A stretch of DNA of 64,000 nucleotides from Branchiostoma floridae (lineage: Eukaryota > Chordata > Leptocardii > Amphioxiformes > Branchiostomatidae). The notes below the pieces were generated by a model. It made no database searches, had not been told where the DNA came from, and saw nothing but the letters and a program-made list of their open reading frames with translations. The DNA is taken from the NCBI RefSeq assembly GCF_000003815.2, contig NC_049995.1, forward strand, positions 17,184,376-17,248,375, read 5' to 3'. Position 1 is the first letter of the stretch. Each line of letters begins with the position of its first letter. The translations under genes and the position numbers were made by a program. Shown piece after piece: positions 1-64,000 of this stretch.

Positions 1-256
1 ACCTATAGAAGACTTTGCATTCGAGGAGTACATTTTTAACTTAGCCTAAAACTAAGCTAACTTTGACACTGAAATCTGTATGGATGAGACCGTTTTTGAT
101 GGCGACGCTTGCGCCACATATCTTTACCATGCATGTTCAGCGCCGAAGGCCGTGGGGTCCAGATAAATTGTGAAATTTGGACCCTTTGAAACGCCATTTC
201 CTGCATTTTCAGGATATTTTTTTGGTGCTTGACTTCATGGGTATAACGGGTTGCGG

Positions 257-895
257 TGAATTTCTTGGAGGGTCCTGATCAACGTTTCAAAGCCTTAAAC
301 TAGTCAGAAATATCACTTAGTGATGCATCACAACTTACAAGGGTTACAGTGTGCTCTGGTCAGCGTTTGATATCACTAACGTAGTCACAATATGTAGCGA
401 TTACAATAGGCCCTGGTCAGCGTTTGACAGTCCTAAAGTAGTCAGTGTTAGCAGTTACAATAGGCCCTGGTCAGCGTTTGACAGCGTTAAAGTAGTCATA
501 GTTATCAGTGATACATCGCAACATGGAGGGGTTACAGTGGCATCTGTTCAGCGTTTGACAATCCTAAAGTTATGAAGTCAAAGTTACCAGTGAATGCATC
601 CCAACTTGGAGGGGTTACGATGGACCTTGGTCAGCGTTTGACAGCTCTAACGTAGTCAGTAATGCATCACAATGGGTCCTGGTCAGCGTTTGACAGCGTT
701 AACGTAGTCATAGTTATCAGTGATACATCGCAAAATAGTGGGGGTACAGAGGCATGTGTTCAGCGTTTGACAATCCTAAAGTTATAAAGTCAAAGTTACC
801 AGTGAATGCATCCCAACTTGGTGGGGTTACGATGGACCCTGGTCAGTGTTTGACAGCTCTAAAGTAGTCAGTGTTATCTGTGATACATCATGACC
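257..895 (+). repeat. Tandem repeats with CAGCGTTTGACA core, upstream intron
   Basis: Eight to nine copies of a 55-80-bp unit with the core GGTCAGCGTTTGACAG followed by TAAAGTAGTCA. They lie near 357, 412, 467, 547, 632, 687, 757 and 838. The stretch 480-650 is repeated as a block at 695-860, so there is a higher-order period of about 210 bp. No coding is seen; this is presumably intron of the CEMIP-like gene. Confidence 0.85.
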
Positions 896-959
896 TGAGG
901 ACACCACCTCCGGTTCAAGGATTAAGCACCGTAAATCCAGACTACAAACTTCCGGATTG

Positions 960-1345
960 ACAAGGTCATTACCAAGTTCAAGACTACAGATGGCCTGAAT
1001 GGGCGGGTGTGCATCGTGTCAAGTTGAACCGCTTGAGTCATTGGTGGCTATTAGGTTCTAGAAATAATCAAACATAAGGAGTACACAACAGTGGGCTGTA
1101 GTTTCAAAACATTTAGAAGGCTGTCGAACGTTTGACTTCACACTTGAGGTCATTGATGGACACTAGCCTGAAAGGGCGTGTGTGCGTCATGTCAAATTAA
1201 GCCGTCAGGTGACTATCAAGTTTGCCTCTCTTCTAGAATTTAATCAAATATAAGGAGAGTAAATTACATCAGACTGCAGTTTCAAAACATTTTGAAGTCT
1301 GTCAAACGTTTGTATTTTGCACTTGAGGTCATTGATGGACAATTA
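960..1345 (+). repeat. Two-copy ~190-bp direct repeat
   Basis: Two diverged copies, each containing a TCTAGAA-type start, then CAAACATAAGGAG or CAAATATAAGGAG, TTTCAAAACATTT, a CGTTTG block and CACTTGAGGTCATTGATGGAC. Both lie just upstream of the G8 exon. No coding content is seen. Confidence 0.7.
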
Positions 1346-1500
1346 CCGTATTACCATGTACAAGATTTTAGAAGGAAATTCGTTTGATAAGTCTTCAAAT
1401 AATACATGTCTAAGATGAAGGTATTTTAAACGAGAATTACATGCTTATTGTGTGTCTTTTTGGTATTTTGACATCTTTATTCCGTTTTATTCATTCACAG

Positions 1501-2047
1501 GAAAGCTGGTGTTTGCCGACGAAGGAAAGAACATTGTCTTGCGAACGCGGAGCATTCTGGTCCAAGATGGCGGCGAACTCCACATCGGAAGTGAGACATG
1601 TCCCTACCTAAGTGACGTCACGATTTCTCTCTACGGCAAGTCCGACGAGGGGGAGAGTCATCCCCTCTTTGGTAAAAAGTTCTTCGGAGTAAACAAAGAT
1701 GGAGTGGTCGAGATACACGGAAAGCCGAAACTGTCATGGACGCAGCTTACCGCTACGGTCATGTCGGAGGGGCTACCAAAAGGAGGGCATCACTCCGGTG
1801 TTGGGCATCGCGGGATTAACCTTAGAGTATTGGACGAGCTGACGGGAGAGGTGGTGGAGAACTCCTGGTACGATACCTACATCAACATGGAGGATAGTAA
1901 GAAGCTGTCCGCGGCCCTCAACGGGGTGGCTGACGGCAAGATCATCATCATGGCGGTCAGAGACGAGGGTTCGAAAAGTTTGGGTACTGCCGCGAAGAAG
2001 GCCATCAGAAGTCTGGGCAGTAAAGAGATAGACAAGTTGTCGTACAG
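1501..2047 (+). CDS. CEMIP: CEMIP-like exon 1 of the window: G8 domain
   Basis: This 547-nt exon encodes most of the G8 domain. It opens GKLVFADEGKNIVLRTR and contains GGELHIGS, VEIHGKPKLSWT and GHRGINLRV, the landmarks of the family. The acceptor is TTCACAG at 1500 and the donor is CAG|GTTGGT after 2047, leaving two bases of an Arg codon that exon 2 completes with G. Reading continues past the donor to a stop at about 2140, but that extension has no family similarity and is intronic. The first residue needs a G from an upstream exon, so the coding sequence begins outside the window. Confidence 0.93.
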
Positions 2048-5000
2048 GTTGGTATCTCTTCATGTCGGTCAATGGACCGATCCCAAAACCACGCCCCCTT
2101 TTCGATCTTGGTTCTATTTCGAACACCTTCGTCAAAAATAGCAATTTCTGTCCCACGGGGCAGTTTTTGACGGACGTGTTCGAAATAGAATAGGGGGTTC
2201 TGTTTGTTCGATATGGCGTTCGACAGGATCCGTCCATTGCAACAGTTACTACTTTATTTTCTGAAACATATGAAGTATAGTATTTCTGCTCTATTCATCC
2301 ACATAGAGCTCAGATCTGCCAAAGACATTGACAAATTGCAGCTACCTCATTTTATAAAAACATTCTGCTATATTCATTAGCGATGCGAATACCAACTAAA
2401 CAGCTCACAGCTCAGCCAAAGTTTCACCAGAATTGGGAGGCGTAGACTTAACTGTTCCATCTGATCCAAAACGTCTCCAGATTAGGGCAATAAGTTCAAG
2501 TTTAAAGTTATCAAGGAATGAACTTTGCCCCTTTTTTACTTCTCAATGTCCGAACTGTGACTTCTGCCTTTCACGCAATGGATCAAAATGCACTTATTAT
2601 CTCCCTAATGTTAACGATAGACATTCATTTTGCAAAAGTAATAACTTCAAAGTAATAACTTCAAAGTAATAACTTCAAAGTAAGAACTTCAAAGCATGAA
2701 CTTTCCTCGGACATGGTCGGTCGACGTGCTTTACACACGACATGGTTATACCGCTCCTTACGGGGGGGGGGGGGGGAATACCCTTTCGAATAGCTGAATA
2801 CAAGACGGGGATGCGCCAGGTCTCCCGTCCCGGTGAATGATGTTAATCACTGTATATGGCTGATACGAGACAGAGGTTCGTCAAGCCTTCATCCTGGTTA
2901 TTTGTAGTGAATCACGAACTCCCGACAGAAGGATTTGCACCAACGCACACCGCACCATCGCACGCGTGGCGGGTTCTTTAACGTGCCTGGGGCATGGCTC
3001 TCCCCAGACACGGGACCTCCACCGTCCTATCCGAGGGACGGTTCTAGCCAAAGCTGGGTAAAGTGAGGAAAGCGGTGTAAAGTTTCACCTGAGTAAAGTG
3101 AGGAAAGACGTTTGAAGTGGCTTTCCCAAGCGCACAAGATCGGTGGCACGGCAGCCGGATTCGAACCCAAGACCTCTCGGTCACAAGGCAAACACGCTGC
3201 CGCTGCGCTACGCATGTATACGGAAAGGAAACGTCATATTTCACAAACGTGTCCCAGCTTGCAAACTCGTGGAAATTTCTCTTTTGATTCAGCGCATCCA
3301 TTGGTACGACCGCCAGTAAAGACAGATGAACAAAGTCAAGAAAATCTAACTTGGGGACAGATAGCATGATAGTAAAAGGGATATTAATACTCTAGCTTTT
3401 GATCAGGAAGAATTTGTCAGCTTTACTAGCATTCATTTGCCATATGATTTCACTGGCCGACAACGCTCTGGCGTTGGCGTTGATTGTAGTTGTCTGTCGC
3501 TTGATGTAAATCAGGAATTTTCACAAGAGGAATTTTCTTTCAAAACGCTTTGCTGAGTCTGTGAAAAAAATAAGCTATCTTTCTCGGACACGCAACCCAA
3601 GGAAACGTCATATATACGGCAAGAAGTCGTCAGGCCGTTCCAACCTTAAAAAATCGTGGAAATACTGTAAATACAGAAATGTTCGCGGTGGATTTATGTT
3701 CGCGGTTTTCGCGTCTGCCATTTCACCGCGAATTTAAAAGCACCGCGAACATTATTTCCAGGGCATTAAGATACTACAGTGAATGGTGCTACCGCGAAAT
3801 TAAATCTCCGCGAACTTAAATGCATTTACAGTATGCCTTTTGATTCAGTGCTTTGGCAGTAATGACAGATGGGCGAAGTCAAGAAAATCTTTGTTTTGAA
3901 GACTGATAGCATCGTATTATTAGGAAGAATTTGGAATTTCGGCAGAATTTGTCAGCCTTGCTTTCATGTCACCAAGCGTGTTCACTGACAGAGCGAGTTT
4001 TGGCGTTGACTGGAGTTGTCTGTCACTTAAGATAAATCCGCGTTATCACCCAGGGCAAATGAGGAATTTTCTTTCAAAACAATTTGCTGAGTATGTGACA
4101 AATAAGCTACTTAATATCAGACGTGCTTAGTTGACATACGTGTCTTGTCATAACTAACCCCCTTTCGGTGACAGATGTTGTCTAAACGTTTGTTTAATAG
4201 TAAAAACATGTCGATCGTGTTACTTACTGTAGGGACTTGGTTTGTCAGCTGGTTCCTGGTCGTCAGGGGATTAAATAGTCACTGGAAACATCTTACATAG
4301 ACACAAACTGTGACTGTTATTTCACACATCGGTAGATAGATTTTTACTGTACAAATATACAGGTGACAAATTTATATGATATCCAATCCACGTTTGGCGT
4401 TGACTTTTTGAAATTGACCTTTAAAAATCTGTTTCGATGAATTTGGTGAATCATCTTCGAAACTCTTGCCCTGTCTATAACTTACGAAGTTCGCTCCGTT
4501 ATTTAGCGAGAAGTTATATCGTTAGCTATTGTATTTTGTATTGAAACTTTCTGATATGACTAACTAGCCTGCTATCCATCTGTATAATAGCTCCCGAGGC
4601 TCTTCTGTCCTCTCTGGAGAAGAGACTCGGGAGCTATAATCCTATAAAACGCATTTGGGGAGAACAGAAGAGACTCGTATGTCTGATTTTCAGTTCATTC
4701 CATGTTTGCTTTCTATTAGATCAAAGTTATAATTTGTTGTATATGTCACAGTAGAGATCGCGATCTAGTAGAATCGTTGATTCTCCTAGGAGAGATCACG
4801 ATCGGAGTTTCTCCTAGGAGAGATCACGATCGCAATCTGTACTAGTACAAACGACGATANNNNNNNNNNNNNNNNNNNNNNNNNNNNNNNNNNNNNNNNN
4901 NNNNNNNNNNNNNNNNNNNNNNNNNNNNNNNNNNNNNNNNNNNNNNNNNNNNNNNNNNNATTTGTTTTATATGGACTCCAGGAAGACTAGTGATCCATCA

Positions 5001-8000
5001 CCGGAGATCTCAATATACCAGACCAAACCAAACTCGGAAGCTATAACACGGCTGGATACCAGCCTAATGACTAACAGGTGTCACCAAAAACACATGTCAC
5101 TGGAAACATCTAACATAAACAGAAACTGTGACTGTTATTTTACACATCGTAGATAGATTTTTACTAATACAAATATTCAGGTGACAAGTTTCTATGATAT
5201 ACCCTCCACATTTTTGGGATGACTTTGTGAAAATGATTGTCTCTTTTAAACTGTTTTGATAATTGGTGTGAATCATCTTCATCTTCCTGTCTATACCTTA
5301 CGACTTTCGCTTAATTTTATTGCGAGAGGTTAAGAGGTTAGCTTTGCATTTTCTGATATAAAGAAAAGAGACCCGGGACCTATCATACGTATTTGCAGAG
5401 AGGACAGAAGAGACTTGGGAGCCATAACACGGCTGGATACCAGCCTAATGGCTAATAGGTAACACCAAAAACACATGTACAGACACATGTAAGCCTTCAG
5501 AGGTTCTCTGCTATCCATGTTATGAAGTCAAACCAGGACAAGCCAAACACACGTGACTTCTCACAACATGTCATCCGTCCAATGTCAACACCCAACCACT
5601 TATCTACTTGACCTTTTGACCTTGACCCTGTTTCGCAGGGAACCATGGGTATTCCTGGGTGTCAAGGGCAACACGAGTGCTGCTATGGAGAAAAGACTGT
5701 CTTACAAAGGTAATACGGACACTTTCTTTGTTATTTTAGAGTATTTTGAGCTGCACATTTTTGTAAGTACATTCTGATTTTCTTTTCCACACAAAAAAAA
5801 TAAAATTCGATTTTTCTTCCCAGACGCACACCGTACGGGAACTGCAGGAGTATCCCGGATGTTCACCACGCCCTTTGGAGCATCTTTCAAGATAGAAGCA
5901 ACAAGTTCCTGGTCAAAAGGTCTGGTTGCATTTCATAGGTTAACGCACTAAGATAAAGGCTGTTACATGTAAAGAAGCTCATGAATGCATTGTTAGCCAT
6001 CATCAACTTTGTGATCCTTTATTTAACGTATTGTACATCATCCTCGAAACCAGACCATAATGGCATGGCTGGCGTTGCCGTTTCATAAGCCATTCCTTCC
6101 CTTCAACCTTCCCTCCTTTCCTTTCTTTTCCTCCATAATTCCTTCTTTCATTCCTTCCTTCTCTCCCTTCTTCCTTCCTTTCTTGCTTCTAACCCTTCCT
6201 TCCTTCGTCCTCCCACCATTGGTTCCTTTCGTCCTCCTAACCTTGGTTTTGTTCCTCCCTTCCACCCTTCCTTGCTTTCTTCCTTCTTTCATTCCATCCT
6301 TCCTTCCTTCCTCGACCTTCCATCCTACCTTCCCTCATACGTACATTCATGGAATATTCTATCTGTCTACAACAATACATTTTGATAACTCTTCTCTAAA
6401 ACTTCCAGGAAAGTCAGACTTCCACATCTCGGTCACCGGAAAGGTAGCCGACTACGTCATCAACCTGAACGATGACGTCACTTCCTGGCAGCCCGGGGAT
6501 CGGATCGTACTGGCCAGTACAGATTACTCCATGGAGCAGGCGGAGGAGTTTGAGTTGCTTCCGTGTCCGGAGTGCTCCAAATACCAGGTCAAGATCAACG
6601 GTAAGCACTATGGCTGACTTGGGAGGTTAAGATAAGTTACTTCTGGTAACATGAGTGCAGTACCACATTGTCCACGTCTGTCCCACAGTAAATTTTTAAA
6701 GAATCTGTGATCCTACTACGTAGAGATCCAGATTCGGGTTTCTATGGACAGAAAATCTGATCTGTCTCGCTACTGGTAAAATTGTCATTTTGCCGGATCC
6801 CAATCTCTACCCCAATTTTTTAGCTCCTTGCTCTACCCTAACATTTATACAACAATACCCCACAATAGACAAGTCAGGTTTGATTAAAAAAAAGCACTTT
6901 TATCCTGTACTAGGGAAGCAGACTGAGACTATGGTCTCGCTCTCTTTGAGTAGAATCGCCGATTTTGCCAGATGTAAATCTCATCTCCAACATGTATAGT
7001 TACTCTAGAATAGTCCGGTCTGTTTAATGCACTTCTATCCCGCGCTAGGAAAGCCGAAGTACATGCACTTCGGTGAGATCTCAGACGGAGTGGACCTGAG
7101 GGGTGAGGTCGGACTGCTGTCCAGAAACATCAAGATCCAGGGCGAGGTCGAGAGTCGTTGCTATGGAGACAACTTCTGCCAGTTCTTCGATTACGACACC
7201 TTTGGTGGCCATTTCAAGGTGGGTGAACTCTGACTTCGAAGGAGTCATTTTCGTAACTGCCAATACCTTTTTCAAACATGAAATCGGAGATCAGCTACCT
7301 CCGTGATAAAGAGTGTCTGTAAATCTCTTCAATACCAAATCTTAAACAAATCCCTCGTAAGGATCATGACTTATATAGGTGTAAACCCTCTAACACAACC
7401 CAAAATAGTAACCCCCCCCCCCCTCTCAGTTGACCCTCGTCCCCGAGGTAATAACAGTATAACATTTCTAGGATAACAATATTCCTTGTTAGTAATCAGG
7501 ATCTATATAAAGACAACAGTCCACGTTTTCTTGACCGCCGGTCCCTTTCCTCAGGACAATACTGACTGGGTCTGGTTGGTACTGCAGCCAAGTGTAGCCT
7601 CTTAAAAATAGACCACAAACATAAAGTATTGTCATCTTTGCAGTCCCAAGCGTGAAGTATTGTCACCTTTCTTGCAGGTACTCGGAGGTTTTGACTTGAT
7701 GTCACTAAATACCCTGCTATTGGATACAGTGGATAAAGGTTACCCCAAGGATAAAGGTTGTCATCTGACGTTAACATTCCTTGCAGGTGCTGGGAGGTTT
7801 TAAGAGCGTGCACCTGTCGGGGGTAGAGTTCAACCACATGGGTCAGCAGATCCTGGGCAGCTATCCGGTACACTTCCACCTAGGGGTGACCTATATCCGG
7901 TACACTTCCACCGTGGGGTAACCTATATCCGTTACCATCTCTTGCAGGTGCTGGGAGGGTTTAAGAGTGTGCACCTGTCCGGAGCAGAGTTCACACACAT

Positions 8001-11000
8001 GGGTCAACTTCCACCGCGGGGTAACCTATATCCGGCACACTTCCACCGTGGGGTGACCTATATCCGGTACACTTCCACCGTGGGGTAACCTATATCCGTT
8101 ACCATCTCTTACAGGTGCTGGGAGGGTTTAAGAGTGTGCACCTGTCCGGGGCAGAGTTCGCCCACATGGGTCAGCAGATACTGAACCGTTATCCGGTACA
8201 CTTCCACCGCAGGGTAACCTATATCCGGTACACTTCCACCGTGGGGTAACCTATATCCGTTGCCATTTCTTGCAGGTGCTCGGAGGGTTTAAGAGCGTAC
8301 ACCTGTCGGGAGCAGAGTTCACACACATGGGTCAGCAGATAATGGGCAGGTATCCGGTACACTTCCACCGCGGGGTAACCTATATCCGCTACACTTCCAC
8401 CGTGGGGTGACCTATATCCGGTACACTTCCTCCGCGGGTTAACCTATATCCGGTACACTTCCACCGTCGGGTGACCTATATCCGGTACACTTCCACCGCG
8501 GGTTAACCTATATCCGGTACACTTCCACCGTGGGGTGACCTATATCCGTTACCATCTCTTACAGGTGCTGGGAGGGTTTAAGAGCGTGCACCTGTCCGGA
8601 GCAGAGTTCGCCCACATGGGTCAGCAGATACTGAACCGTTATCCGGTACACTTCCACCGCAGGGTAACCTATATCCGGTACACTTCCACCGTGGGGTAAC
8701 ATATATCCGTTACCATCTCTTACAGGTGCTCGGAGGGTTTAAGAGCGTGCACCTGTCGGGAGCAGAGTTCTTACGCATGGGTCAGCAGATAATGGGTCGG
8801 TATCCCGTACACTTCCACCTGGCTGGTGACGTAGACGAGAGAGGCGGTTACGTCACACCGACCTACGTCAGAGACCTGTCCATCCACCATTGCTTCTCTC
8901 GATGCGTCACGATTCACGCGACCAATGGGCTGCTGGTAAGGTGTCATGTCAGATGACAGCAAAAGTCAGCTTACTAAATGAATATAAAGAGTGAAAGATG
9001 TCACTCAAAACTTCCGGAAATAATCCCCGTACCATCCATTAAGACCTAAAGTCGGATTTGTTTTTAGATATTGTTTACCTCGTTGTCTTAACTTTATAAA
9101 ATTGTCAGCAATAAACATTTGCAAAAATGATGATAAATCTACTACAAATTCGCGCCCGAAGACAAATTCGACATACCACGAACCAATGTCAATGTGGTTT
9201 GTTTAGCTAATTTTTTACAGGCTAAACAGAAGCCTCAGTTTTTCTACAATAAAGTGTTTATAGAGTTTTTCGTTTATATGGGAGTAATAAGAAGTTGTTC
9301 CAACACAGCTGTTAATATGAATAAATTAAGGTTCAAACAAACAAAATATTTTCCTCCAAGGTACAAGACACCGTAGGCTACGACACCTTAGGTCACTGCT
9401 TCTATCTCGAGGACGGCATCGAAGAGCGGAATCGGCTGGTGCACAATCTGGGGCTAGTTACCCGACCCGGCACCCTTCTGCCTACGGACCGGGATGGCGT
9501 CATGTGCAGGGACATCAGGACTGGGGTGTTCGGGGACTACATACCGCTGGGGAGCGACTGCAAGTAAGGCCCAGTTTACACTTGTCATTTTAACTGTAGT
9601 ACGACACAGCGTAGTCTACCACTGTAGTAGCCTACGGACCGGGATGGCGTCATGTGCCGGGACATCAGGACTGGGGTGTTCGGGGACTACATACCGCTGG
9701 GCAGCGACTGCAAGTAAGGACAAGATTTGTAGATACACGTTATGTGGTGTTACTGTAGGGTAAAACCCAGAGGTCCTGCGCACGGACCGGGATGGCATCA
9801 TGTGCCGGGACATCAGGACTGGGGTGTTCGGGGACTACATACCGCTGGGGAGCGACTGCAAGTAAGGCCCAGTTTACACTTTTTATTTCAACTGCATACG
9901 TAGTACTGCACAGCGTAGTCTACCCCTGTAGTAGCCTACGGACCGGGACCCCGTCATGTGTCCGAACATCAGGACTGGGGTCTTCGGGGACTACATACCG
10001 CTGGGCAGCGATTGCAAGTAAGGACAAGATTTGTAGATACACGTTATGTGATGTTACTGTAGGGTAAAACCCAGAGGTCCTGCGGACGGACCGGGATCCC
10101 GTCATTTGTCATAGCGACTGCAAGTAAGGACAAGATCTGTAGTTACTAGGGCTGGGTATCGGTACAGCGTACCGGTACAAAACCGGTTTTTCTTATTGGA
10201 CCGGTCCAGAAAAACCGGACCTGAAAAAATTAGGTGGACCTGATGTTGGACCGATTAGAAAATTAACATATTATTTGATCAGGCATTCACACGTTTTGGC
10301 GCTTGCAGTTGGAAGAAAATGACAAGAGTGAAGTAGAGTAGAGTTTATAGTAATTTCTACCAAGTTTGACAGTCAATCGTACAGGTGCAGTTAGCGTTGT
10401 AGGATTTTAAAACGCCAGTGTAAGTCTAATACTCCACCAAACAGATTTATTTGTGGTGAAATGGACCATTGATATGAGTCAAAATGAATCAGGTCCAGGT
10501 TCGGACCTGGACCTGATCCTCTGGACCTGAACCGGACCTGGACCTGAATTTTCTGTACCGGTACCCAGCCCTAGTAGTTACTGTAGTAGTTTTAGTAATG
10601 GATACCTGGCATTGGTTGGGAAGGTAAAAGGAAGCTGAAGGAATAACAACCTTCTGTCCTACTTCCTCAAAAGGCTGTGAAGCTATCTTAACCTTTTACC
10701 TTAAGTTAATAAAATCATCCTGGTCTATACCAGATTCCATAGGCTATTCGTGGCTTCCTTCCTATAGTTCGTGAAACGTTCACAGTCTAACTGATTCCGT
10801 GCTTACTCCACAGCGCCGTGTCGACATTCTGGATCTCCCACCCCAACAACGACCTCGTCAACAATTCCGCGGCAGGGTCAATGGTAAGGTATTATCATAA
10901 AGATTATAACTGCCAGTAATAAAACTTTCTTTTTGCGACATGACACGTTTTTTTAAAGTTCGTGATCATCTTGTTATTGACGTTCTAAAGATTTCATACG

Positions 11001-14000
11001 ATATTAACGTAAACAGGGTAAAGCGCTTACCAACAAGCTTTCGGTCAGTCCTCCTCATGTTGAAATGACCATAGGCTTAAGTCATGTGACCTGAACGAAG
11101 GCATGGCGTCAGCAATGGGGCGTGACATTTTCCATGTACAATGTGTCAACAAAACTTTTTTTTATGATGGACAAAAGTGTAAATTTTATAAGCGTTTCAG
11201 ATTATAGTTGTCCTATATCTTACGGTATTTTATTTCTTCTTCAGGACACGGGTATCTGGTACATCTTCCACGAGGTTCCCACGGGTTTGTCTGAAGGTCT
11301 TCACCTGGACCCCAGCACCATCTACACACCGCTGGGCAGGTTCTATAACAACAGGGTTCACTCCAACGACAGGGTAAGTCACTACACATCATCTACACGC
11401 CTCTGGGTAGGTTCTATAACAGCAGGGTGCACTCCAACGACAGGGTAAGTCACTAGACACCATCTACACACCACTAGGCAGGTTCTATAACAACAGGGTC
11501 CACTCTAACGACAGGGTAAGTCACTAGACACCATCTACACACCACTAGGCAGGTTCTATAACAACAGGGTTCACTCCAACGACAGGGTAAGTCACTAGAC
11601 ACCATCTACACACCACTAGGCAGGTTCTATAACAAAAGGGTCCACTCCAACGACAGGGTAAGTCACTAGACACCATCTACACACCGCTGGGCAGGTTCTA
11701 CAACAACAGGGTTCACTCTAACGACAGGGTAAGTCACTAGACACCATCTACACACCACTAGGCAGGTTCTATAACAAAAGGGTCCACTCTAACGATAGGG
11801 TAAGTCACTACACACCATCTACACACCGCTGGGCAGGTTCTACAACAACAGGGTTCACTCCAACGACAGGGTAAGTCACTAGACACCATCTACACACCGC
11901 TGGGCAGGTTCTACAACAACAGGGTTCACTCCAACGACAGGGTAAGTCACTAGACACCATCTACACACCGCTGGACAGGTTCTACAACAACAGGGTTCAC
12001 TCCAACGACAGGGTAAGTCACTAGAGACCATCTACACGCCTCTGGGCAGGTTCTATAACAACAGGGTCCACTCTGACGACATGCTAAGTCACTAGACACC
12101 ATCTACACACCGCTGGGCAGGTTCTACAACAACAGGGTTCACTCCAACGACAAGGTAAGTCACTAGACACCATCTACACACCGCTGGGCAGGTTCTATTA
12201 CAACAGGGTGCACTCTAACGACAGGGTCAGTCACTAGACACAGGCACCATCTACACGCCTCTGGGCAGGTTCTATAACAACAGGGTTCACTCCAACGACA
12301 GGGTAAGTCACTAGACACCATCTACACACCGCTGGGCAGGTTCTATAACAACAGGGTCCACTCCAACGACAAGGTCAGTCACTAGACACCATCTACACAC
12401 CACTGGGCAGGTTCTATAACAACAGGGTCCACTCCAACGACAGGGTAAGTCACTAGACACCATCTACACANNNNNNNNNNNNNNNNNNNNNNNNNNNNNN
12501 NNNNNNNNNNNNNNNNNNNNNNNNNNNNNNNNNNNNNNNNNNNNNNNNNNNNNNNNNNNNNNNNNNNNNNACAACCCGGCCGAGCTAAATTCTTGATTTG
12601 CAAAACCGGCTTTAGGACAGTGCGTTTTGCCGTGGTCCCACTGTTCATTGTGCTTGTCGAAAACAGCTAGGGGGATTTCCCCGTACAATGAATCTGTAAA
12701 TGGAAGACATGGCGTCCCTTTCTTTGTCATGACCAGTGGTATATATGAGCTCATCTGTGGTCAGTTTATTTGAGCTACGCTGGTTCGAGATCACTTTTAA
12801 CACGAAGTATGAATAACAATTTAATGAGCATCTTTTTTTTTGTCCCTCAGGCAGGCTTGATGCTGGATTGCGGTGTAAAAACTACGCACCCAAACTCACA
12901 GGACCCGCGGGAGTACCTGGCCATGGATAAGGGCAGGTGGGCAGTACTGTCCTTATATTCAAATCACAAATTGCATAAAAAAGCGAGGCCTCTCGTCTTC
13001 CCCTGCGTCTCAAAAGAAGTCAAACCCACTCTGTCTAGATAAAGCCAACACTAGTCAAGTAATCTCTTTTTACAAAAACTTGCAAGTAACCCATTGGTTG
13101 TGTCAAAGAATTTCTCCCTTATCCTATATTCTACCAACCTGATGAAACTATTTTCGGTTGCAAGTAACCTCCGGGCACGAACTTGCAAATAAATTTCGAT
13201 ATTCTGTTCTTCATATTACTTCAAGAACAGAAATTGTTTGATTTTTCTGCCAATTTTCAGTCCGTGGGTCCTTCGTTGTTTTTCTCAAGTTATTTTTCAT
13301 CAAACCAGTTCTTGACGGTGCGTCAGTGTTTTTGTTTTCAACTTTCAGGTACGCCCCCCACGAAGACGGAGACGTGTCCAAAGCCAGAGTGCCGGCCCTG
13401 ATAGAGGGGCTCATCGCCTACAAGAACCACAATGACGGGGCCTGGGTTCGGGGCGGCGAACTGAGGCTGGATAAATGCGCGTAAGCAAATACATAAATAA
13501 CCTTTATTCTAACTGGATAGCCCTGTCGGCCCCAGTCGCTCTTCCCAGAGGTCCAATGGATGGAGAACATAAATAAATCAATACCAAAATATCGTACGTA
13601 TACTTGTAATTGATCCAATGACCGAGTGGGTAGAGTGTTCGCCCTGCAATCGTTTGGTACATGGTAGTGAGCCATGCCAAACACTTTATACTTCATTCCA
13701 CTTTCTCTGTTTACCACTCAGCGTTTGGGTAAGGAGTATGAAAGTTGAACACACACCACTACCAGTGGACTAGCCCCATGCTGCAGTGATTGCATAAAGT
13801 CGTGTGACCCAAGGACAATAGAAATGGAGATGGGCGCCGCCAGATATATTTAAAGAATACTTTCATTTTTCTTTCTGTTGTTTTCTACTGGATTATATTG
13901 TACTAAAAACTGACCGGAATTTTACATGTTGCAGATTCGTGGACAACGGAAAGGGCCTGACGCTGGCAAAGTATGTATCTAGTCTGTTGTGTCTTCTGAA

Positions 14001-17000
14001 CTTTAACATGGCGCCTCTGACTAACGAAGGTTGTTTGGAAATAAAGCAGAGGCTGTCCTAATTTGCCGTTTGTGTATGAGATAATAATAGGCAGTCAAAG
14101 AAGACGAATTGGCACTCATTGCCTCGTGTTTTGTCTGAATTGTAGACCAACTGTTCCAAGCATGATAAAAAATCTAAACATAATGAGCCATCAATCGCTC
14201 TACCCGCCAACATCACATGCCTTTGTAGGGATCGTTCATGAGTGGATCAAATCTAGGGTTACGAAGTGTTTTATGTACTTTATGTAAGATTGGTAAGGCC
14301 ACAGCAAGTACATCTTATGGATGACATCCACGCGCTCATTAATTTTCGCCTGATTTGAGAAAGAAAAAAAAAACAAGATTTTTTTTCTTCGTCAGGGATG
14401 GTCAGATAGACCAAAATGGGTAAAGGGGTTGTGTTGTAACCAAATAATAGAATATAGAATTGACACTAGATGGGTAGCATTGACTGTAGTTGCAGAAGTG
14501 AAACTTGCTGGATAGTTGTAAGAGTGACACCAATATGGAAGTCATGAGTGTAGTTGCCAACATGGTTAGTGATACCATTCTACCACACTGGTGTCACTTT
14601 TACTACACTGGTGCATTTCTTAAATACAGGAATGAATGCCTTGTTGGTTGTGATGCCATATTTTGTCACTTCAATTCTTGTTATAACGTTTATGGTGTCT
14701 ATTTTGAAAATTTACCATCTTGTTTTTTTTTTACCCGTCTTGTTTTTTTTCTCGCCCTACCTCATTATTTTTGCAGTTTTCAGAGGATGTCATCCATAAA
14801 ATTTACTTGCTGTGGCCTAATGTTTACTCATGTTAGGCTAAGGTCACATTTCCAAACTTAGACCCGGCCGACCCACCGCCGGTTTGGAAATGCTACGTTG
14901 ACCTTAAAACAAACAAACGCCAAAAATTGAAGTGAAGATTAAACAAATAATAGTACGCTTTAAGTGCTTTTGAACAATAAATCGTTTACCCGTGATCTTT
15001 TATCCCCAGTGACGGAACCTTCCCCAGCGATGACGGCTCCACGCAGCAGGTGTGGAACAGCGTGTTTATCGGGGAGAGCGCGAACGTGGGAACCGACGCC
15101 GGCGGTAACAAGTTCTACGGCACGGGAGGAGTGGGCAAAAGCTGGCGGACGTTACCACGAGGCAGGTTAGGTCAATAACTTCGAGTGTTTCAAATTCAGG
15201 GCTTTCGCCTATCGGTACCAAACACACTTATGGAAAAGAATAGGGATACTCGGACGTCGGTTATAAACTGTGACCTAAATTGCCGGAATATCATGCCAAT
15301 GGAACTAAAAAGACAACAAAATACACAAATCGTTAAAAAAATTTAAGATAATTAAATTATTCGCTTTTAGCCCTGATGTTTGTTGCGCGCTCTGTCAAAT
15401 CTTATGTCGCATTCAGGTCGTCGCCCCAGTTGAAATAGCGTGGATTGGATTCAGTTTAAAGTATGCGCTTGCGTGAGAATATCATACTTTGTCTTGCGAG
15501 AACTTCCTATGTAAGAAGACGAGATCTTGTTAAACTAGCCCTAGCGTAGTGAAGTCGCATTGCACTACGTCCAGACGAAAAAGCACAATATATTAATATG
15601 CTTGGCCGGCTTTTGTTACTTTCTTATACCAGGTACATCAGCATTGAGATTAACAATGTTTTACCTCAGTTAATGATGACTTTATATTTTCCCTTAATGC
15701 ATAGCGACTTCCCGATGCGAGGCCTACAGATATACGACGGCCCGACCCGGGTACTGAACTGTACCTTTAAGAAGTACGCTCGTACCGAGGACCGGCTGTC
15801 CAGCGCTATCGGGTTCCGACTGGACAACACCTGGCAGGGATCACCCAAGAACAACCTCACCAGGGTCAAGTTCGAGCATGTGGGTACGCTACGTCATCGT
15901 GTAGGTAGATGAAAGGAAGGGAAGGGAAGGGAAGGGAAGGGAAGGGAAGGGAAGGGAAGGGAAGGGAAGGGAAGGGAAGGGAAGGGAAGGGAAGGGAAGG
16001 GAAGGGAAGGGAAGGGAAGGGAAGGGAAGGGAAGGGAAGGGAAGGGAAGGGAAGGGAAGGGAAGGGAAGGGAAGGGAAGGGAAGGGAAGGGAAGGGAAGG
16101 GAAGGGAAGGGAAGGGAAGAGGGTAGCTTGATGTTTGAACTAACCCATTTTCCATTTGAATGAACTTGAACTTGATTAAGCCGAGACAGGTAAGTTCACA
16201 GTGCTTGTGCCTACTTGTTACCAACAGTTTTGTTTGTATTTTTTTTTGTACTGCGAAAGTCCATTTTTTTACATTTGATTCCTTTTTCTCCATCAGTATG
16301 AACATTTTGTTCCGTAGCTCAAAGAAATGACCCTCAAAGAATGCCTTCTCCATTGAGTTTAAGGAAAAAAAAAAACTTAACCATCCTCAACTCATAAGAT
16401 AGCTCACTCGCATGTCAGCAATTTTTCATTGCAGCAACACACCTGCATGATAACAAAATGACCGTAGTTAGCATCTAACCATTACCTTACTCCATGCTAA
16501 TTTTTAGACCGTCTCCAGAGTGTATTACGGGCACCCCGGCCCCTGGTTCGGTTCGAACGAGAAAGATGGCGACAAGACGTCGATGTTCCATGACCTTGAC
16601 GGGACGGTCACGGGGTACCGTGATGTTTACGTCACCAGGATCGATAACTGGATCGCAAGGAATCCTGGGTGCGTGGAAAAGCCGGACTGGAAGGGAGTCA
16701 TCTGTAGCGGGAAATACGCACAGGTAGAATCAAAGTTTTATGGGTGCAACGTAAAACGTTTACCGACAAATCTTTTGGTCACCCCTCGTTGAGATAACTG
16801 GAAGTGTATGTCACATGACCTGAACGAAAGTGTGACGTCAGCAACGGGTTAAAGGTGTCCGTTAGTCGGTATCGGCCCCCGCCTCAGTTGAGGGATGGCC
16901 ACGTGACAAAGGTATCGGGCCATGACAGTAAAAAATGTCAATTAATCAATCAGCAGTAATCGGATAATCTGCGGTTTAAATTGCAAATAGACAATTGATG

Positions 17001-20000
17001 TTTTTTTTCGTTTTGTAAAATTGCTATAACAGATTGAATTAGATGCTCAAATACGCAGTTGGTTTACACTTTACATTGTTCATCAAATTATTATCTTAAA
17101 TGACAGATTTGTACCAAATTTAGATCCACGCAACAAAAGAGGTATACATAAAACTAACTATAACTTCCAGTTTTTCAGTACCTGTTTTATCTATCATTTA
17201 TTACAGTTGTACGTCCAGGCCCGAAACCCCCACACCAACACCATGTGGGTTCGGAGGGACGAGTACCCTGACCACCCCCTCAAGCTGCACGGTGCACTCG
17301 TCGACGCGCACTACCAACAGTACCAGCCCGTAGTCATGCTGGAGAAGGGCTATACCATTCACTGGGACGGGATGGCGCCGGCTGAGATCACCATTCACCC
17401 CATCAACTTCGACAGGTTGGGAACATTTTAAAATCAATCAATCGTATCTGTAACAAAGGGGAACATGGACCCATCTGAATGTTTTTACTTCCCTTGAATC
17501 CAGTCCTTGTAAAGATTTGTCAAAACCATCCAACAACAGAGAAGGGGGATCCATAGATTTTCTGCAACTTATGACCCACTGCTCACAGAGTCACGTGTTC
17601 TATCTGCATTACGTAACGTCTCGGAAGCGGCGAATTACTCATTCATTGGTAAAGACTGGAGTTGATCATCCGAAGTTTTTTGTATGTTCGATCGGCAATA
17701 GCAGATTCTTAAAAAAACTTATCGTAACATTTTCACCCACTGTAGAGACGACTTTGTCCGGTTGGGCTGTGCTATCCCCGCGTACCCAGTTTCAGATCAT
17801 CTGATTCAGAACAACTTATCATAATTTATCATATGATTCATTCATAACAACTTATCATAACATTTCTATCCACCACAGAGACGACTTTGTCCGGCTGGGC
17901 CTGTGCTACCCCCCGCGTACCCAGTTCCAGATTATCTACCAGCTGTGGCAGAGGAGCCCGAAGAAGTTCTACGGAGACGAGGAGGTTTACCCGGCCTTCT
18001 CTGTGGACGACATTGAGAACAGCGTCGGCAACTCCTACTTCTTCGACGAAAGTACAGGGTAAGTAATCGTTCACGATCTGACTGGTAATACTTCCCATTG
18101 CAGCTAGGCGTCGCTGCTGCGTTACAAATACTGTTCTAAACGTAAAGTCGGCTCATGTATAAACGTGCCAGCCTCTTACCATTCCTTGTTAAATATTTCG
18201 TTTGCATCAAATTTTCACAATAACTATACCTACTGTCGCCTGTTTCATGATCAATGCTGATGACCAAACACTTCAGAACACAAAAACAATTTACTAACAC
18301 GTGATCTTGCGGATATGTGACGTCAGGAATTGGTCAAAAGTGCTAGGAAGTTTAGGATTGCACGTTTTCCAGCCTCCTGTTTCTGAAAGTGAGCGCCCGG
18401 TACCATAGAGATGGGGACAGCTACTGTTCGCCACATACACTCGCGAAAGTTACACACGATGTTATTAACACGTGTTACGTGACGTCGGCAATTGATCAAA
18501 AGTTTGTTTATGCTTTTTTCCCAGCCTCTTGTTCCTGAAGGTGAGTGCCCGGTACCATAGAGATGGTGACAGCTACTGCTCCAGTATGGGTTGTGAGAGA
18601 ATCATCATCCACGCCTTCGTCATGAGCGACGAGGTGGCGAACTGCACCATAGAGGCCTACCCCAAATATTACACCCCGCCTACGGAAACGGTCCCCATGG
18701 CAATCCACGTGGCTGAGCAAGAGTCATGTTCTAATTGTGGATCCCAGGTTAGTAATTAAAGATTCTAGTACTGAAGAAGATACATCTCTCATTAATTTGC
18801 ATTAATATTTTCATAAAGACAAATATTTTCATTAAATAGTTTATTACCATAATCTCTTTCAGCATCTAGAAAATGTCCAAAATCACACATTTATCAAAAT
18901 GGAAAGAAAAGCATTTATCATAGAAATGTGGGACTATTTATTAGTCTAAAGCAGACTTCTAACACGTGTACCCACCCTCCCTTAGTTATGCAGGTAGAAA
19001 CATTGGACAGAACTATAGAAGAAGAAGAACTTTATAGACGAGATTTGTTCCTTCGGAAATAGCCTTTGGGCATGAGTTTACAAAGATTATCATTATTATC
19101 ATCATTTATCTTTTAAGCCATCGTTACTACTTTGCTAATGTGCACCTTGTACATCTGTTATTCTAAGCATGCACTTTATTCTCCAGATCCCGATAGTATT
19201 TGATGATCGGCAACAGTATGCCAACATAACTATAGTATCCAGCGGATTCTTCGAGGTGAAAAATGGACTACAGACATATGTAGAGGTGAGCCACATGATA
19301 TTTTCTCCTTTCTTGTGTCTTAGACATGCTATGGTCATGGTTTTTGAGAGCTAAATAGCTTTTGTGGGAGTTACTATTGCTTCCCTGTGCTATTCCGTTT
19401 GGGGTATTTCTTCACATAACTATCAACTCGGTCATAATGTTTGCTAGTGGCATTCAATGGCAGAGTGGGCAGGCTATCAAACGTCATCAGATTGAGAGTT
19501 TATGGCCTCTATTCCTGGCGTTCATGGCTAAACGTTGTACCCTTGGGAAAGACCCCTTTCAGAACTTTCCCCAGGTGGGAATATGGATATCTGACTAAGA
19601 TTGGGGAGTTTAAAGGCAATATAAGTAGATGGGCTCAACCTGCCAATACCGTGCCCTAAGATACAGTGTAAAACAACTCACTGCCCCTACGGCCTTTAAA
19701 AAACTATGAAACTACCTTTACTCTTCTGTTTGTTTTCCAGGTGAACGGTGTAAAGGTCATAGGTCGCAGGGGTTACCTGGTGGTGGCGGTGGACGTGACG
19801 TCAGGTAACGTCACCCATCAGCGCAGCTTTGACACGTTTGCGCAAGCGCGGAAGGACGAAGCGATGGCCAGATTTATACGGAAGGAAGTCCCCTTAGAGT
19901 AAGTCAACATCTTCGTTTTCTGTGTTTTCTTAAACAGAAATTAGCTTCCCCCTCAGTTCGTCCATATTCCAATCCAGCCTTTGAAGAATGATCGTTCTAA

Positions 20001-20699
20001 GCTGCATGGAGTAATCATTTATACATCCTCTCCATCCTTACGTCAGGCAGTTTGATACAGTTTACAATTTGCCATCAAGTTTATACGTGTTATATGTTGC
20101 TTTTGTATTGCAGATCTATTATATTAGTGTCCGTAAAGGATGAATCCAGCAGGCGAGCCAACCATTGTCTACAGGCACTCAGGGAGATAGGAGCAAAAGA
20201 ACCGGTCAAAACGGGATTTAGAGGTGACTTTTTTGTTTTCCGCGTATGTAGTCAGTCTAAGAAGACTAGGACCTATACTGCAGATATACAAACAGATTTC
20301 TACGTAAGTAATCTTGTTTTTTATATAAATATGGCTGCCTTGGTATCGTCTGGAAAGAAGCTACATCAAAACAGTTGTCATAATCAAATATGGTGGTTTT
20401 GAATAACTAGGAAAGCCATCAAACCATTAAAGTACCTGCCATAACCAACAATGGTATTTTGTATCGTCCTGGGTAACTAAAAACACTGGTCATGACAAAA
20501 TATGGTGACTTTGTATCTTCCAGGAAAACAGCATGAAAACACTTGTCATAACCAAATATGGTATTCTTTTCATTTTCCAGGAAGCTTTGCCATGATTGGC
20601 TACAAAGGCCTGACCCAGCCGTCATGGATCCAACAGATCAACCTCCCACCGAAGAAGGGACCAGCCGAGATCCGGACCCTCATCCCCCTCCTCAAGTAG
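1501..20699 (+). CDS. CEMIP: CEMIP/TMEM2-family hyaluronan-binding protein, 22 exons, 5' end missing
   Basis: The family comprises secreted (CEMIP) and type II membrane (TMEM2/CEMIP2) proteins that bind hyaluronan and promote its breakdown. Exons, all GT-AG and phase-consistent: 1501-2047, 5639-5709, 5824-5919, 6409-6600, 7049-7218, 8726-8935, 9361-9563, 10814-10883, 11245-11373, 12851-12936, 13349-13480, 13935-13970, 15010-15165, 15705-15879, 16508-16723, 17207-17415, 17879-18058, 18525-18747, 19187-19285, 19741-19898, 20114-20223, 20581-20699. They total 3587 nt, or about 1,194 residues to a TAG stop. Domain order is G8, central beta-helix region, then a C-terminal ILEI/PANDER-like (GG) domain. 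The first exon opens inside a codon, so the start and any signal peptide or membrane anchor lie upstream. Secreted versus membrane-bound therefore cannot be decided. Similarity to human CEMIP was judged from memory and is strong along the whole length, except for a stretch missing between exons 3 and 4. Confidence 0.93.
2940..3225 (-). mobile_element. tRNA-derived SINE
   Basis: Read on the minus strand, the head resembles a tRNA, with a box-A-like AGCGCAGCGGCAGCG and the B box GGGTTCGAATCC (about 3155-3168). It is followed by the family hallmark GATCTTGTGC, CTTGGGAAAG, then a TTTCCTCAC stretch. The body continues to the CCGTCCTAT/GAGGGACGG segment near 3030. The same order recurs at 51045-51340 and 53740-54060. 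Confidence 0.82.
3663..3834. mobile_element. Palindromic MITE with ACTGTAAAT(G/A)CA ends
   Basis: 172 bp. The left end reads TACTGTAAATACAGAAATG, then TTCGCGGTGG. The right end is its imperfect reverse complement (CCGCGAACTTAAATGC, then ATTTACAGTA). Internal GCGGT/ACCGC blocks are also paired. A second copy sits at 24825-24981, and decayed relatives start near 44787 and 49692. It has no coding capacity. Confidence 0.83.
4860..4959. other. Assembly gap (100 N)
   Basis: One hundred Ns inside the first intron of the CEMIP-like gene. It directly follows short tandem palindromic units (CTCCTAGGAGAGATCACGATC repeated around 4785-4835), which probably stopped the assembly. Confidence 0.98.
5639..7218 (+). 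CDS. CEMIP: CEMIP-like exons 2-5: link from G8 into the beta-helix region
   Basis: Four exons. Exon 2 (5639-5709) encodes EPWVFLGVKGNTSAAMEKR. Exon 3 (5824-5919) ends in ATSSWSK. Exon 4 (6409-6600) carries DVTSWQPGDRIVLASTDYS and ends LLPCPECSKYQVKING. Exon 5 (7049-7218) contains ISDGVDLRGEVGLLSRNIK and ends DYDTFGGHFK. Phases agree across every junction (2/1, 1/2, 1/2, 1/2). Compared with my memory of human CEMIP, roughly 80 residues are absent between exons 3 and 4, although the phase is preserved. The intron between them (5920-6408) holds only a TTCC-rich tract. A weak echo of the exon 5 acceptor lies near 6890-6935. Confidence 0.9.
6084..6335. repeat. TTCC-rich compound microsatellite
   Basis: A degenerate (TTCC)n/(CCTT)n tract directly upstream of the exon 4 acceptor. 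It creates an apparent leader of Phe/Leu/Pro/Ser in the same frame as exon 4. That leader is not part of the protein. Confidence 0.9.
7678..8725 (+). repeat. Truncated tandem copies of exon 6 with acceptor sites
   Basis: At least six partial copies of the 5' part of exon 6 precede the complete exon. They begin at about 7678 (short, decayed), 7786, 7948, 8115, 8276 and 8565, each after a CTTGCAG- or CTTACAG-type acceptor. Most copies read VLGGFKSVHLSG and run as far as the codons for PVHFH, then break off. There they pass into a roughly 32-bp minisatellite built from TATCCGGTACACTTCCACC, followed by a GTGGGGTAACC-like filler. Every copy stops exactly where the real exon continues into LAGDVDERGG. 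Spliced into the message they would shift or end the reading frame, so they are most likely non-coding. Confidence 0.9.
8726..8935 (+). CDS. CEMIP: CEMIP-like exon 6 (complete copy) with HFHLAGD motif
   Basis: This is the only full-length copy in the local array: 210 nt, phase 0 at both ends, 70 codons. It encodes VLGGFKSVHLSGAEF, then PVHFHLAGDVDERGG, and ends in HATNGLL before the donor GTAAGG. The PVHFHLAGD segment is one of the most conserved stretches of CEMIP/TMEM2. The preceding partial copies lack everything after HFH, so this copy must be the functional exon. Its acceptor, TCTCTTACAG, is nearly identical to the acceptors of the pseudo-copies, so splice-site competition is possible. 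Confidence 0.93.
9361..9563 (+). CDS. CEMIP: CEMIP-like exon 7
   Basis: 203 nt encoding VQDTVGYDTLGHCFYLEDG, then a stretch with RPGTLLPTDRDGVMC, ending GDYIPLGSDC plus two bases (AA) of an Asn codon that exon 8 completes with C. The donor is GCAA|GTAAGG. The acceptor AAG at 9360 has only a weak pyrimidine tract. The start was placed by phase continuity with exon 6 and by family similarity (VGYxxLGHCF). Copies of its 3' end, donor included, follow downstream. Confidence 0.88.
9620..10132 (+). repeat. Tandem copies of the 3' end of exon 7 with donor sites
   Basis: Three further near-complete copies of the last ~85 bases of exon 7 lie at about 9632-9719, 9783-9869 and 9935-10021, and a shortened one at 10085-10130. 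The period is about 150 bp. Each runs from CCTACGGACCGGGAT or a variant through GGGGACTACATACCGCTGGG to GACTGCAAGTAAGG, so each carries a usable 5' splice site. Spacers alternate between two types (CCCAGTTTACACTT and ACAAGATTTGTAGATACACG), suggesting a two-unit higher-order repeat. None has an acceptor of its own, so they probably act only as decoy donors, if at all. Confidence 0.9.
10147..10573. mobile_element. hAT-type non-autonomous element (copy 1)
   Basis: A 427-bp element with terminal inverted repeats beginning TAGGGCTGGGTATCGGTAC and ending in the imperfect complement GTACCGGTACCCAGCCCTA. It is flanked by a perfect 8-bp direct repeat GTAGTTAC (10139-10146 and 10574-10581). The 8-bp duplication and TAGGG terminus fit the hAT superfamily. 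The inside is rich in GGACCTG/CCGGTC short palindromes and has no coding capacity. It lies in intron 7 of the CEMIP-like gene. Related copies lie at 31872-32292, 38355-38776 and about 54152-54617. Confidence 0.88.
10814..13970 (+). CDS. CEMIP: CEMIP-like exons 8-12, including a 36-nt microexon
   Basis: Exon 8 (10814-10883) encodes AVSTFWISHPNNDLVNN. Exon 9 (11245-11373) encodes DTGIWYIFHEVPTG through RFYNNRVHSNDR. Exon 10 (12851-12936) encodes AGLMLDCGVKTTHPNS. Exon 11 (13349-13480) has YAPHEDGD and LIAYKNHNDGAWVRGGELRL. Exon 12 (13935-13970) is only 36 nt and encodes FVDNGKGLTLA. All junction phases close. These segments belong to the central beta-helix region. Exon 9 is followed by a large array of its own 3' end, and the second assembly gap lies between exons 9 and 10. 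No coding sequence appears lost there, because similarity resumes directly at AG(L/M). Confidence 0.9.
11374..12470 (+). repeat. About fifteen 71-bp tandem copies of the exon 9-donor junction
   Basis: The unit is about 71 bp. It consists of the last ~58 bases of exon 9 (CACCATCTACACACCGCTGG through CCAACGACAGG) plus the donor and 13 intron bases GTAAGTCACTAGA. About fifteen head-to-tail copies follow the true exon 9 and run into the assembly gap. Copies differ by scattered substitutions (ACCGCTGGGC / ACCACTAGGC / GCCTCTGGGC; TTCACTCC / TCCACTCT), and one long-range duplication of variants is visible. Almost every copy keeps a strong GGGTAAGT donor. Because 71 is not a multiple of three, use of a downstream donor would break the frame. 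Confidence 0.94.
12471..12570. other. Assembly gap (100 N) at the end of the exon 9 array
   Basis: One hundred Ns, the usual placeholder for a gap of unknown length. The left edge is inside a 71-bp repeat unit. The right edge (ACAACCCGGCCGAGC) is unrelated to the repeat. The true number of copies is therefore unknown. Confidence 0.98.
15010..18058 (+). CDS. CEMIP: CEMIP-like exons 13-17
   Basis: Exon 13 (15010-15165) encodes DGTFPSDDGST, FIGESANVGT and WRTLPRG. Exon 14 (15705-15879) encodes DFPMRGLQIYDGPTRVLNC and FRLDNTWQGSPKNNLT. Exon 15 (16508-16723) encodes VYYGHPGPWFGSNEKDGDKT and ends KGVICSGKYAQ. Exon 16 (17207-17415) has HYQQYQPVVMLEKGYTIHWD and APAEITIHPINF. Exon 17 (17879-18058) has DDFVRLGLCYPPRTQFQI. 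For exon 14, phase chooses the GTGGGT donor at 15880 rather than GTACGC four bases later. Each block matches human CEMIP in order as I remember it. Confidence 0.92.
15913..16120. repeat. (GGGAA)n pentanucleotide microsatellite
   Basis: About 41 perfect or near-perfect copies of GGGAA start only some 30 bases after the exon 14 donor. The apparent open frames on both strands here (Gly-Arg-Glu-Gly-Lys repeats one way, Pro-Phe-Pro-Ser-Leu the other) are artefacts of the repeat. Confidence 0.97.
17744..17804 (+). repeat. Decayed duplicate of the 5' end of exon 17
   Basis: The run from AGAGACGACTTTGTCCGG through CGTACCCAGTTTCAGATCAT repeats the first ~55 bases of exon 17 (17879 onward) about 135 bp upstream. 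It carries one deletion, several substitutions and a stop. It is preceded by CCACTGTAG, a serviceable acceptor. It is a pseudo-exon, not coding. Confidence 0.85.
18367..18440 (+). repeat. Decayed duplicate of the 5' end of exon 18
   Basis: CCAGCCTCCTGTTTCTGAAA through GGGGACAGCTACTGTTCG repeats the acceptor and first ~65 bases of the real exon 18 (18525 onward). Its upstream flank (CACGTG, then TGACGTCA-like sequence and ATTGGTCAAAAG) also repeats the flank of the real exon. The duplicated unit is about 160 bp and includes intron plus acceptor plus exon start. Confidence 0.87.
18525..20699 (+). CDS. CEMIP: CEMIP-like exons 18-22: C-terminal ILEI/PANDER-like (GG) domain and stop
   Basis: Exon 18 (18525-18747) begins GLLFLKVSARYHRDGD and has SSMGCERIIIHAF. 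Exon 19 (19187-19285) encodes SSGFFEVKNGLQTYVE. Exon 20 (19741-19898) encodes VNGVKVIGRRGYLVVAVDV. Exon 21 (20114-20223) encodes SIILVSVKDESSRRANHCL and LREIGAKEP. Exon 22 (20581-20699) encodes SFAMIGYKG and ends PLLK with TAG at 20697-20699. Exons 19-22 have the layout of the FAM3/ILEI-type GG domain found at the C-terminus of CEMIP: a leading beta segment with VNG, a conserved VV(A/I)VD strand, then ILV and a final (V/I)GxKG. All junction phases close. Confidence 0.92.
20340..20580 (+). repeat. Imperfect ~60-bp tandem repeats before the last CEMIP-like exon
   Basis: About four diverged copies of a unit reading CTGGAAAGAAGCTACATCAA, then TTGTCATAACCAAATATGGT. The last one merges into the real acceptor TTTTCCAG at 20580. 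One earlier copy ends CTTCCAGGAAAACA, resembling the true CATTTTCCAGGAAGC junction. This is the weakest member of the exon-edge repeat series in this gene. Confidence 0.65.
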
Positions 20700-22059
20700 A
20701 GACCTGGGGGCATTTCTTCCATTGCTGCAGAGAAATTCATTATTCGTCTCGCAGTGCACCCAATCGGCACCCATTCGAGTACCTCCTCAAGCAAGGGCCC
20801 TTTTTTACGTCCCTTCCGAAAGAGAAATGCAACTCCAACCAAAAACCATGCCAATATTCTAGTAACTAAACAAAACTGTTCTTTTCGGAACTTTTTCTGC
20901 CATCTTCACTTTCTGGGGACAATCACGACTTGCCAACCTCATGAAAATATTCACGAAGTGCCAGAATTGCATGTAATGCCAAGACAATGTACGCCTTCAG
21001 CTGTTGATTAGTGACAAGTTGAATATTTCTAAGAATTATCAGTAAAATTACTAGTATGTAGTATTTGAAAATGACACTACACTACAAAGGATGTTCAAGA
21101 ATATAGTAAATCGTATACAGTAATATTTATGTTCACAAAGAGCATTTTCATTAAGTTAATCGTGGCACAGAGAGAAAACAGACAATCGACACATTCCCAT
21201 TGGTTGCTTGATCACGTGATTCCTTTCCACAATGGTTATCTTCAATTGACCAATGAGATGCATGTATATTCGAAATTGGCCAATGGAATCCACGGGTGCA
21301 TTCGCGGTCGACCAATGAAGATGCATGTATATTCAAACTTAACCAATGGGATTGATGGTTAGATTTAAGATAGACCAATGGAATCGCTTTTTGCATTCCA
21401 GGTAAATTATGATATTATGTAATGACTTGTTTGATGAAGGATTAGGACTACTTCAAGACGTTAGAGTAGTCTATGACGTAGTGTTGCTATGCAACGATGC
21501 TCTGAAACGCATCATCACTTTTCAATTGCATTGTCTCTTGTAATATGCTACAAGCGCCTTCTAGCGTGCCTAATGTAAACGGCAAGGTAATGCTTGCCAA
21601 AGTTCTATTTATTACAGATTCCAGGTCTTGCAGGTACTCTAAGCAATTTTCCTGCAAATTTACCAAGGCGTTTAAACTGTACGCAAATTGGGAATGAAAA
21701 AAAAAGCAAAACTTTGTAATTATCAAAGTAGTCATTTGGCTGAAGTAAGTAGATATGTAATGTATAATTAACCCGTCTGCATAGTGCTTGATAAATCTTG
21801 ATATCACCGTGCATTAGAATGGCTTTTGCTTGTGCATACTGCGAACAAATGTAAGTATTATTACAAAAGCACGCCTGAAGATAGATAGAATTATGGAAGA
21901 TGGATAGAATTTCTGAAGTTGCTTAATTCTGCAAGTACATTCCTTTCTATCTATTTTTGTTCGTTAATTTCAGACATCACTTTATGGTATTTTTACGTAG
22001 CACTCTGATTTAGTGTTATAATTTAAGACATGTATCTTTAAGAAGAAAATAATGTTTAA
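20700..22059 (+). other. 3' flank of CEMIP-like gene; intergenic
   Basis: This holds the likely 3' UTR and spacer before the RBR cluster. No exon is supported. The only structure seen is the CCAAT-containing repeat at 21190-21380. An AATAAA at 22342-22347 lies inside sequence shared with the downstream duplication, so I do not assign it confidently as the CEMIP poly(A) signal. Confidence 0.5.
21190..21382. repeat. Short repeats with a cluster of CCAAT boxes
   Basis: Two clear copies of an AGATGCATGTATATTC unit, each next to a CCAAT. CCAAT occurs near 21249, 21280, 21312, 21341 and 21374, with an inverted ATTGG near 21200: six within 180 bp at roughly 30-bp spacing. No TATA box or start codon is tied to it. 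Confidence 0.65.
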
Positions 22060-22404
22060 AAGTAATGTTTCGGCGAATTCCCTATGCCAAATATGTACAT
22101 GTTCAAATCACCAAATGTTTGAATATTGTCAATGTTTCAAACAAAGTAGGAATGAGTAACAGTATAGATAATATCATATTTTTCACGTATCATGACGTGT
22201 ATTGCTTGTCCATAATTTTTAGATCACAAATTGATGCCAAGGTGATTCTTCGGAAACAACCGTTTCTAGGCTCATTCGTCAAATGGTAAAAAGATGATTG
22301 TACATATATTATATGGTATCTATACCAAATATGATGTTGTAAATAAATAGATACGTGGACACTTTATGTTGTTTTTCATTTTTGCTCTCTTGCCAGATTT
22401 GTAG

Positions 22405-22640
22405 AGACTGGGGGGGGGGGGGTAAGAACGGTTAGGGTATTTGGACCGGAATCCAAAGGTCCTTGGTTTGAATCCTGTCATGCTACCGATTGTGTGCCCT
22501 TGGGAAAGACACTTTTGAGAATTTTCCTCGCTCCACCCAAGTGTACAAATCGATACCAGACTTCAGTTGGGGAGGTAAAAGGCAACGGAATGAGAGGGAC
22601 AAACTTTACCATCACATAGCTTAGCTTATTGCCCACATAA
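22405..22640 (+). mobile_element. tRNA-derived SINE after a G-run, unit A
   Basis: Head with a B-box-like TGGTTTGAATCCTG, then ACCGATTGTGTGCCCTTGGG and TTTTCCTCGCTCCACCCAAG, preceded by a poly-G run. The same insertion occurs at 26155-26355 (unit B) and about 34655-35290 (unit C, split by a MITE), so it predates the duplications. Confidence 0.72.
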
Positions 22641-22842
22641 GGTCTGGTTTAAATAACTAATAAGGCCACATTGATGTGATTTATGAACCCCTTTGCGAAC
22701 ATTTCGCAGTTCGCGATTGACCATTCACAAATTGCATGATCTCGGAACCTAACAGAATGAACGACAAGGGTGCATTCGTGCACATTTGTACAAATTGTTG
22801 ACACACTATAAACAAGCCAGTTCAAGAATGTTCTCCAACGCG

Positions 22843-22848
22843 TTTATT
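22843..22848 (-). promoter_or_regulatory. Polyadenylation signal AATAAA, RBR copy A
   Basis: TTTATT on the plus strand is AATAAA on the minus strand, 280 bases after the copy A stop. The same hexamer sits at the same distance after copy B, within identical flanks. Confidence 0.6.
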
Positions 22849-23587
22849 GTTCTTTGTTGTTTTACAGTTCTTAAACTTATAAATCTATTGCACCATCCAG
22901 CAAAGTACAAGTTAGCAAAGACATATTAGGTAATGTTTAAAACATACACATGTCGGTGTATAGTCCAGAATATAGCTATAGATTCTTCTTCTTCTTGCTT
23001 TTTAGTATCGGTGCAAATGTGGGATTAGCTACACTCAGCTGTTTATCAAAATGCACGAAAAATATATAAATTTCTCGTGTACCTTAAGTAAGGGAATCTA
23101 TAATGCTGACCCTTTCTTCAGAATTCCTCATTTCAAGTACAATTCAACGATTCTGTTTCCTGCTAGGACGACTTCATCCTTGCGCACTACGTCGCCCGGT
23201 CTCACCTTTTCCATGTAATCTTTCACCGCCTTTTCCTCGAGTTCAAGCTCGAGGGCTTTTACAGCGTCATAGATGTGCTTCTGCCAGTTTAGACTTTCGG
23301 CAACGTCACGGTCAAAGTGGCGTCGTTTATGCACAGGTTTGACTTTGATGAGTTTTGTCAACCCATCAGCGCTGCTTCCATACATGTCTTGGCACCAGGA
23401 GACGACGTCTGATGAGGTGATGGTAGATTTTGCTGGAGTGTGCTGCACGCAGGGTGTACCCTTCCTATAAAACATGACAAAGAATATTTAGACCGTATAG
23501 AGCCAGCAGACGTGTAAAATTCTTTGCACAGTGCAACGCCAATCATTACGATCTCTTTTAGGACGCTCACTGTAGCAGCAACCGAAG

Positions 23588-23646
23588 AACTCTACTCTAC
23601 TCTACTCTACTCTACTCTACTCTACTCTACTCTACTCTACTCTACT
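23588..23646. repeat. (TCTAC)n microsatellite
   Basis: About eleven pentanucleotide copies in the last intron of RBR copy A. Copy B lacks it at the matching place. Confidence 0.95.
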
Positions 23647-24248
23647 CGAGCATCTCTTCTCATTATTAGTCAGAAACATTGAGCTTCAGCAAATTCGACT
23701 ATATAAACTGACTCAATAGGCGAAGCAGGGGCTACGAGGCTGTTCGGTAAGTACTGTACCAATGTCGAAGATCTTTACAAAAGTCGTTGTAATTTGTAAT
23801 CTTTGTTGTTAAAGATTAACACTTACTTATAATGGCTACCGACGTTACCCGTGAGCCTCTGCTCACAAGTGAAGCAATAGCTGGTTTTGCACACGACACA
23901 CCGGATGTGGTTGTCGGTGTTTCGCTTCCGGTTCATCCGATGGCATGCCGGGCAGGGTGCGCACTCGGCGTGGTCGAAAGCGGTCGGGTCGACTTTCAGG
24001 ATACCTCGGACGGCGTTTACAATCTGTAACATAGGAATAGTAACAGTACTTTAGTGCCATAGAACAAAAGTATTCTGATTTTAGTAACTCAACTTAATTC
24101 ACCGATTGCTCTAGTGTCTGTCACCTTCTTCTGTGGTTCTACATCACACTGCAACTATAGGTCGGTCCAGAGCTATATGGTGAGCAACATTCAGGGAGAT
24201 ATCGACTATTCTCCCTTCGCAGCCAAGGACTGAATTATTGTGAGCTTA

Positions 24249-24557
24249 AGGTGGGGTCACACCTGCGTATCTATTTAAGTCCGTATGAGGCGCGCATGGG
24301 AGTATTTACCTCCACCAGGCCTCACAGGTCGTTGGAAAAATGATAGAAATTGGACAAACGTAAACAGGTAACATGCCAGACGAGTTAGCTGGGTCGCTAA
24401 CCATACTTCTCAGTCAGCTAACTCATCTGGCATGTTATTTATCTATATTTGTCCAATTTGTACTGTTTTCCCCGCGACCTGTGGAGCCTGGTAGAGACTA
24501 AGAGCGTTATACGCACCTCAAACGGACTTGAATATATACGCATGTGTGACCCCACCT
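24249..24557. mobile_element. Harbinger-like MITE with 3-bp TTA target duplication
   Basis: 309 bp. Ends AGGTGGGGTCACACCTGCGTA and complement (TACGCATGTGTGACCCCACCT) are flanked by TTA at 24246-24248 and 24558-24560. Inside is a second pairing, AAATTGGACAAACGTAAAC with GGTAACATGCCAGACGAG against its complement, so most of the element can fold on itself. The 3-bp TWA duplication fits PIF/Harbinger. It lies in intron 6 of RBR copy A only. Confidence 0.8.
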
Positions 24558-24824
24558 TTACAACAGGCAGAGCTAAATCGCAAGGGCCTGGATCTATATA
24601 TGGAGCGAGCTACCATTCGATTCCACCCAGGCGGGTGACGTCAATACGTCTGCCGCATGCAAGGGTTTGGAGCGGCTGATTTTAGCGCTTAAACTCAATT
24701 GACCTTAATACGACTGTCGCAAGGGTCAGGAGCAAGCTGCTATTTGGCGCCACCTCAGGTGACCTCAATACGAGAGACATAATCCCGTAGTTGCATGCGT
24801 GTCGGCAAGGGATTCGTAAAAAGG

Positions 24825-24981
24825 TACTGTAAATGCAGAAATGTTCGCGGTGGATTAATTTTTTCATAACAGTAAGAGACTGCAGTGCATGGTGCTACCG
24901 CGAAATTAAAACCACCGCGAAAAGTCCATTTTCCCGCTACCGCGAAATTAAATCCCCGCGAACATAAATGCATTTACAGTA
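24825..24981. mobile_element. Palindromic MITE with ACTGTAAATGCA ends, second copy
   Basis: Same family as 3663-3834, with ends TACTGTAAATGCAGAAATG and complement ATTTACAGTA. It is inserted 11 bp from the exon 6 donor of RBR copy A (exon boundary at 24993), and is absent from the matching places in copies B and C. Confidence 0.83.
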
Positions 24982-25720
24982 TCCCGACATACCGGTGGTT
25001 CCTGGTTGGTTTGCCGCCTGTAGCAGCTACATGTGGTGGATGGAGCTCCACAGCCGTAGCAGAAGCCGTGTTTACACCGGACACAAAACATGCTGTTGCA
25101 CCTGCAAAGGCAAGGAAAAAGTAAGACACTTTATCATAGAAGTCCACCTGTGTCGGAAGTGTTCATAGTTTAATGCTAAACATTCGTCCAACTTTCTGTG
25201 TAAGAGGTATAAAGGAGGCTATATACATCAAGGCACTCCAGCCCTCACTGAACAAAGACGGCGGGCGTTATAAACATCCTTGCACTTAACTAGAAATGCG
25301 ATTATTAATAGCTTGGGGATACGTTTACTAGACATTTGAGCTCATGGCATTTTCAAAAGTTGCATGCATGTATTTCAAGAGACAGTGTTGTGTACTAGTC
25401 TTACCCGGTAGTCCTGTATATCGGCGCGTGACATTTCGGACAGGGTGTTGTTGTGTCCATGATGAGTTTGTTGGAGAGAGCGTCGTGCTCCTTTCTTCCT
25501 TTCACTCTCTCTTCCCATCCCTCCATCCCGTCAGATCCGGTCTCACCGGAAACAGTGATCCGGGCACTCGTTCTTTTGTTCTTCCAGACGCGGTGAGAGC
25601 ATTGTCCTAACTGAGGGCGGAAACATATCATACAAAATTACTTCCAACTTCCATTCCTGTTTAAAGTGTTCATTGATAATTCGGCTTTCGAGCCGCAAGT
25701 TGGCTGTGATACAAATAAAC

Positions 25721-25755
<35 letters not shown>

Positions 25756-26364
25756 AGGGGCACGATCCTTCGATAACTTAAGACATTTTTAAGAAGTTAA
25801 GAAAATAATTTTAATCGGTAATGTGTTGGCGAATTCCCTATGCCAAATATGTTCAAATCACCAAATGTTTCAATATTCTCAGTTTTTCACACAATAAGTA
25901 GGAATGAATAACAGTATAGATAATGTCATATTTGTAATGTATTTTGACGTTTATTGCTTGTCCATAATTTTTAGATCACAAAATGATGTCAAGGCGGTTC
26001 TTCGGAAACAACCGTTTCTAGACTTATTCGTCAAATGGTAAAAAGATGACTGTACATATATTATATGGTATATATGCCAAATATGATGTAAATAAATAGA
26101 TACGTGGACACTTTATGTTGTTTTTCATTTTTGCTCTCTTGCCAGTATTATAGAGACTGGGGGAGGGGGGGTAGGAACGGTTAGGGTATTTAGTCTGGAA
26201 TCCAAAAGTCTTGGGTTTGAATCCTGTCATGCTACTGATCGTGTACCCTTGGGAAATATACTTTCCTCACTCCACCCAGGTGTAAAACTGACTACCTGAC
26301 TTCGGTTGGGGAGGTACAAGATGGTGGGAGGAGACGGCTAACATTTACCATCACCTAGCTTAGC

Positions 26365-26959
26365 GTGGTCCACCTATGCCAAGCAGGAGAGTAGGTTAAA
26401 TGCCTTCCACATGAGGTGTATTCGTCGCATCCTGGGCATATCATGGAAGGACAAAGTCACCAATGCCGAAGTGCTGTCTCGTGCTGGCCTCCCAACCATG
26501 TTCACCCTCCTCAGACAACGCAGACTACGCTGGCTAGGCCACGTCCGTCTCATGGAGGATGACCGAATCCCCAAAGACCTTCTCTTCGGAGAACTGATCT
26601 CAGGAAAGAGAAACACCGGACAGCCACAGCTGCGATTCAAAGATGTTTGCAAGAGAGACTTAAGGGCTCTGGATATTGACTCAGAACGCTGGGAGGACCT
26701 TGCAGATGACAGATCCAGCTGGAGATGCACACTGTCCAGGCAGCTAAAATCAGGAGAAACCAGACTGATGCGCATGGCAGAAGAAAAGCGGAGCCTGCGA
26801 AAAGAACTCTGCAACAGACCTGAGTCAGCTTACAGATGTGCCCTGTGTGGCAGGGACTGTCATTCTCGTATAGGAATGTTTAGCCACAGTCGACGCTGTA
26901 GGGCTGATTACAATTAGGATTTTACCATGGCCAATATTGACCGAAGGAGGCCATATATA
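26365..26959 (+). mobile_element. 5'-truncated LINE fragment (C-terminal end of ORF2)
   Basis: A 595-bp insertion flanked by the 9-bp direct repeat TAGCTTAGC (26356-26364 and 26960-26968). The single-copy empty site is preserved in unit A at 22617-22625. It encodes the tail of a non-LTR retrotransposon ORF2 (about 26376-26917) with the typical RRILGISWKDKVTN and LRQRRLRWLGHVRLM, ending in a zinc-finger-like CALCGRDCHSRIGMFSHSRRC. It stops at 26915-26917, followed by a short 3' UTR and a TATATATA end. Reverse transcriptase and endonuclease are missing, so it cannot move on its own. Confidence 0.88.
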
Positions 26960-27185
26960 TAGCTTAGCTTATTGCCCATATGAGGTATGGTCTAAATAAC
27001 TAATAAGGCCACATTGATGTGATTTATGAACCCCTTTGCGAGCCGTTCGCAGTTCGCGATTGACCATTCACAAATTGCATGATCTCGGAACCTAACAGAA
27101 TGAACGACAAGGGTGCATTTGTGCACATTTGTACAACTTGTTGACACAATATAAACAAGCCAGTTCAAGAATGTTCTCCAACGCG

Positions 27186-27191
27186 TTTATT
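27186..27191 (-). promoter_or_regulatory. Polyadenylation signal AATAAA, RBR copy B
   Basis: Minus-strand AATAAA 280 bases after the stop codon, in sequence conserved with copy A. Confidence 0.6.
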
Positions 27192-27470
27192 GTTCTTTGT
27201 TGTTTTACAGTTCTTAAACTGATAAATCTATTGCACCATCCAGCAAAGTACAAGTTAGCAAAGACATATTAGGTAATGTTTAAAACATACACATGTCGGT
27301 GTATAGTCCAGAATATAGCTATAGATTCTTCTTCTTCTTGCTTTTTAGTATCGGTGCAAATGTGGGATTAGCTACACTCAGCTGTTTATCAAAATGCACG
27401 AAAAATATATAAATTTCTCGTGTACCTTAAGGAAGGGAATCTATAATGCTGACCCTTTCTTCAGAATTCC

Positions 27471-30400
27471 TCATTTCAAGTACAATTCAACGATTCTGTT
27501 TCCTGCTAGGACGACTTCATCCTTGCGCACTACGTCGCCCGGTCTCACCTTTTCCATGTAATCTTTCACCGCCTTTTCCTCGAGTTCAAGCTCGAGGGCT
27601 TTTACAGCGTCATAGATGTGCTTCTGCCAGTTTAAACTTTCGGCAACGTCACGGTCAAAGTGGCGTCGTTTATGCACAGGTTTGACTTTGATCAGTTTTG
27701 TCAACCTGTTCGCCCTGCTACCATACATATCCTGGCACCAGGAGACGACGTCTTCTGAGCTGATGGTGGATTCTGTAGGAGTGTGCTGAACACACCGCAT
27801 GCCCTTCCTACAAAACATGTCAAAGACGGGGGACGTTATAAACTTTCTGGCATGTGACCAATTACTGACGTCACCTTCCACAGATCACTTCTTGAAGAGA
27901 TCACGTGTCTGTATTAAACTCTCGTGAGTTTACGTTCTGAAGTGATTGGTGATCAGTGGTCTTTGAAATTTTGATCCTTGCATACCTTTGAGTTGAAAAA
28001 AAAGTTTAGCATTGTACTATGATTACTATCAACGCAGACTAGCTTCCAAAAAAATCAAAGAATCAAAGAACGTTAGACCGTAGAACCAGTAGTGAAGATC
28101 TAACATGTTCGTATATTCAATTATTCCTTTTTGTTACTCCGTTTGTCTCCACTTGTTTATATCTGACTTGTGTAGATGAAGAAGACCTTACGAAAGGCCT
28201 TGAACAACACACTGCATGCATTTCCTATGTCCACTAAGTTAGGCACCGAAATGTGCTCACTGTAACAGCATCTCTCCTCCCTATTAAAGTTAAGTCATGA
28301 GAAAAATCGAGCTTCGGAAATTTCGATTAACTTCAGACTCAATAGGCAAAACAGGTGCCAAGAGGGTGCTAAGTAAGTATTGTATCAGTGTGGGTTCAAG
28401 TAGTGCTAACTGACCATGCCAAACGCCCCTCTTGTTGTTTCAGTATTGTAGAAGATATTACAAAAGTTGTTTTACTTACTTATAATGGCTGCCGACGTTA
28501 CCCGTGAGCCTCTGCTTGCAGGTGAAGCAATAGCTGGTTTTGCACACGACACACCGGATGTGGTTGTCGGTGTTTCGCTTCCGGTTCATCCGATGGCATG
28601 CCGGGCAGGCTGCGCACTCGGCGTGGTCGAATGCGGTCGGGTCGACTTTCAGGATACCTCGGACGGCGTTTACAATCTGTAACATTGGGAAGTATTCTAT
28701 TTTGAGTAACTCAGTTCTTTATTCACTGATAGCTGATTATAGCTGTCTGTCACCTGCCAATTCCGTATATATACGGGAACGTATATAATGTCAGTATCCA
28801 TATGGGTTTAGAACTTTTCTCACTTAAATGCGGCATACCGCAACAAACTGCATCGCCATCGATTAGGGAGGTAAATCTGCAGAAGCAGCACAGAATAGGT
28901 TTACTTTTACTGATGGCAAAAAAATTCACAGCAGGAGAAAAGTTAAACTGTTCTACTTCACACTACAGCTAAGGTGTCACTGCAGAGCTCAGCTATAGTG
29001 ATCACCAAGCTATGGTGAGCAAAATCTAGGGAGACATTCACCCGTAGTTGCCTGTGTCCCAACATTCAATGGGATCAGAGAGAAGTTATTCCGGCTTAGG
29101 CCTATGTCACATTTCCAACCCGGGGCCCGGCCGGGCAGCTTTCGGGAACGAAAAGTATGACATATATGACACCAAACTACACAAGACGTAAAAGAGAATG
29201 GTCGCGGGCATTATTTGTGTATATTTGTACGTATACATGTCTATCGTTCAGAGAGGGGAGGACCAAGGGGCCATTCCCTGGCCTAAGTATTTAGGCAGGC
29301 AGGCATATATTTCTATTTTTCGTTCCCACAAACAACCCGGCCGGGCCCCGGTAGGAAATGTGACATAGTTTGGAAATGTGGCTTTAGCCTTACCGGCGGT
29401 TCTTGGTTGGTCTGCCGCCTGTAGCAGCTACATGTGGTGGATGGAGCTCCGCAGCCGTAGCAGAAGCCGTGTTTGCACCGGACACAAAACATGCTGTTAC
29501 ACCTGTACAGGGAAGGAATGTAAGAACATTATCATGGAAGCTCATCTGTGTTGGTAGTGTTCATAGTACAATGCTAATACCCCTGTCACATTATCCACGA
29601 TCTTCGGGCGTATCGATGGAAGATCGGCCATATTTAAGATCGACAGAGGGTTGCGCGTATTTTTCACCTGAAAACCGCCCCTGTCACATATAAGCCATAC
29701 TTCATACCTTGTACAATTGTTGTGCAATAAAGTTATTATTATAAGCCAAGCCCGGGCGAATGTAGAATCGCCGTCCGATCGATTTTGCCAGATTTGACAG
29801 GGGTATTAACATTCGTCCAACTTTTTTTGTAAGAAGGAGGCAATATACATCAGGGCACTCCAACCATTACTGAACACAGATGGTGGGGGATATAAACTTC
29901 CTGACACTTAACCAGAAATGAACTAATTGAAAGCTTGAAGATGCGGAATGTAAACTTTACTAGACTTTTGAGCTCATGGCGATTTTTCAAAAGCTGCATG
30001 CATGTATTTCAAGAGACAGTGTTGTGTACTAGTCTTACCCGGCAGTCCTGTATATCGGCACGTGACATTTCGGACAGGGTGTTGTTGTGTCCATGATGAG
30101 TTTGTTGGAGAGAGCGTCGTACTTCTTTCTTCCTCTCACTCTCTCTTCCCATCCGTCCATCCCGTCAGACCCGGTGTCACCGGAAACCGTGATCCGGGAA
30201 CTTGTTCTTTTGTTCTTCCAGACGCGGTGAGAGCATTGCCCTAACTGAGGGCGGAAACATATCATAAAAAAATGACTTCCAAATATGTTTCAAGTGTTTG
30301 TTCGATAACAGATTGATTGATTGCTTGATTGGTTTAGTTATTGTATGAGTGAGCTATTGTACATGTGTGAGTGAGTGATTGAGTGATTGAGTGAGTGAGT

Positions 30401-33147
30401 GAGCGAAAGACGGTGAGAGAAAGAGTACTCTAGTGAGCGTGTGTATGTTTGTGTTTGTTTGTTTGTTTGTTTGTGTGTGAGTGCATATGCGTATGTGCTT
30501 CTGTCCCTGTGCATGTTTGTGAGTGAGTGAGTGAGTGAGTGAGTGATTGAGTGAGTGAGTGAGTGAGTGAGTGAGTGAGTGAGTGAGTGAGTGAGTGAGT
30601 GAGTGAGTGAGTGAGTGAGTGAGTGAGTGAGTGAATGAGTGAGTGGGTGGGTGGGCGGGCGAGTGAGTGAGTGAGTGAGTGAGTGAGTGAGTGAATGATG
30701 TTTTCAAATTGGATGTATAGAAATGTTTGCAACACTGTCAAAAATATCATACATTTACATATAGTAAAGAAAAGTTCACACTCCTACCCTTCCGTGCCAC
30801 CAGTCCCGGCACCTGGTGCAGAACGCGTGCCCGCACTTCTCACAGTCTGCCCGACGCCGTCCTCCGGAGTAGACTTCCGAACTCACGCGAGAAATCCCGC
30901 GACACTTCGGGCACCAGTCCACCTCCCGTTCCTCCGCCAGAACTTTCCTCTCTGTCTCTTGCTCCTGTGGTGGAAAAATTTTAAAACTATTTCATATCGA
31001 CTCTTCAGGTACGTAAGGATTACAATATCTTTGCTACGGTTACAATTGAAAAAAGTGGCCCACCTAGTAGTTTACAAGTTTGTTTTTTTCTCAATTTCTG
31101 GCAGGACACCCCTACATGGCCACTTGGGACACACTGAGGCTATCGGGCTATTTTCAAGCATTGCCGGGCCCCTGGATTTTCAAACCTCGCAGTTTAAATC
31201 ACCCCGGAACGCGGCGATGCTTGGCCGGGCCCCTAGATTTTCAAAACTCGGAGTTCAGATCACCCCGGGACATGGCTTTCTTGGCTTCGGGGCCCGGCCG
31301 GGACTACTCCCGTACCCTTTTGGGCACCCGTGCAAATTGGATCGTATCTGCTAAATAAATGAATAATTGTTGCTTACTTCTGCCTTCTTCTGCTGCCTTC
31401 TGAAAGTTTTCACGTCAAGCACAGCCCAGAGTACATCAGCTGAAATAGTTACGTCACATCCGCTTCCGGCGCACCTGGAATCAAAACCAAATTTGTCATT
31501 GATGTGAAGAAACTTAACTCCCACCTACCTGATCAAGTAAAGGCAGATATTGTCCAGAAGAAAGCTTAAGAATAAACATATTACAATTCTCTCACATGGT
31601 CTAGCCTAACAAATACTGCTTTGTTTTGTAAATTCTTACTCAAGCACATTCATTTACGTGATGACCAGCCCCTCCAACTCTGCCCTTTCACTTGCTACAT
31701 AATGTAACCGAACACCACAGTGTGTCTGCTACTTTACTAGTTGCCATGGTGACAGCCGTATGGTCCAGGTCATTGACCTCATGCCTGCTTGGCGCGAAAA
31801 GAGGAGGAAACGAGGCAAACACACTATGTTCCCCTTTTGTGAAAGTATGAATGAAATTATCGCCATCACATTAGGGCTGTGTACCTAAACAAATTTCAGG
31901 TACAGGTACAGGTACACGGGTTTTGGTATAGGTCCGGACCTGCACCTGTACCTTAAAAAAGTTTAGCCAAGTATATGTAAGTTAAACATGTAGCTAACTG
32001 TCTCTTCTTGTCATCTTTGTATGGGAAATTACATATTTGAATCTCAAAACAATTTCTTTGCAAGTTTTCTTAAGTTTCAACTGCAAGATTATCACCATTG
32101 TCATTGTTGATTCGGGATTTACTTGTCCAGTAGTCTGAAAAAGTAATGTTTGATAGTGATTTAGTTTGTTTAGGTACAGGTACAGGCACACAGATGTTTA
32201 GGTCCGGACCTGTACCTAAACAATTTTTGTACCTACATACCCGTACCTGTACAGGTACGGTACAGGTACGGGTATGTAGGTACACTGCCCTACATCACAT
32301 TAATACTTACTTAATAATCCACGTGCCCTGTTCCATGGCGTAATGACAATGAGTGCTGAGGCAGTCTTCACAGAACACGTGACCACACTCCTCTATCACG
32401 TGACTTAATCTGGGCCAGTCTATGAGACAGATGCCGCATATCGGGGCCTAAGGAGAAATAGAGAAATTACCGTTATTGTTACGATGTAAACAACAAAAAT
32501 CATGAGGATCCGGATCCGTCAACTCCTTCTTAATCGTGAGTTATGCTACGGTCCACAGTTTGAAACAAATTCGCCCCCTGCAGTTCCAACAAGCCCCTGG
32601 GGGACCCAAAGTTACAGCACTATCTCTCTGCCTTAAGACCTATCTACCATATAAAAAGCACGCCCACATCAAGTCCAGAGCACGAGATATCAAAGCCATG
32701 AGTTCTGCTTCGGTACCTTAGAAAGCCGATAGGGGGTCCATTACCAAAGTTGGCCTTCATTTTCCCAATTCCTAAACAATAACATCAAGATCCACCCGAG
32801 GCTTCTAGAGATATGTTGCTCATAAACACACTAATTATAAGTCACACCGATAACACATGCTTCTTGCATTGGCGAAGGTATCTACGTTATGCATGGGTTC
32901 ATGCTACCGATCTTGTGCCCTTCAGAAAGGCACGTTGAACGACTTTCATCACAAGTTATGCTGTCGACAAACACACCCGCGTACACACACTTACATCCGT
33001 CTGATCGACCTCTTCTTGCGTAGACATGTCTCCAACTTGGTTCGAGTCTCCCTCCGCTGAAGATTCCAATGGTGGTGGGTACTTCCCGGCTTTTAGCGAC
33101 GCTTCTACGAGGGGACGACTTTCGTTCGCTGTTCCTCCTTCCGCCAT
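27471..33147 (-). CDS. RBR (RING1-IBR-RING2) E3 ubiquitin ligase, copy B, 8 exons, 470 aa
   Basis: RBR ligases take ubiquitin from E2 onto a RING2 cysteine and pass it to a substrate. Exons: 32995-33147, 32311-32447, 31378-31474, 30788-30964, 30039-30244, 29394-29502, 28480-28676, 27471-27807. Order: a polar N-terminus (MAEGGTANESRPLVEASL), RING1 (CGIC, ECGHVFCEDC, CAGSGC), IBR (CPKC, CEKC, FCTRC, WWHGRLGQC), RING2 (CPKC, then G-C-N-S-M with the expected catalytic Cys, CVRC, FCYGC, TCSC), then a fourth zinc module (CPAC, CVVC, CFTC, HY, C) and a C-terminal helix. Phases close throughout. It resembles RNF14/ariadne-type RBRs, but I cannot assign an orthologue, and the extra module is unusual. 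Terminal exons 5-8 are duplicated downstream as copy A. Confidence 0.88.
29103..29367. mobile_element. MITE with TATGTCACATTTCC ends and CCGGCCGGG subterminal blocks
   Basis: 265 bp. The left end TATGTCACATTTCCAACCC is followed by a CCCGGCCGGG block, and the right end is the imperfect complement (GGAAATGTGACATA). It lies in intron 6 of RBR copy B. Relatives lie at 48801-48988 (both ends) and near 14828-14895 (a short remnant). Confidence 0.8.
30340..30697. repeat. (GAGT)n tetranucleotide tract
   Basis: Long GAGT repeat with interruptions, in intron 4 of RBR copy B. On the minus strand it creates apparent Ser-Leu-Thr-His repeat frames, which are artefacts. Confidence 0.95.
31872..32292. mobile_element. 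hAT-type non-autonomous element (copy 2)
   Basis: 421 bp. Ends TAGGGCTGTGTACC and GGTACACTGCCCTA are flanked by a perfect 8-bp direct repeat CATCACAT (31864-31871 and 32293-32300). The inside is rich in GGTACAGGTAC. It is a diverged relative of 10147-10573, in intron 2 of RBR copy B. Confidence 0.87.
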
Positions 33148-33263
33148 AAGTTAAATGGATTCCTGTACTTCTCTTACACAGAATATAACAAAGAAGAAAT
33201 TTCTGACAGAACTATACAAGCCCCAAAAGCCCTGCACTGTGTAAAAGAGTCTATCTGCCGACC

Positions 33264-33365
33264 TATATATGCTTGAGTCAGGTCGGGGTTTCCGGCGGTT
33301 GTGCAATACCTGACGTCACGCCCGCGAGCGCTGATTGGTCGCTATTCTAGGCGGCCGTGACGTCA
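33264..33365 (-). promoter_or_regulatory. Promoter of RBR copy B: CRE, CCAAT, CRE, TATA
   Basis: On the minus strand, in order toward the gene: palindromic TGACGTCA (33358-33365), CCAAT (33334-33338), TGACGTCA (33311-33318) and a TATATAT box (33264-33270), about 117 bp before the start codon at 33147. The block is nearly identical upstream of copy C, although the surrounding sequence has diverged. Full CRE palindromes are recognised by CREB/ATF proteins, so cAMP- or stress-linked control is a reasonable inference. Confidence 0.78.
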
Positions 33366-33597
33366 TGAGCAGACGACAGGTAGACAGAATAACAGTGACG
33401 GCTTCGCGTATGTTGATTCGATTCTTACCCGACAACGTACCATTAACAGATCTTAATTGTTTTTAAGAGGATGCAGTAAATGTGCGAGACGTTGTAGATG
33501 TTAAAATGGCACAGATTATTTGTCGTTAAATGTCGGTATCAGTGCTACAAAGGTCGGGAAATGATACAACGTAAACCCGGAAGTTTCGATACATATA

Positions 33598-33698
33598 GAA
33601 TACAACACGGTGTATTCCGTATGACCCGAGGTACCAGCCCGACCCGCGGGAGGGCTGAGACCGAGGGTGATGCAGATTACACCGTGTTGTATTTTATT
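33598..33698. repeat. Short foldback element
   Basis: ATAGAATACAACACGGTGTA pairs with TACACCGTGTTGTATT about 55 bp further on. The loop contains a GC-rich CCCGACCCGCGGG palindrome. It probably belongs to a small MITE. Confidence 0.6.
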
Positions 33699-34737
33699 TA
33701 TGTCATACCCAAATCATATATTTGGATGTGAAATGCGCCATAAGTTTGGTGCCCTCGAACAAACATTGTTACAACAGCAATGTTCCGACGTCCGAATCAG
33801 GTATTTGAATTTTCGCCCGCGCCGCTCGGTGTATGTTCGAATTATTCGATGGAAGCCTGTGTGATACAACTTCGAAGCCTGTGTGGTACGTGTTTTTATC
33901 ACACGGTCCGGAACACCTGTATCGAACGTTATCGCGGCCCAGGTATGACAAAAATAACGTTACCCTATGGCCGATGATCATAAATCAATATATCAATAAC
34001 GGCAGAGGAGCAAACTTATCAATGCGTAACGTTATAGGGTCAATCCCTTATGCCAATTATATGGTTTTTCAAATCATATAATTTGTCAAGATTTCTCTGT
34101 GTATCAAACAGCAAGTATGTTCTCGGTGTTTCCTGGCATTATTTGCTTGTTCATACTTTTACATCGTAGTGTGGTGTTTGTTTGTTTGTTTATTTTTTAT
34201 TTATCCAGGGGTACATGTGGCCTGGCTGGCGTTTTTTAAAGATCCCTGGGGGGAAACCCCGTACATACATAACAATAAACGATAACAATATAAAATCAAT
34301 TAAATAGTGACACAGCAAGAATTCGCAAATAATAACGCAATTCAACTAAGACAAAATAAGGCAAGTCAATTATACAACATTAATCCTAATATAACTCCGA
34401 AATCATAAATAAAATCAAATAGGTAATGGGAATTTGCATACCAATGTGAACACAAAAAAAAAGACATGACAGATTGCATATTAGACCATGTGTCCAGGCG
34501 ATTCCTTGGATACAGATGTTTCTAGATTCATTCGTAAAATCTTTAACAGATGATTGTATATATTATATCATATATCAAAAATAATGTTGTAGATAAAAAG
34601 ATACGTGGAATGTTGATGTTCCTTTTTTACTCTGGACATCTTACCAGCGACTTGGGGGGGGGGGGGGGGGTGACGTAACTGGAAGGTGTTTCTACATGTA
34701 CCAGAAACCAGAGGTTTTTCGTCCGAATCTTGTTATA

Positions 34738-35137
34738 CACCTTTCTCACGCGGCGGCCATGATAGATCTAAAACGAGTTCAATGAGGCAAACAAAAGACT
34801 GTCCATCATAATAAGTAGTTCAACCAATGATAGTCTGCCAATTAGGAAAGCAACCAATAAGAGATTTGCAATTGGCTGCATGTCCGTCAAATATTTGCAT
34901 CATTATGTTTTTATTTTGCATCTCTTAAGGGACAGTGGGATCAGTCTACGCTACTATAAATTGCTACATATTTCGGTGTATAACACTTGTTATAATATCT
35001 ATTATTTGATCTTATATTGTGAAAATTTGTGTGGTCTGGGGAAAAACTAAATGGGAGCTGATTTTAGAAATAAGTTTTGTCTGTTTGCCTCATTGACCTC
35101 GTCTTCAATCTATGATGGCCGCCGCGTGAGAAATGTG
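34738..35137. mobile_element. MITE with ~50-bp inverted repeats, inserted into a SINE
   Basis: 400 bp with ends CACCTTTCTCACGCGGCGG and complement, and pairing extending through ATGATAGAT and TCAATGAGGCAAACA. It is flanked by TATA (a TA-type duplication), as in Tc1/mariner derivatives. It splits a SINE between TCGTCCGAATCTTGTTATA on the left and TACCAATCTTGTGCCCTAAA on the right. Units A and B carry the same SINE uninterrupted. Confidence 0.82.
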
Positions 35138-35820
35138 TATACTACCAATCTTGTGCCCTAAATACGACTTTCCTCACTCCACCCATATTTAATGGGTACC
35201 TGACGTCTATTGGGGAGGTAAAAGGCAGTGGAAGGAGAGGGATGGGCTCAACCATCCAATATCGTGCCCTAGACAGTGGATAACAACGCACTGTCATTAT
35301 GTGATCCAAAAAGGTTATGGGGCTGCATATGCCTTTCCTTACCTTAGCTTACTGCACCTAGGTAGCCAAGTCACAAATAAGATATAATTTATCATGGAAG
35401 CCCATCTGTGTTGGTATTTATCGAAGGTACAATGCTAAACTTTCTTCCAACACAAAAGTATACATGGATCATATTTTCAACGACCTCTGCCGCCTACGTC
35501 AGTATCGATACTGATGACCAATCACTTCAGGACGTAAACTCGTGAGAGTAATAGACACGTGATCTTATTTACACGTGATTTTGGCGGATACGTGACGTCA
35601 GCGATTGGTCAAACGTGCGACGCTCACCGTGTCTATTTTGATATCATCTGACGTGATTCAATTTGCCTCTTTGTGAGCCTTTCGCAATTCATGTTTGACC
35701 AATCCCGACAGTATCTCAAAGCCTAACTTAAGACTGAACGATGGGGGTAAATTTTTGCACGCTTGAAATGATTGACACAATATAAAAATTAGACTCAGTT
35801 GAAGAATGTTCTTCATATCA

Positions 35821-35826
35821 TTTATT
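35821..35826 (-). promoter_or_regulatory. Polyadenylation signal AATAAA, RBR copy C
   Basis: Minus-strand AATAAA about 430 bases after the copy C stop, in a flank similar to that of copies A and B (GTTGAAGAATGTTCTTCA, cf. GTTCAAGAATGTTCTCCA). Confidence 0.55.
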
Positions 35827-35999
35827 GTTTTTTATGCGGATAGAATGGATGAAGTTTTGCTCCAGTGAGCTAATTCTTACATATCAACAAAGACATGATT
35901 ACAAATAGTCTATTGGTTTGGCTTCTTCAGCACGCACAGCCAGGGTCTGTTTACTAACATACACAGGTTGGTACGAGTATCGTAGTCTAGCATATAGGT

Positions 36000-36140
36000 C
36001 CGGCTTGCGCTTCTTCACTCCTCTCTTTCAGATCACCCCTAGGCAGTTACGCCAACTCGCTGCCGATAGACGGAACTGGAGAAAGCTTGCAGTCGCCTGC
36101 TCTGTAGCCGACCGATGATGATGATGGTAACGGTGAAAAT
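36000..36140 (+). mobile_element. Tiny 3' end of a LINE
   Basis: It encodes ITPRQLRQLAADRRNWRKLA ending VADR-stop, the familiar C-terminal end of many non-LTR ORF2 proteins (LAADRxxWRxL). It is followed by a short (ATG)n tail, as is common at LINE 3' ends. It lies in the 3' flank of RBR copy C. Confidence 0.5.
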
Positions 36141-36255
36141 TTTGGGCTTTATCGGATTTTATCTACGTACAGTTAGATACATATATGGAGTTTCCCTTAT
36201 ACTCATGTGCCTAAAGTGAGAGAATCTATAATGTTAACCTTTTGCCATGAAGTCT

Positions 36256-39200
36256 TCAGTTTGAGTATAATTCAATTCTGCTCCCCGAGTCTACGATTAC
36301 GTCAATTTTACGTACTACGTCACCTGGAATGACGTTTTCCATACGTTCTTTTACCGCCTTTTCCTCAAGTTCAAGCTCAATAGCTTTCACAGCGTCGTAG
36401 ATGTGCTTCTGCATCTTCCACCCTTCGGACGTGCCGCGCTCAAGAATCCGTCGCCTAGGCTTGATGAGGTAGATCAACCCCTCCGCACACTTACCATACA
36501 TGTCCTGGCACCAATAGACAACATCTGCGGATGTGATGGTGGTTTTCATAGGGGTGTGCTGAACACACGGCATGCCCTTCCTATGAAACATGTCATAGAA
36601 TACCCATTAAATACAGTAGAAGCCAGTTAATTGCACAACGGATTAACGCACACTTCTGTTAACTGCACGGAATCCCAAAATCCCAAACCAGTGCAGTCCA
36701 GCTAGATAGCTGCGCATAATTGCACCATCCGGATAATTGTACGAAATTCACTGGCAAATAGGCCGTGCAATTAATCGGCTTCTACTGTATAAATAGTTTC
36801 ATCAGGTTGGTAGATCAATCGAACAAAGTCTCCTTCGTTTCACAACCTTCTTTTCATTCTGACTATCTGTCGTCTTCATTAGTACAGAAACCTACATGTA
36901 CTGATGAAGACGACGGATAGTCGCCGAAATAGCCTGACTAAAATCGCGCTCCTAGCGGCCGGCCCTACAATATTGCCGCCGCCCTCGGGGAGGGGGTCAT
37001 TAACCCCAGCCAGCGAGAGATTGTGTCAACACAGGCTAGTCGCCGAAACGTCTACGGAAGAATCAAAAGAAGGCTGTGAAACGAAGAACACTTTGTTCGA
37101 ATGTCATAGAATGGTTAGACCTTAAAACAAGTAGCGCTAACGATATGTTCAGCACAGCGTATTGACATTTTCATATACATATAGGTATTATTGTATTGTA
37201 TAGATGCAGAAGATCTTTTTGTTGTGTTAATAAACTTAAGATTAATACTTACTTATAATGGCCACCGACATTTCCAGTGAGACTCTTCTTGCAGGTGAAG
37301 CAATAGCTGGTTTTGCACACGACACACCGGATGTGGTTGTTGGTGTTTCGCTTCCGGTTCATCCGATGGCATGCTGGGCAGTCCGCGCACTCTGTTCGAT
37401 CGAAAGCGAACGGATCTATCGAAAGAATTCCCCGGATGGCACTTACAATCTGTGACATATTAAGAAAATTAATAGTGCTTTATCGACCTGATATATATGT
37501 ATGCATATATGACTCTTTGTATGTTGAGTAACCCACGGTTATTCACACCCACATATTTACACAGAAGAGTTAGCGTTTCGATGACCGTCTGTCACCTGTT
37601 CTACTTCGTACTGCAGATAGGTGTCGCTGTTACATTGTTGCAAATGCGGCCCCGAACAATATCAAAATACTATCACATTAAACTCCTTTTTTCTGAACGC
37701 GGTCATAAGTATGCCTAAGGCTATATCCCCTTTCATCACAGTCCATTACAATATCATTCTTTTTTTTTAGGTTTGGGAAACAATGTTATACACTAAAGCA
37801 ACGACACCTAGCGGCAGTGTGACGTGGACCAATCACTGATCTCTCTGAGGAAGGTGACAGGCTGCCACGGAGACGCACATTTGTGTAGATATTTGGTTAT
37901 GAATGAAAACAGAAAACTTTATTTACTATATGGTTCAAATTTCATTCAATTCGATGAAACCTTTCCATCAGCGACAAAGAGTACATTACATGAGTACAAA
38001 GCAAGTATTACGCAAAAATAAGCGTTTATGTTAAAAGCAAATACATCAAAATTGTTTAACTACCAAACCTTTCAGACAATGCAATGATACAAAAAGAAAA
38101 TCAAGTAAGAACATTTTATTCTAAATTGTAACCAAGGAAGCAAGGAATGCAGACTCACCGCTGGTTCCAGGTTCGTCATACGGCACCGGCACCCCGGGAA
38201 GGCTGACCCGCAACCGTAGCAGAAACTGTGTTTGCACCGCCCACAAAGCATGCTGTTACACCTGAGAAAGGAAAACAAGGGAAGACCTGACTTAACGTTT
38301 GCGATTCTCATGTTGTATGGGACATCTTACACAATATCTGGTATATCCCATAACTAGGGCTGGGTATCGGTACAGCGTACAGGTACAAAACCAGTTTTTC
38401 TTATTGGACCGGTCCAGAAAAACCGGACCTGAAAAAATTAGGTGGACCGGATGTTGGACCGATTAGAAAATTAACAGATTATTTTATCAGGCATTCACAC
38501 GTGGAAGGTGGAAGAAAATAACAACAGTGAAGTAGAGTAGAGTTTAGAGTAATTTCTACCAAGTTTTACAGCCAATCGTACAGGTGCAGTTAGCGTTGTA
38601 GGATTTTAAAACGCCAGTGTAAGTCTAATACTCCACCAAACAGATTTCTTTGTAGTGAAATGGACCATTCGTATGAGTCATACTAAATCAAGTCCAGGTT
38701 CAGGTCCGGACCTAGACCTGATCCTTTGGACCTGAACCGGAACTTACTGAATTTACAGTACCGGTACCCACCCCTACCCATAATTATTTCGAGTAGGCTA
38801 CCCCGATGAAATTCGCTCTTTCTTTCAAAGACGTAGGCGTGCTGTCTCAACAAAATAGCCAGCTATGCGACACTCTAATGTTAAGTTTATCCTTCGTTCT
38901 GCTTTGATGTGTAGTCTTGCCTTTTGTATTGTTAACCTTGGTTTAACAAGGTCACACATAAGGGGGAATAAAATTGACCTTGACCTTCGTACCAAATATC
39001 AATACAATCCATTCAGGTATGCTGGAGTCCATCCAAAAACACACATGTATACATTCATACAAACGCGATCGAAAACATAACATTCTAGCGAAGGTACGGT
39101 ATCTTCATTGTCCTCACAAATCTATTATATATGTTTTGTACGTGCATTTCAATGTACACTTTCATGCATACTAATGGCGATCTTACCCGGTAGTTCTATA

Positions 39201-40149
39201 TATCGGCACATGGCATTTCGGGCAGGGTGTCGTCGTGTCCATAATGAGCTTGTTGGAGAGAGCGTCGTACTTCTTTCTTCCTTTCAATCTCTCTTCCCAT
39301 CCCTCCATCCCGTCAGATCCGGGCTCGCCGGAAACTGTGATCCGGGCACTCGTTCTTTTGTTCTTCCAGACGCGGTGAGAGCATTGTCCTAACTGAGGGC
39401 GGAAACATATCATACAAAATTACTTCCAACTTCCATTCCTGTTTAAAGTGTTCATTGATTGATTGATTGATTGAGTTATTGTTTGAGTGAGTTTTGAGTG
39501 AGAGAATGTGGGTGAGTGCGTTTGCGCGCGTGTGTGTGTATGTGCATTTGTGTTCGTGTGTGTGTGTGCTTGACTGTATGTGTGTGAGTGCATATGCGTA
39601 TGTGCTTCTGTGCTTGTATGTATTCTAAACTTTGTCAGTGCGTGAGTGAGTTTGTGTTAAATTGCATCCATCCTTATTTTCTCGAAATGTCATATCAAGA
39701 AAAGTCGTAATGATTCGTTCTCCTACCCTTCCGTGCCACCAGTCCCGACACCTGGTGCAGAACGCATGCGCACACGTCTCACAGTCGGCCCGCCGGCGCC
39801 CCGCGGAGTACACTTCCGAACTCACGCGAGAAATCCCGCGACAATGCGGGCACCAGTCCACCTCCCGTTCCTCCGCCAGAACTCGCCGCTCGGTCTCCTG
39901 CTCCTGTTTTAATTAAACAACAGATAATATTGTGATTATTCAAAATCGACTTTTGAGATGTGCAATGATTTCGAAATCCCGGTCACAGTCGGAAAAGGGG
40001 CTGAAAAAAAAATAAAGCCAAATAAAATATATCCATTGCTGGAAGTGAAAATACATAGAAAGAAAAATATCATTTAAATTTGGGGCAAGTGAACAGTTGG
40101 TTCGGGCAAGTAATTACCTCAATGAAAAATAGAGGTATAGTTTTGAGTG

Positions 40150-40180
<31 letters not shown>

Positions 40181-42205
40181 GTTTAGGGTTTTTGTGGACA
40201 TCATAACTTCAGAACCTCTTGATGGACTACGATGATATTTGTTATGTGGGTAGGGGTTGGGAAGACGAAGGTCAAGGTCAATTTTGGGCCCCCTGGTGTG
40301 TGACCTTGGTACTGCAGCAGAACTTCGATTTTTTTTGTAATGTTTTACGAGCTGTTTTGTTCGAAAGTTTGGGCGCGACCCCTTCGTGGCCTAGTAGCAC
40401 ACCCTGTGGCTTTCATGCTATTTTGGGGCACGGCTGGTCGCCATATTTTTTTTTTTTAAACTAGAAGTAAAAATCGACCCGGGACCCAGTGACATGATAT
40501 TGTCACTGTTACCCTGCCTGGGGATCGGCGGATAGTTCCCAGGGACGGTGTTGATAAGGGATATAGAAATATAGTCTAGTGGTTAGGATTTGTCGCTCTC
40601 ACCGCCAAGGCCCGGGTTCGATTCCCGGTGTGGGAACCAAATTGAATGTAGAAATATAGAGGGGCGAGTAAGAACAGAAAGAAACAAACATGCCTACACC
40701 CGGGATCGAACCCGGGCGGCGGATCACAAATCACGACCGCTATCGCTGACGCCACAAAAGCACTAGTGCCCTTGGGCAAGGACGATAGGCAGTACTTGAA
40801 CACCACTGTTACACAGGGGACGATGTTTTGAACTGTCGTTTTCGGATGCTAAATGTGAAAGATTGTTGATGTCACGGTGGCCAGGTAGTGAGTCAAGTAG
40901 AATCAGGACAGAGGCATGATGTTGTGGATATAATAGACTTTATTCAGGGCTCAAGTGGCCACGTCCTTCCCTATTGCTGTCCCTAGGTCGAATTCCCCCC
41001 TTCCTATTTAAGTAATCCCTTCCCCAACCCCTCTGCATGTGCTCCCAATTGCCCCGGTGACACTCTCCACTCCAGGGGTTATTATGTCACGCTCTCGCCT
41101 GTGACATTAACCCAACAGCACATGACGAGAAGAGATAGATAGTGTATTGTACAAACCAGGCAATGACTTGCAGAGACGACAAATGAATAAGCCGTACTTA
41201 CTTTTGCCTTTTTCTGTTGTCTGATGAGCGTTTTCTCGTCAAGCACATTCCAGAGAAGATCAGAAGGTATAGTGACGTCGCATCCGCTTCCGGCGCACCT
41301 GCAATCAAAGCCAGTTTTTTTAGATCTATGTGAAGAAGTTTTAGGTCCTTCTTCTTGGTCAAGGGGGACAGATTTTTTCAGTCAGAAGGAAGTTTAAGAA
41401 GAAATATAATTTTGTTTCTCTTCCACCTTTACTTGGCCAAGCCTTACAAATTTAATTGCTCTATTTATCATTACTCAAACACATTCATATATGTTGTGTT
41501 AAATAAACAGCCCCCCCCCCCCCCCCCAGCTCTGTCCTACCACTTGCTACATAACGTAATCGAACTTGAACAGTAACTATGGTTACGTCTTTCTGGTCCA
41601 GGTCAATGACCTTATACTTGTTTAGAACGGAAGACGTAAAAGAGAAAAAAAGCGAAACCAAGAGGTAAACATAACTCATCGACACTTCTATGCCTACCTG
41701 ATGATCCACGTCCCCTGTTCCATGGCGTAATGACAGTGACGCATGAGGCAGTCTTCACAGAACAAGTGACCACACTCCTCTATCACGTGACTTAATCTGG
41801 GCCTGTCTTCGAAACAGATGCTACATATCGGGACCTAAAGTTAAGATAGAAAAAAAACGGGTCGGTAATTTACGTGTACACACACACGCGCGCACACACA
41901 CACTCACATACACACACAAACACACACATACAGACACACACAAACAAACACACTCAAACATACAGACACAGCCACACACACACACACATAAGCAGACAAA
42001 CGATACCAAAAGCATAATCTTATAGTCGACGGTAATGATTATAACTTACATCTGTCTGATCGACCTCTTCTTGCTTAGAAACGCCACCGTTTTGGTTCGA
42101 TTCTTGATTCTCGGCATCACCCAATGGCAGTGGTACGTACTTCCCGACGTTTAACGACTCTTCTACAAGAGGAAGGCTTTCGTTCGCTATTCCTCCTTCC
42201 GCCAT
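36256..42205 (-). CDS. RBR (RING1-IBR-RING2) E3 ubiquitin ligase, copy C, 8 exons, 465 aa
   Basis: Exons: 42050-42205, 41698-41834, 41202-41298, 39727-39903, 39187-39392, 38159-38261, 37253-37449, 36256-36580. Residues 1-52 are polar (MAEGGIANESLPLVEESL). RING1 follows (CSIC, ECGHLFCEDC, CAGSGC), then IBR (CPHC, CETC, FCTRC, WWHGRLGQC), RING2 (CPKC, catalytic GCNSM, CGRC, FCYGC, GCRC), the fourth zinc module (CPAC, CVVC, CFTC, HY, C) and a C-terminal region with KHIYDAVKAIELELEEKAV. The exon plan is identical to copy B. Differences concentrate after RING2 (FPGCRCRMTNLEPA versus STTCSCYRRQTNQEPP) and in the last exon. All zinc ligands and the predicted catalytic Cys are kept, so both copies look active. 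Substrate unknown. Confidence 0.88.
36614..36787. mobile_element. Tigger/pogo-like MITE
   Basis: 174 bp with ends CAGTAGAAGCCAGTTAATTG and complement (CAATTAATCGGCTTCTACTG), flanked by TA on both sides. The CAGTAGA start and TA target site fit the Tigger/pogo branch of Tc1/mariner. It is in the last intron of RBR copy C. Confidence 0.82.
36814..37102. repeat. Foldback element with two nested pairings
   Basis: TCGAACAAAGTCTCCTTCG, then TTTCACAACCTTCTTTT, pairs with AAAAGAAGGCTGTGAAACG, then AACACTTTGTTCGA. An inner GACTATCTGTCGTCTTCAT pairs with ATGAAGACGACGGATAGTC. The gap between inner arms holds TACATGTA. No target duplication was identified. Confidence 0.7.
38355..38776. mobile_element. 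hAT-type non-autonomous element (copy 3)
   Basis: 422 bp, close to copy 1 over its length. Left end TAGGGCTGGGTATCGGTAC, right end GTACCGGTACCCACCCCTA. The 8-bp flanks CCCATAAC (38347-38354) and CCCATAAT (38777-38784) match at 7 of 8 bases. It lies in intron 5 of RBR copy C. Confidence 0.87.
40130..40445 (+). repeat. Dispersed interspersed repeat (GAAGGTCAAGGTCAA family)
   Basis: Order: (GTCT)n, CATAACTTCAGAACCTCTTG, ATATTTGTTATGTGGGTAGG, GAAGACGAAGGTCAAGGTCA, GGGCCCCCTGG and GTACTGCAGCAGAACTTC. The same order is found in reverse at 48010-48240 and forward at 58258-58460, each starting with a different simple repeat. It is a mobile family of unknown class. No protein is seen. Confidence 0.7.
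40573..40640 (+). other. tRNA-Glu-like sequence (pseudo-tRNA/SINE head)
   Basis: TAGTCTAGTGGTTAGGATTT matches the D-arm region of tRNA-Glu. A CTC triplet sits in anticodon position, the T-arm is GGGTTCGATTCCC, and the 3' end TGTGGGAACCA even encodes CCA. The 5' acceptor strand (ATA before TAGTC) does not pair with GTGTGGGA and the anticodon stem is poor, so it is not a normal tRNA gene. It abuts an inverted SINE (40690-40800), suggesting retroposed tRNA. Confidence 0.55.
40690..40815 (-). mobile_element. Second tRNA-derived SINE family
   Basis: Minus strand: GGCGTCAGCGATAGCGGTC head with B box GGGTTCGATCCC, followed by GTGTAGGCATG. A matching element lies at about 61440-61615 (CGACACCCAGGATTGAACCC). 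It differs from the GATCTTGTGCCCTTGGGAAA family. Confidence 0.65.
41875..41997. repeat. (CA)n-rich tract
   Basis: CACA-rich microsatellite in intron 1 of RBR copy C. The Cys/Val open frame on the minus strand is an artefact. Confidence 0.95.
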
Positions 42206-42321
42206 TAGTTCAACGGGTTTCAGTACTTCTCTTACACAGATTATAACAAAGAAGAAATTTCTGGCAGAACGGCACAAGCCCCAAAAGCCGTGTAATGTGC
42301 AAAAGAGTCTACCTGCCGACC

Positions 42322-42414
42322 TATATATGGGTTTGTGTTACCGGCGATTGTGCAATACCTGACGTCACGCCCACGAGCGCTGATTGGTCGCTATTCTAGG
42401 CGGCCGTGACGTCA
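42322..42414 (-). promoter_or_regulatory. Promoter of RBR copy C: CRE, CCAAT, CRE, TATA
   Basis: Minus-strand order: TGACGTCA (42407-42414), CCAAT (42383-42387), TGACGTCA (42360-42367), TATATAT (42322-42328), about 117 bp before the ATG at 42205. Spacing between elements equals that in copy B, apart from a few bases between the proximal CRE and the TATA box. Confidence 0.78.
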
Positions 42415-42954
42415 TGAGCAGACGACAGGTAGACAGAAAAACAGCAAGGGTGCTCGCGTACATGTACAGTGAGATTAGATCGATTCTGGCGACATTTCTT
42501 CCTGACAACGTTTCGGTAACAGGAATTTGCGACATATGATACGTTAACTAGGCACAACGTATTGACCGTTAGCTGTCGGTAACATAACATTAGCCACAAA
42601 CGTAGGCAAAGTATAAAACGCAAACCCGGAAGTCGAGACTTAAAACGTACGCGTTATAAACCATACACCATGTAAAAGACTATAACCGCCAGCTTTTATA
42701 GGTATATTAGACACATATTTTTGGAATGGGCAGGTGGTTTAATTAGTAGGGTTTATTAATTTTGTGTTATGAACTATTTGTGGCTATTTTGTTTGGATTT
42801 TGTGGTGTCTTGGGATATAACGTTATGGGCAACCCTCTTGACCTTACGTAACCCCACCGTGAGGATTTGGTTTAAGCCTGTTGTTTGTTTATTTTGTATT
42901 GTATTCCCAGTAAACCGCATTAAAACAACAAAAGAAAAACGAAACACAACTCTC

Positions 42955-43005
42955 ACTAAGCATGTTGCGAACAAAGTCTCTACAAAGGTTCGCAACATGC
43001 TTAGT
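42955..43005. other. Perfect 18-bp stem hairpin
   Basis: ACTAAGCATGTTGCGAAC (42955-42972) is exactly complementary to 42988-43005, with a 15-base spacer AAAGTCTCTACAAAG. An outer ACCGCAT near 42914 also pairs with ATGCGGT at about 43007. It may be a MITE remnant or a transcribed hairpin. Confidence 0.75.
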
Positions 43006-43964
43006 ATGCGGTATCTGTTTGAAAAGTTGTAAAATATTATATATGTACATACTATATTAGATGAAAGTGACAGATGACAACGCTCTTTGTGGAAATACAG
43101 GATGTTTATTCATGTTTGTCTTTGTTCAAAGTTGATGTGCTTTTATTTTCCATGTATACATGGCAGACAGGTCAAAACCAGTACGTAAGTATACACAACG
43201 TGACATTGATAAAGCTCAGTACAATCCAATTTACAAACTACAATTCTGTTGGATGGTTCCCAAATGTTCTGTTTTTGTTTATTTGAAAAACCCAATCAAA
43301 ATAAAACTACAATTCTGTGCATGGAGTACTACTGAAGGTTTTGTTCGTTATCGATATTTTCTGCGCACTAGATATTCTACAAAGTACGTTGTACATGACA
43401 TCGCTACACTCGTATATAAGTAATGGATTTTGTTATTACAATAGAACAGAACATTGCTTAACTGTCAAATATGAATGTGACAAGTTTACTTTGTACACCT
43501 TTCTTTTTCATATTCGACGATTTTATAGAAATGACGTATACTAAAACCATCCAGTGGCTTTTCGCATTGAAAAGCAAATATAAAAAAAAAAAAAAAATTA
43601 CCATCAAGCCATAACTTTCTACAAGAAACTTTTTTTTTTAATTATGTATTTTTGCTTTTACGGAAGATCGAAAAATGAAGTAATGGTGTAAGAAAAGTCC
43701 TTGTTATTTCAGTGGCCCCCTGGAACAACAAGAACTTTTCAAAGTGCCCCAACTCCTCTCAGAACAATGCTGGCCCCGCATTGTCGTCAAGAAGTTGGGA
43801 CCGATTTAAAATAAGAAATACATTTTTTTCTGGTATTGATAATAATGAGTGTATGATTTTGAATGGCTTGGATGTGATAAGAATTGCACCATTATATAAA
43901 CATTTATGGAAATGTATATAGTGGATAAATCATAAAGCTACAGATATCGCAACAAAATATACGT

Positions 43965-44595
43965 CAAAGTAAAATGTACAAAACATGCTTCATGCAATGT
44001 GTACATAATATACATACATAAGTGTACTTATGCAGCTATACAGGCATTCTCTGCGATATTACCGTGATACCACTACCATATGTAATTCGTAAACCCACAA
44101 TTAATCGCCAAAAACCTACATACATCAGAGCAAAATGTGCAAAACATAATATACGTACATGCTATGTGTATATACTTGCCTGTACTTATGCAGCTATGCG
44201 GACATTCTCTGTGATATCACCGTGATACCACTACCATATGTAACAGTACGTACACACACAATCTTATAAATGCGTGCGCTGTGCACAAATTTTACAGATG
44301 TTGAAATACTGTTGAGAAGCAATATGCTATGTGTACATAATATACATAAGTGTAATTATGCACCTATACAGGAATTCTCTGTGATATTACTGTGATATCA
44401 CTACAATACGTAATACGCAATCTTATAACAGTCTTATGCCGTCCACAAATTTTACAGAACTGATGTTGCAATATGGTTGAGAAGCCATGCTATTTGTGTA
44501 TACTTTAAAAGTGTGCATATGCAGTTATACATGCATTCTTGGTGATAATAAAATAAGTAATACGTACACCCACAATCTTATTACTGTCATACACA
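43965..44595 (+). repeat. Imperfect ~160-bp tandem repeat, four copies
   Basis: Each copy has an ATGC(T/A)ATGTGTA block, ATACTT or ATACATAAGTG, ATGCAGCTAT(A/G)C with CATTCTCTGTGATAT, CCGTGATACCACTAC, and a spacer with AAATTTTACAGATGTTG. Copies start near 43990, 44160, 44325 and 44490. AT-rich and non-coding. Confidence 0.75.
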
Positions 44596-45233
44596 AATTT
44601 TACAGATGTTGAGATATTGTCGAGAAACATCATATTTAGAGGAAATATTTTCAAACCACTGGTAGTACATTAAGTTAGAAAATTACCAATCACAATAACA
44701 TCATAATCACTATCTGCTGTTTTTACAAGAAACATACAATATGCCATAATATGCATAATATACAAGGTTCACCTTTTTTTGTTACTGTAAATCCATTCAT
44801 TTCTTGGAGGTCTTAATTTCACAGTAGAAACGGAAACGACGCATGTATTTGTATTATTGTAAATTCAATTGCTTTTGCATGGTATTAATTTTGCAGGAGG
44901 ACAGAAGAGGATTTTGTGTTCACAGCTGGAACAATGTTGTAGTGCAGTAGCAACGTAAAAGCAACAAGTATTAGAATTTCGAATAAAAAAGCAATGTATT
45001 CCGAAGTATGAAGCTGTCCGGTCTGGCATCAATTCAGCCGACCGGCTACAACTGTTAGACATCTTGTACTATATGTTTTCCGAATAAACCATTCTTACTT
45101 CAGTTAATGATAGAACATATGAAAGAAGCAGTGACATGAGATGCAATTATTTTACACAGGAACAGACCAACTTGATACAGGGACGAACGTGCATACATGG
45201 TAGGACGTCTGGCGTATTGACTTGGGACTGCAG

Positions 45234-46730
45234 CTAATCCTCCTCAACCAAAGTTGCTTTACCATCGCGAACTGCAAAGAATTTCTTCGGCCGAGCCTTT
45301 AAAACAGAGAGAAGATACTAAGTCAAACGATGTTATTGTGTGTAGTCTTTCAACTTATGCCATCGGACAGTGATTCTTTTAAGATGTTATAAATTTCCAA
45401 ATAAAAGAGATAATAATAATAACTGCACAACAACTTAACAAGGTACAAAGTATGGCATCTACATAACTACAGTTCTATAGTGTAAGGCTTATATAACTAA
45501 TACAGGAGTGTGTACATGTAGTATGGGATAAGCTTTTTTTCAGTATCATTACAGGCTTTTACTGACCTGTTGTTCTAGCTCCCAGGCAGATACTTTGCTT
45601 GAGATGTTTAGGGAGCTGATACCGGACAGGGCCTCCTGAATACAAACAAACAAACAACGATAAATAAACAAACAAACAACAATGAGTAAACAAATGTTCA
45701 TGTTATTATGTATGGCACAAGGTATGTTAAAGTAGAATTGAACACAGTGAATGTACGAATCTTTAGGCGAACAGGGCCTCCTGAATACAAAGAAACAACG
45801 ATAAATAAGCAAACAAAGAGTAACGAATGAAAAAGGTTCATGTCATTATGTATGGGCGGCACAAGGTATGTTTAAGTAGAATTGAACACATTGAATGTAC
45901 ACATCTTTAGGCAGAAGTTAAATGTCGTAGATTTTCAAAATATCATTATTATTGCAACATATATTTACAACACAAGGTGACGGCACACTCAAGTCGTTAC
46001 TTATATTCATGCCGCCACCGCAAACGAATACAAGTACATGGGGAAATACATACAAGATAAGAAAACAAGATAACAAAATAAGAAATAAGCAAAGCGCTGA
46101 AGCCAAAACTTTTCTTTATCCTGACCTGCATCAGCAGCGTTTCGATGGAATAACCGATCTGAGGGACGGTCTTCTGCACTGCCGGCATGGCTCGCAGGGC
46201 GGCGGTGGTGTACGGTGAAACCGCCTCCACGTGATCGTTGTACGCCTGATGAAACAGTAACGATTTAGTCAGGTATATCAACGTGTATATCAATGTTACT
46301 ATGTTTACTGCAATAGTAACTATAACGTTGAATGGAACATTATATGGTCTTGTTTTGACTTGTTTTCATTAGAACACTGAGCCAGTAACTTCTTGAACCA
46401 CTAAAGTAATCTCCAAGCAGATCCTACGGCGGTAGCATAAGATAGTATCAAAAGCTGGCAGAGGAGTGAAGCCGGCTTTCATAGGAGTGTGTTTCGCTAC
46501 CAGGGCAAATGCACACCTCTTGGCTGACTACACTGCTTGGCTAGTTTGGTACTATCTTATGCCATCGTAGGATCTGCTTGCAGATTACCACTAAAGTTTC
46601 TCACCTCCAGCAGGTTGAAGACTGCAGCCCTTTCTTCGCCCAAAGCGTAACTGAAGTTCCGTCCGGGTGCGCCCCCCAGGTGCAGTGCCGATGAAAGCCA
46701 CCTGGTGGCGCCCCGGACCAAGGTCGCCAT
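45234..46730 (-). CDS. Unrecognised 125-aa protein, possibly mitochondrial, 4 exons
   Basis: Exons: 46605-46730 (MATLVRGATRWLSSALHLGG, ending AAVFNLLE), 46126-46245 (AYNDHVEAVSPYTTAALRAM, then IGYSIETLLMQ), 45567-45635 (EALSGISSLNISSKVSAWEL) and 45234-45296 (ARPKKFFAVRDGKATLVEED, stop TAG). All four junctions are phase 0 with good GT-AG sites. The first ~25 residues are rich in Arg, Ser, Ala and Leu with no acidic residue, as in a mitochondrial presequence. The rest looks helical. The frame stays open upstream of the chosen Met, but that part resembles 5' UTR. I do not recognise the family. Poly-phase-0 structure and compositional contrast with the introns argue that it is real. Confidence 0.7.
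46407..46587. mobile_element. MITE with 9-10-bp target duplication (Mutator-like)
   Basis: 181 bp with ends TAATCTCCAAGCAGATCCTAC and complement. Pairing continues through GCATAAGATAGTA. Direct flanks ACCACTAAAG occur at 46397-46406 and 46587-46596 (9 bp beyond ambiguity). It lies in intron 1 of the 125-aa gene, about 10 bases from the exon 1 donor at 46604. Confidence 0.83.
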
Positions 46731-47678
46731 GTCTGTAACGGACTCTCCTGTAAAACACGTCTGTTCGCTACAGCGCGCAGGTGCAGAATGATGCATGCCA
46801 ACAAGTCCATAGCAACAGGGCGTGGCATGGAACGTCACCTTGGTGATATGGGTGTGGCTCGGAACCGTAGCCATGGAAATGACGTTGTCATAAAGCGTTA
46901 CCAAGAACCATGCCCTTATATGGAGGCCCCGTTCGGAGGACTTTAACAATGGCGGTACGACCGACTAATGTGTTCTAGAACACCCTTGTGTTGGGCGATG
47001 GACGAAAAATGTCATCTAATCTTAGAAATAAAAGTTTGGAAACTTAACTTTGGCCATGTGTATCTCTGTTGTCATCTTATCAATTGTAGTGTGCTATACA
47101 TCAGTTGAAAGCTTGTTTATTACCCTTTCCAAAAATACCCCATATGGTATGGTTATGTATTTGTAAGACATGTAACGGGGCTGATTGTGTGAGTGGGTCA
47201 CGAATAAAAGCGCCAAAATTTCCCTGCCAACACCATGTTTGACTTTGGCAAGGGTCGTTTTATTGTTTTCATGGAAAATTGAATACATAAAATTTGAGAC
47301 AGAATGATAATTACAGTATCCTTTATTTCCACAAAGAGCGCTGCAATGTATCATTTTATCTAAAGATTTGCTGTATTACGTTTGTGGTTTGAATAAAGAG
47401 ACTATTTAAGCAACAACAGGTCTATTTTTCAACTGAAACTGAAAATTTGAATTCCTTTAAATTTAGCGGCGAAAATCAGCACTCCAGCCAAAAGCTCTGA
47501 GGAACATGTCTGACTGGCATCTAAACGTCAACAGATGAGGATGGAAGGAAAGACCTGTAGAAGAATATCTTGGTTTGACCTTAGTTCTTGTTTTTTTACA
47601 GCGTTTTTTGTATACTCAAAACAACGACAACAATAGTACATTTGTCAACTACTAAGACTAGTGTTTGTACAGTCGACC

Positions 47679-50600
47679 TTAGTTCTTGTTTCCACGGCCC
47701 TCTTTTGTAGGCATTCTGTTCCTGTTTGTTCGTTTTAAAGGCTTTGTTTTCGTTCTCATTTTGTTTTCATAACTCCTCAACTCGATCTCGTATTTAAAGG
47801 TCGGCTGCCCGTTGATGATAGCACGCAGGTTAGAAGCAGGACGGACAATTTTCCATCGCTTCGCCTCTTGCTTGGACACTGACGACATCGGTTTTATTTT
47901 CGGGATCACTGACTGTAACAAAAAATAAGAAACATAAACATAAACTCTCATAATTCCACTGGGTGCCATACAACCGCCACATGAGGAATCAAGTCATAAA
48001 GACCATACCACGTCCAGGTCCAAAGATATGAAAAACCGAAGTTCTGCTGCAGTACCAATGTAACATACCAGGGGGGCCCAAATTGACCTTGACCTTCGTC
48101 TTGCCAACATATAACTACATATCAAATATCATCGTAATCCATCCAGAAGTTCTAGAGTTATGTTGATTACAAATATCCGGAGACACAAAGACACAGACAC
48201 ATAGATACACCCAAAACTATATCTCCATTTTTCGTGGAGATGAAAATACATGAATTTAAAGTTATTGAAACAGATGTACCAATACAGCATCAGTAATCCC
48301 TAGGTATATATACTTTAGATATTTAGGTGTTCAAGACAATCTTTAGAAGGCCTCTATAACATTGATTTTGTGGTATTATGACGCCCCGTGGAATTATGAA
48401 AGTTGGTTTTAATTTGTCATAATTTGTATCATCGTATATTGATATGAACACTCAGGACTAATTTAGTCAAAAAAGCCCCTAAGGCTTTCTTTTGAATTAC
48501 TTTTTTTTTTGTTTGCTATGTAAAGTTTTTTATATGTAGTGAAGAGATTTTGGTGGAACAACAATTGATAAACAAAGTATCATACGCACGTCCTTTTTTA
48601 ATGCCCAGCAATACTTGGCATCCACGACAAACTGTTGACTCCATTTGGAAGCTTCCACTGTGAGTGTGAGGTTCGGCAAGGTGTGGTTCTCATGGCAGTA
48701 CAAGTTGACATCCTCTCTGAGTTTCTTAAAGTAGCGAAGCTCCTGGTAGAAATCTGGACCCTGTATGGTAGACAAACGGTTTAATCTATATAAAGCCTTC
48801 GTCACATTTCCAAACCCTGGCCCGGCCGGACAACTTTCGGGAACGAAAAGTATGACATACTAGACACCAAACTGCACAAGACGCAAAGAGAATATTGGTG
48901 GGCAGTATTTGTTTAATACGTTTACGCATACATTTCTATTTTTCTTTTCCACAAAGATCTCGGCCGATCCCTGGTTTGGAAATGTGACTGTATCTGTACA
49001 CATTTCTGTACACCGGAGCCAAAATGTACAATTTTGGAATAAGATGGTGCTCGGCCAGGCAGTTTTGGGGAGCAAAAACAATGAAAACACAAAACGGACG
49101 AAAACAAAATAATTCAACAGCATGCCTTCTGCATATCTAACGATATTTGCATAACAATTTTTTTTTCGTTTCAGCAAACAGCCCGACCGGGTTTCGGGTA
49201 GGACCTATGATATAGACCTCCTATACTTTAAACGACCTCACCGATATTCGCCAGTGTGATGTATTGTAAATGTCAGCACAGCTGATAATGATGAGGTGTG
49301 GTCACAGCATAGATTTTAAAAAAACCTTACCTGTATTGCTATCTTCCGCCACAAGGACTTGTTAAACGTGTCGTACAGTAAATAGTCCACGGCCTTCCAC
49401 CGGCGCAGGTTGGCTAGCTCCTGAGCGGTGGGGGTGTACGATTTATACGCGTAGTCTGCGTTGTTACTCGGTGTCTTGTCGTACAAGATGTCTTGCATCT
49501 CCCAGCACATAAGACGTCTTAGAAGAACTAAAGACTCGTCCAGATGTTCCAGGAGCAGGACTAGGGTGAAGTCGTATTCTAGTTCTTTGATGTACCGCTC
49601 AGCTTTTTCCTGCAGGTGGTTATGGTTGGAGACAAAATAAATCTGTTACTTTAAGTACCTTTTTACCCACTACGACAACTTGGTTTATTCAATGCACTGT
49701 ACTGTAAATTCATTTATATTAATGGGGATAAAATTTCTCGGTAGGAGTGGAAAGGATTTTTTTGTTTTGTTTCGCGGAGTTTTAAGTTCGCGGTTAAAAC
49801 AATATTGTAGTACATTTGGGGTTTTTGAAATGAGATTGTGTTGTTTTTACGCACGTTTTGCATATGTGAATGCTTATCATTTGATGTACTGCTGCTTTAT
49901 TTTTCTATGTACATTTTCCACGGTATAATGTATGTATGCAACATTAGCATTGCCGCCCGGGATGTCATCTGTATTGCCTTGTTGTAATGTCAATAAGATA
50001 AAATAGAATAAAATAACATAAATACCATATCATCCGCTCCTTCCGTCGGGTAGCCCAAGTCGAAGGCCAGGTGGTTTCTGGTACCGTCCCAGATGACGTC
50101 ACAATAGTCAAAGTGAACCTCCGACAGGTTTTTGTACTTCCAAGGGTCCTGCAGGAAAGTCTTGACGGGGTTTGCAGATGTGATCTTCAGAAGGTCAGGA
50201 AGACTGTAAAAGTTCATACACGACTTCAGGTGGCTTACAGGCTCTCTCAGGAGTGCTGAATATAAGAACAGAATAAGATATTCTAATCAATAAGATACTC
50301 TTTCTTTCTACATAGAAATTAGATCCTCTTACTTTAGAAGCATGAGTAGCACTGACAAGTTTATATTTCTCATGCGTTTTGACAAACCGACAATAGCTAA
50401 ACCCATACAGTCCTACATTTTCACCATTACCAAGAAGCGAGAAGAAGCCGAACCTCTGTATTAGACAAGATTTGTAATACTTTTATTACAATATGTATAT
50501 ATACATGTTTTGACTTGTTGTGACCTGTACTGGGCAAAAATGTGCCATTAAGGTCTTCATTCGTTCATTAAGAAATATTTTGTTCAGCCATGGTACCATA

Positions 50601-52403
50601 TATTCCCAATTTAAGCACTCTAATCAAAAGACCCATTTTTAACATATCGACGCCAATGCGAAAACTGCTGTCAAGAGAGAACAATCCCTTATGTTGGGAT
50701 ACATTGATCAAATTACTAGTAGTGTTGTTTTTATCTTTTTTTTTCCATTTGCCTTTGGACAGACGAGGACAACGTAGCACTGCACTCAAGTTTTAATAAC
50801 TTATTTTTGATAAATCAACAGTGCCACATACAAAATACAGACAAAACGAAATCAGGTGCCCATTTTACACCTGTGTGAAGTAAGGAAGGTCGTGTAAGGT
50901 GCCTTTCCCAAGGGCACAACGTCGGGGGCACGGCGGGATCGAACTCAGGATTCCGCGCCGAACGCTATACCAGTTACACACCACACAACACCAACGTTTC
51001 ATGATCTGTTGCTTAGTTTAATCAAGTATCTAAACCTTAAAAGTGGGGCCGCGTGGCGCAATCGTCAGCGCATTGGTCTCAGGCCCAAGAGGTCCTGAGT
51101 TCAAATCCGTCTGCTGTGTCACCGATCTTGTGTCCTTGGGAAAGGCACTTTACACGACTTTCCTCACCTAACTCAGGTGTAAATGAGTACCTAGCTGCGG
51201 CTAGTGGCAGTGACAGGCCTCTGTGGCAGTGACAGGCCATAGGGGCATGTTCGGGCATGACGCACCCGCCATGACACACGAGTCAGGGGTAGGAGGAACC
51301 CCTTACATCCTTGGTCGGAAGTCCTCCTAGGAGACGGAAACTCCAAATAACAAACCTGCATCTGCTGGGGCCGTCTTACACGTTGCAAACAATTGCCCCT
51401 GTAGGACTTACTGCGCCAGTGGACGAGAGGGTGGTGGAGAAGGAAGTGCACACCCCTCCTTCACCTTAAAAAGTGCAGGCCTTAACCCACCCTGTCTGCC
51501 TACCATTGTCTTCCGAGACAGACGGATGCCAAAACAAACCTTAAAATGAAATTCATACTTACAGATGTAGGCAGTGTTGGTGGGAAACTTGGCCCGTAGC
51601 CACGTTTTGTTGTACCTAAAGTGGCCAAACTGGACGTCATAGCGCTCCCCTGGCGCGTGGATATGATCCGTTTCAGCAGGAGGGAACGGCCATGAGACGT
51701 AACCCGTCGCTTTTGCCATCAGCGCGGTGAGGTTATGGTAGTAGGCGTACTTTTGGAAGATGTTGACGCAAGTCGTGCTGCCTGTCTTGTGCGTCTTGAT
51801 GTAGACGAAGTGTTGTCTTGGCTTGGGGCAGGTGCTTCGGTCCCAAGTAGGAAATGTGGGTCTTTTGAATGGAGGTGGTGCCTTTCCTTCCATCAGTTGT
51901 TGCAATCCTTGCTTTTTTCCAAATGTTGACAAGGAACTCGTTTTGAGAAACGCGATGCTCTGTTTAGAAGAAACGGGCAAAAAATTGCTCGTCAATACTT
52001 TAAAAAATTAATCGGTATAAGTCACCATTACAAGTCAAAATACATTCCAGGTGACCTTCCAAAAAATCAATGTTTTCAATTCTTTGTAATCATATGCTGA
52101 ATTGTTTTCATACTACTAGTATTTTGAACCGTATTTGGATTTACCAAAATGCCCCAGTTGTGTGGTTTGTTAATAGCCACGTAAGGGGTGCAAATTAGTC
52201 TGTGTAACACAAACTCTGCTGTCCAGGGCTGTAACTGGCCCCTCCCCGCGGGGGCCGGTGGATGTTTGGCGGGCTGCTATAAGCGAGATTTAATCAGGCT
52301 AGGTGCAAATTACATGTATAGCCCTTACCTGGCCATTATAAACTGCGCTTCCAACGATGAGGAATACAATGACAGCTGCCGCCCATTTCAAAGTGGTATT
52401 CAT
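47679..52403 (-). CDS. Galactose-3-O-sulfotransferase (GAL3ST family), 6 exons, 461 aa
   Basis: GAL3ST enzymes are Golgi type II membrane proteins that move sulfate from PAPS to the 3-OH of galactose on glycolipids or glycans. Exons: 52329-52403, 51563-51959, 50026-50255, 49331-49609, 48590-48760, 47679-47912. Exon 1 is a short cytoplasmic tail and signal anchor (MNTTLKWAAAVIVFLIVGSA). Residues about 78-88, YIKTHKTGSTT, are the 5'-phosphosulfate loop. SLLREPVSHLKS at the exon 2/3 junction (about 158) is the 3'-phosphate region. Exon 4 carries the family signature LLLEHLDESLVLLRRLMCWE. Start and phases are consistent, and length is near the usual 400-490. The basic, Lys/Arg-rich C-terminus (exon 6) is less typical. 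Which human paralogue it matches is unclear. Confidence 0.9.
48010..48245 (-). repeat. Dispersed repeat, GAAGGTCAAGGTCAA family
   Basis: Reverse-orientation copy of the 40130-40445 family, in the last intron of the GAL3ST gene. It reads GACGAAGGTCAAGGTCAATT on the minus strand, followed by the TACTGCAGCAGAACTTC end. Confidence 0.65.
48801..48988. mobile_element. MITE of the GTCACATTTCC family
   Basis: GTCACATTTCCAAACC with CCCGGCCGG, internal TTTCGGGAACGAAAAGTATG, and right end GGTTTGGAAATGTGAC. The internal block is shared with 29103-29367. A second CCGACCGGG end lies near 49185, so this may be two overlapping copies. Confidence 0.72.
50860..51340. mobile_element. Two tRNA-derived SINEs in opposite orientation
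   Basis: About 50860-50990 is a minus-strand copy (CCTTTCCCAAGGGCACAA, B-box complement GGGATCGAACTC). About 51045-51340 is a plus-strand copy: head GTGGCGCAATCGTCAGCGC, B box GAGTTCAAATCC, then GATCTTGTGTCCTTGGGAAA and CTTTCCTCAC. Both are in intron 2 of the GAL3ST gene. Confidence 0.82.
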
Positions 52404-52752
52404 CGTGGATTCCAATCCTTCGTCACCTAATAAAGACAAGTGCACGTGTCATTTCTTCTATAAATCTTCAAAACGCCTCATACTATATGCTGTATATAGA
52501 ATTACACACAGTATACACTGGCATTTCGGTCAGAGTTGAAATTGGTAAGCCTACATGTACTTCTCTTGTGAAGAGATATAGGTGTGCGTACAATAGTGAA
52601 TGCAGACCTTTGTTGTAATGTTTACCAACTGGGTGACCATTGTTTGGGCATGCATACATAAATAAAGAAAACAAACTTAACCCATGGTGACTTACCTTGT
52701 AGTCGCTATGTGTCACACTACTGCATATGAACCCTGAGAAACTGGAAGCTTT

Positions 52753-52935
52753 GGCGTCGGCCGTGGCGTAACTGGTAGAGCGTTCGGCTCGGAATCTATA
52801 AGTCCCGAGTTCGATCTTTGCCGTGCCGCCGACGTTGTGCGCTTCGGAAACCCAGGGAAATTTTCACTTCACCAAAGTGTCAAAATGGGTGCCTGACTTC
52901 GGTCTGGGAGGTTAAAGACTACATTTAGCTTCTGT
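52753..52935 (+). mobile_element. tRNA-derived SINE
   Basis: Head TGGCGTAACTGGTAGAGCG (A box) and GAGTTCGATC (B box), then a CGACGTTGTGCGCTTCGG hallmark and CCTGACTTCGGTCTGGGAGG. It lies 350 bp upstream of the GAL3ST start codon. Confidence 0.8.
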
Positions 52936-53739
52936 CTGTACCGTGTATGCGGCACTGTTATTATAAGTTACGTATACCGAATTTGAGTACAGGGACACAT
53001 TGTCCTCGTCTGTCCAAAAGCAAATAGAAAATCAAAACTGGAGAGCAGAATTAGAGGCCATAGACTGGAGCTCCTTACCCCCAGGCTTGTGACTGAAGCT
53101 TAAACTGTTCATGAATTCAAACCCATATTGGACAAATACTGGGAGAATAAGAAATACAATTTACCTTTTGCACTGCAAGAGTAAAGACCGGGACTATAAC
53201 GTTACACACCTGAATGTCTTCCTTCCAGAAGATGGTACTGATATTTAGATAAACCCTTGGACAAACATGACCTTTTTGACCAGTCAAACCGGTTTTACAA
53301 CATATGTGGGCAGAGTTATAACGCTACTTAATACGTGTGTATATTTTCCTAAGTCCTTAGTTTCACAATAGACTGCATGTGCCAATGACTAATAATGCTT
53401 CACGTTGCGTAGACGAAGAATATGATAGACGATGTTATATATCATACATAGCGTGACTACACAACGGACTACATATGCCATGTATGCAAATATGTCTAAG
53501 GGTGCAGTACATGTCGTGAAAGCATAACATGATAGACGATTTTGCAGATACATTATAGCAGTTTTGTCTGTTTAAACATTTATCTATTCATGAGAAGCTC
53601 AAATCAGCCTGCAGGCCGCTTTTCATTGAGGTCATGAGGGAGGTAAGGGTCAGACAGTAATATAACAGAAGTACAGATTATACCGATTGCTAATAAATCT
53701 ATCAACATATATCACTAATAACATAGTAAAGCTACGATG

Positions 53740-54062
53740 GGATCGTGTTGCGCAATCGGTTAGGTGTTTCGCCTACACCCAGAGCTACCGGGTTCAACAT
53801 CGCTGATGTATCCCGATCTTGTGCCCTTAGGAAAGGCACTTTATTCGACTTTCCTCACTTCATTCAGGTTAAAATAAGTATATCTCTTGCTTCAGTTAAG
53901 GGCCGTCCCTTTGGATAGGACGTCAAATGGAGGCCCCGTGTAGGATGAGGAGAGCCACACTTCAATATGTTAAAGAACCCACCACACTTATCAAAATGAG
54001 TAGGGGTCATTCCCAGTGTGAGCGGATCAAACCTCGCAGTCTAGTCTCCGAATTGACATAAC
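53740..54062 (+). mobile_element. tRNA-derived SINE, near full length
   Basis: Head TGTTGCGCAATCGGTTAGG, B-box-like GGGTTCAACATC, then CGATCTTGTGCCCTTAGG, CTTTCCTCACTTCATTCAGG, and the body GGGCCGTCCCTTTGGATAGG, TTAAAGAACCCACCACAC. The body matches the minus-strand element at 2940-3225. Confidence 0.83.
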
Positions 54063-54151
54063 GGGTGACTATGGCCTTTTCAAGGTGTCAAACCAGAGAC
54101 CAGACTGTACGGCGCGGTTTGGTCCACTCTCAACTAGAAATGTATCCACAC

Positions 54152-54617
54152 AAGGGCACGGTGGGTACCGGTGCGGTGTACCAGTACAAAACCGTTTTTT
54201 TTTTCTTGTTGGACCAGTCCATAAAAACCGGACCTGGAAAAATTAGTGGACTGGATCTTGGACCGATTAGAAAATAAACATATTATATCGCAATTTCATG
54301 CAATTTGGGGCTTACTGGTCCAAGAAAAGAACAAAAGCTAAGTTAGTAACTAAAGGAGATTTGGTAGTCATTTTGTCAAGTTCCTACTGTCAAACTTGGT
54401 CGAGGTTAGTTTAAATTTGTTTTAGATGAAGATAGGATTTGAAAACGCCAATGGAAGTCACTAAACAGAATCCTTGAAAGCGAAATGGACCATTGTTTTA
54501 TGTATCACCCATTCACAAGTTTTCACAGACAATCAGATCCAGGTTCAGGTCCGGACCTGATCTTCTGGACCTGGACCGGACCTGGACCTGAATTTCCTGT
54601 ACCGGTACCCACCCCTA
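54152..54617. mobile_element. hAT-type non-autonomous element (copy 4, diverged)
   Basis: Ends AAGGGCACGGTGGGTACCGG and GTACCGGTACCCACCCCTA. Internal GGTCCGGACCTGA blocks match copies 1 and 3. Flanks ATCCACAC and GTGCACAC agree only in part, so it is probably older. Confidence 0.72.
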
Positions 54618-55032
54618 GTGCACACCCATAACAATGACTATATAACGTCCTTAGTTTCATCACCGTGTGGAAGGATAGACATATTGGACGACTATCACCT
54701 TTCTAAGATGCCAATCCTTGGGGATTGTTGTGATTTCATTACAAATCGCTAGGTGGTGCCGTGTGAAGAATAAAAGTTAATATTCTAATTAACATAACAA
54801 TAAGGGCTAACTTTGCAATAGTGTGATAATCGACTAGGCCTAAATGAGTGTCAGTATTCTTTTCAATAAGACATTGGCATTTTATATATATATATGTCTA
54901 CTTTTGCATTATGGGAGTTGCGGCATCTAAAGATATATACAAATCTGTTTGTAGCGTCGAGTCTCTCCAAATCTGGTGTACTTGATTATTCGAGAACGGT
55001 GAATGTTATGTTAAAAACTTCTTTTCACTATA

Positions 55033-55698
55033 CTACAGTTTCTTCGACATCTTCAAAACGGTGAAGAAAGCTCCGGGGAGAGGTAAAATCCTGTGATGAA
55101 TTCTTTCACTGATGACGTAGCCGCATTTTCGATACAGGTGCACGCCGTACCCAAAATATGTGATGAGAAAAACCTCCCTTATACCCACAGATCTGCAGTA
55201 TTCTTCCAAGTGGTTCACCATGATCGTCCCAACTCCCTGCCGCCGATACGCGGCATGGACGCTCATCCGTTTGAGTTCAGCCAGTGTGTCGGATATCCTA
55301 TACAGGGCAACGGAACTGATGAAGTTTTGTCCGTACATAGCTACCCAGATTTTGCTTCCAGGTTGAGTAGAGTACCATGTGTATAGATCTTGGAGCTCTT
55401 CCTTGTTTCTTGAGACGTCTTGCTGGTAGTCCATCCATAAGTACCAGATAGATGACAAGAAGGTGACTAGGAAAGGAACCAAGGTTGAAACAGACACTGA
55501 GTTTGTCAGTCTGTATAACGCAGTGAAGAGGACGACCATCCACACCAGTGTCTCAAAGTTTCTCATCAGTACAAAAGCGTTGCGGAGAACCAAGTTCCAT
55601 CGGAGGCGCTTTTCCACAAGTCCAGAAAGAACCATGGCGCAAACCGCCTGGGATTGTTCCTGACGAAGTTCTCTTATGACTATGTCTCTCTTTTCCAT
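55033..55698 (-). CDS. NAT8/camello-type N-acetyltransferase, single exon, 221 aa
   Basis: A GNAT-fold acetyltransferase. NAT8 relatives sit in the ER membrane and acetylate cysteine conjugates or protein lysines. The frame is uninterrupted from ATG at 55698 to TAA at 55033. A hydrophobic double segment lies at about residues 49-89 (ETLVWMVVLFTALYRLT and LVPFLVTFLSSIWYLW), the usual NAT8 membrane anchor. The acetyl-CoA loop RRQGVG is at 152-157, preceded by the strand ELKRMSV (141-147), with the C-terminal GNAT strand LYRKCGYV. Length matches the family (about 220-230). It has no intron while its neighbours have many, so either the family's usual compact form or retroposition explains it. Substrate unknown. 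Confidence 0.9.
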   Translation of the reverse strand: MEKRDIVIRELRQEQSQAVCAMVLSGLVEKRLRWNLVLRNAFVLMRNFETLVWMVVLFTALYRLTNSVSVSTLVPFLVTFLSSIWYLWMDYQQDVSRNKEELQDLYTWYSTQPGSKIWVAMYGQNFISSVALYRISDTLAELKRMSVHAAYRRQGVGTIMVNHLEEYCRSVGIREVFLITYFGYGVHLYRKCGYVISERIHHRILPLPGAFFTVLKMSKKL

Positions 55699-55699
55699 G

Positions 55700-57000
55700 G
55701 TACCGGATAGCAGTTTCTGATATTAGCACCCACGAGGTCCTAAATTTGGTTGGGAGTAAATGAGTAAATATTAGAACGGTTGAAAAATCATGCTAGTGCG
55801 GTGTGTTTGTCTGTTTGTTTAAACCTTTATTTATTCGTGAGAAGCTTAAATTGGCCTGCGGGTCGCTTTTTATTGAGGTCATGAGGGAGGTAAGGGTCAG
55901 ATAAGATATACCAGAGAATAGATTGCATTCAGTACTGATAAATCTACTAAAATACAATATTGTAATTTGAAACCAATCTTTAACTTGATATCCCTATGCT
56001 GCTCGATGCTCTGTTTTTTTAAACAAACGGATATAGGTTAACTCCTCGGATAAAGGTGAACTAGCGTCATCTCACCCTTCACCAAAGTCGGCATTTTACC
56101 TCCCTGTGGCCACCCCTCCCCCAAATACCACGATTTCTGAAACTTTCTCACCTTACCTATCACTTGGCGGCTTGGCCTTAAACTTTGAACTTACGAAAAA
56201 GAGCCTGGAGTGTCAAGTCTTCTGTTCACTTTTTCAGGCGCTTGAATTTCTCAAGCATAACGTTAAATGACTGAAGTAATGAACACAGGGTAATGTACCA
56301 TGCAGGGCGCCACGGGCGACGCCCCTGCAGTGAACTACTCACCTGTCAAACTAACCTGGAATCCAGTCTACCGTGAAATGGCCAGGCTACATTCGGGACA
56401 GGACGAGGGTCTTTCCACCGTCGGGGTAATCTTTCGCACCCGTTAGGAGTTTTGCACGGTGGCAGTTTGTTGTGGCCTATTAATTTAACTTCCACTGGGC
56501 AAAGTCCTACCGCGTGAAAATGCTACCGGGTGTGAACGATCACACTGGCGGCTGAGAGCTGCATTGGCCCCGTAGAGTACGGTACGGGCCGTGCCACAAC
56601 TAGACCGGATTTCAGGTTACTGTAAAACCGGTGGGACAAGCAAGATAATTATATGCTGCGCAATGCTAATGATAACATTGAGAGTACACACCGTTTCGAC
56701 GTACTCTCCTAGAAACTCCTCCAACAACTCTCAAGCACAAGGAACCAAGAGTTAAATACCAAGAGAGACTATTGACTCTAAAGCGAACCATGTGTTACTC
56801 AGCACCAAGAGACCACGTCTAGCGAAATAATAGACGTTAAATGAGGACGACAACAACAACAACAAAATAACCATGTGTTTTGCATGAACCTTTGTTTATT
56901 CATGAACTGAGCTCAAATCGCCTGTGTACGTGTAATTCTCTTTAATAAATCCATTGACGGACATATGCCGATATACGTCCCTGTAGCTATAGGTTAGAGA
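55700..57000. other. Intergenic region upstream of the acetyltransferase
   Basis: No gene is supported. A dispersed repeat with TTTATTTATTCGTGAGAAGC, GGCCTGCGGGTCGC and GAGGTCATGAGGGAGGTAAG lies at about 55810-55960. A close relative lies at 53570-53700, and decayed versions lie near 34190 and 56885. The rest is unassigned. Confidence 0.6.
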
Positions 57001-57010
57001 GCCAGGTAAA

Positions 57011-57050
57011 AAGATACGCCAAAAAAAGTAGTTACTCAAGCAACTGGATA
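57011..57050 (+). repeat. Left arm of outer inverted repeat (CAAGCAACTGGATA family)
   Basis: AAGATACGCC, then AGTAGTTACTCAAGCAACTG GATA. Its inverse lies at 60148-60182 (TATCCAGTTGCTTGAGTAAC, TACTTTTGGGCG), and a further direct copy ends the window (63955-63996). The arms enclose the Harbinger-like element, implying insertion into an older repeat. Confidence 0.75.
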
Positions 57051-57105
57051 GGGTAATCCCTTGGCAATAACCTACGGATAGTTGGGCAGCCCTGGCTGTT
57101 TGTAA

Positions 57106-60058
57106 GGGACTGTACGATATTTATCAGGGGGAGGGCTGGTGTGTTAGGGGGGGAGGGCCATGTTAATTTTTTTTGAGGTGGGGGGAGGGCCATGTTAATT
57201 TGTTTTGAGATAGGGGGAGGGCCATGTTAATTTTTTGGAAAGAATTGTTTATACTATTTTTTGTTTTGATATCTTGACATGGCCCTAAAACTGATAAAAT
57301 AAGCCCTCTGAATAGCCTAAAATGCAAGAGCTTCCGGGGGGCTTCGCCCCCCTAGGTCCCCCAAAGTGGCGCTGCCCTGGACCAGCGTTCCCGCCAGGCA
57401 TACGTCATTCCGTCTCCGGACTTATTTTTTTCTGGAAAGACGCACTCGGCTCGGCTGAGTTTCCCCAAATATTTAAGTTACAAAAGCGGTGCGCGGTAAA
57501 TATGTGAAGAATCCACTTTATTTTTTATCGACAACATTTCTTTTGTTTCAAAAGGACAAAATTTGCGGCAGAAAAGGGGCCGCAATATTGTTGCCAAGCG
57601 TCGATCGAGTCGGCTGTGCACTCGCATTGTCGTCTGTGGCACATGGCGCGACACGCCCCCCTCCCCAGTAGGACTGTCGATCACGTTGGGACGTGCCCAG
57701 CACGTTGGGACGTCTTTTCTGGCTACTCCTTCAAGGCTACACCGGCACTGATCACTGCCAAAGACGCAGCAGATCACTGTCCTTCGTATAATGTATAACG
57801 TTCTTGGTGTCTATGTAAAAAGAAATCCAGCGGTGAGCCAAAGATTTCACGCCGAAAACGGGGTTACCTGAGGTCGCACGAAACAGACGCACGCTCGTGG
57901 AAAATGACGGTGCGGCCTTGTAAAACCCGACCGATTCGATAAATGATAAATTTTAGTACAATCATCGGGCAAAATAGAAAAGAACACAAGGTGTGATGGC
58001 GCCATTATTTTATCCTCTGGAAAACTACTAGCATTTGATGCAGGAGGGCGCAACATCGATCGCACGAGGTAGGCATTCTTTATTCAATGTCGGAAAAAAA
58101 TTGGCAGGATTTTTCCATGGGCTGACGAACTCACTGGCTAGAGCCCTGTTTGGAAGCATCAAAAACCCAAAATTTTCATATAGACATGACTGGACAAATA
58201 ATATCCGGGCCAGATCACGGATTGCTGATTCCCCGAGCTTATAGTTACCTTTGCCAGAATGGCTAAGGTTATGTTTTGGGCTTGTGAGTCTGTGTGTCTG
58301 TGTGTCTGTGTGTCTGTCTGTTAACAGCATAACTCAAGAAGTCTTGGATGGATCCCGATAATATTTGGTAGGTGGGTAGGGGTCGGGAAAACGAAGGTCA
58401 AGTTCGATAATGGGCCCCCTAGCGGCTTGCTAGGGTACTGCAGCGGAAACTCAATTTTTTATATCTCGTGTTCTGGACATGCTGTGGTCATGATTTATGG
58501 GTGGTAGATAGCCCATGGGGCAGAGAGTATGTGCTGTGAGTTTGGGCCCCCTAGCGGCTTTTTTGGTACTGCAGGCGCCGGTTTCCTTTCAAACTTTGGA
58601 CGAGAATAACTCTGCAACGTGTTGACGGATCGTCATGATTTTTGGTATGTAGATAGAATGAGTGATGACTTACATAATGGTATACTAATTATGCAAATCA
58701 ACAGCAAATTTTCATAATTAATGAGGAAAATTTATAAAACCACTGCATTCCATGATAGGACTTTAAAACTTGTCCCATATGTAGCTGGGAAGGAGAGAAA
58801 TGTCGATAGATATCAATTATGCAAATGATGGCCTCATTTGCATAATTAATGAGAAAATATGAACATGTTGGCGGATCATCATGCTTTTTGGTATGTTTTA
58901 TATGTGGATAGACTAAGTGAAGACGTTCATAATAAGATGCTAATTAGGAAAATTAACAGCTAATTTGCATAATCAATGTGGGAAGTTTATAAATCTAATG
59001 TCTCTCCTTACCTCTGCTCGGGCGTATCTTATTGACAGCTGCAGGTGCCAGGCAAGTAGATCAAGCTAGCAGGCTGACCCAGCCTTGCCCCCTGCCCCCT
59101 GGGTGCCAATCACTTTTACCGACTAGAGTAGACTTATGTTGACGGAAAACTGGGGAGGATAGGTTGATCCCATGTGTTTTAAACTTCTGCAGTTTTGTTA
59201 ATAGTTATTTCCATGACAAATGGAGATATAGTTTGGAGTGTGCCTGTGTGTTTGTGTTTCCGGGTCATCTTCCACCTACGTCCTTGCTACTCTCGAGTAT
59301 CAGGTTGCTCAGAGCCACTGTTATCAAGATAACGTCAGGCCAGTCCAATTCAATGTTTTGGTTGGCAGATTCAATTTTTCTGAATTTCAGAAAAATTGTA
59401 TTTCAGCTCTAGACTACCAAAATGAATCGTTTCAGCTCTAGACTACCAAAATGAAATCGTCTTAGCACAAGCTTTTGCTTGCAGTCTTGCACTCATAGAG
59501 GTGTGACTTAATCAAATAACATATATGATTATATGTAATGAGTAGCATACTTATGTCTACAGACATCTTTCTACATAACAAACCTGCTTCATTTGGCAAA
59601 GGTATGATTTCGTCGAACTCTAGTTGTAACATATTTTTGGGGGAGGGCGGACGTCGATTACTGAAAAACGGGAGTAAAAAAGGCAACCGGCATCCAATCT
59701 CAAGGGCATAATTTTCCTCTCAAATTGCAGGAAGTTCTGTTTTAGAGGGTTTGAAAATCCAAATTTTCCCGGGGGAGCATGCCCCCGGTCCCCTGCCCGG
59801 ACGCTGTGAAAAAATCCTGGCGAGAACACTGGCGCCCTTGTGCCCTGACGTCTATATTAAGATTATTTTATTGGTTGTTTTTCTACCCGTTTGATTATGC
59901 CTGTCGGGGGGGAGGGCCATGTTGATTTTTTTGAGGTGGAGGGGGAGGGTCACGTTAGATTTTTTTGAGATGAGGGGGAGGGCCATCAAAAAATTTTTTG
60001 ATCCGACTTCCAATGCACCAGCCCTCCCCCCCCCCCCCGATAAATATCGTACGGTCCC
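57106..60058. mobile_element. Large non-autonomous Harbinger-like element, 2.95 kb
   Basis: Ends GGGACTGTACGATATTTATC (left) and GATAAATATCGTACGGTCCC (right) are imperfect inverted repeats flanked by TAA (57103-57105 and 60059-60061). Subterminal GGGGGAGGGCCATGTTAAT units occur three times on the left and twice on the right. A GGGGCTTCGCCCCC-type palindrome lies near each end (about 57338 and 59770). The interior holds an unrelated dispersed repeat (58258-58460), and no transposase was found, so it depends on another element for movement. Confidence 0.7.
58258..58460 (+). repeat. Dispersed repeat, GAAGGTCAAG family
   Basis: (GTGTCT)n, then CATAACTCAAGAAGTCTTGG, TTTGGTAGGTGGGTAGGGG, GAAGGTCAAG, GGGCCCCCTAGCGGC and GGTACTGCAGCGGAAACTC. 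The GGGCCCCCTAGCGGC segment is repeated at about 58545. It lies inside the 57106-60058 element. Confidence 0.65.
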
Positions 60059-60147
60059 TAAACAGCTGAACGAATGAATGCTGTCAGTGAGTCAGTCGGA
60101 CGAAAACTAGTGGATGCTAGTTGAAACGTCTGACCGTTTCAAAAACC

Positions 60148-60182
60148 ATATCCAGTTGCTTGAGTAACTACTTTTGGGCGCA
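60148..60182 (-). repeat. Right arm of outer inverted repeat
   Basis: Inverse complement of the arm at 57011-57050, preceded by a small CTAGTTGAAACG/CGTCTGACCGTTTC block. Together the arms define an outer element of about 3.2 kb. Confidence 0.75.
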
Positions 60183-60845
60183 TATTGTTACGGATATATC
60201 TTAATGCATGTCACATAGTGTGTGGAAGAATAACATAATATACAAGTTGTACGCATATATTCCATATTGTAGTATAGGGCTGACGTCACAGTTGAGCTGC
60301 GTGGTAGGGAGCAAATTATAGTTCCTACTTAAAACCATTGAAAATCCTTCTTTTCTTTGGAAATTTTTGCCCAACCTTGAGTTTTTTTTGCTAGAAGTGA
60401 CAGCTAGGGTCTTATCTTTCATATTTTGGTCAAAATTTCTTCAGTTGACCAGTTTTGATGGCGTAGTGATAGATCTGAGTTGTTGGGTCCAGCGGATGGC
60501 TACAGGAGTGAAACTGGGTCAAAGGTGAGGTTTGTTTACTTGAATCAGCTGTGCCGAGAGTTTGAGGTGGTTGACCCTCTGTTTTCTTTCCATGTTTAGC
60601 TAGTATACCCTTGTGACTTTCTGGTGGAGAAGAGTTTTTGAGATTGAAGTAAAGGTAAGTACTTTTACAATGTCTTGTTTCAGGGCTTCTTATGCTGTGT
60701 GCCAATGAGGACAATCAACTATCACGTCAGCCCAATAAACACGTCTGTCATAGTAAAAAGAAGAACAACCGCTGATCGATGCTGTACTTTTGGTATGAAT
60801 CGCTAGGTGACGCCCTTACTCCATCATTTTGATTACTGAGAAACC

Positions 60846-60855
60846 AAGATGGCTG
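60846..60855 (+). promoter_or_regulatory. YY1-like motif over the TRMT11 start codon
   Basis: AAGATGGCTG around the ATG matches the AAGATGGCGGC consensus of YY1 closely. Such sites overlap starts of many TATA-less housekeeping genes. No TATA box is evident upstream. The link to YY1 is inferred from motif knowledge only. Confidence 0.45.
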
Positions 60856-63723
60856 CGCCCGTGTGTTCCACGGGGTGGAGACGATATTTGTTGTGGCTCG
60901 CTCACGAACATCTGGAGTTCAGAATACCAGTAGGTATTAGTTCAAGTAATTCATAAACCTAATTTTTTATGGTTTTGGTTAGCAGTCTTTATGTAATGTT
61001 AGTTGTTATCATCTCGTAGGCAAGGAATCATGGCGTTTTGGTTCAAGGGGGGAGGGGGGCAGTAAAATTTACTCAATATTTTGTTTATGCTTGTTTCGGA
61101 AATCAGGCACATCTGCACATATAAACTACGGCATATGTAGTGAAAAGTTCAGATTTGTTGTCACAATACTTCAGCACAAAGACTCTATAGACTATCAAGA
61201 TAAAGCCTTCTTGAATATGATACTCTCTGAGCTGTTTAAATATAATTTTTTTGTGGCAATATTGTTTGCAAGATTATTTTCCAATTTTAAAGCATCTTTG
61301 CCACTAGTTTTTGCCTTAAGTTTAAAAACCCACACTGACATAGACATTCAGGAGTGTGTCCATTTAAAGTAATCTTGACTAAATTGGTCGGCAATAAAAG
61401 CTCCTCAGCGGAGTACTTGACCGTTGGGGTCTTCACCAGTATCAATTCCCATCCCTTTGAAACAACAAGGGAGTAGTGACAGAAAGAAACAACATGCCGA
61501 CACCCAGGATTGAACCCGGGCCGACAGATCACAAATCGTTCGGCCAAAAGGCTTAAGCCGTTTTGGCGTCTTCAGTTAAGCAGTCCTTGAACCCCACTGT
61601 TACACCTTTGTTACTGACTAGCGTTACTAACGTTACATGTTTGTATTCCGTATTCCAGGAGATCCAGTCCATCGCCCAGGCAGTCGGAGCACCGCTGGAA
61701 ATCTGTGATACAGACTATGATATCAAGGTAACTGTGCCATAGGACTTCATACTTATAGTACACAACTCTCAGGTGTAAAATCAGGCACCTGACCTTTGTT
61801 CGGAAGGTATAAGGCAGTAGGAGGGGATTGGGCTTGGAGTCACTCTGCCATTCAATACCGTTCCCTTACTTACAGTGTAAACAACCCACTGCCCCTATGG
61901 CCTTACAAATTAAAGGCTATGAGACGATCTTCACCTCTTCACTTACTCTGTTTTTGACATATTTTGATTTTCCAGAACCATCCTTTTGTAGAACTGAGGT
62001 TACCGTCTGAAGAAGATGCCAGGAAAATCATCGGGAGATCTTTTCTCTCAAGGTATAGGAAGTTCTATTACTTTTAAATATCACTGTAAACGTTGAAAAT
62101 TAAGCAACACTTTTATGTTTGAAGTATTCTCAATGACTGTAAAGTCATGAGTCATGACACAACAGAAAATGTGTTTTGAATGTATGAGTTCAGCGCACCT
62201 ACATCTATGGTGTACTGAGCAAAGCTACAAGGCTTAGCTTAAACAACACAAACTGTCATCACAACCGAATACAGTACCCCAAAGCATTACAGTCGCTCTA
62301 ATATCCTTATTTTGTGATAAATTAGAACAAAATAGAATAAAAAAGAAAACTTATGTTCATTTCTACTGTGAAAAAATGTCACCACAAAAGTGAATACATT
62401 TTTGGTTCCTTTTTTCAGGCTGACAGGCCAACTTGAAACCTTTTTTCTTTTGTTGTGCTGGTTTTGTTTACTTTGGCTTTGTTTTCCAGATGTTTACTTG
62501 AGCTGTGGGGTACAGGACAGACTGCAGAGGAGCTACACAAAGTACTCAGGGACTATCCTACTGAACTGTCTGTAAGTGGTTTCCATTCTAAGCAACACCC
62601 TTAACCTGTCCTTGGTGCTGAATGGCATTCAAATTGGAATAACGATCCTCTCTTTCACTCACTCACTATCTGTTGTTTGATTATACTTTACACTAAATTA
62701 TCAAAAATAACAAAATCATAAAATTATGTAATCTGGATAATATTTGTTGCTTGGAGAACAGCACCTTGGGTTCAGAACTCCACATGGTGGATGTAACTGA
62801 AGACATTCATGAAGTTGTTTTGGTTCCAGCTTTCTGTGTTGATACAATGCTAGCTATTAGCTAGTCGAAGCCAAGAATTACCCTACAGAATTGTCTGTTA
62901 ATTGTTTGTGCCTTAGTATTCCAATCACCACCATTTCCCTGTCCTTGGTTCTGAATGACATTCACACTTAAAAAATGGTCCTCTTTTTACCAAGGAGAAA
63001 TTTAACAGACAGTTTGTAACGCTATGTAACATTCCAAAACATTCGATTCCTGTCCTTGGTGCTGAATGACATTTAATTCACACTAAAATGATGGTCCTCT
63101 ACAATGTATTTAGCACTGAAAACATTTACACTAACAAGGTACGTAGTTCCCAATGCCAAGTGGTATTCTTAAAACTGTGGTGCCTGTCCTTGGTGCTGAA
63201 TGACATTCATATTGAATTAGTGCCTCTCTCTTAAGCATTAAAAGCATGAACATAATATATTCCCAAATGCTGTGCAAAATTATAAAATCTGCAATCCCTG
63301 TCCTTGGTGCTGAATGACATTCACACCAAAACATGCTCCTCTCTTTGGACCTGAAAATATTTACACTGAAAATGCAATCCATTGGGTTCATCTGTCGTCT
63401 ATAGCAGCTGTAGTGATGTGGTAGAAGGATTGAAGCAGATGAGTGTATTGATGACACAAGAAGAAGATCTGTCCTCTGTCTATCCTTGGCCCATTCCAGT
63501 CTCTTACACAGTTGTTTCTTGTGATACTGAATGACATTCTATGGCCATTCAGCAATGTTGGAAAAAAAGTTTGTCTCCATAATTTCTCTAGTTTATCCTT
63601 AATTTCCTTTCTTTCTTTTTTCTTTCCCAGGCACCATACATGCGCCAAGACACATCCTTCAGGTACCAGGTCGCTGCCTTCGGGAAGACTCTCACCATGA
63701 GGAGGAAAAAGGACATCATTGAT
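60849..63723 (+). CDS. TRMT11: TRMT11, tRNA guanosine-2-N-methyltransferase catalytic subunit, first 5 exons
   Basis: TRMT11 with TRMT112 makes N2-methylguanosine at position 10 of tRNAs, using S-adenosylmethionine. Exons: 60849-60929, 61659-61727, 61976-62052, 62490-62571, 63631-63723, or 134 codons with all phases consistent. The protein begins MAAPVCSTGWRRYLLWLAHE, then HLEFRIP|EIQSIAQAVGAP, LRLPSEEDARKIIGRSFLS, CLLELWGTGQTAEELHKVL, YPTELSAPYMRQDTSFRY and ends KTLTMRRKKDIID. Family hallmarks are HLEFR(L/I)PE near the start, the (L/F)ELWG(T/H)GQ block and a final FxKTLT, all in the N-terminal substrate-binding region. The methyltransferase domain with its NPPY-type site (DPPYG) lies beyond the window. 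The start sits in AAGATGGCTG, the usual YY1-type start context. Confidence 0.93.
61440..61615 (-). mobile_element. tRNA-derived SINE, second family
   Basis: Minus strand: a head containing TTTGGCCGAACGATTTGTG, and B-box complement GGATTGAACCCGGG at about 61507-61520. Relative of 40690-40815, in intron 1 of TRMT11. Confidence 0.68.
62600..63550 (+). repeat. Imperfect ~115-bp tandem repeats in TRMT11 intron 4
   Basis: Five to six copies of CCTGTCCTTGGTGCTGAATG, followed by ACATTCA, a short variable stretch and TCCTCTCTTT. They lie near 62606, 62938, 63050, 63186, 63298 and, decayed, 63508. An almost identical early segment (CTACAGAATTGTCTGT at 62882) copies the end of exon 4 (CTACTGAACTGTCTGTAAGT), so the array appears to start from the exon 4 donor region. 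Confidence 0.78.
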
Positions 63724-63954
63724 GTGAGAAAAATGTTTCCTCTTTCCTTCAGAGACTTCTTAGTCTGCTAAAAGTGCTTTGATTGAGTGTTCTGAGATCT
63801 AAATCCCACATTTTGTGCTGTTGCTTATCTTCAATTGAATAATGAAACAATTGTATTGTTACCAGTTACAAAATTTGGAAAGATATTTGAAAAACATTCA
63901 GGATTATATATATTAAACAATATTTGAACAACGCCTATGAAGACATCCAGGTAA

Positions 63955-64000
63955 TAAGATATGCCAAAAAGCAGTTGCTCAAGCAACTGGATATGATTTT
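63955..64000 (+). repeat. CAAGCAACTGGATATG repeat at the window end
   Basis: AGATATGCCAAAAAGCAGTTG, then CTCAAGCAACTGGATATG. Same family and orientation as the arm at 57011-57050, cut by the window edge. Confidence 0.7.

Follow-up and report, generated by a model that had tools for sequence, protein, structure and literature searches.

Why should a single gene carry tandem arrays over the junctions of five of its exons, and what becomes of the surplus splice sites? The question is raised by the window analysed here, a stretch of 64,000 nucleotides of the Branchiostoma floridae genome. The gene model of 22 exons gives a single open frame of 1194 codons. Residues 6–1192 of the predicted protein align with PDB 8c6i, a cell surface hyaluronidase that we take to be TMEM2, and the Pfam domains G8, ILEI and CEMIP beta-helix are all matched within the first 757 residues. 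This domain set places the gene in the CEMIP/TMEM2 type, and a hyaluronan-degrading activity is predicted.

As described in the initial annotation, tandem partial copies cross a splice junction at exons 6, 7, 9, 17 and 18 (Table 1). Self-BLAST located all five arrays, and Tandem Repeats Finder run on the gene detected those at exons 6, 7 and 9. The acceptor and exon start are copied at exons 6, 17 and 18 and the exon end and donor at exons 7 and 9, as had been proposed, and unit lengths do differ from junction to junction. The gene also holds the many decoy splice sites claimed for it, with AG or GT retained in 26 of the 27 spare sites listed. Position 7678, where the annotated feature began, is one additional, diverged copy of the exon 6 acceptor, and the exon 6 copy at 7948 follows the exon for about 60 nt before departing from it. 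Intronic tails of two kinds alternate in the exon 7 array. The unit at exon 9 combines 58 exonic with 13 intronic nucleotides, and its copy number is a lower bound because an assembly gap cuts the array off.

Table 1. Features of the CEMIP-like gene and its junction arrays (window positions)
Feature	Position	Strand	Remarks
CEMIP/TMEM2-like hyaluronidase gene (predicted)	1501-20699	+	model of exons 1-22; 5' end missing, upstream of 1501
Exon 6 acceptor-type array	7769-8833	+	period 161, nested 32-bp repeats; Tandem Repeats Finder, self-BLAST
Exon 6 spare acceptors and exon starts	7787, 7948, 8115, 8276, 8565	+	upstream of working exon 6
Exon 6 working copy	8726-8935	+	
Exon 7 working copy	9361-9563	+	
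Exon 7 donor-type array	9478-10146	+	period 148/304; Tandem Repeats Finder, self-BLAST
Exon 7 donors	working: after 9563; spare: after 9713, 9861, 10017, 10123	+	
Exon 9 working copy	11245-11373	+	
Exon 9 donor-type array	11316-12470	+	period 71, 16 copies including the working one
Run of 100 N (assembly gap)	12471-12570	.	directly after exon 9 array
Exon 17 acceptor-type duplication	17713-17937	+	shift 133; spare acceptor and exon start at 17746; self-BLAST
Exon 17 working copy	17879-18058	+	
Exon 18 acceptor-type duplication	18314-18581	+	shift 162; spare acceptor and exon start at 18373; self-BLAST
Exon 18 working copy	18525-18747	+	
Degenerate repeat, end of intron 21, before exon 22	20327-20565	+	weak

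These arrays belong to a known amphioxus kind, the mirage minisatellites, which are in print for Adh3, the globin genes BflGb6 and BflGb9, PGBD5 and troponin C; the phenomenon is therefore not without precedent. In the available excerpts of those accounts, as in the CEMIP-like gene, the tandem unit spans an exon-intron boundary at the acceptor or the donor, AG or GT is retained in many copies and periods range from tens to about 160 bp. The CEMIP-like gene differs in having five arrays in a single gene and in the measured tendency of its spare exon pieces to differ mostly at synonymous sites. This tendency is new here relative to the known mirages, whose accounts, as excerpted, make no mention of such a bias. 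With ordinary minisatellites the arrays share head-to-tail units, higher-order units and copy turnover, but the unit is partly coding and one edge copy is the working exon end. The Rogers model of intron gain by tandem duplication of proto-splice sites, as cited in PMC3087553, likewise takes duplicated AG/GT junctions as its raw material, whereas the CEMIP-like gene has no evident new exon or intron and its spares appear unused.

Nor are junction arrays unique to this gene, since four of the nine myosin loci examined in this genome hold mirage-type structures. How strongly arrays associate with exon edges depends on how chance is modelled. In the CEMIP-like gene a junction lies inside five of six units of 71–162 bp (P 0.004), or five of eight once two intron-1 duplications are added (P 0.03). 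The excess seen under this unit-level null is lost when each array is moved as one rigid block (five of seven observed, 4.2 expected on average, P 0.41). All of these P values are optimistic because the gene was picked for its many arrays. Across the nine myosin loci an exon edge is touched by 7 of 11 tandem duplications (four in one gene), an excess of about two- to four-fold with P from 0.0002 to 0.04 depending on the null; the unit-null expectation here is slightly too high because the P-loop array was entered as 60 bp, its period being 50. Both 172-bp-shift clusters, in L035 and L037, were kept among the 11 and resemble a mobile element. The excess of duplicated junctions over chance in these genes is moderate, and the suggested targeting of splice junctions was not borne out. 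A genome sample of 18 stretches chosen at random, one consisting wholly of N, holds 34 tandem-duplication clusters in 185 kb, counted irrespective of exons, which are unannotated there, so that the figure gives density only.

The spare exon pieces carry a coding-type signature in most, though not all, arrays. At exons 17 and 18 together, comparing the working copy with its one spare gives 10 synonymous and no non-synonymous substitutions (P 5e-5 to 4e-4 under four mutation models). Between spares, pN/pS is 0.109 at exon 9 (0 of 1000 permutations as low), 0.278 at exon 6 (7 of 1000) and 0.302 at exon 7 (84 of 1000, alone not significant), against a permuted level of 0.6–0.8. Variants found in two or more copies are synonymous in 16 cases and non-synonymous in 6 (6.5 synonymous expected, P 8e-6), while changes private to one spare number 11 and 13 (8.4 synonymous expected, P 0.15); compared directly, the two classes differ only at P 0.08. 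The diverged 7678 acceptor and an incomplete exon 7 copy near 10086 lie outside all codon counts, and copy 7948 was cut after 60 nt for the shared and private counts and excluded from pN/pS. In the two closest pairs of exon 7 units with unlike tails, the exonic parts are 97.5% identical and the tails show 65% and 77% identity plus gaps.

The myosin arrays are more varied. L034 has 2 synonymous to 0 non-synonymous differences, and in L041 the nearest exon-start spare has 8 to 0 and the other three 5 to 3, 5 to 3 and 2.5 to 1.5; array b of this locus is identical in its exonic part and array d lies outside the codon scoring. By codon counts the synonymous excess is absent from L038 (3.5 to 5.5), from L035 (0 to 1 within the alignment, or 1.5 to 3.5 with an extension by eye) and from the L041 P-loop array, whose 22 copies, the working one included, have non-synonymous variants in common. 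Pooling the single-spare arrays (exons 17 and 18, L034, L038) gives 15.5 to 5.5 (P about 0.001), and adding L035 gives 15.5 to 6.5 or 17 to 9 (P 0.002). Over the CEMIP-like and myosin arrays, synonymous divergence between spare and working copy is 0.16–0.51.

We infer for these arrays an origin by plain duplication, silence of the spares and exchange with the working exon, and give this account roughly 60%; exchange between array and exon is the best reading of the data. A short tandem duplication would happen to span an exon edge and be tolerated because one complete edge stays, the last copy for an acceptor and the first for a donor. The array would afterwards expand and contract as any minisatellite does, with the working edge still used in splicing and the remaining copies silent in the intron. 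The exonic part of the units would exchange with the working exon and its alleles through unequal exchange or gene conversion, so that many spares would be former or borrowed working sequence, differing mainly at synonymous sites, and the youngest private changes would look unselected. According to the available excerpts, gene conversion at heterozygous sites of B. floridae runs orders of magnitude above the mutation frequency (PMC12862219) and most non-crossover tracts are shorter than 200 bp (PMC12500494). Synonymous diversity in the species is 0.0397 (PMC12862219). As spares diverge from working copies by 4 to 13 times this value, exchange with present alleles is insufficient alone, recent copying from them is rejected as the sole process, and the depth of the divergence is left unexplained by the exchange reading.

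Spares could instead be dead from birth and decay neutrally, their association with exon edges arising from tolerance and from longer recognisability beside a conserved exon. Private changes in the spares fit such neutrality, the L038, L035 and L041 P-loop arrays look neutral, and the genome sample is rich in tandem duplications. We nevertheless consider this unlikely, and plain neutral decay as the sole process is rejected by the shared variants, by pN/pS (0.11 at exon 9), by the pooled counts and by the 10-to-0 pattern, whose P values allow for the working copy's own synonymous changes. Purifying selection on translated copies would account for the bias if some spares were in use. All five exon 6 spares examined (7678 excluded) are open from phase 0 to phase 0 between acceptor and a GTAACC or GTGACC donor, which would make them in-frame cassette exons 99 or 105 nt long, and pN/pS is 0.28 across the four scored. 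These donors lack the G at position +5 of the donor consensus, and the strongest synonymous bias is at exon 9, whose spares have no acceptor of their own visible in the repeated unit and read into a stop, so that their translation in place is rejected. Splicing in silico to any of the 27 listed spares as the exon edge introduces a premature stop, and RT-PCR of other published mirages gave normal splicing in the excerpted accounts. Use of spares is accordingly improbable, and the copies are probably silent in splicing.

We hold it equally improbable that the assembly joined pieces of two divergent haplotypes end to end, the copies being alleles with mainly synonymous differences. This would account for the purely synonymous substitutions seen for exons 17 and 18; an N run terminates the exon 9 array, one published mirage was, as excerpted, misassembled in the draft genome, and the species is about 3% heterozygous (PMC12862219, as excerpted). 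Such an error would not readily produce a 71-bp unit 16 times over or the 22 copies of the P-loop array, however. The copies hold only part of an exon and abut with no N between them, and their synonymous divergence greatly exceeds the species average. Among the 44 protein-search matches listed (39 of 308 candidates scored), none was a further locus of at least 90% identity, and a single haplotype of the gene was recovered.

Duplication with exchange also admits a more tentative extension, which we judge rather doubtful: mirage arrays may be living archives of exon alleles, the trade being frequent enough for protein-level selection to reach the spares. If so, untranslated intronic DNA would evolve like coding DNA, and arrays could return synonymous, protein-compatible variants to the gene. 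Duplicated junctions have been proposed to give rise to new introns, and they should endanger splicing; here they recur as arrays in unrelated genes of one genome, with spares that often bear a coding-type signature. Two questions become testable: how the splicing machinery selects a single donor where as many as 16 near-identical ones are present, and whether exon selection can reach silent copies via gene conversion. For annotation, false exon ends await homology-based gene finders. The repeat before exon 22, already called weaker in the initial annotation, has about 71% identity (E 5e-5), and its BLAST match stops 15 bases short of the exon.

The splice-junction arrays of the CEMIP-like gene clearly belong to an already described kind of amphioxus minisatellite, the mirages, whose tandem units span an exon-intron junction. 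The accessible text of the B. floridae globin report gives boundary-spanning units of ~150-160 bp, with one haplotype carrying 6 units and another 3, and with regular splicing suggested by RT-PCR; it cites Adh3 of two amphioxus species as a further case. Comparable arrays are described in PGBD5, with troponin C cited as another case, in the part of PMC3902484 available. Where the initial annotation knew of no standard mechanism for such arrays, the phenomenon itself is in print, although its origin is not described in the accessible portions of these reports. A literature search that had subscription journals mostly outside its scope found no publication title that deals with constraint on the codons of mirage copies or surveys mirages across a genome.

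Tandem Repeats Finder, the check proposed at the outset, recovered the arrays at exons 6, 7 and 9; self-BLAST (all five) and position-by-position comparison agree that those at exons 6, 7, 9, 17 and 18 include the splice junction, as had been claimed from sequence (see table). The repeat before exon 22, rightly considered weaker, is degenerate (~71% identity) and its BLAST match ends 15 bases before the exon. Beside each working exon edge the arrays hold spares, extra partial exon copies with a splice site. The many decoy sites anticipated in one transcript would number 27: 15 at exon 9, four at exon 7, six at exon 6 (including the diverged 7678) and one each at exons 17 and 18. AG or GT is kept at 26 of these, with exact GTAAGT at 12 of the 15 exon 9 spares, and every one of the 27 yields a premature stop when taken in silico as the exon edge.

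Tandem arrays at exon edges and other features of the window and of the myosin loci (myosin arrays assigned on reading the sequence)
Feature	Position	Strand	Period or shift	Content
Exon 6 start array			161, with nested 32-bp repeats	five spares, one departing early from exon sequence
Exon 7 end array	9564-10146 (units)		148/304	three complete spares plus a truncated one
Exon 9 end array			71	fifteen spares; a run of 100 N follows
Exon 17 start duplication			133	one spare
Exon 18 start duplication			162	one spare
Similar open frame	23128-23487	minus		no Pfam match
Similar open frame	27471-27884	minus		no Pfam match
Similar open frame	36256-36606	minus		no Pfam match
Galactose-3-O-sulfotransferase	49316-52007	minus		neighbouring gene, at least two exons
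GNAT acetyltransferase	55033-55722	minus		neighbouring gene
L034 exon-end array				with donor
L035 exon-end array				with donor; GT lost in spare
L038 exon-start array
L041 exon-start array				five copies, one partial
L041 exon-end arrays				two arrays
L041 P-loop exon-start array			50 bp	22 copies (acceptor plus P-loop) including the working one

The spares often carry a coding signature. Working copy and single spare differ by 6 synonymous and 0 other substitutions over 54 nt at exon 18, and by 4 and 0 over 57 nt, plus two 1-base deletions, at exon 17; together these give P from 5e-5 to 4e-4 over four mutation models, with the working copy granted its own synonymous changes. Between spares, pN/pS is 0.109 at exon 9 (permuted median 0.63; as low in 0/1000), 0.278 at exon 6 (7/1000) and 0.302 at exon 7 (84/1000, alone not significant). 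Variants present in at least two copies are synonymous rather than non-synonymous by 16 to 6, and changes private to one spare by 11 to 13, near the neutral expectation; compared directly, the two classes differ with only P 0.08. At exon 6 (8726-8935) the working copy reads FLRMGQQ, whereas five spares preserve the H lost from it, as does the cell surface hyaluronidase structure 8c6i (HMGQ).

Untranslatable spares with such a signature must once have been working exons or have exchanged sequence with them. Plain neutral decay of the spares predicts non-synonymous changes, which are absent from the strongest cases. Exchange through the exonic part is supported by exon 7, whose units have nearly identical exonic parts followed by intronic tails of two alternating kinds that align poorly. 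Four of the unit pairs have unlike tails: in two of them, where tail identity is 65% and 77% plus gaps, the 80 exonic bases are 97.5% identical, and in the two that include the decayed fourth unit they are 87.5% identical. As far as the accessible texts go, gene conversion at heterozygous sites in B. floridae lies orders of magnitude above mutation, with Ne ~1.7 million (PMC12862219), and non-crossover tracts are mostly <200 bp (PMC12500494). Frequent conversion and short tracts make it plausible that units of 70-160 bp trade sequence within an array. What strains exchange is the synonymous divergence between spare and working copies, 0.16-0.51 against a species synonymous diversity of 0.0397; had the spares recently borrowed from alleles now present, far fewer synonymous changes would be expected. 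Alleles of great age, a population that was once larger or selection that acts on the spares by way of conversion might each lie behind this divergence. We give the exchange mechanism about even odds.

Nine myosin loci, found via PF00063 and not picked for arrays (58.3 kb, 46 exon hits), served as comparison. Spares there show synonymous to non-synonymous counts of 2 to 0 (L034), 8 to 0 (nearest L041 exon-start spare), 5 to 3, 5 to 3 and 2.5 to 1.5 (three other L041 exon-start spares), 3.5 to 5.5 (L038) and 0 to 1 (L035; 1.5 to 3.5 when extended by eye), and the L041 P-loop array has non-synonymous variants common to several copies. Pooled single-spare arrays (exons 17 and 18, L034, L038) give 15.5 to 5.5 (P ~0.001). 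Adding L035 (15.5 to 6.5 or 17 to 9) weakens P from 0.001 to 0.002 and leaves the odds on exchange unchanged.

An exon edge is touched by 7 of the 11 tandem-duplication clusters in the myosin loci: L034, L035, L038 and four in L041. A further L035 cluster just past an exon hit proved intronic on reading and was scored as a miss. Random placement of rigid blocks predicts 3.7-3.9 edge clusters (P 0.03-0.04) and of single units 1.6-2.3 (P 0.0002-0.002), the lower figure being optimistic since HMM hits undercount edges. The same two nulls, applied to the CEMIP-like gene, return P 0.004 or 0.03 for units and P 0.41 for rigid blocks. Comparison with these nulls thus yields a moderate enrichment at exon edges, which is not proof of targeting; part of the excess may reflect longer recognisability beside a conserved exon. 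L041, where a myosin gene packs four junction arrays into 3.8 kb (L041:1-3801; G000:C10:21154800-21158600), is at least as striking as the CEMIP-like gene. One 10-kb stretch from each of 18 contigs, always taken at the same position (one all N), and two more just upstream of the window together contain 34 clusters (shift 50-400) in 185 kb; the window has 16 in 64 kb. The two upstream stretches (20 kb) hold seven, ~2x the density of the other 18.

Joining the 22 plus-strand exons of the CEMIP-like gene in the window (C17:17184376-17248375) gives a single open frame of 1194 codons, with the 5' end upstream and missing from the model. Residues 6-1192 match 8c6i, and Pfam G8, ILEI and CEMIP beta-helix fall within residues 1-757. 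Among the matches listed, at least 14 more CEMIP-like loci lie elsewhere in the genome, several on contig C5. Their exon 6 match starts at query 351-358 and exon 6 here at residue 359, which suggests, from alignment, an intron position before exon 6 common to the listed loci. The three similar minus-strand open frames are apparently copies of one gene end. A near-perfect GAAGG array of ~42 copies (15911-16119) begins ~30 bases past the exon 14 donor and overlaps no model exon.
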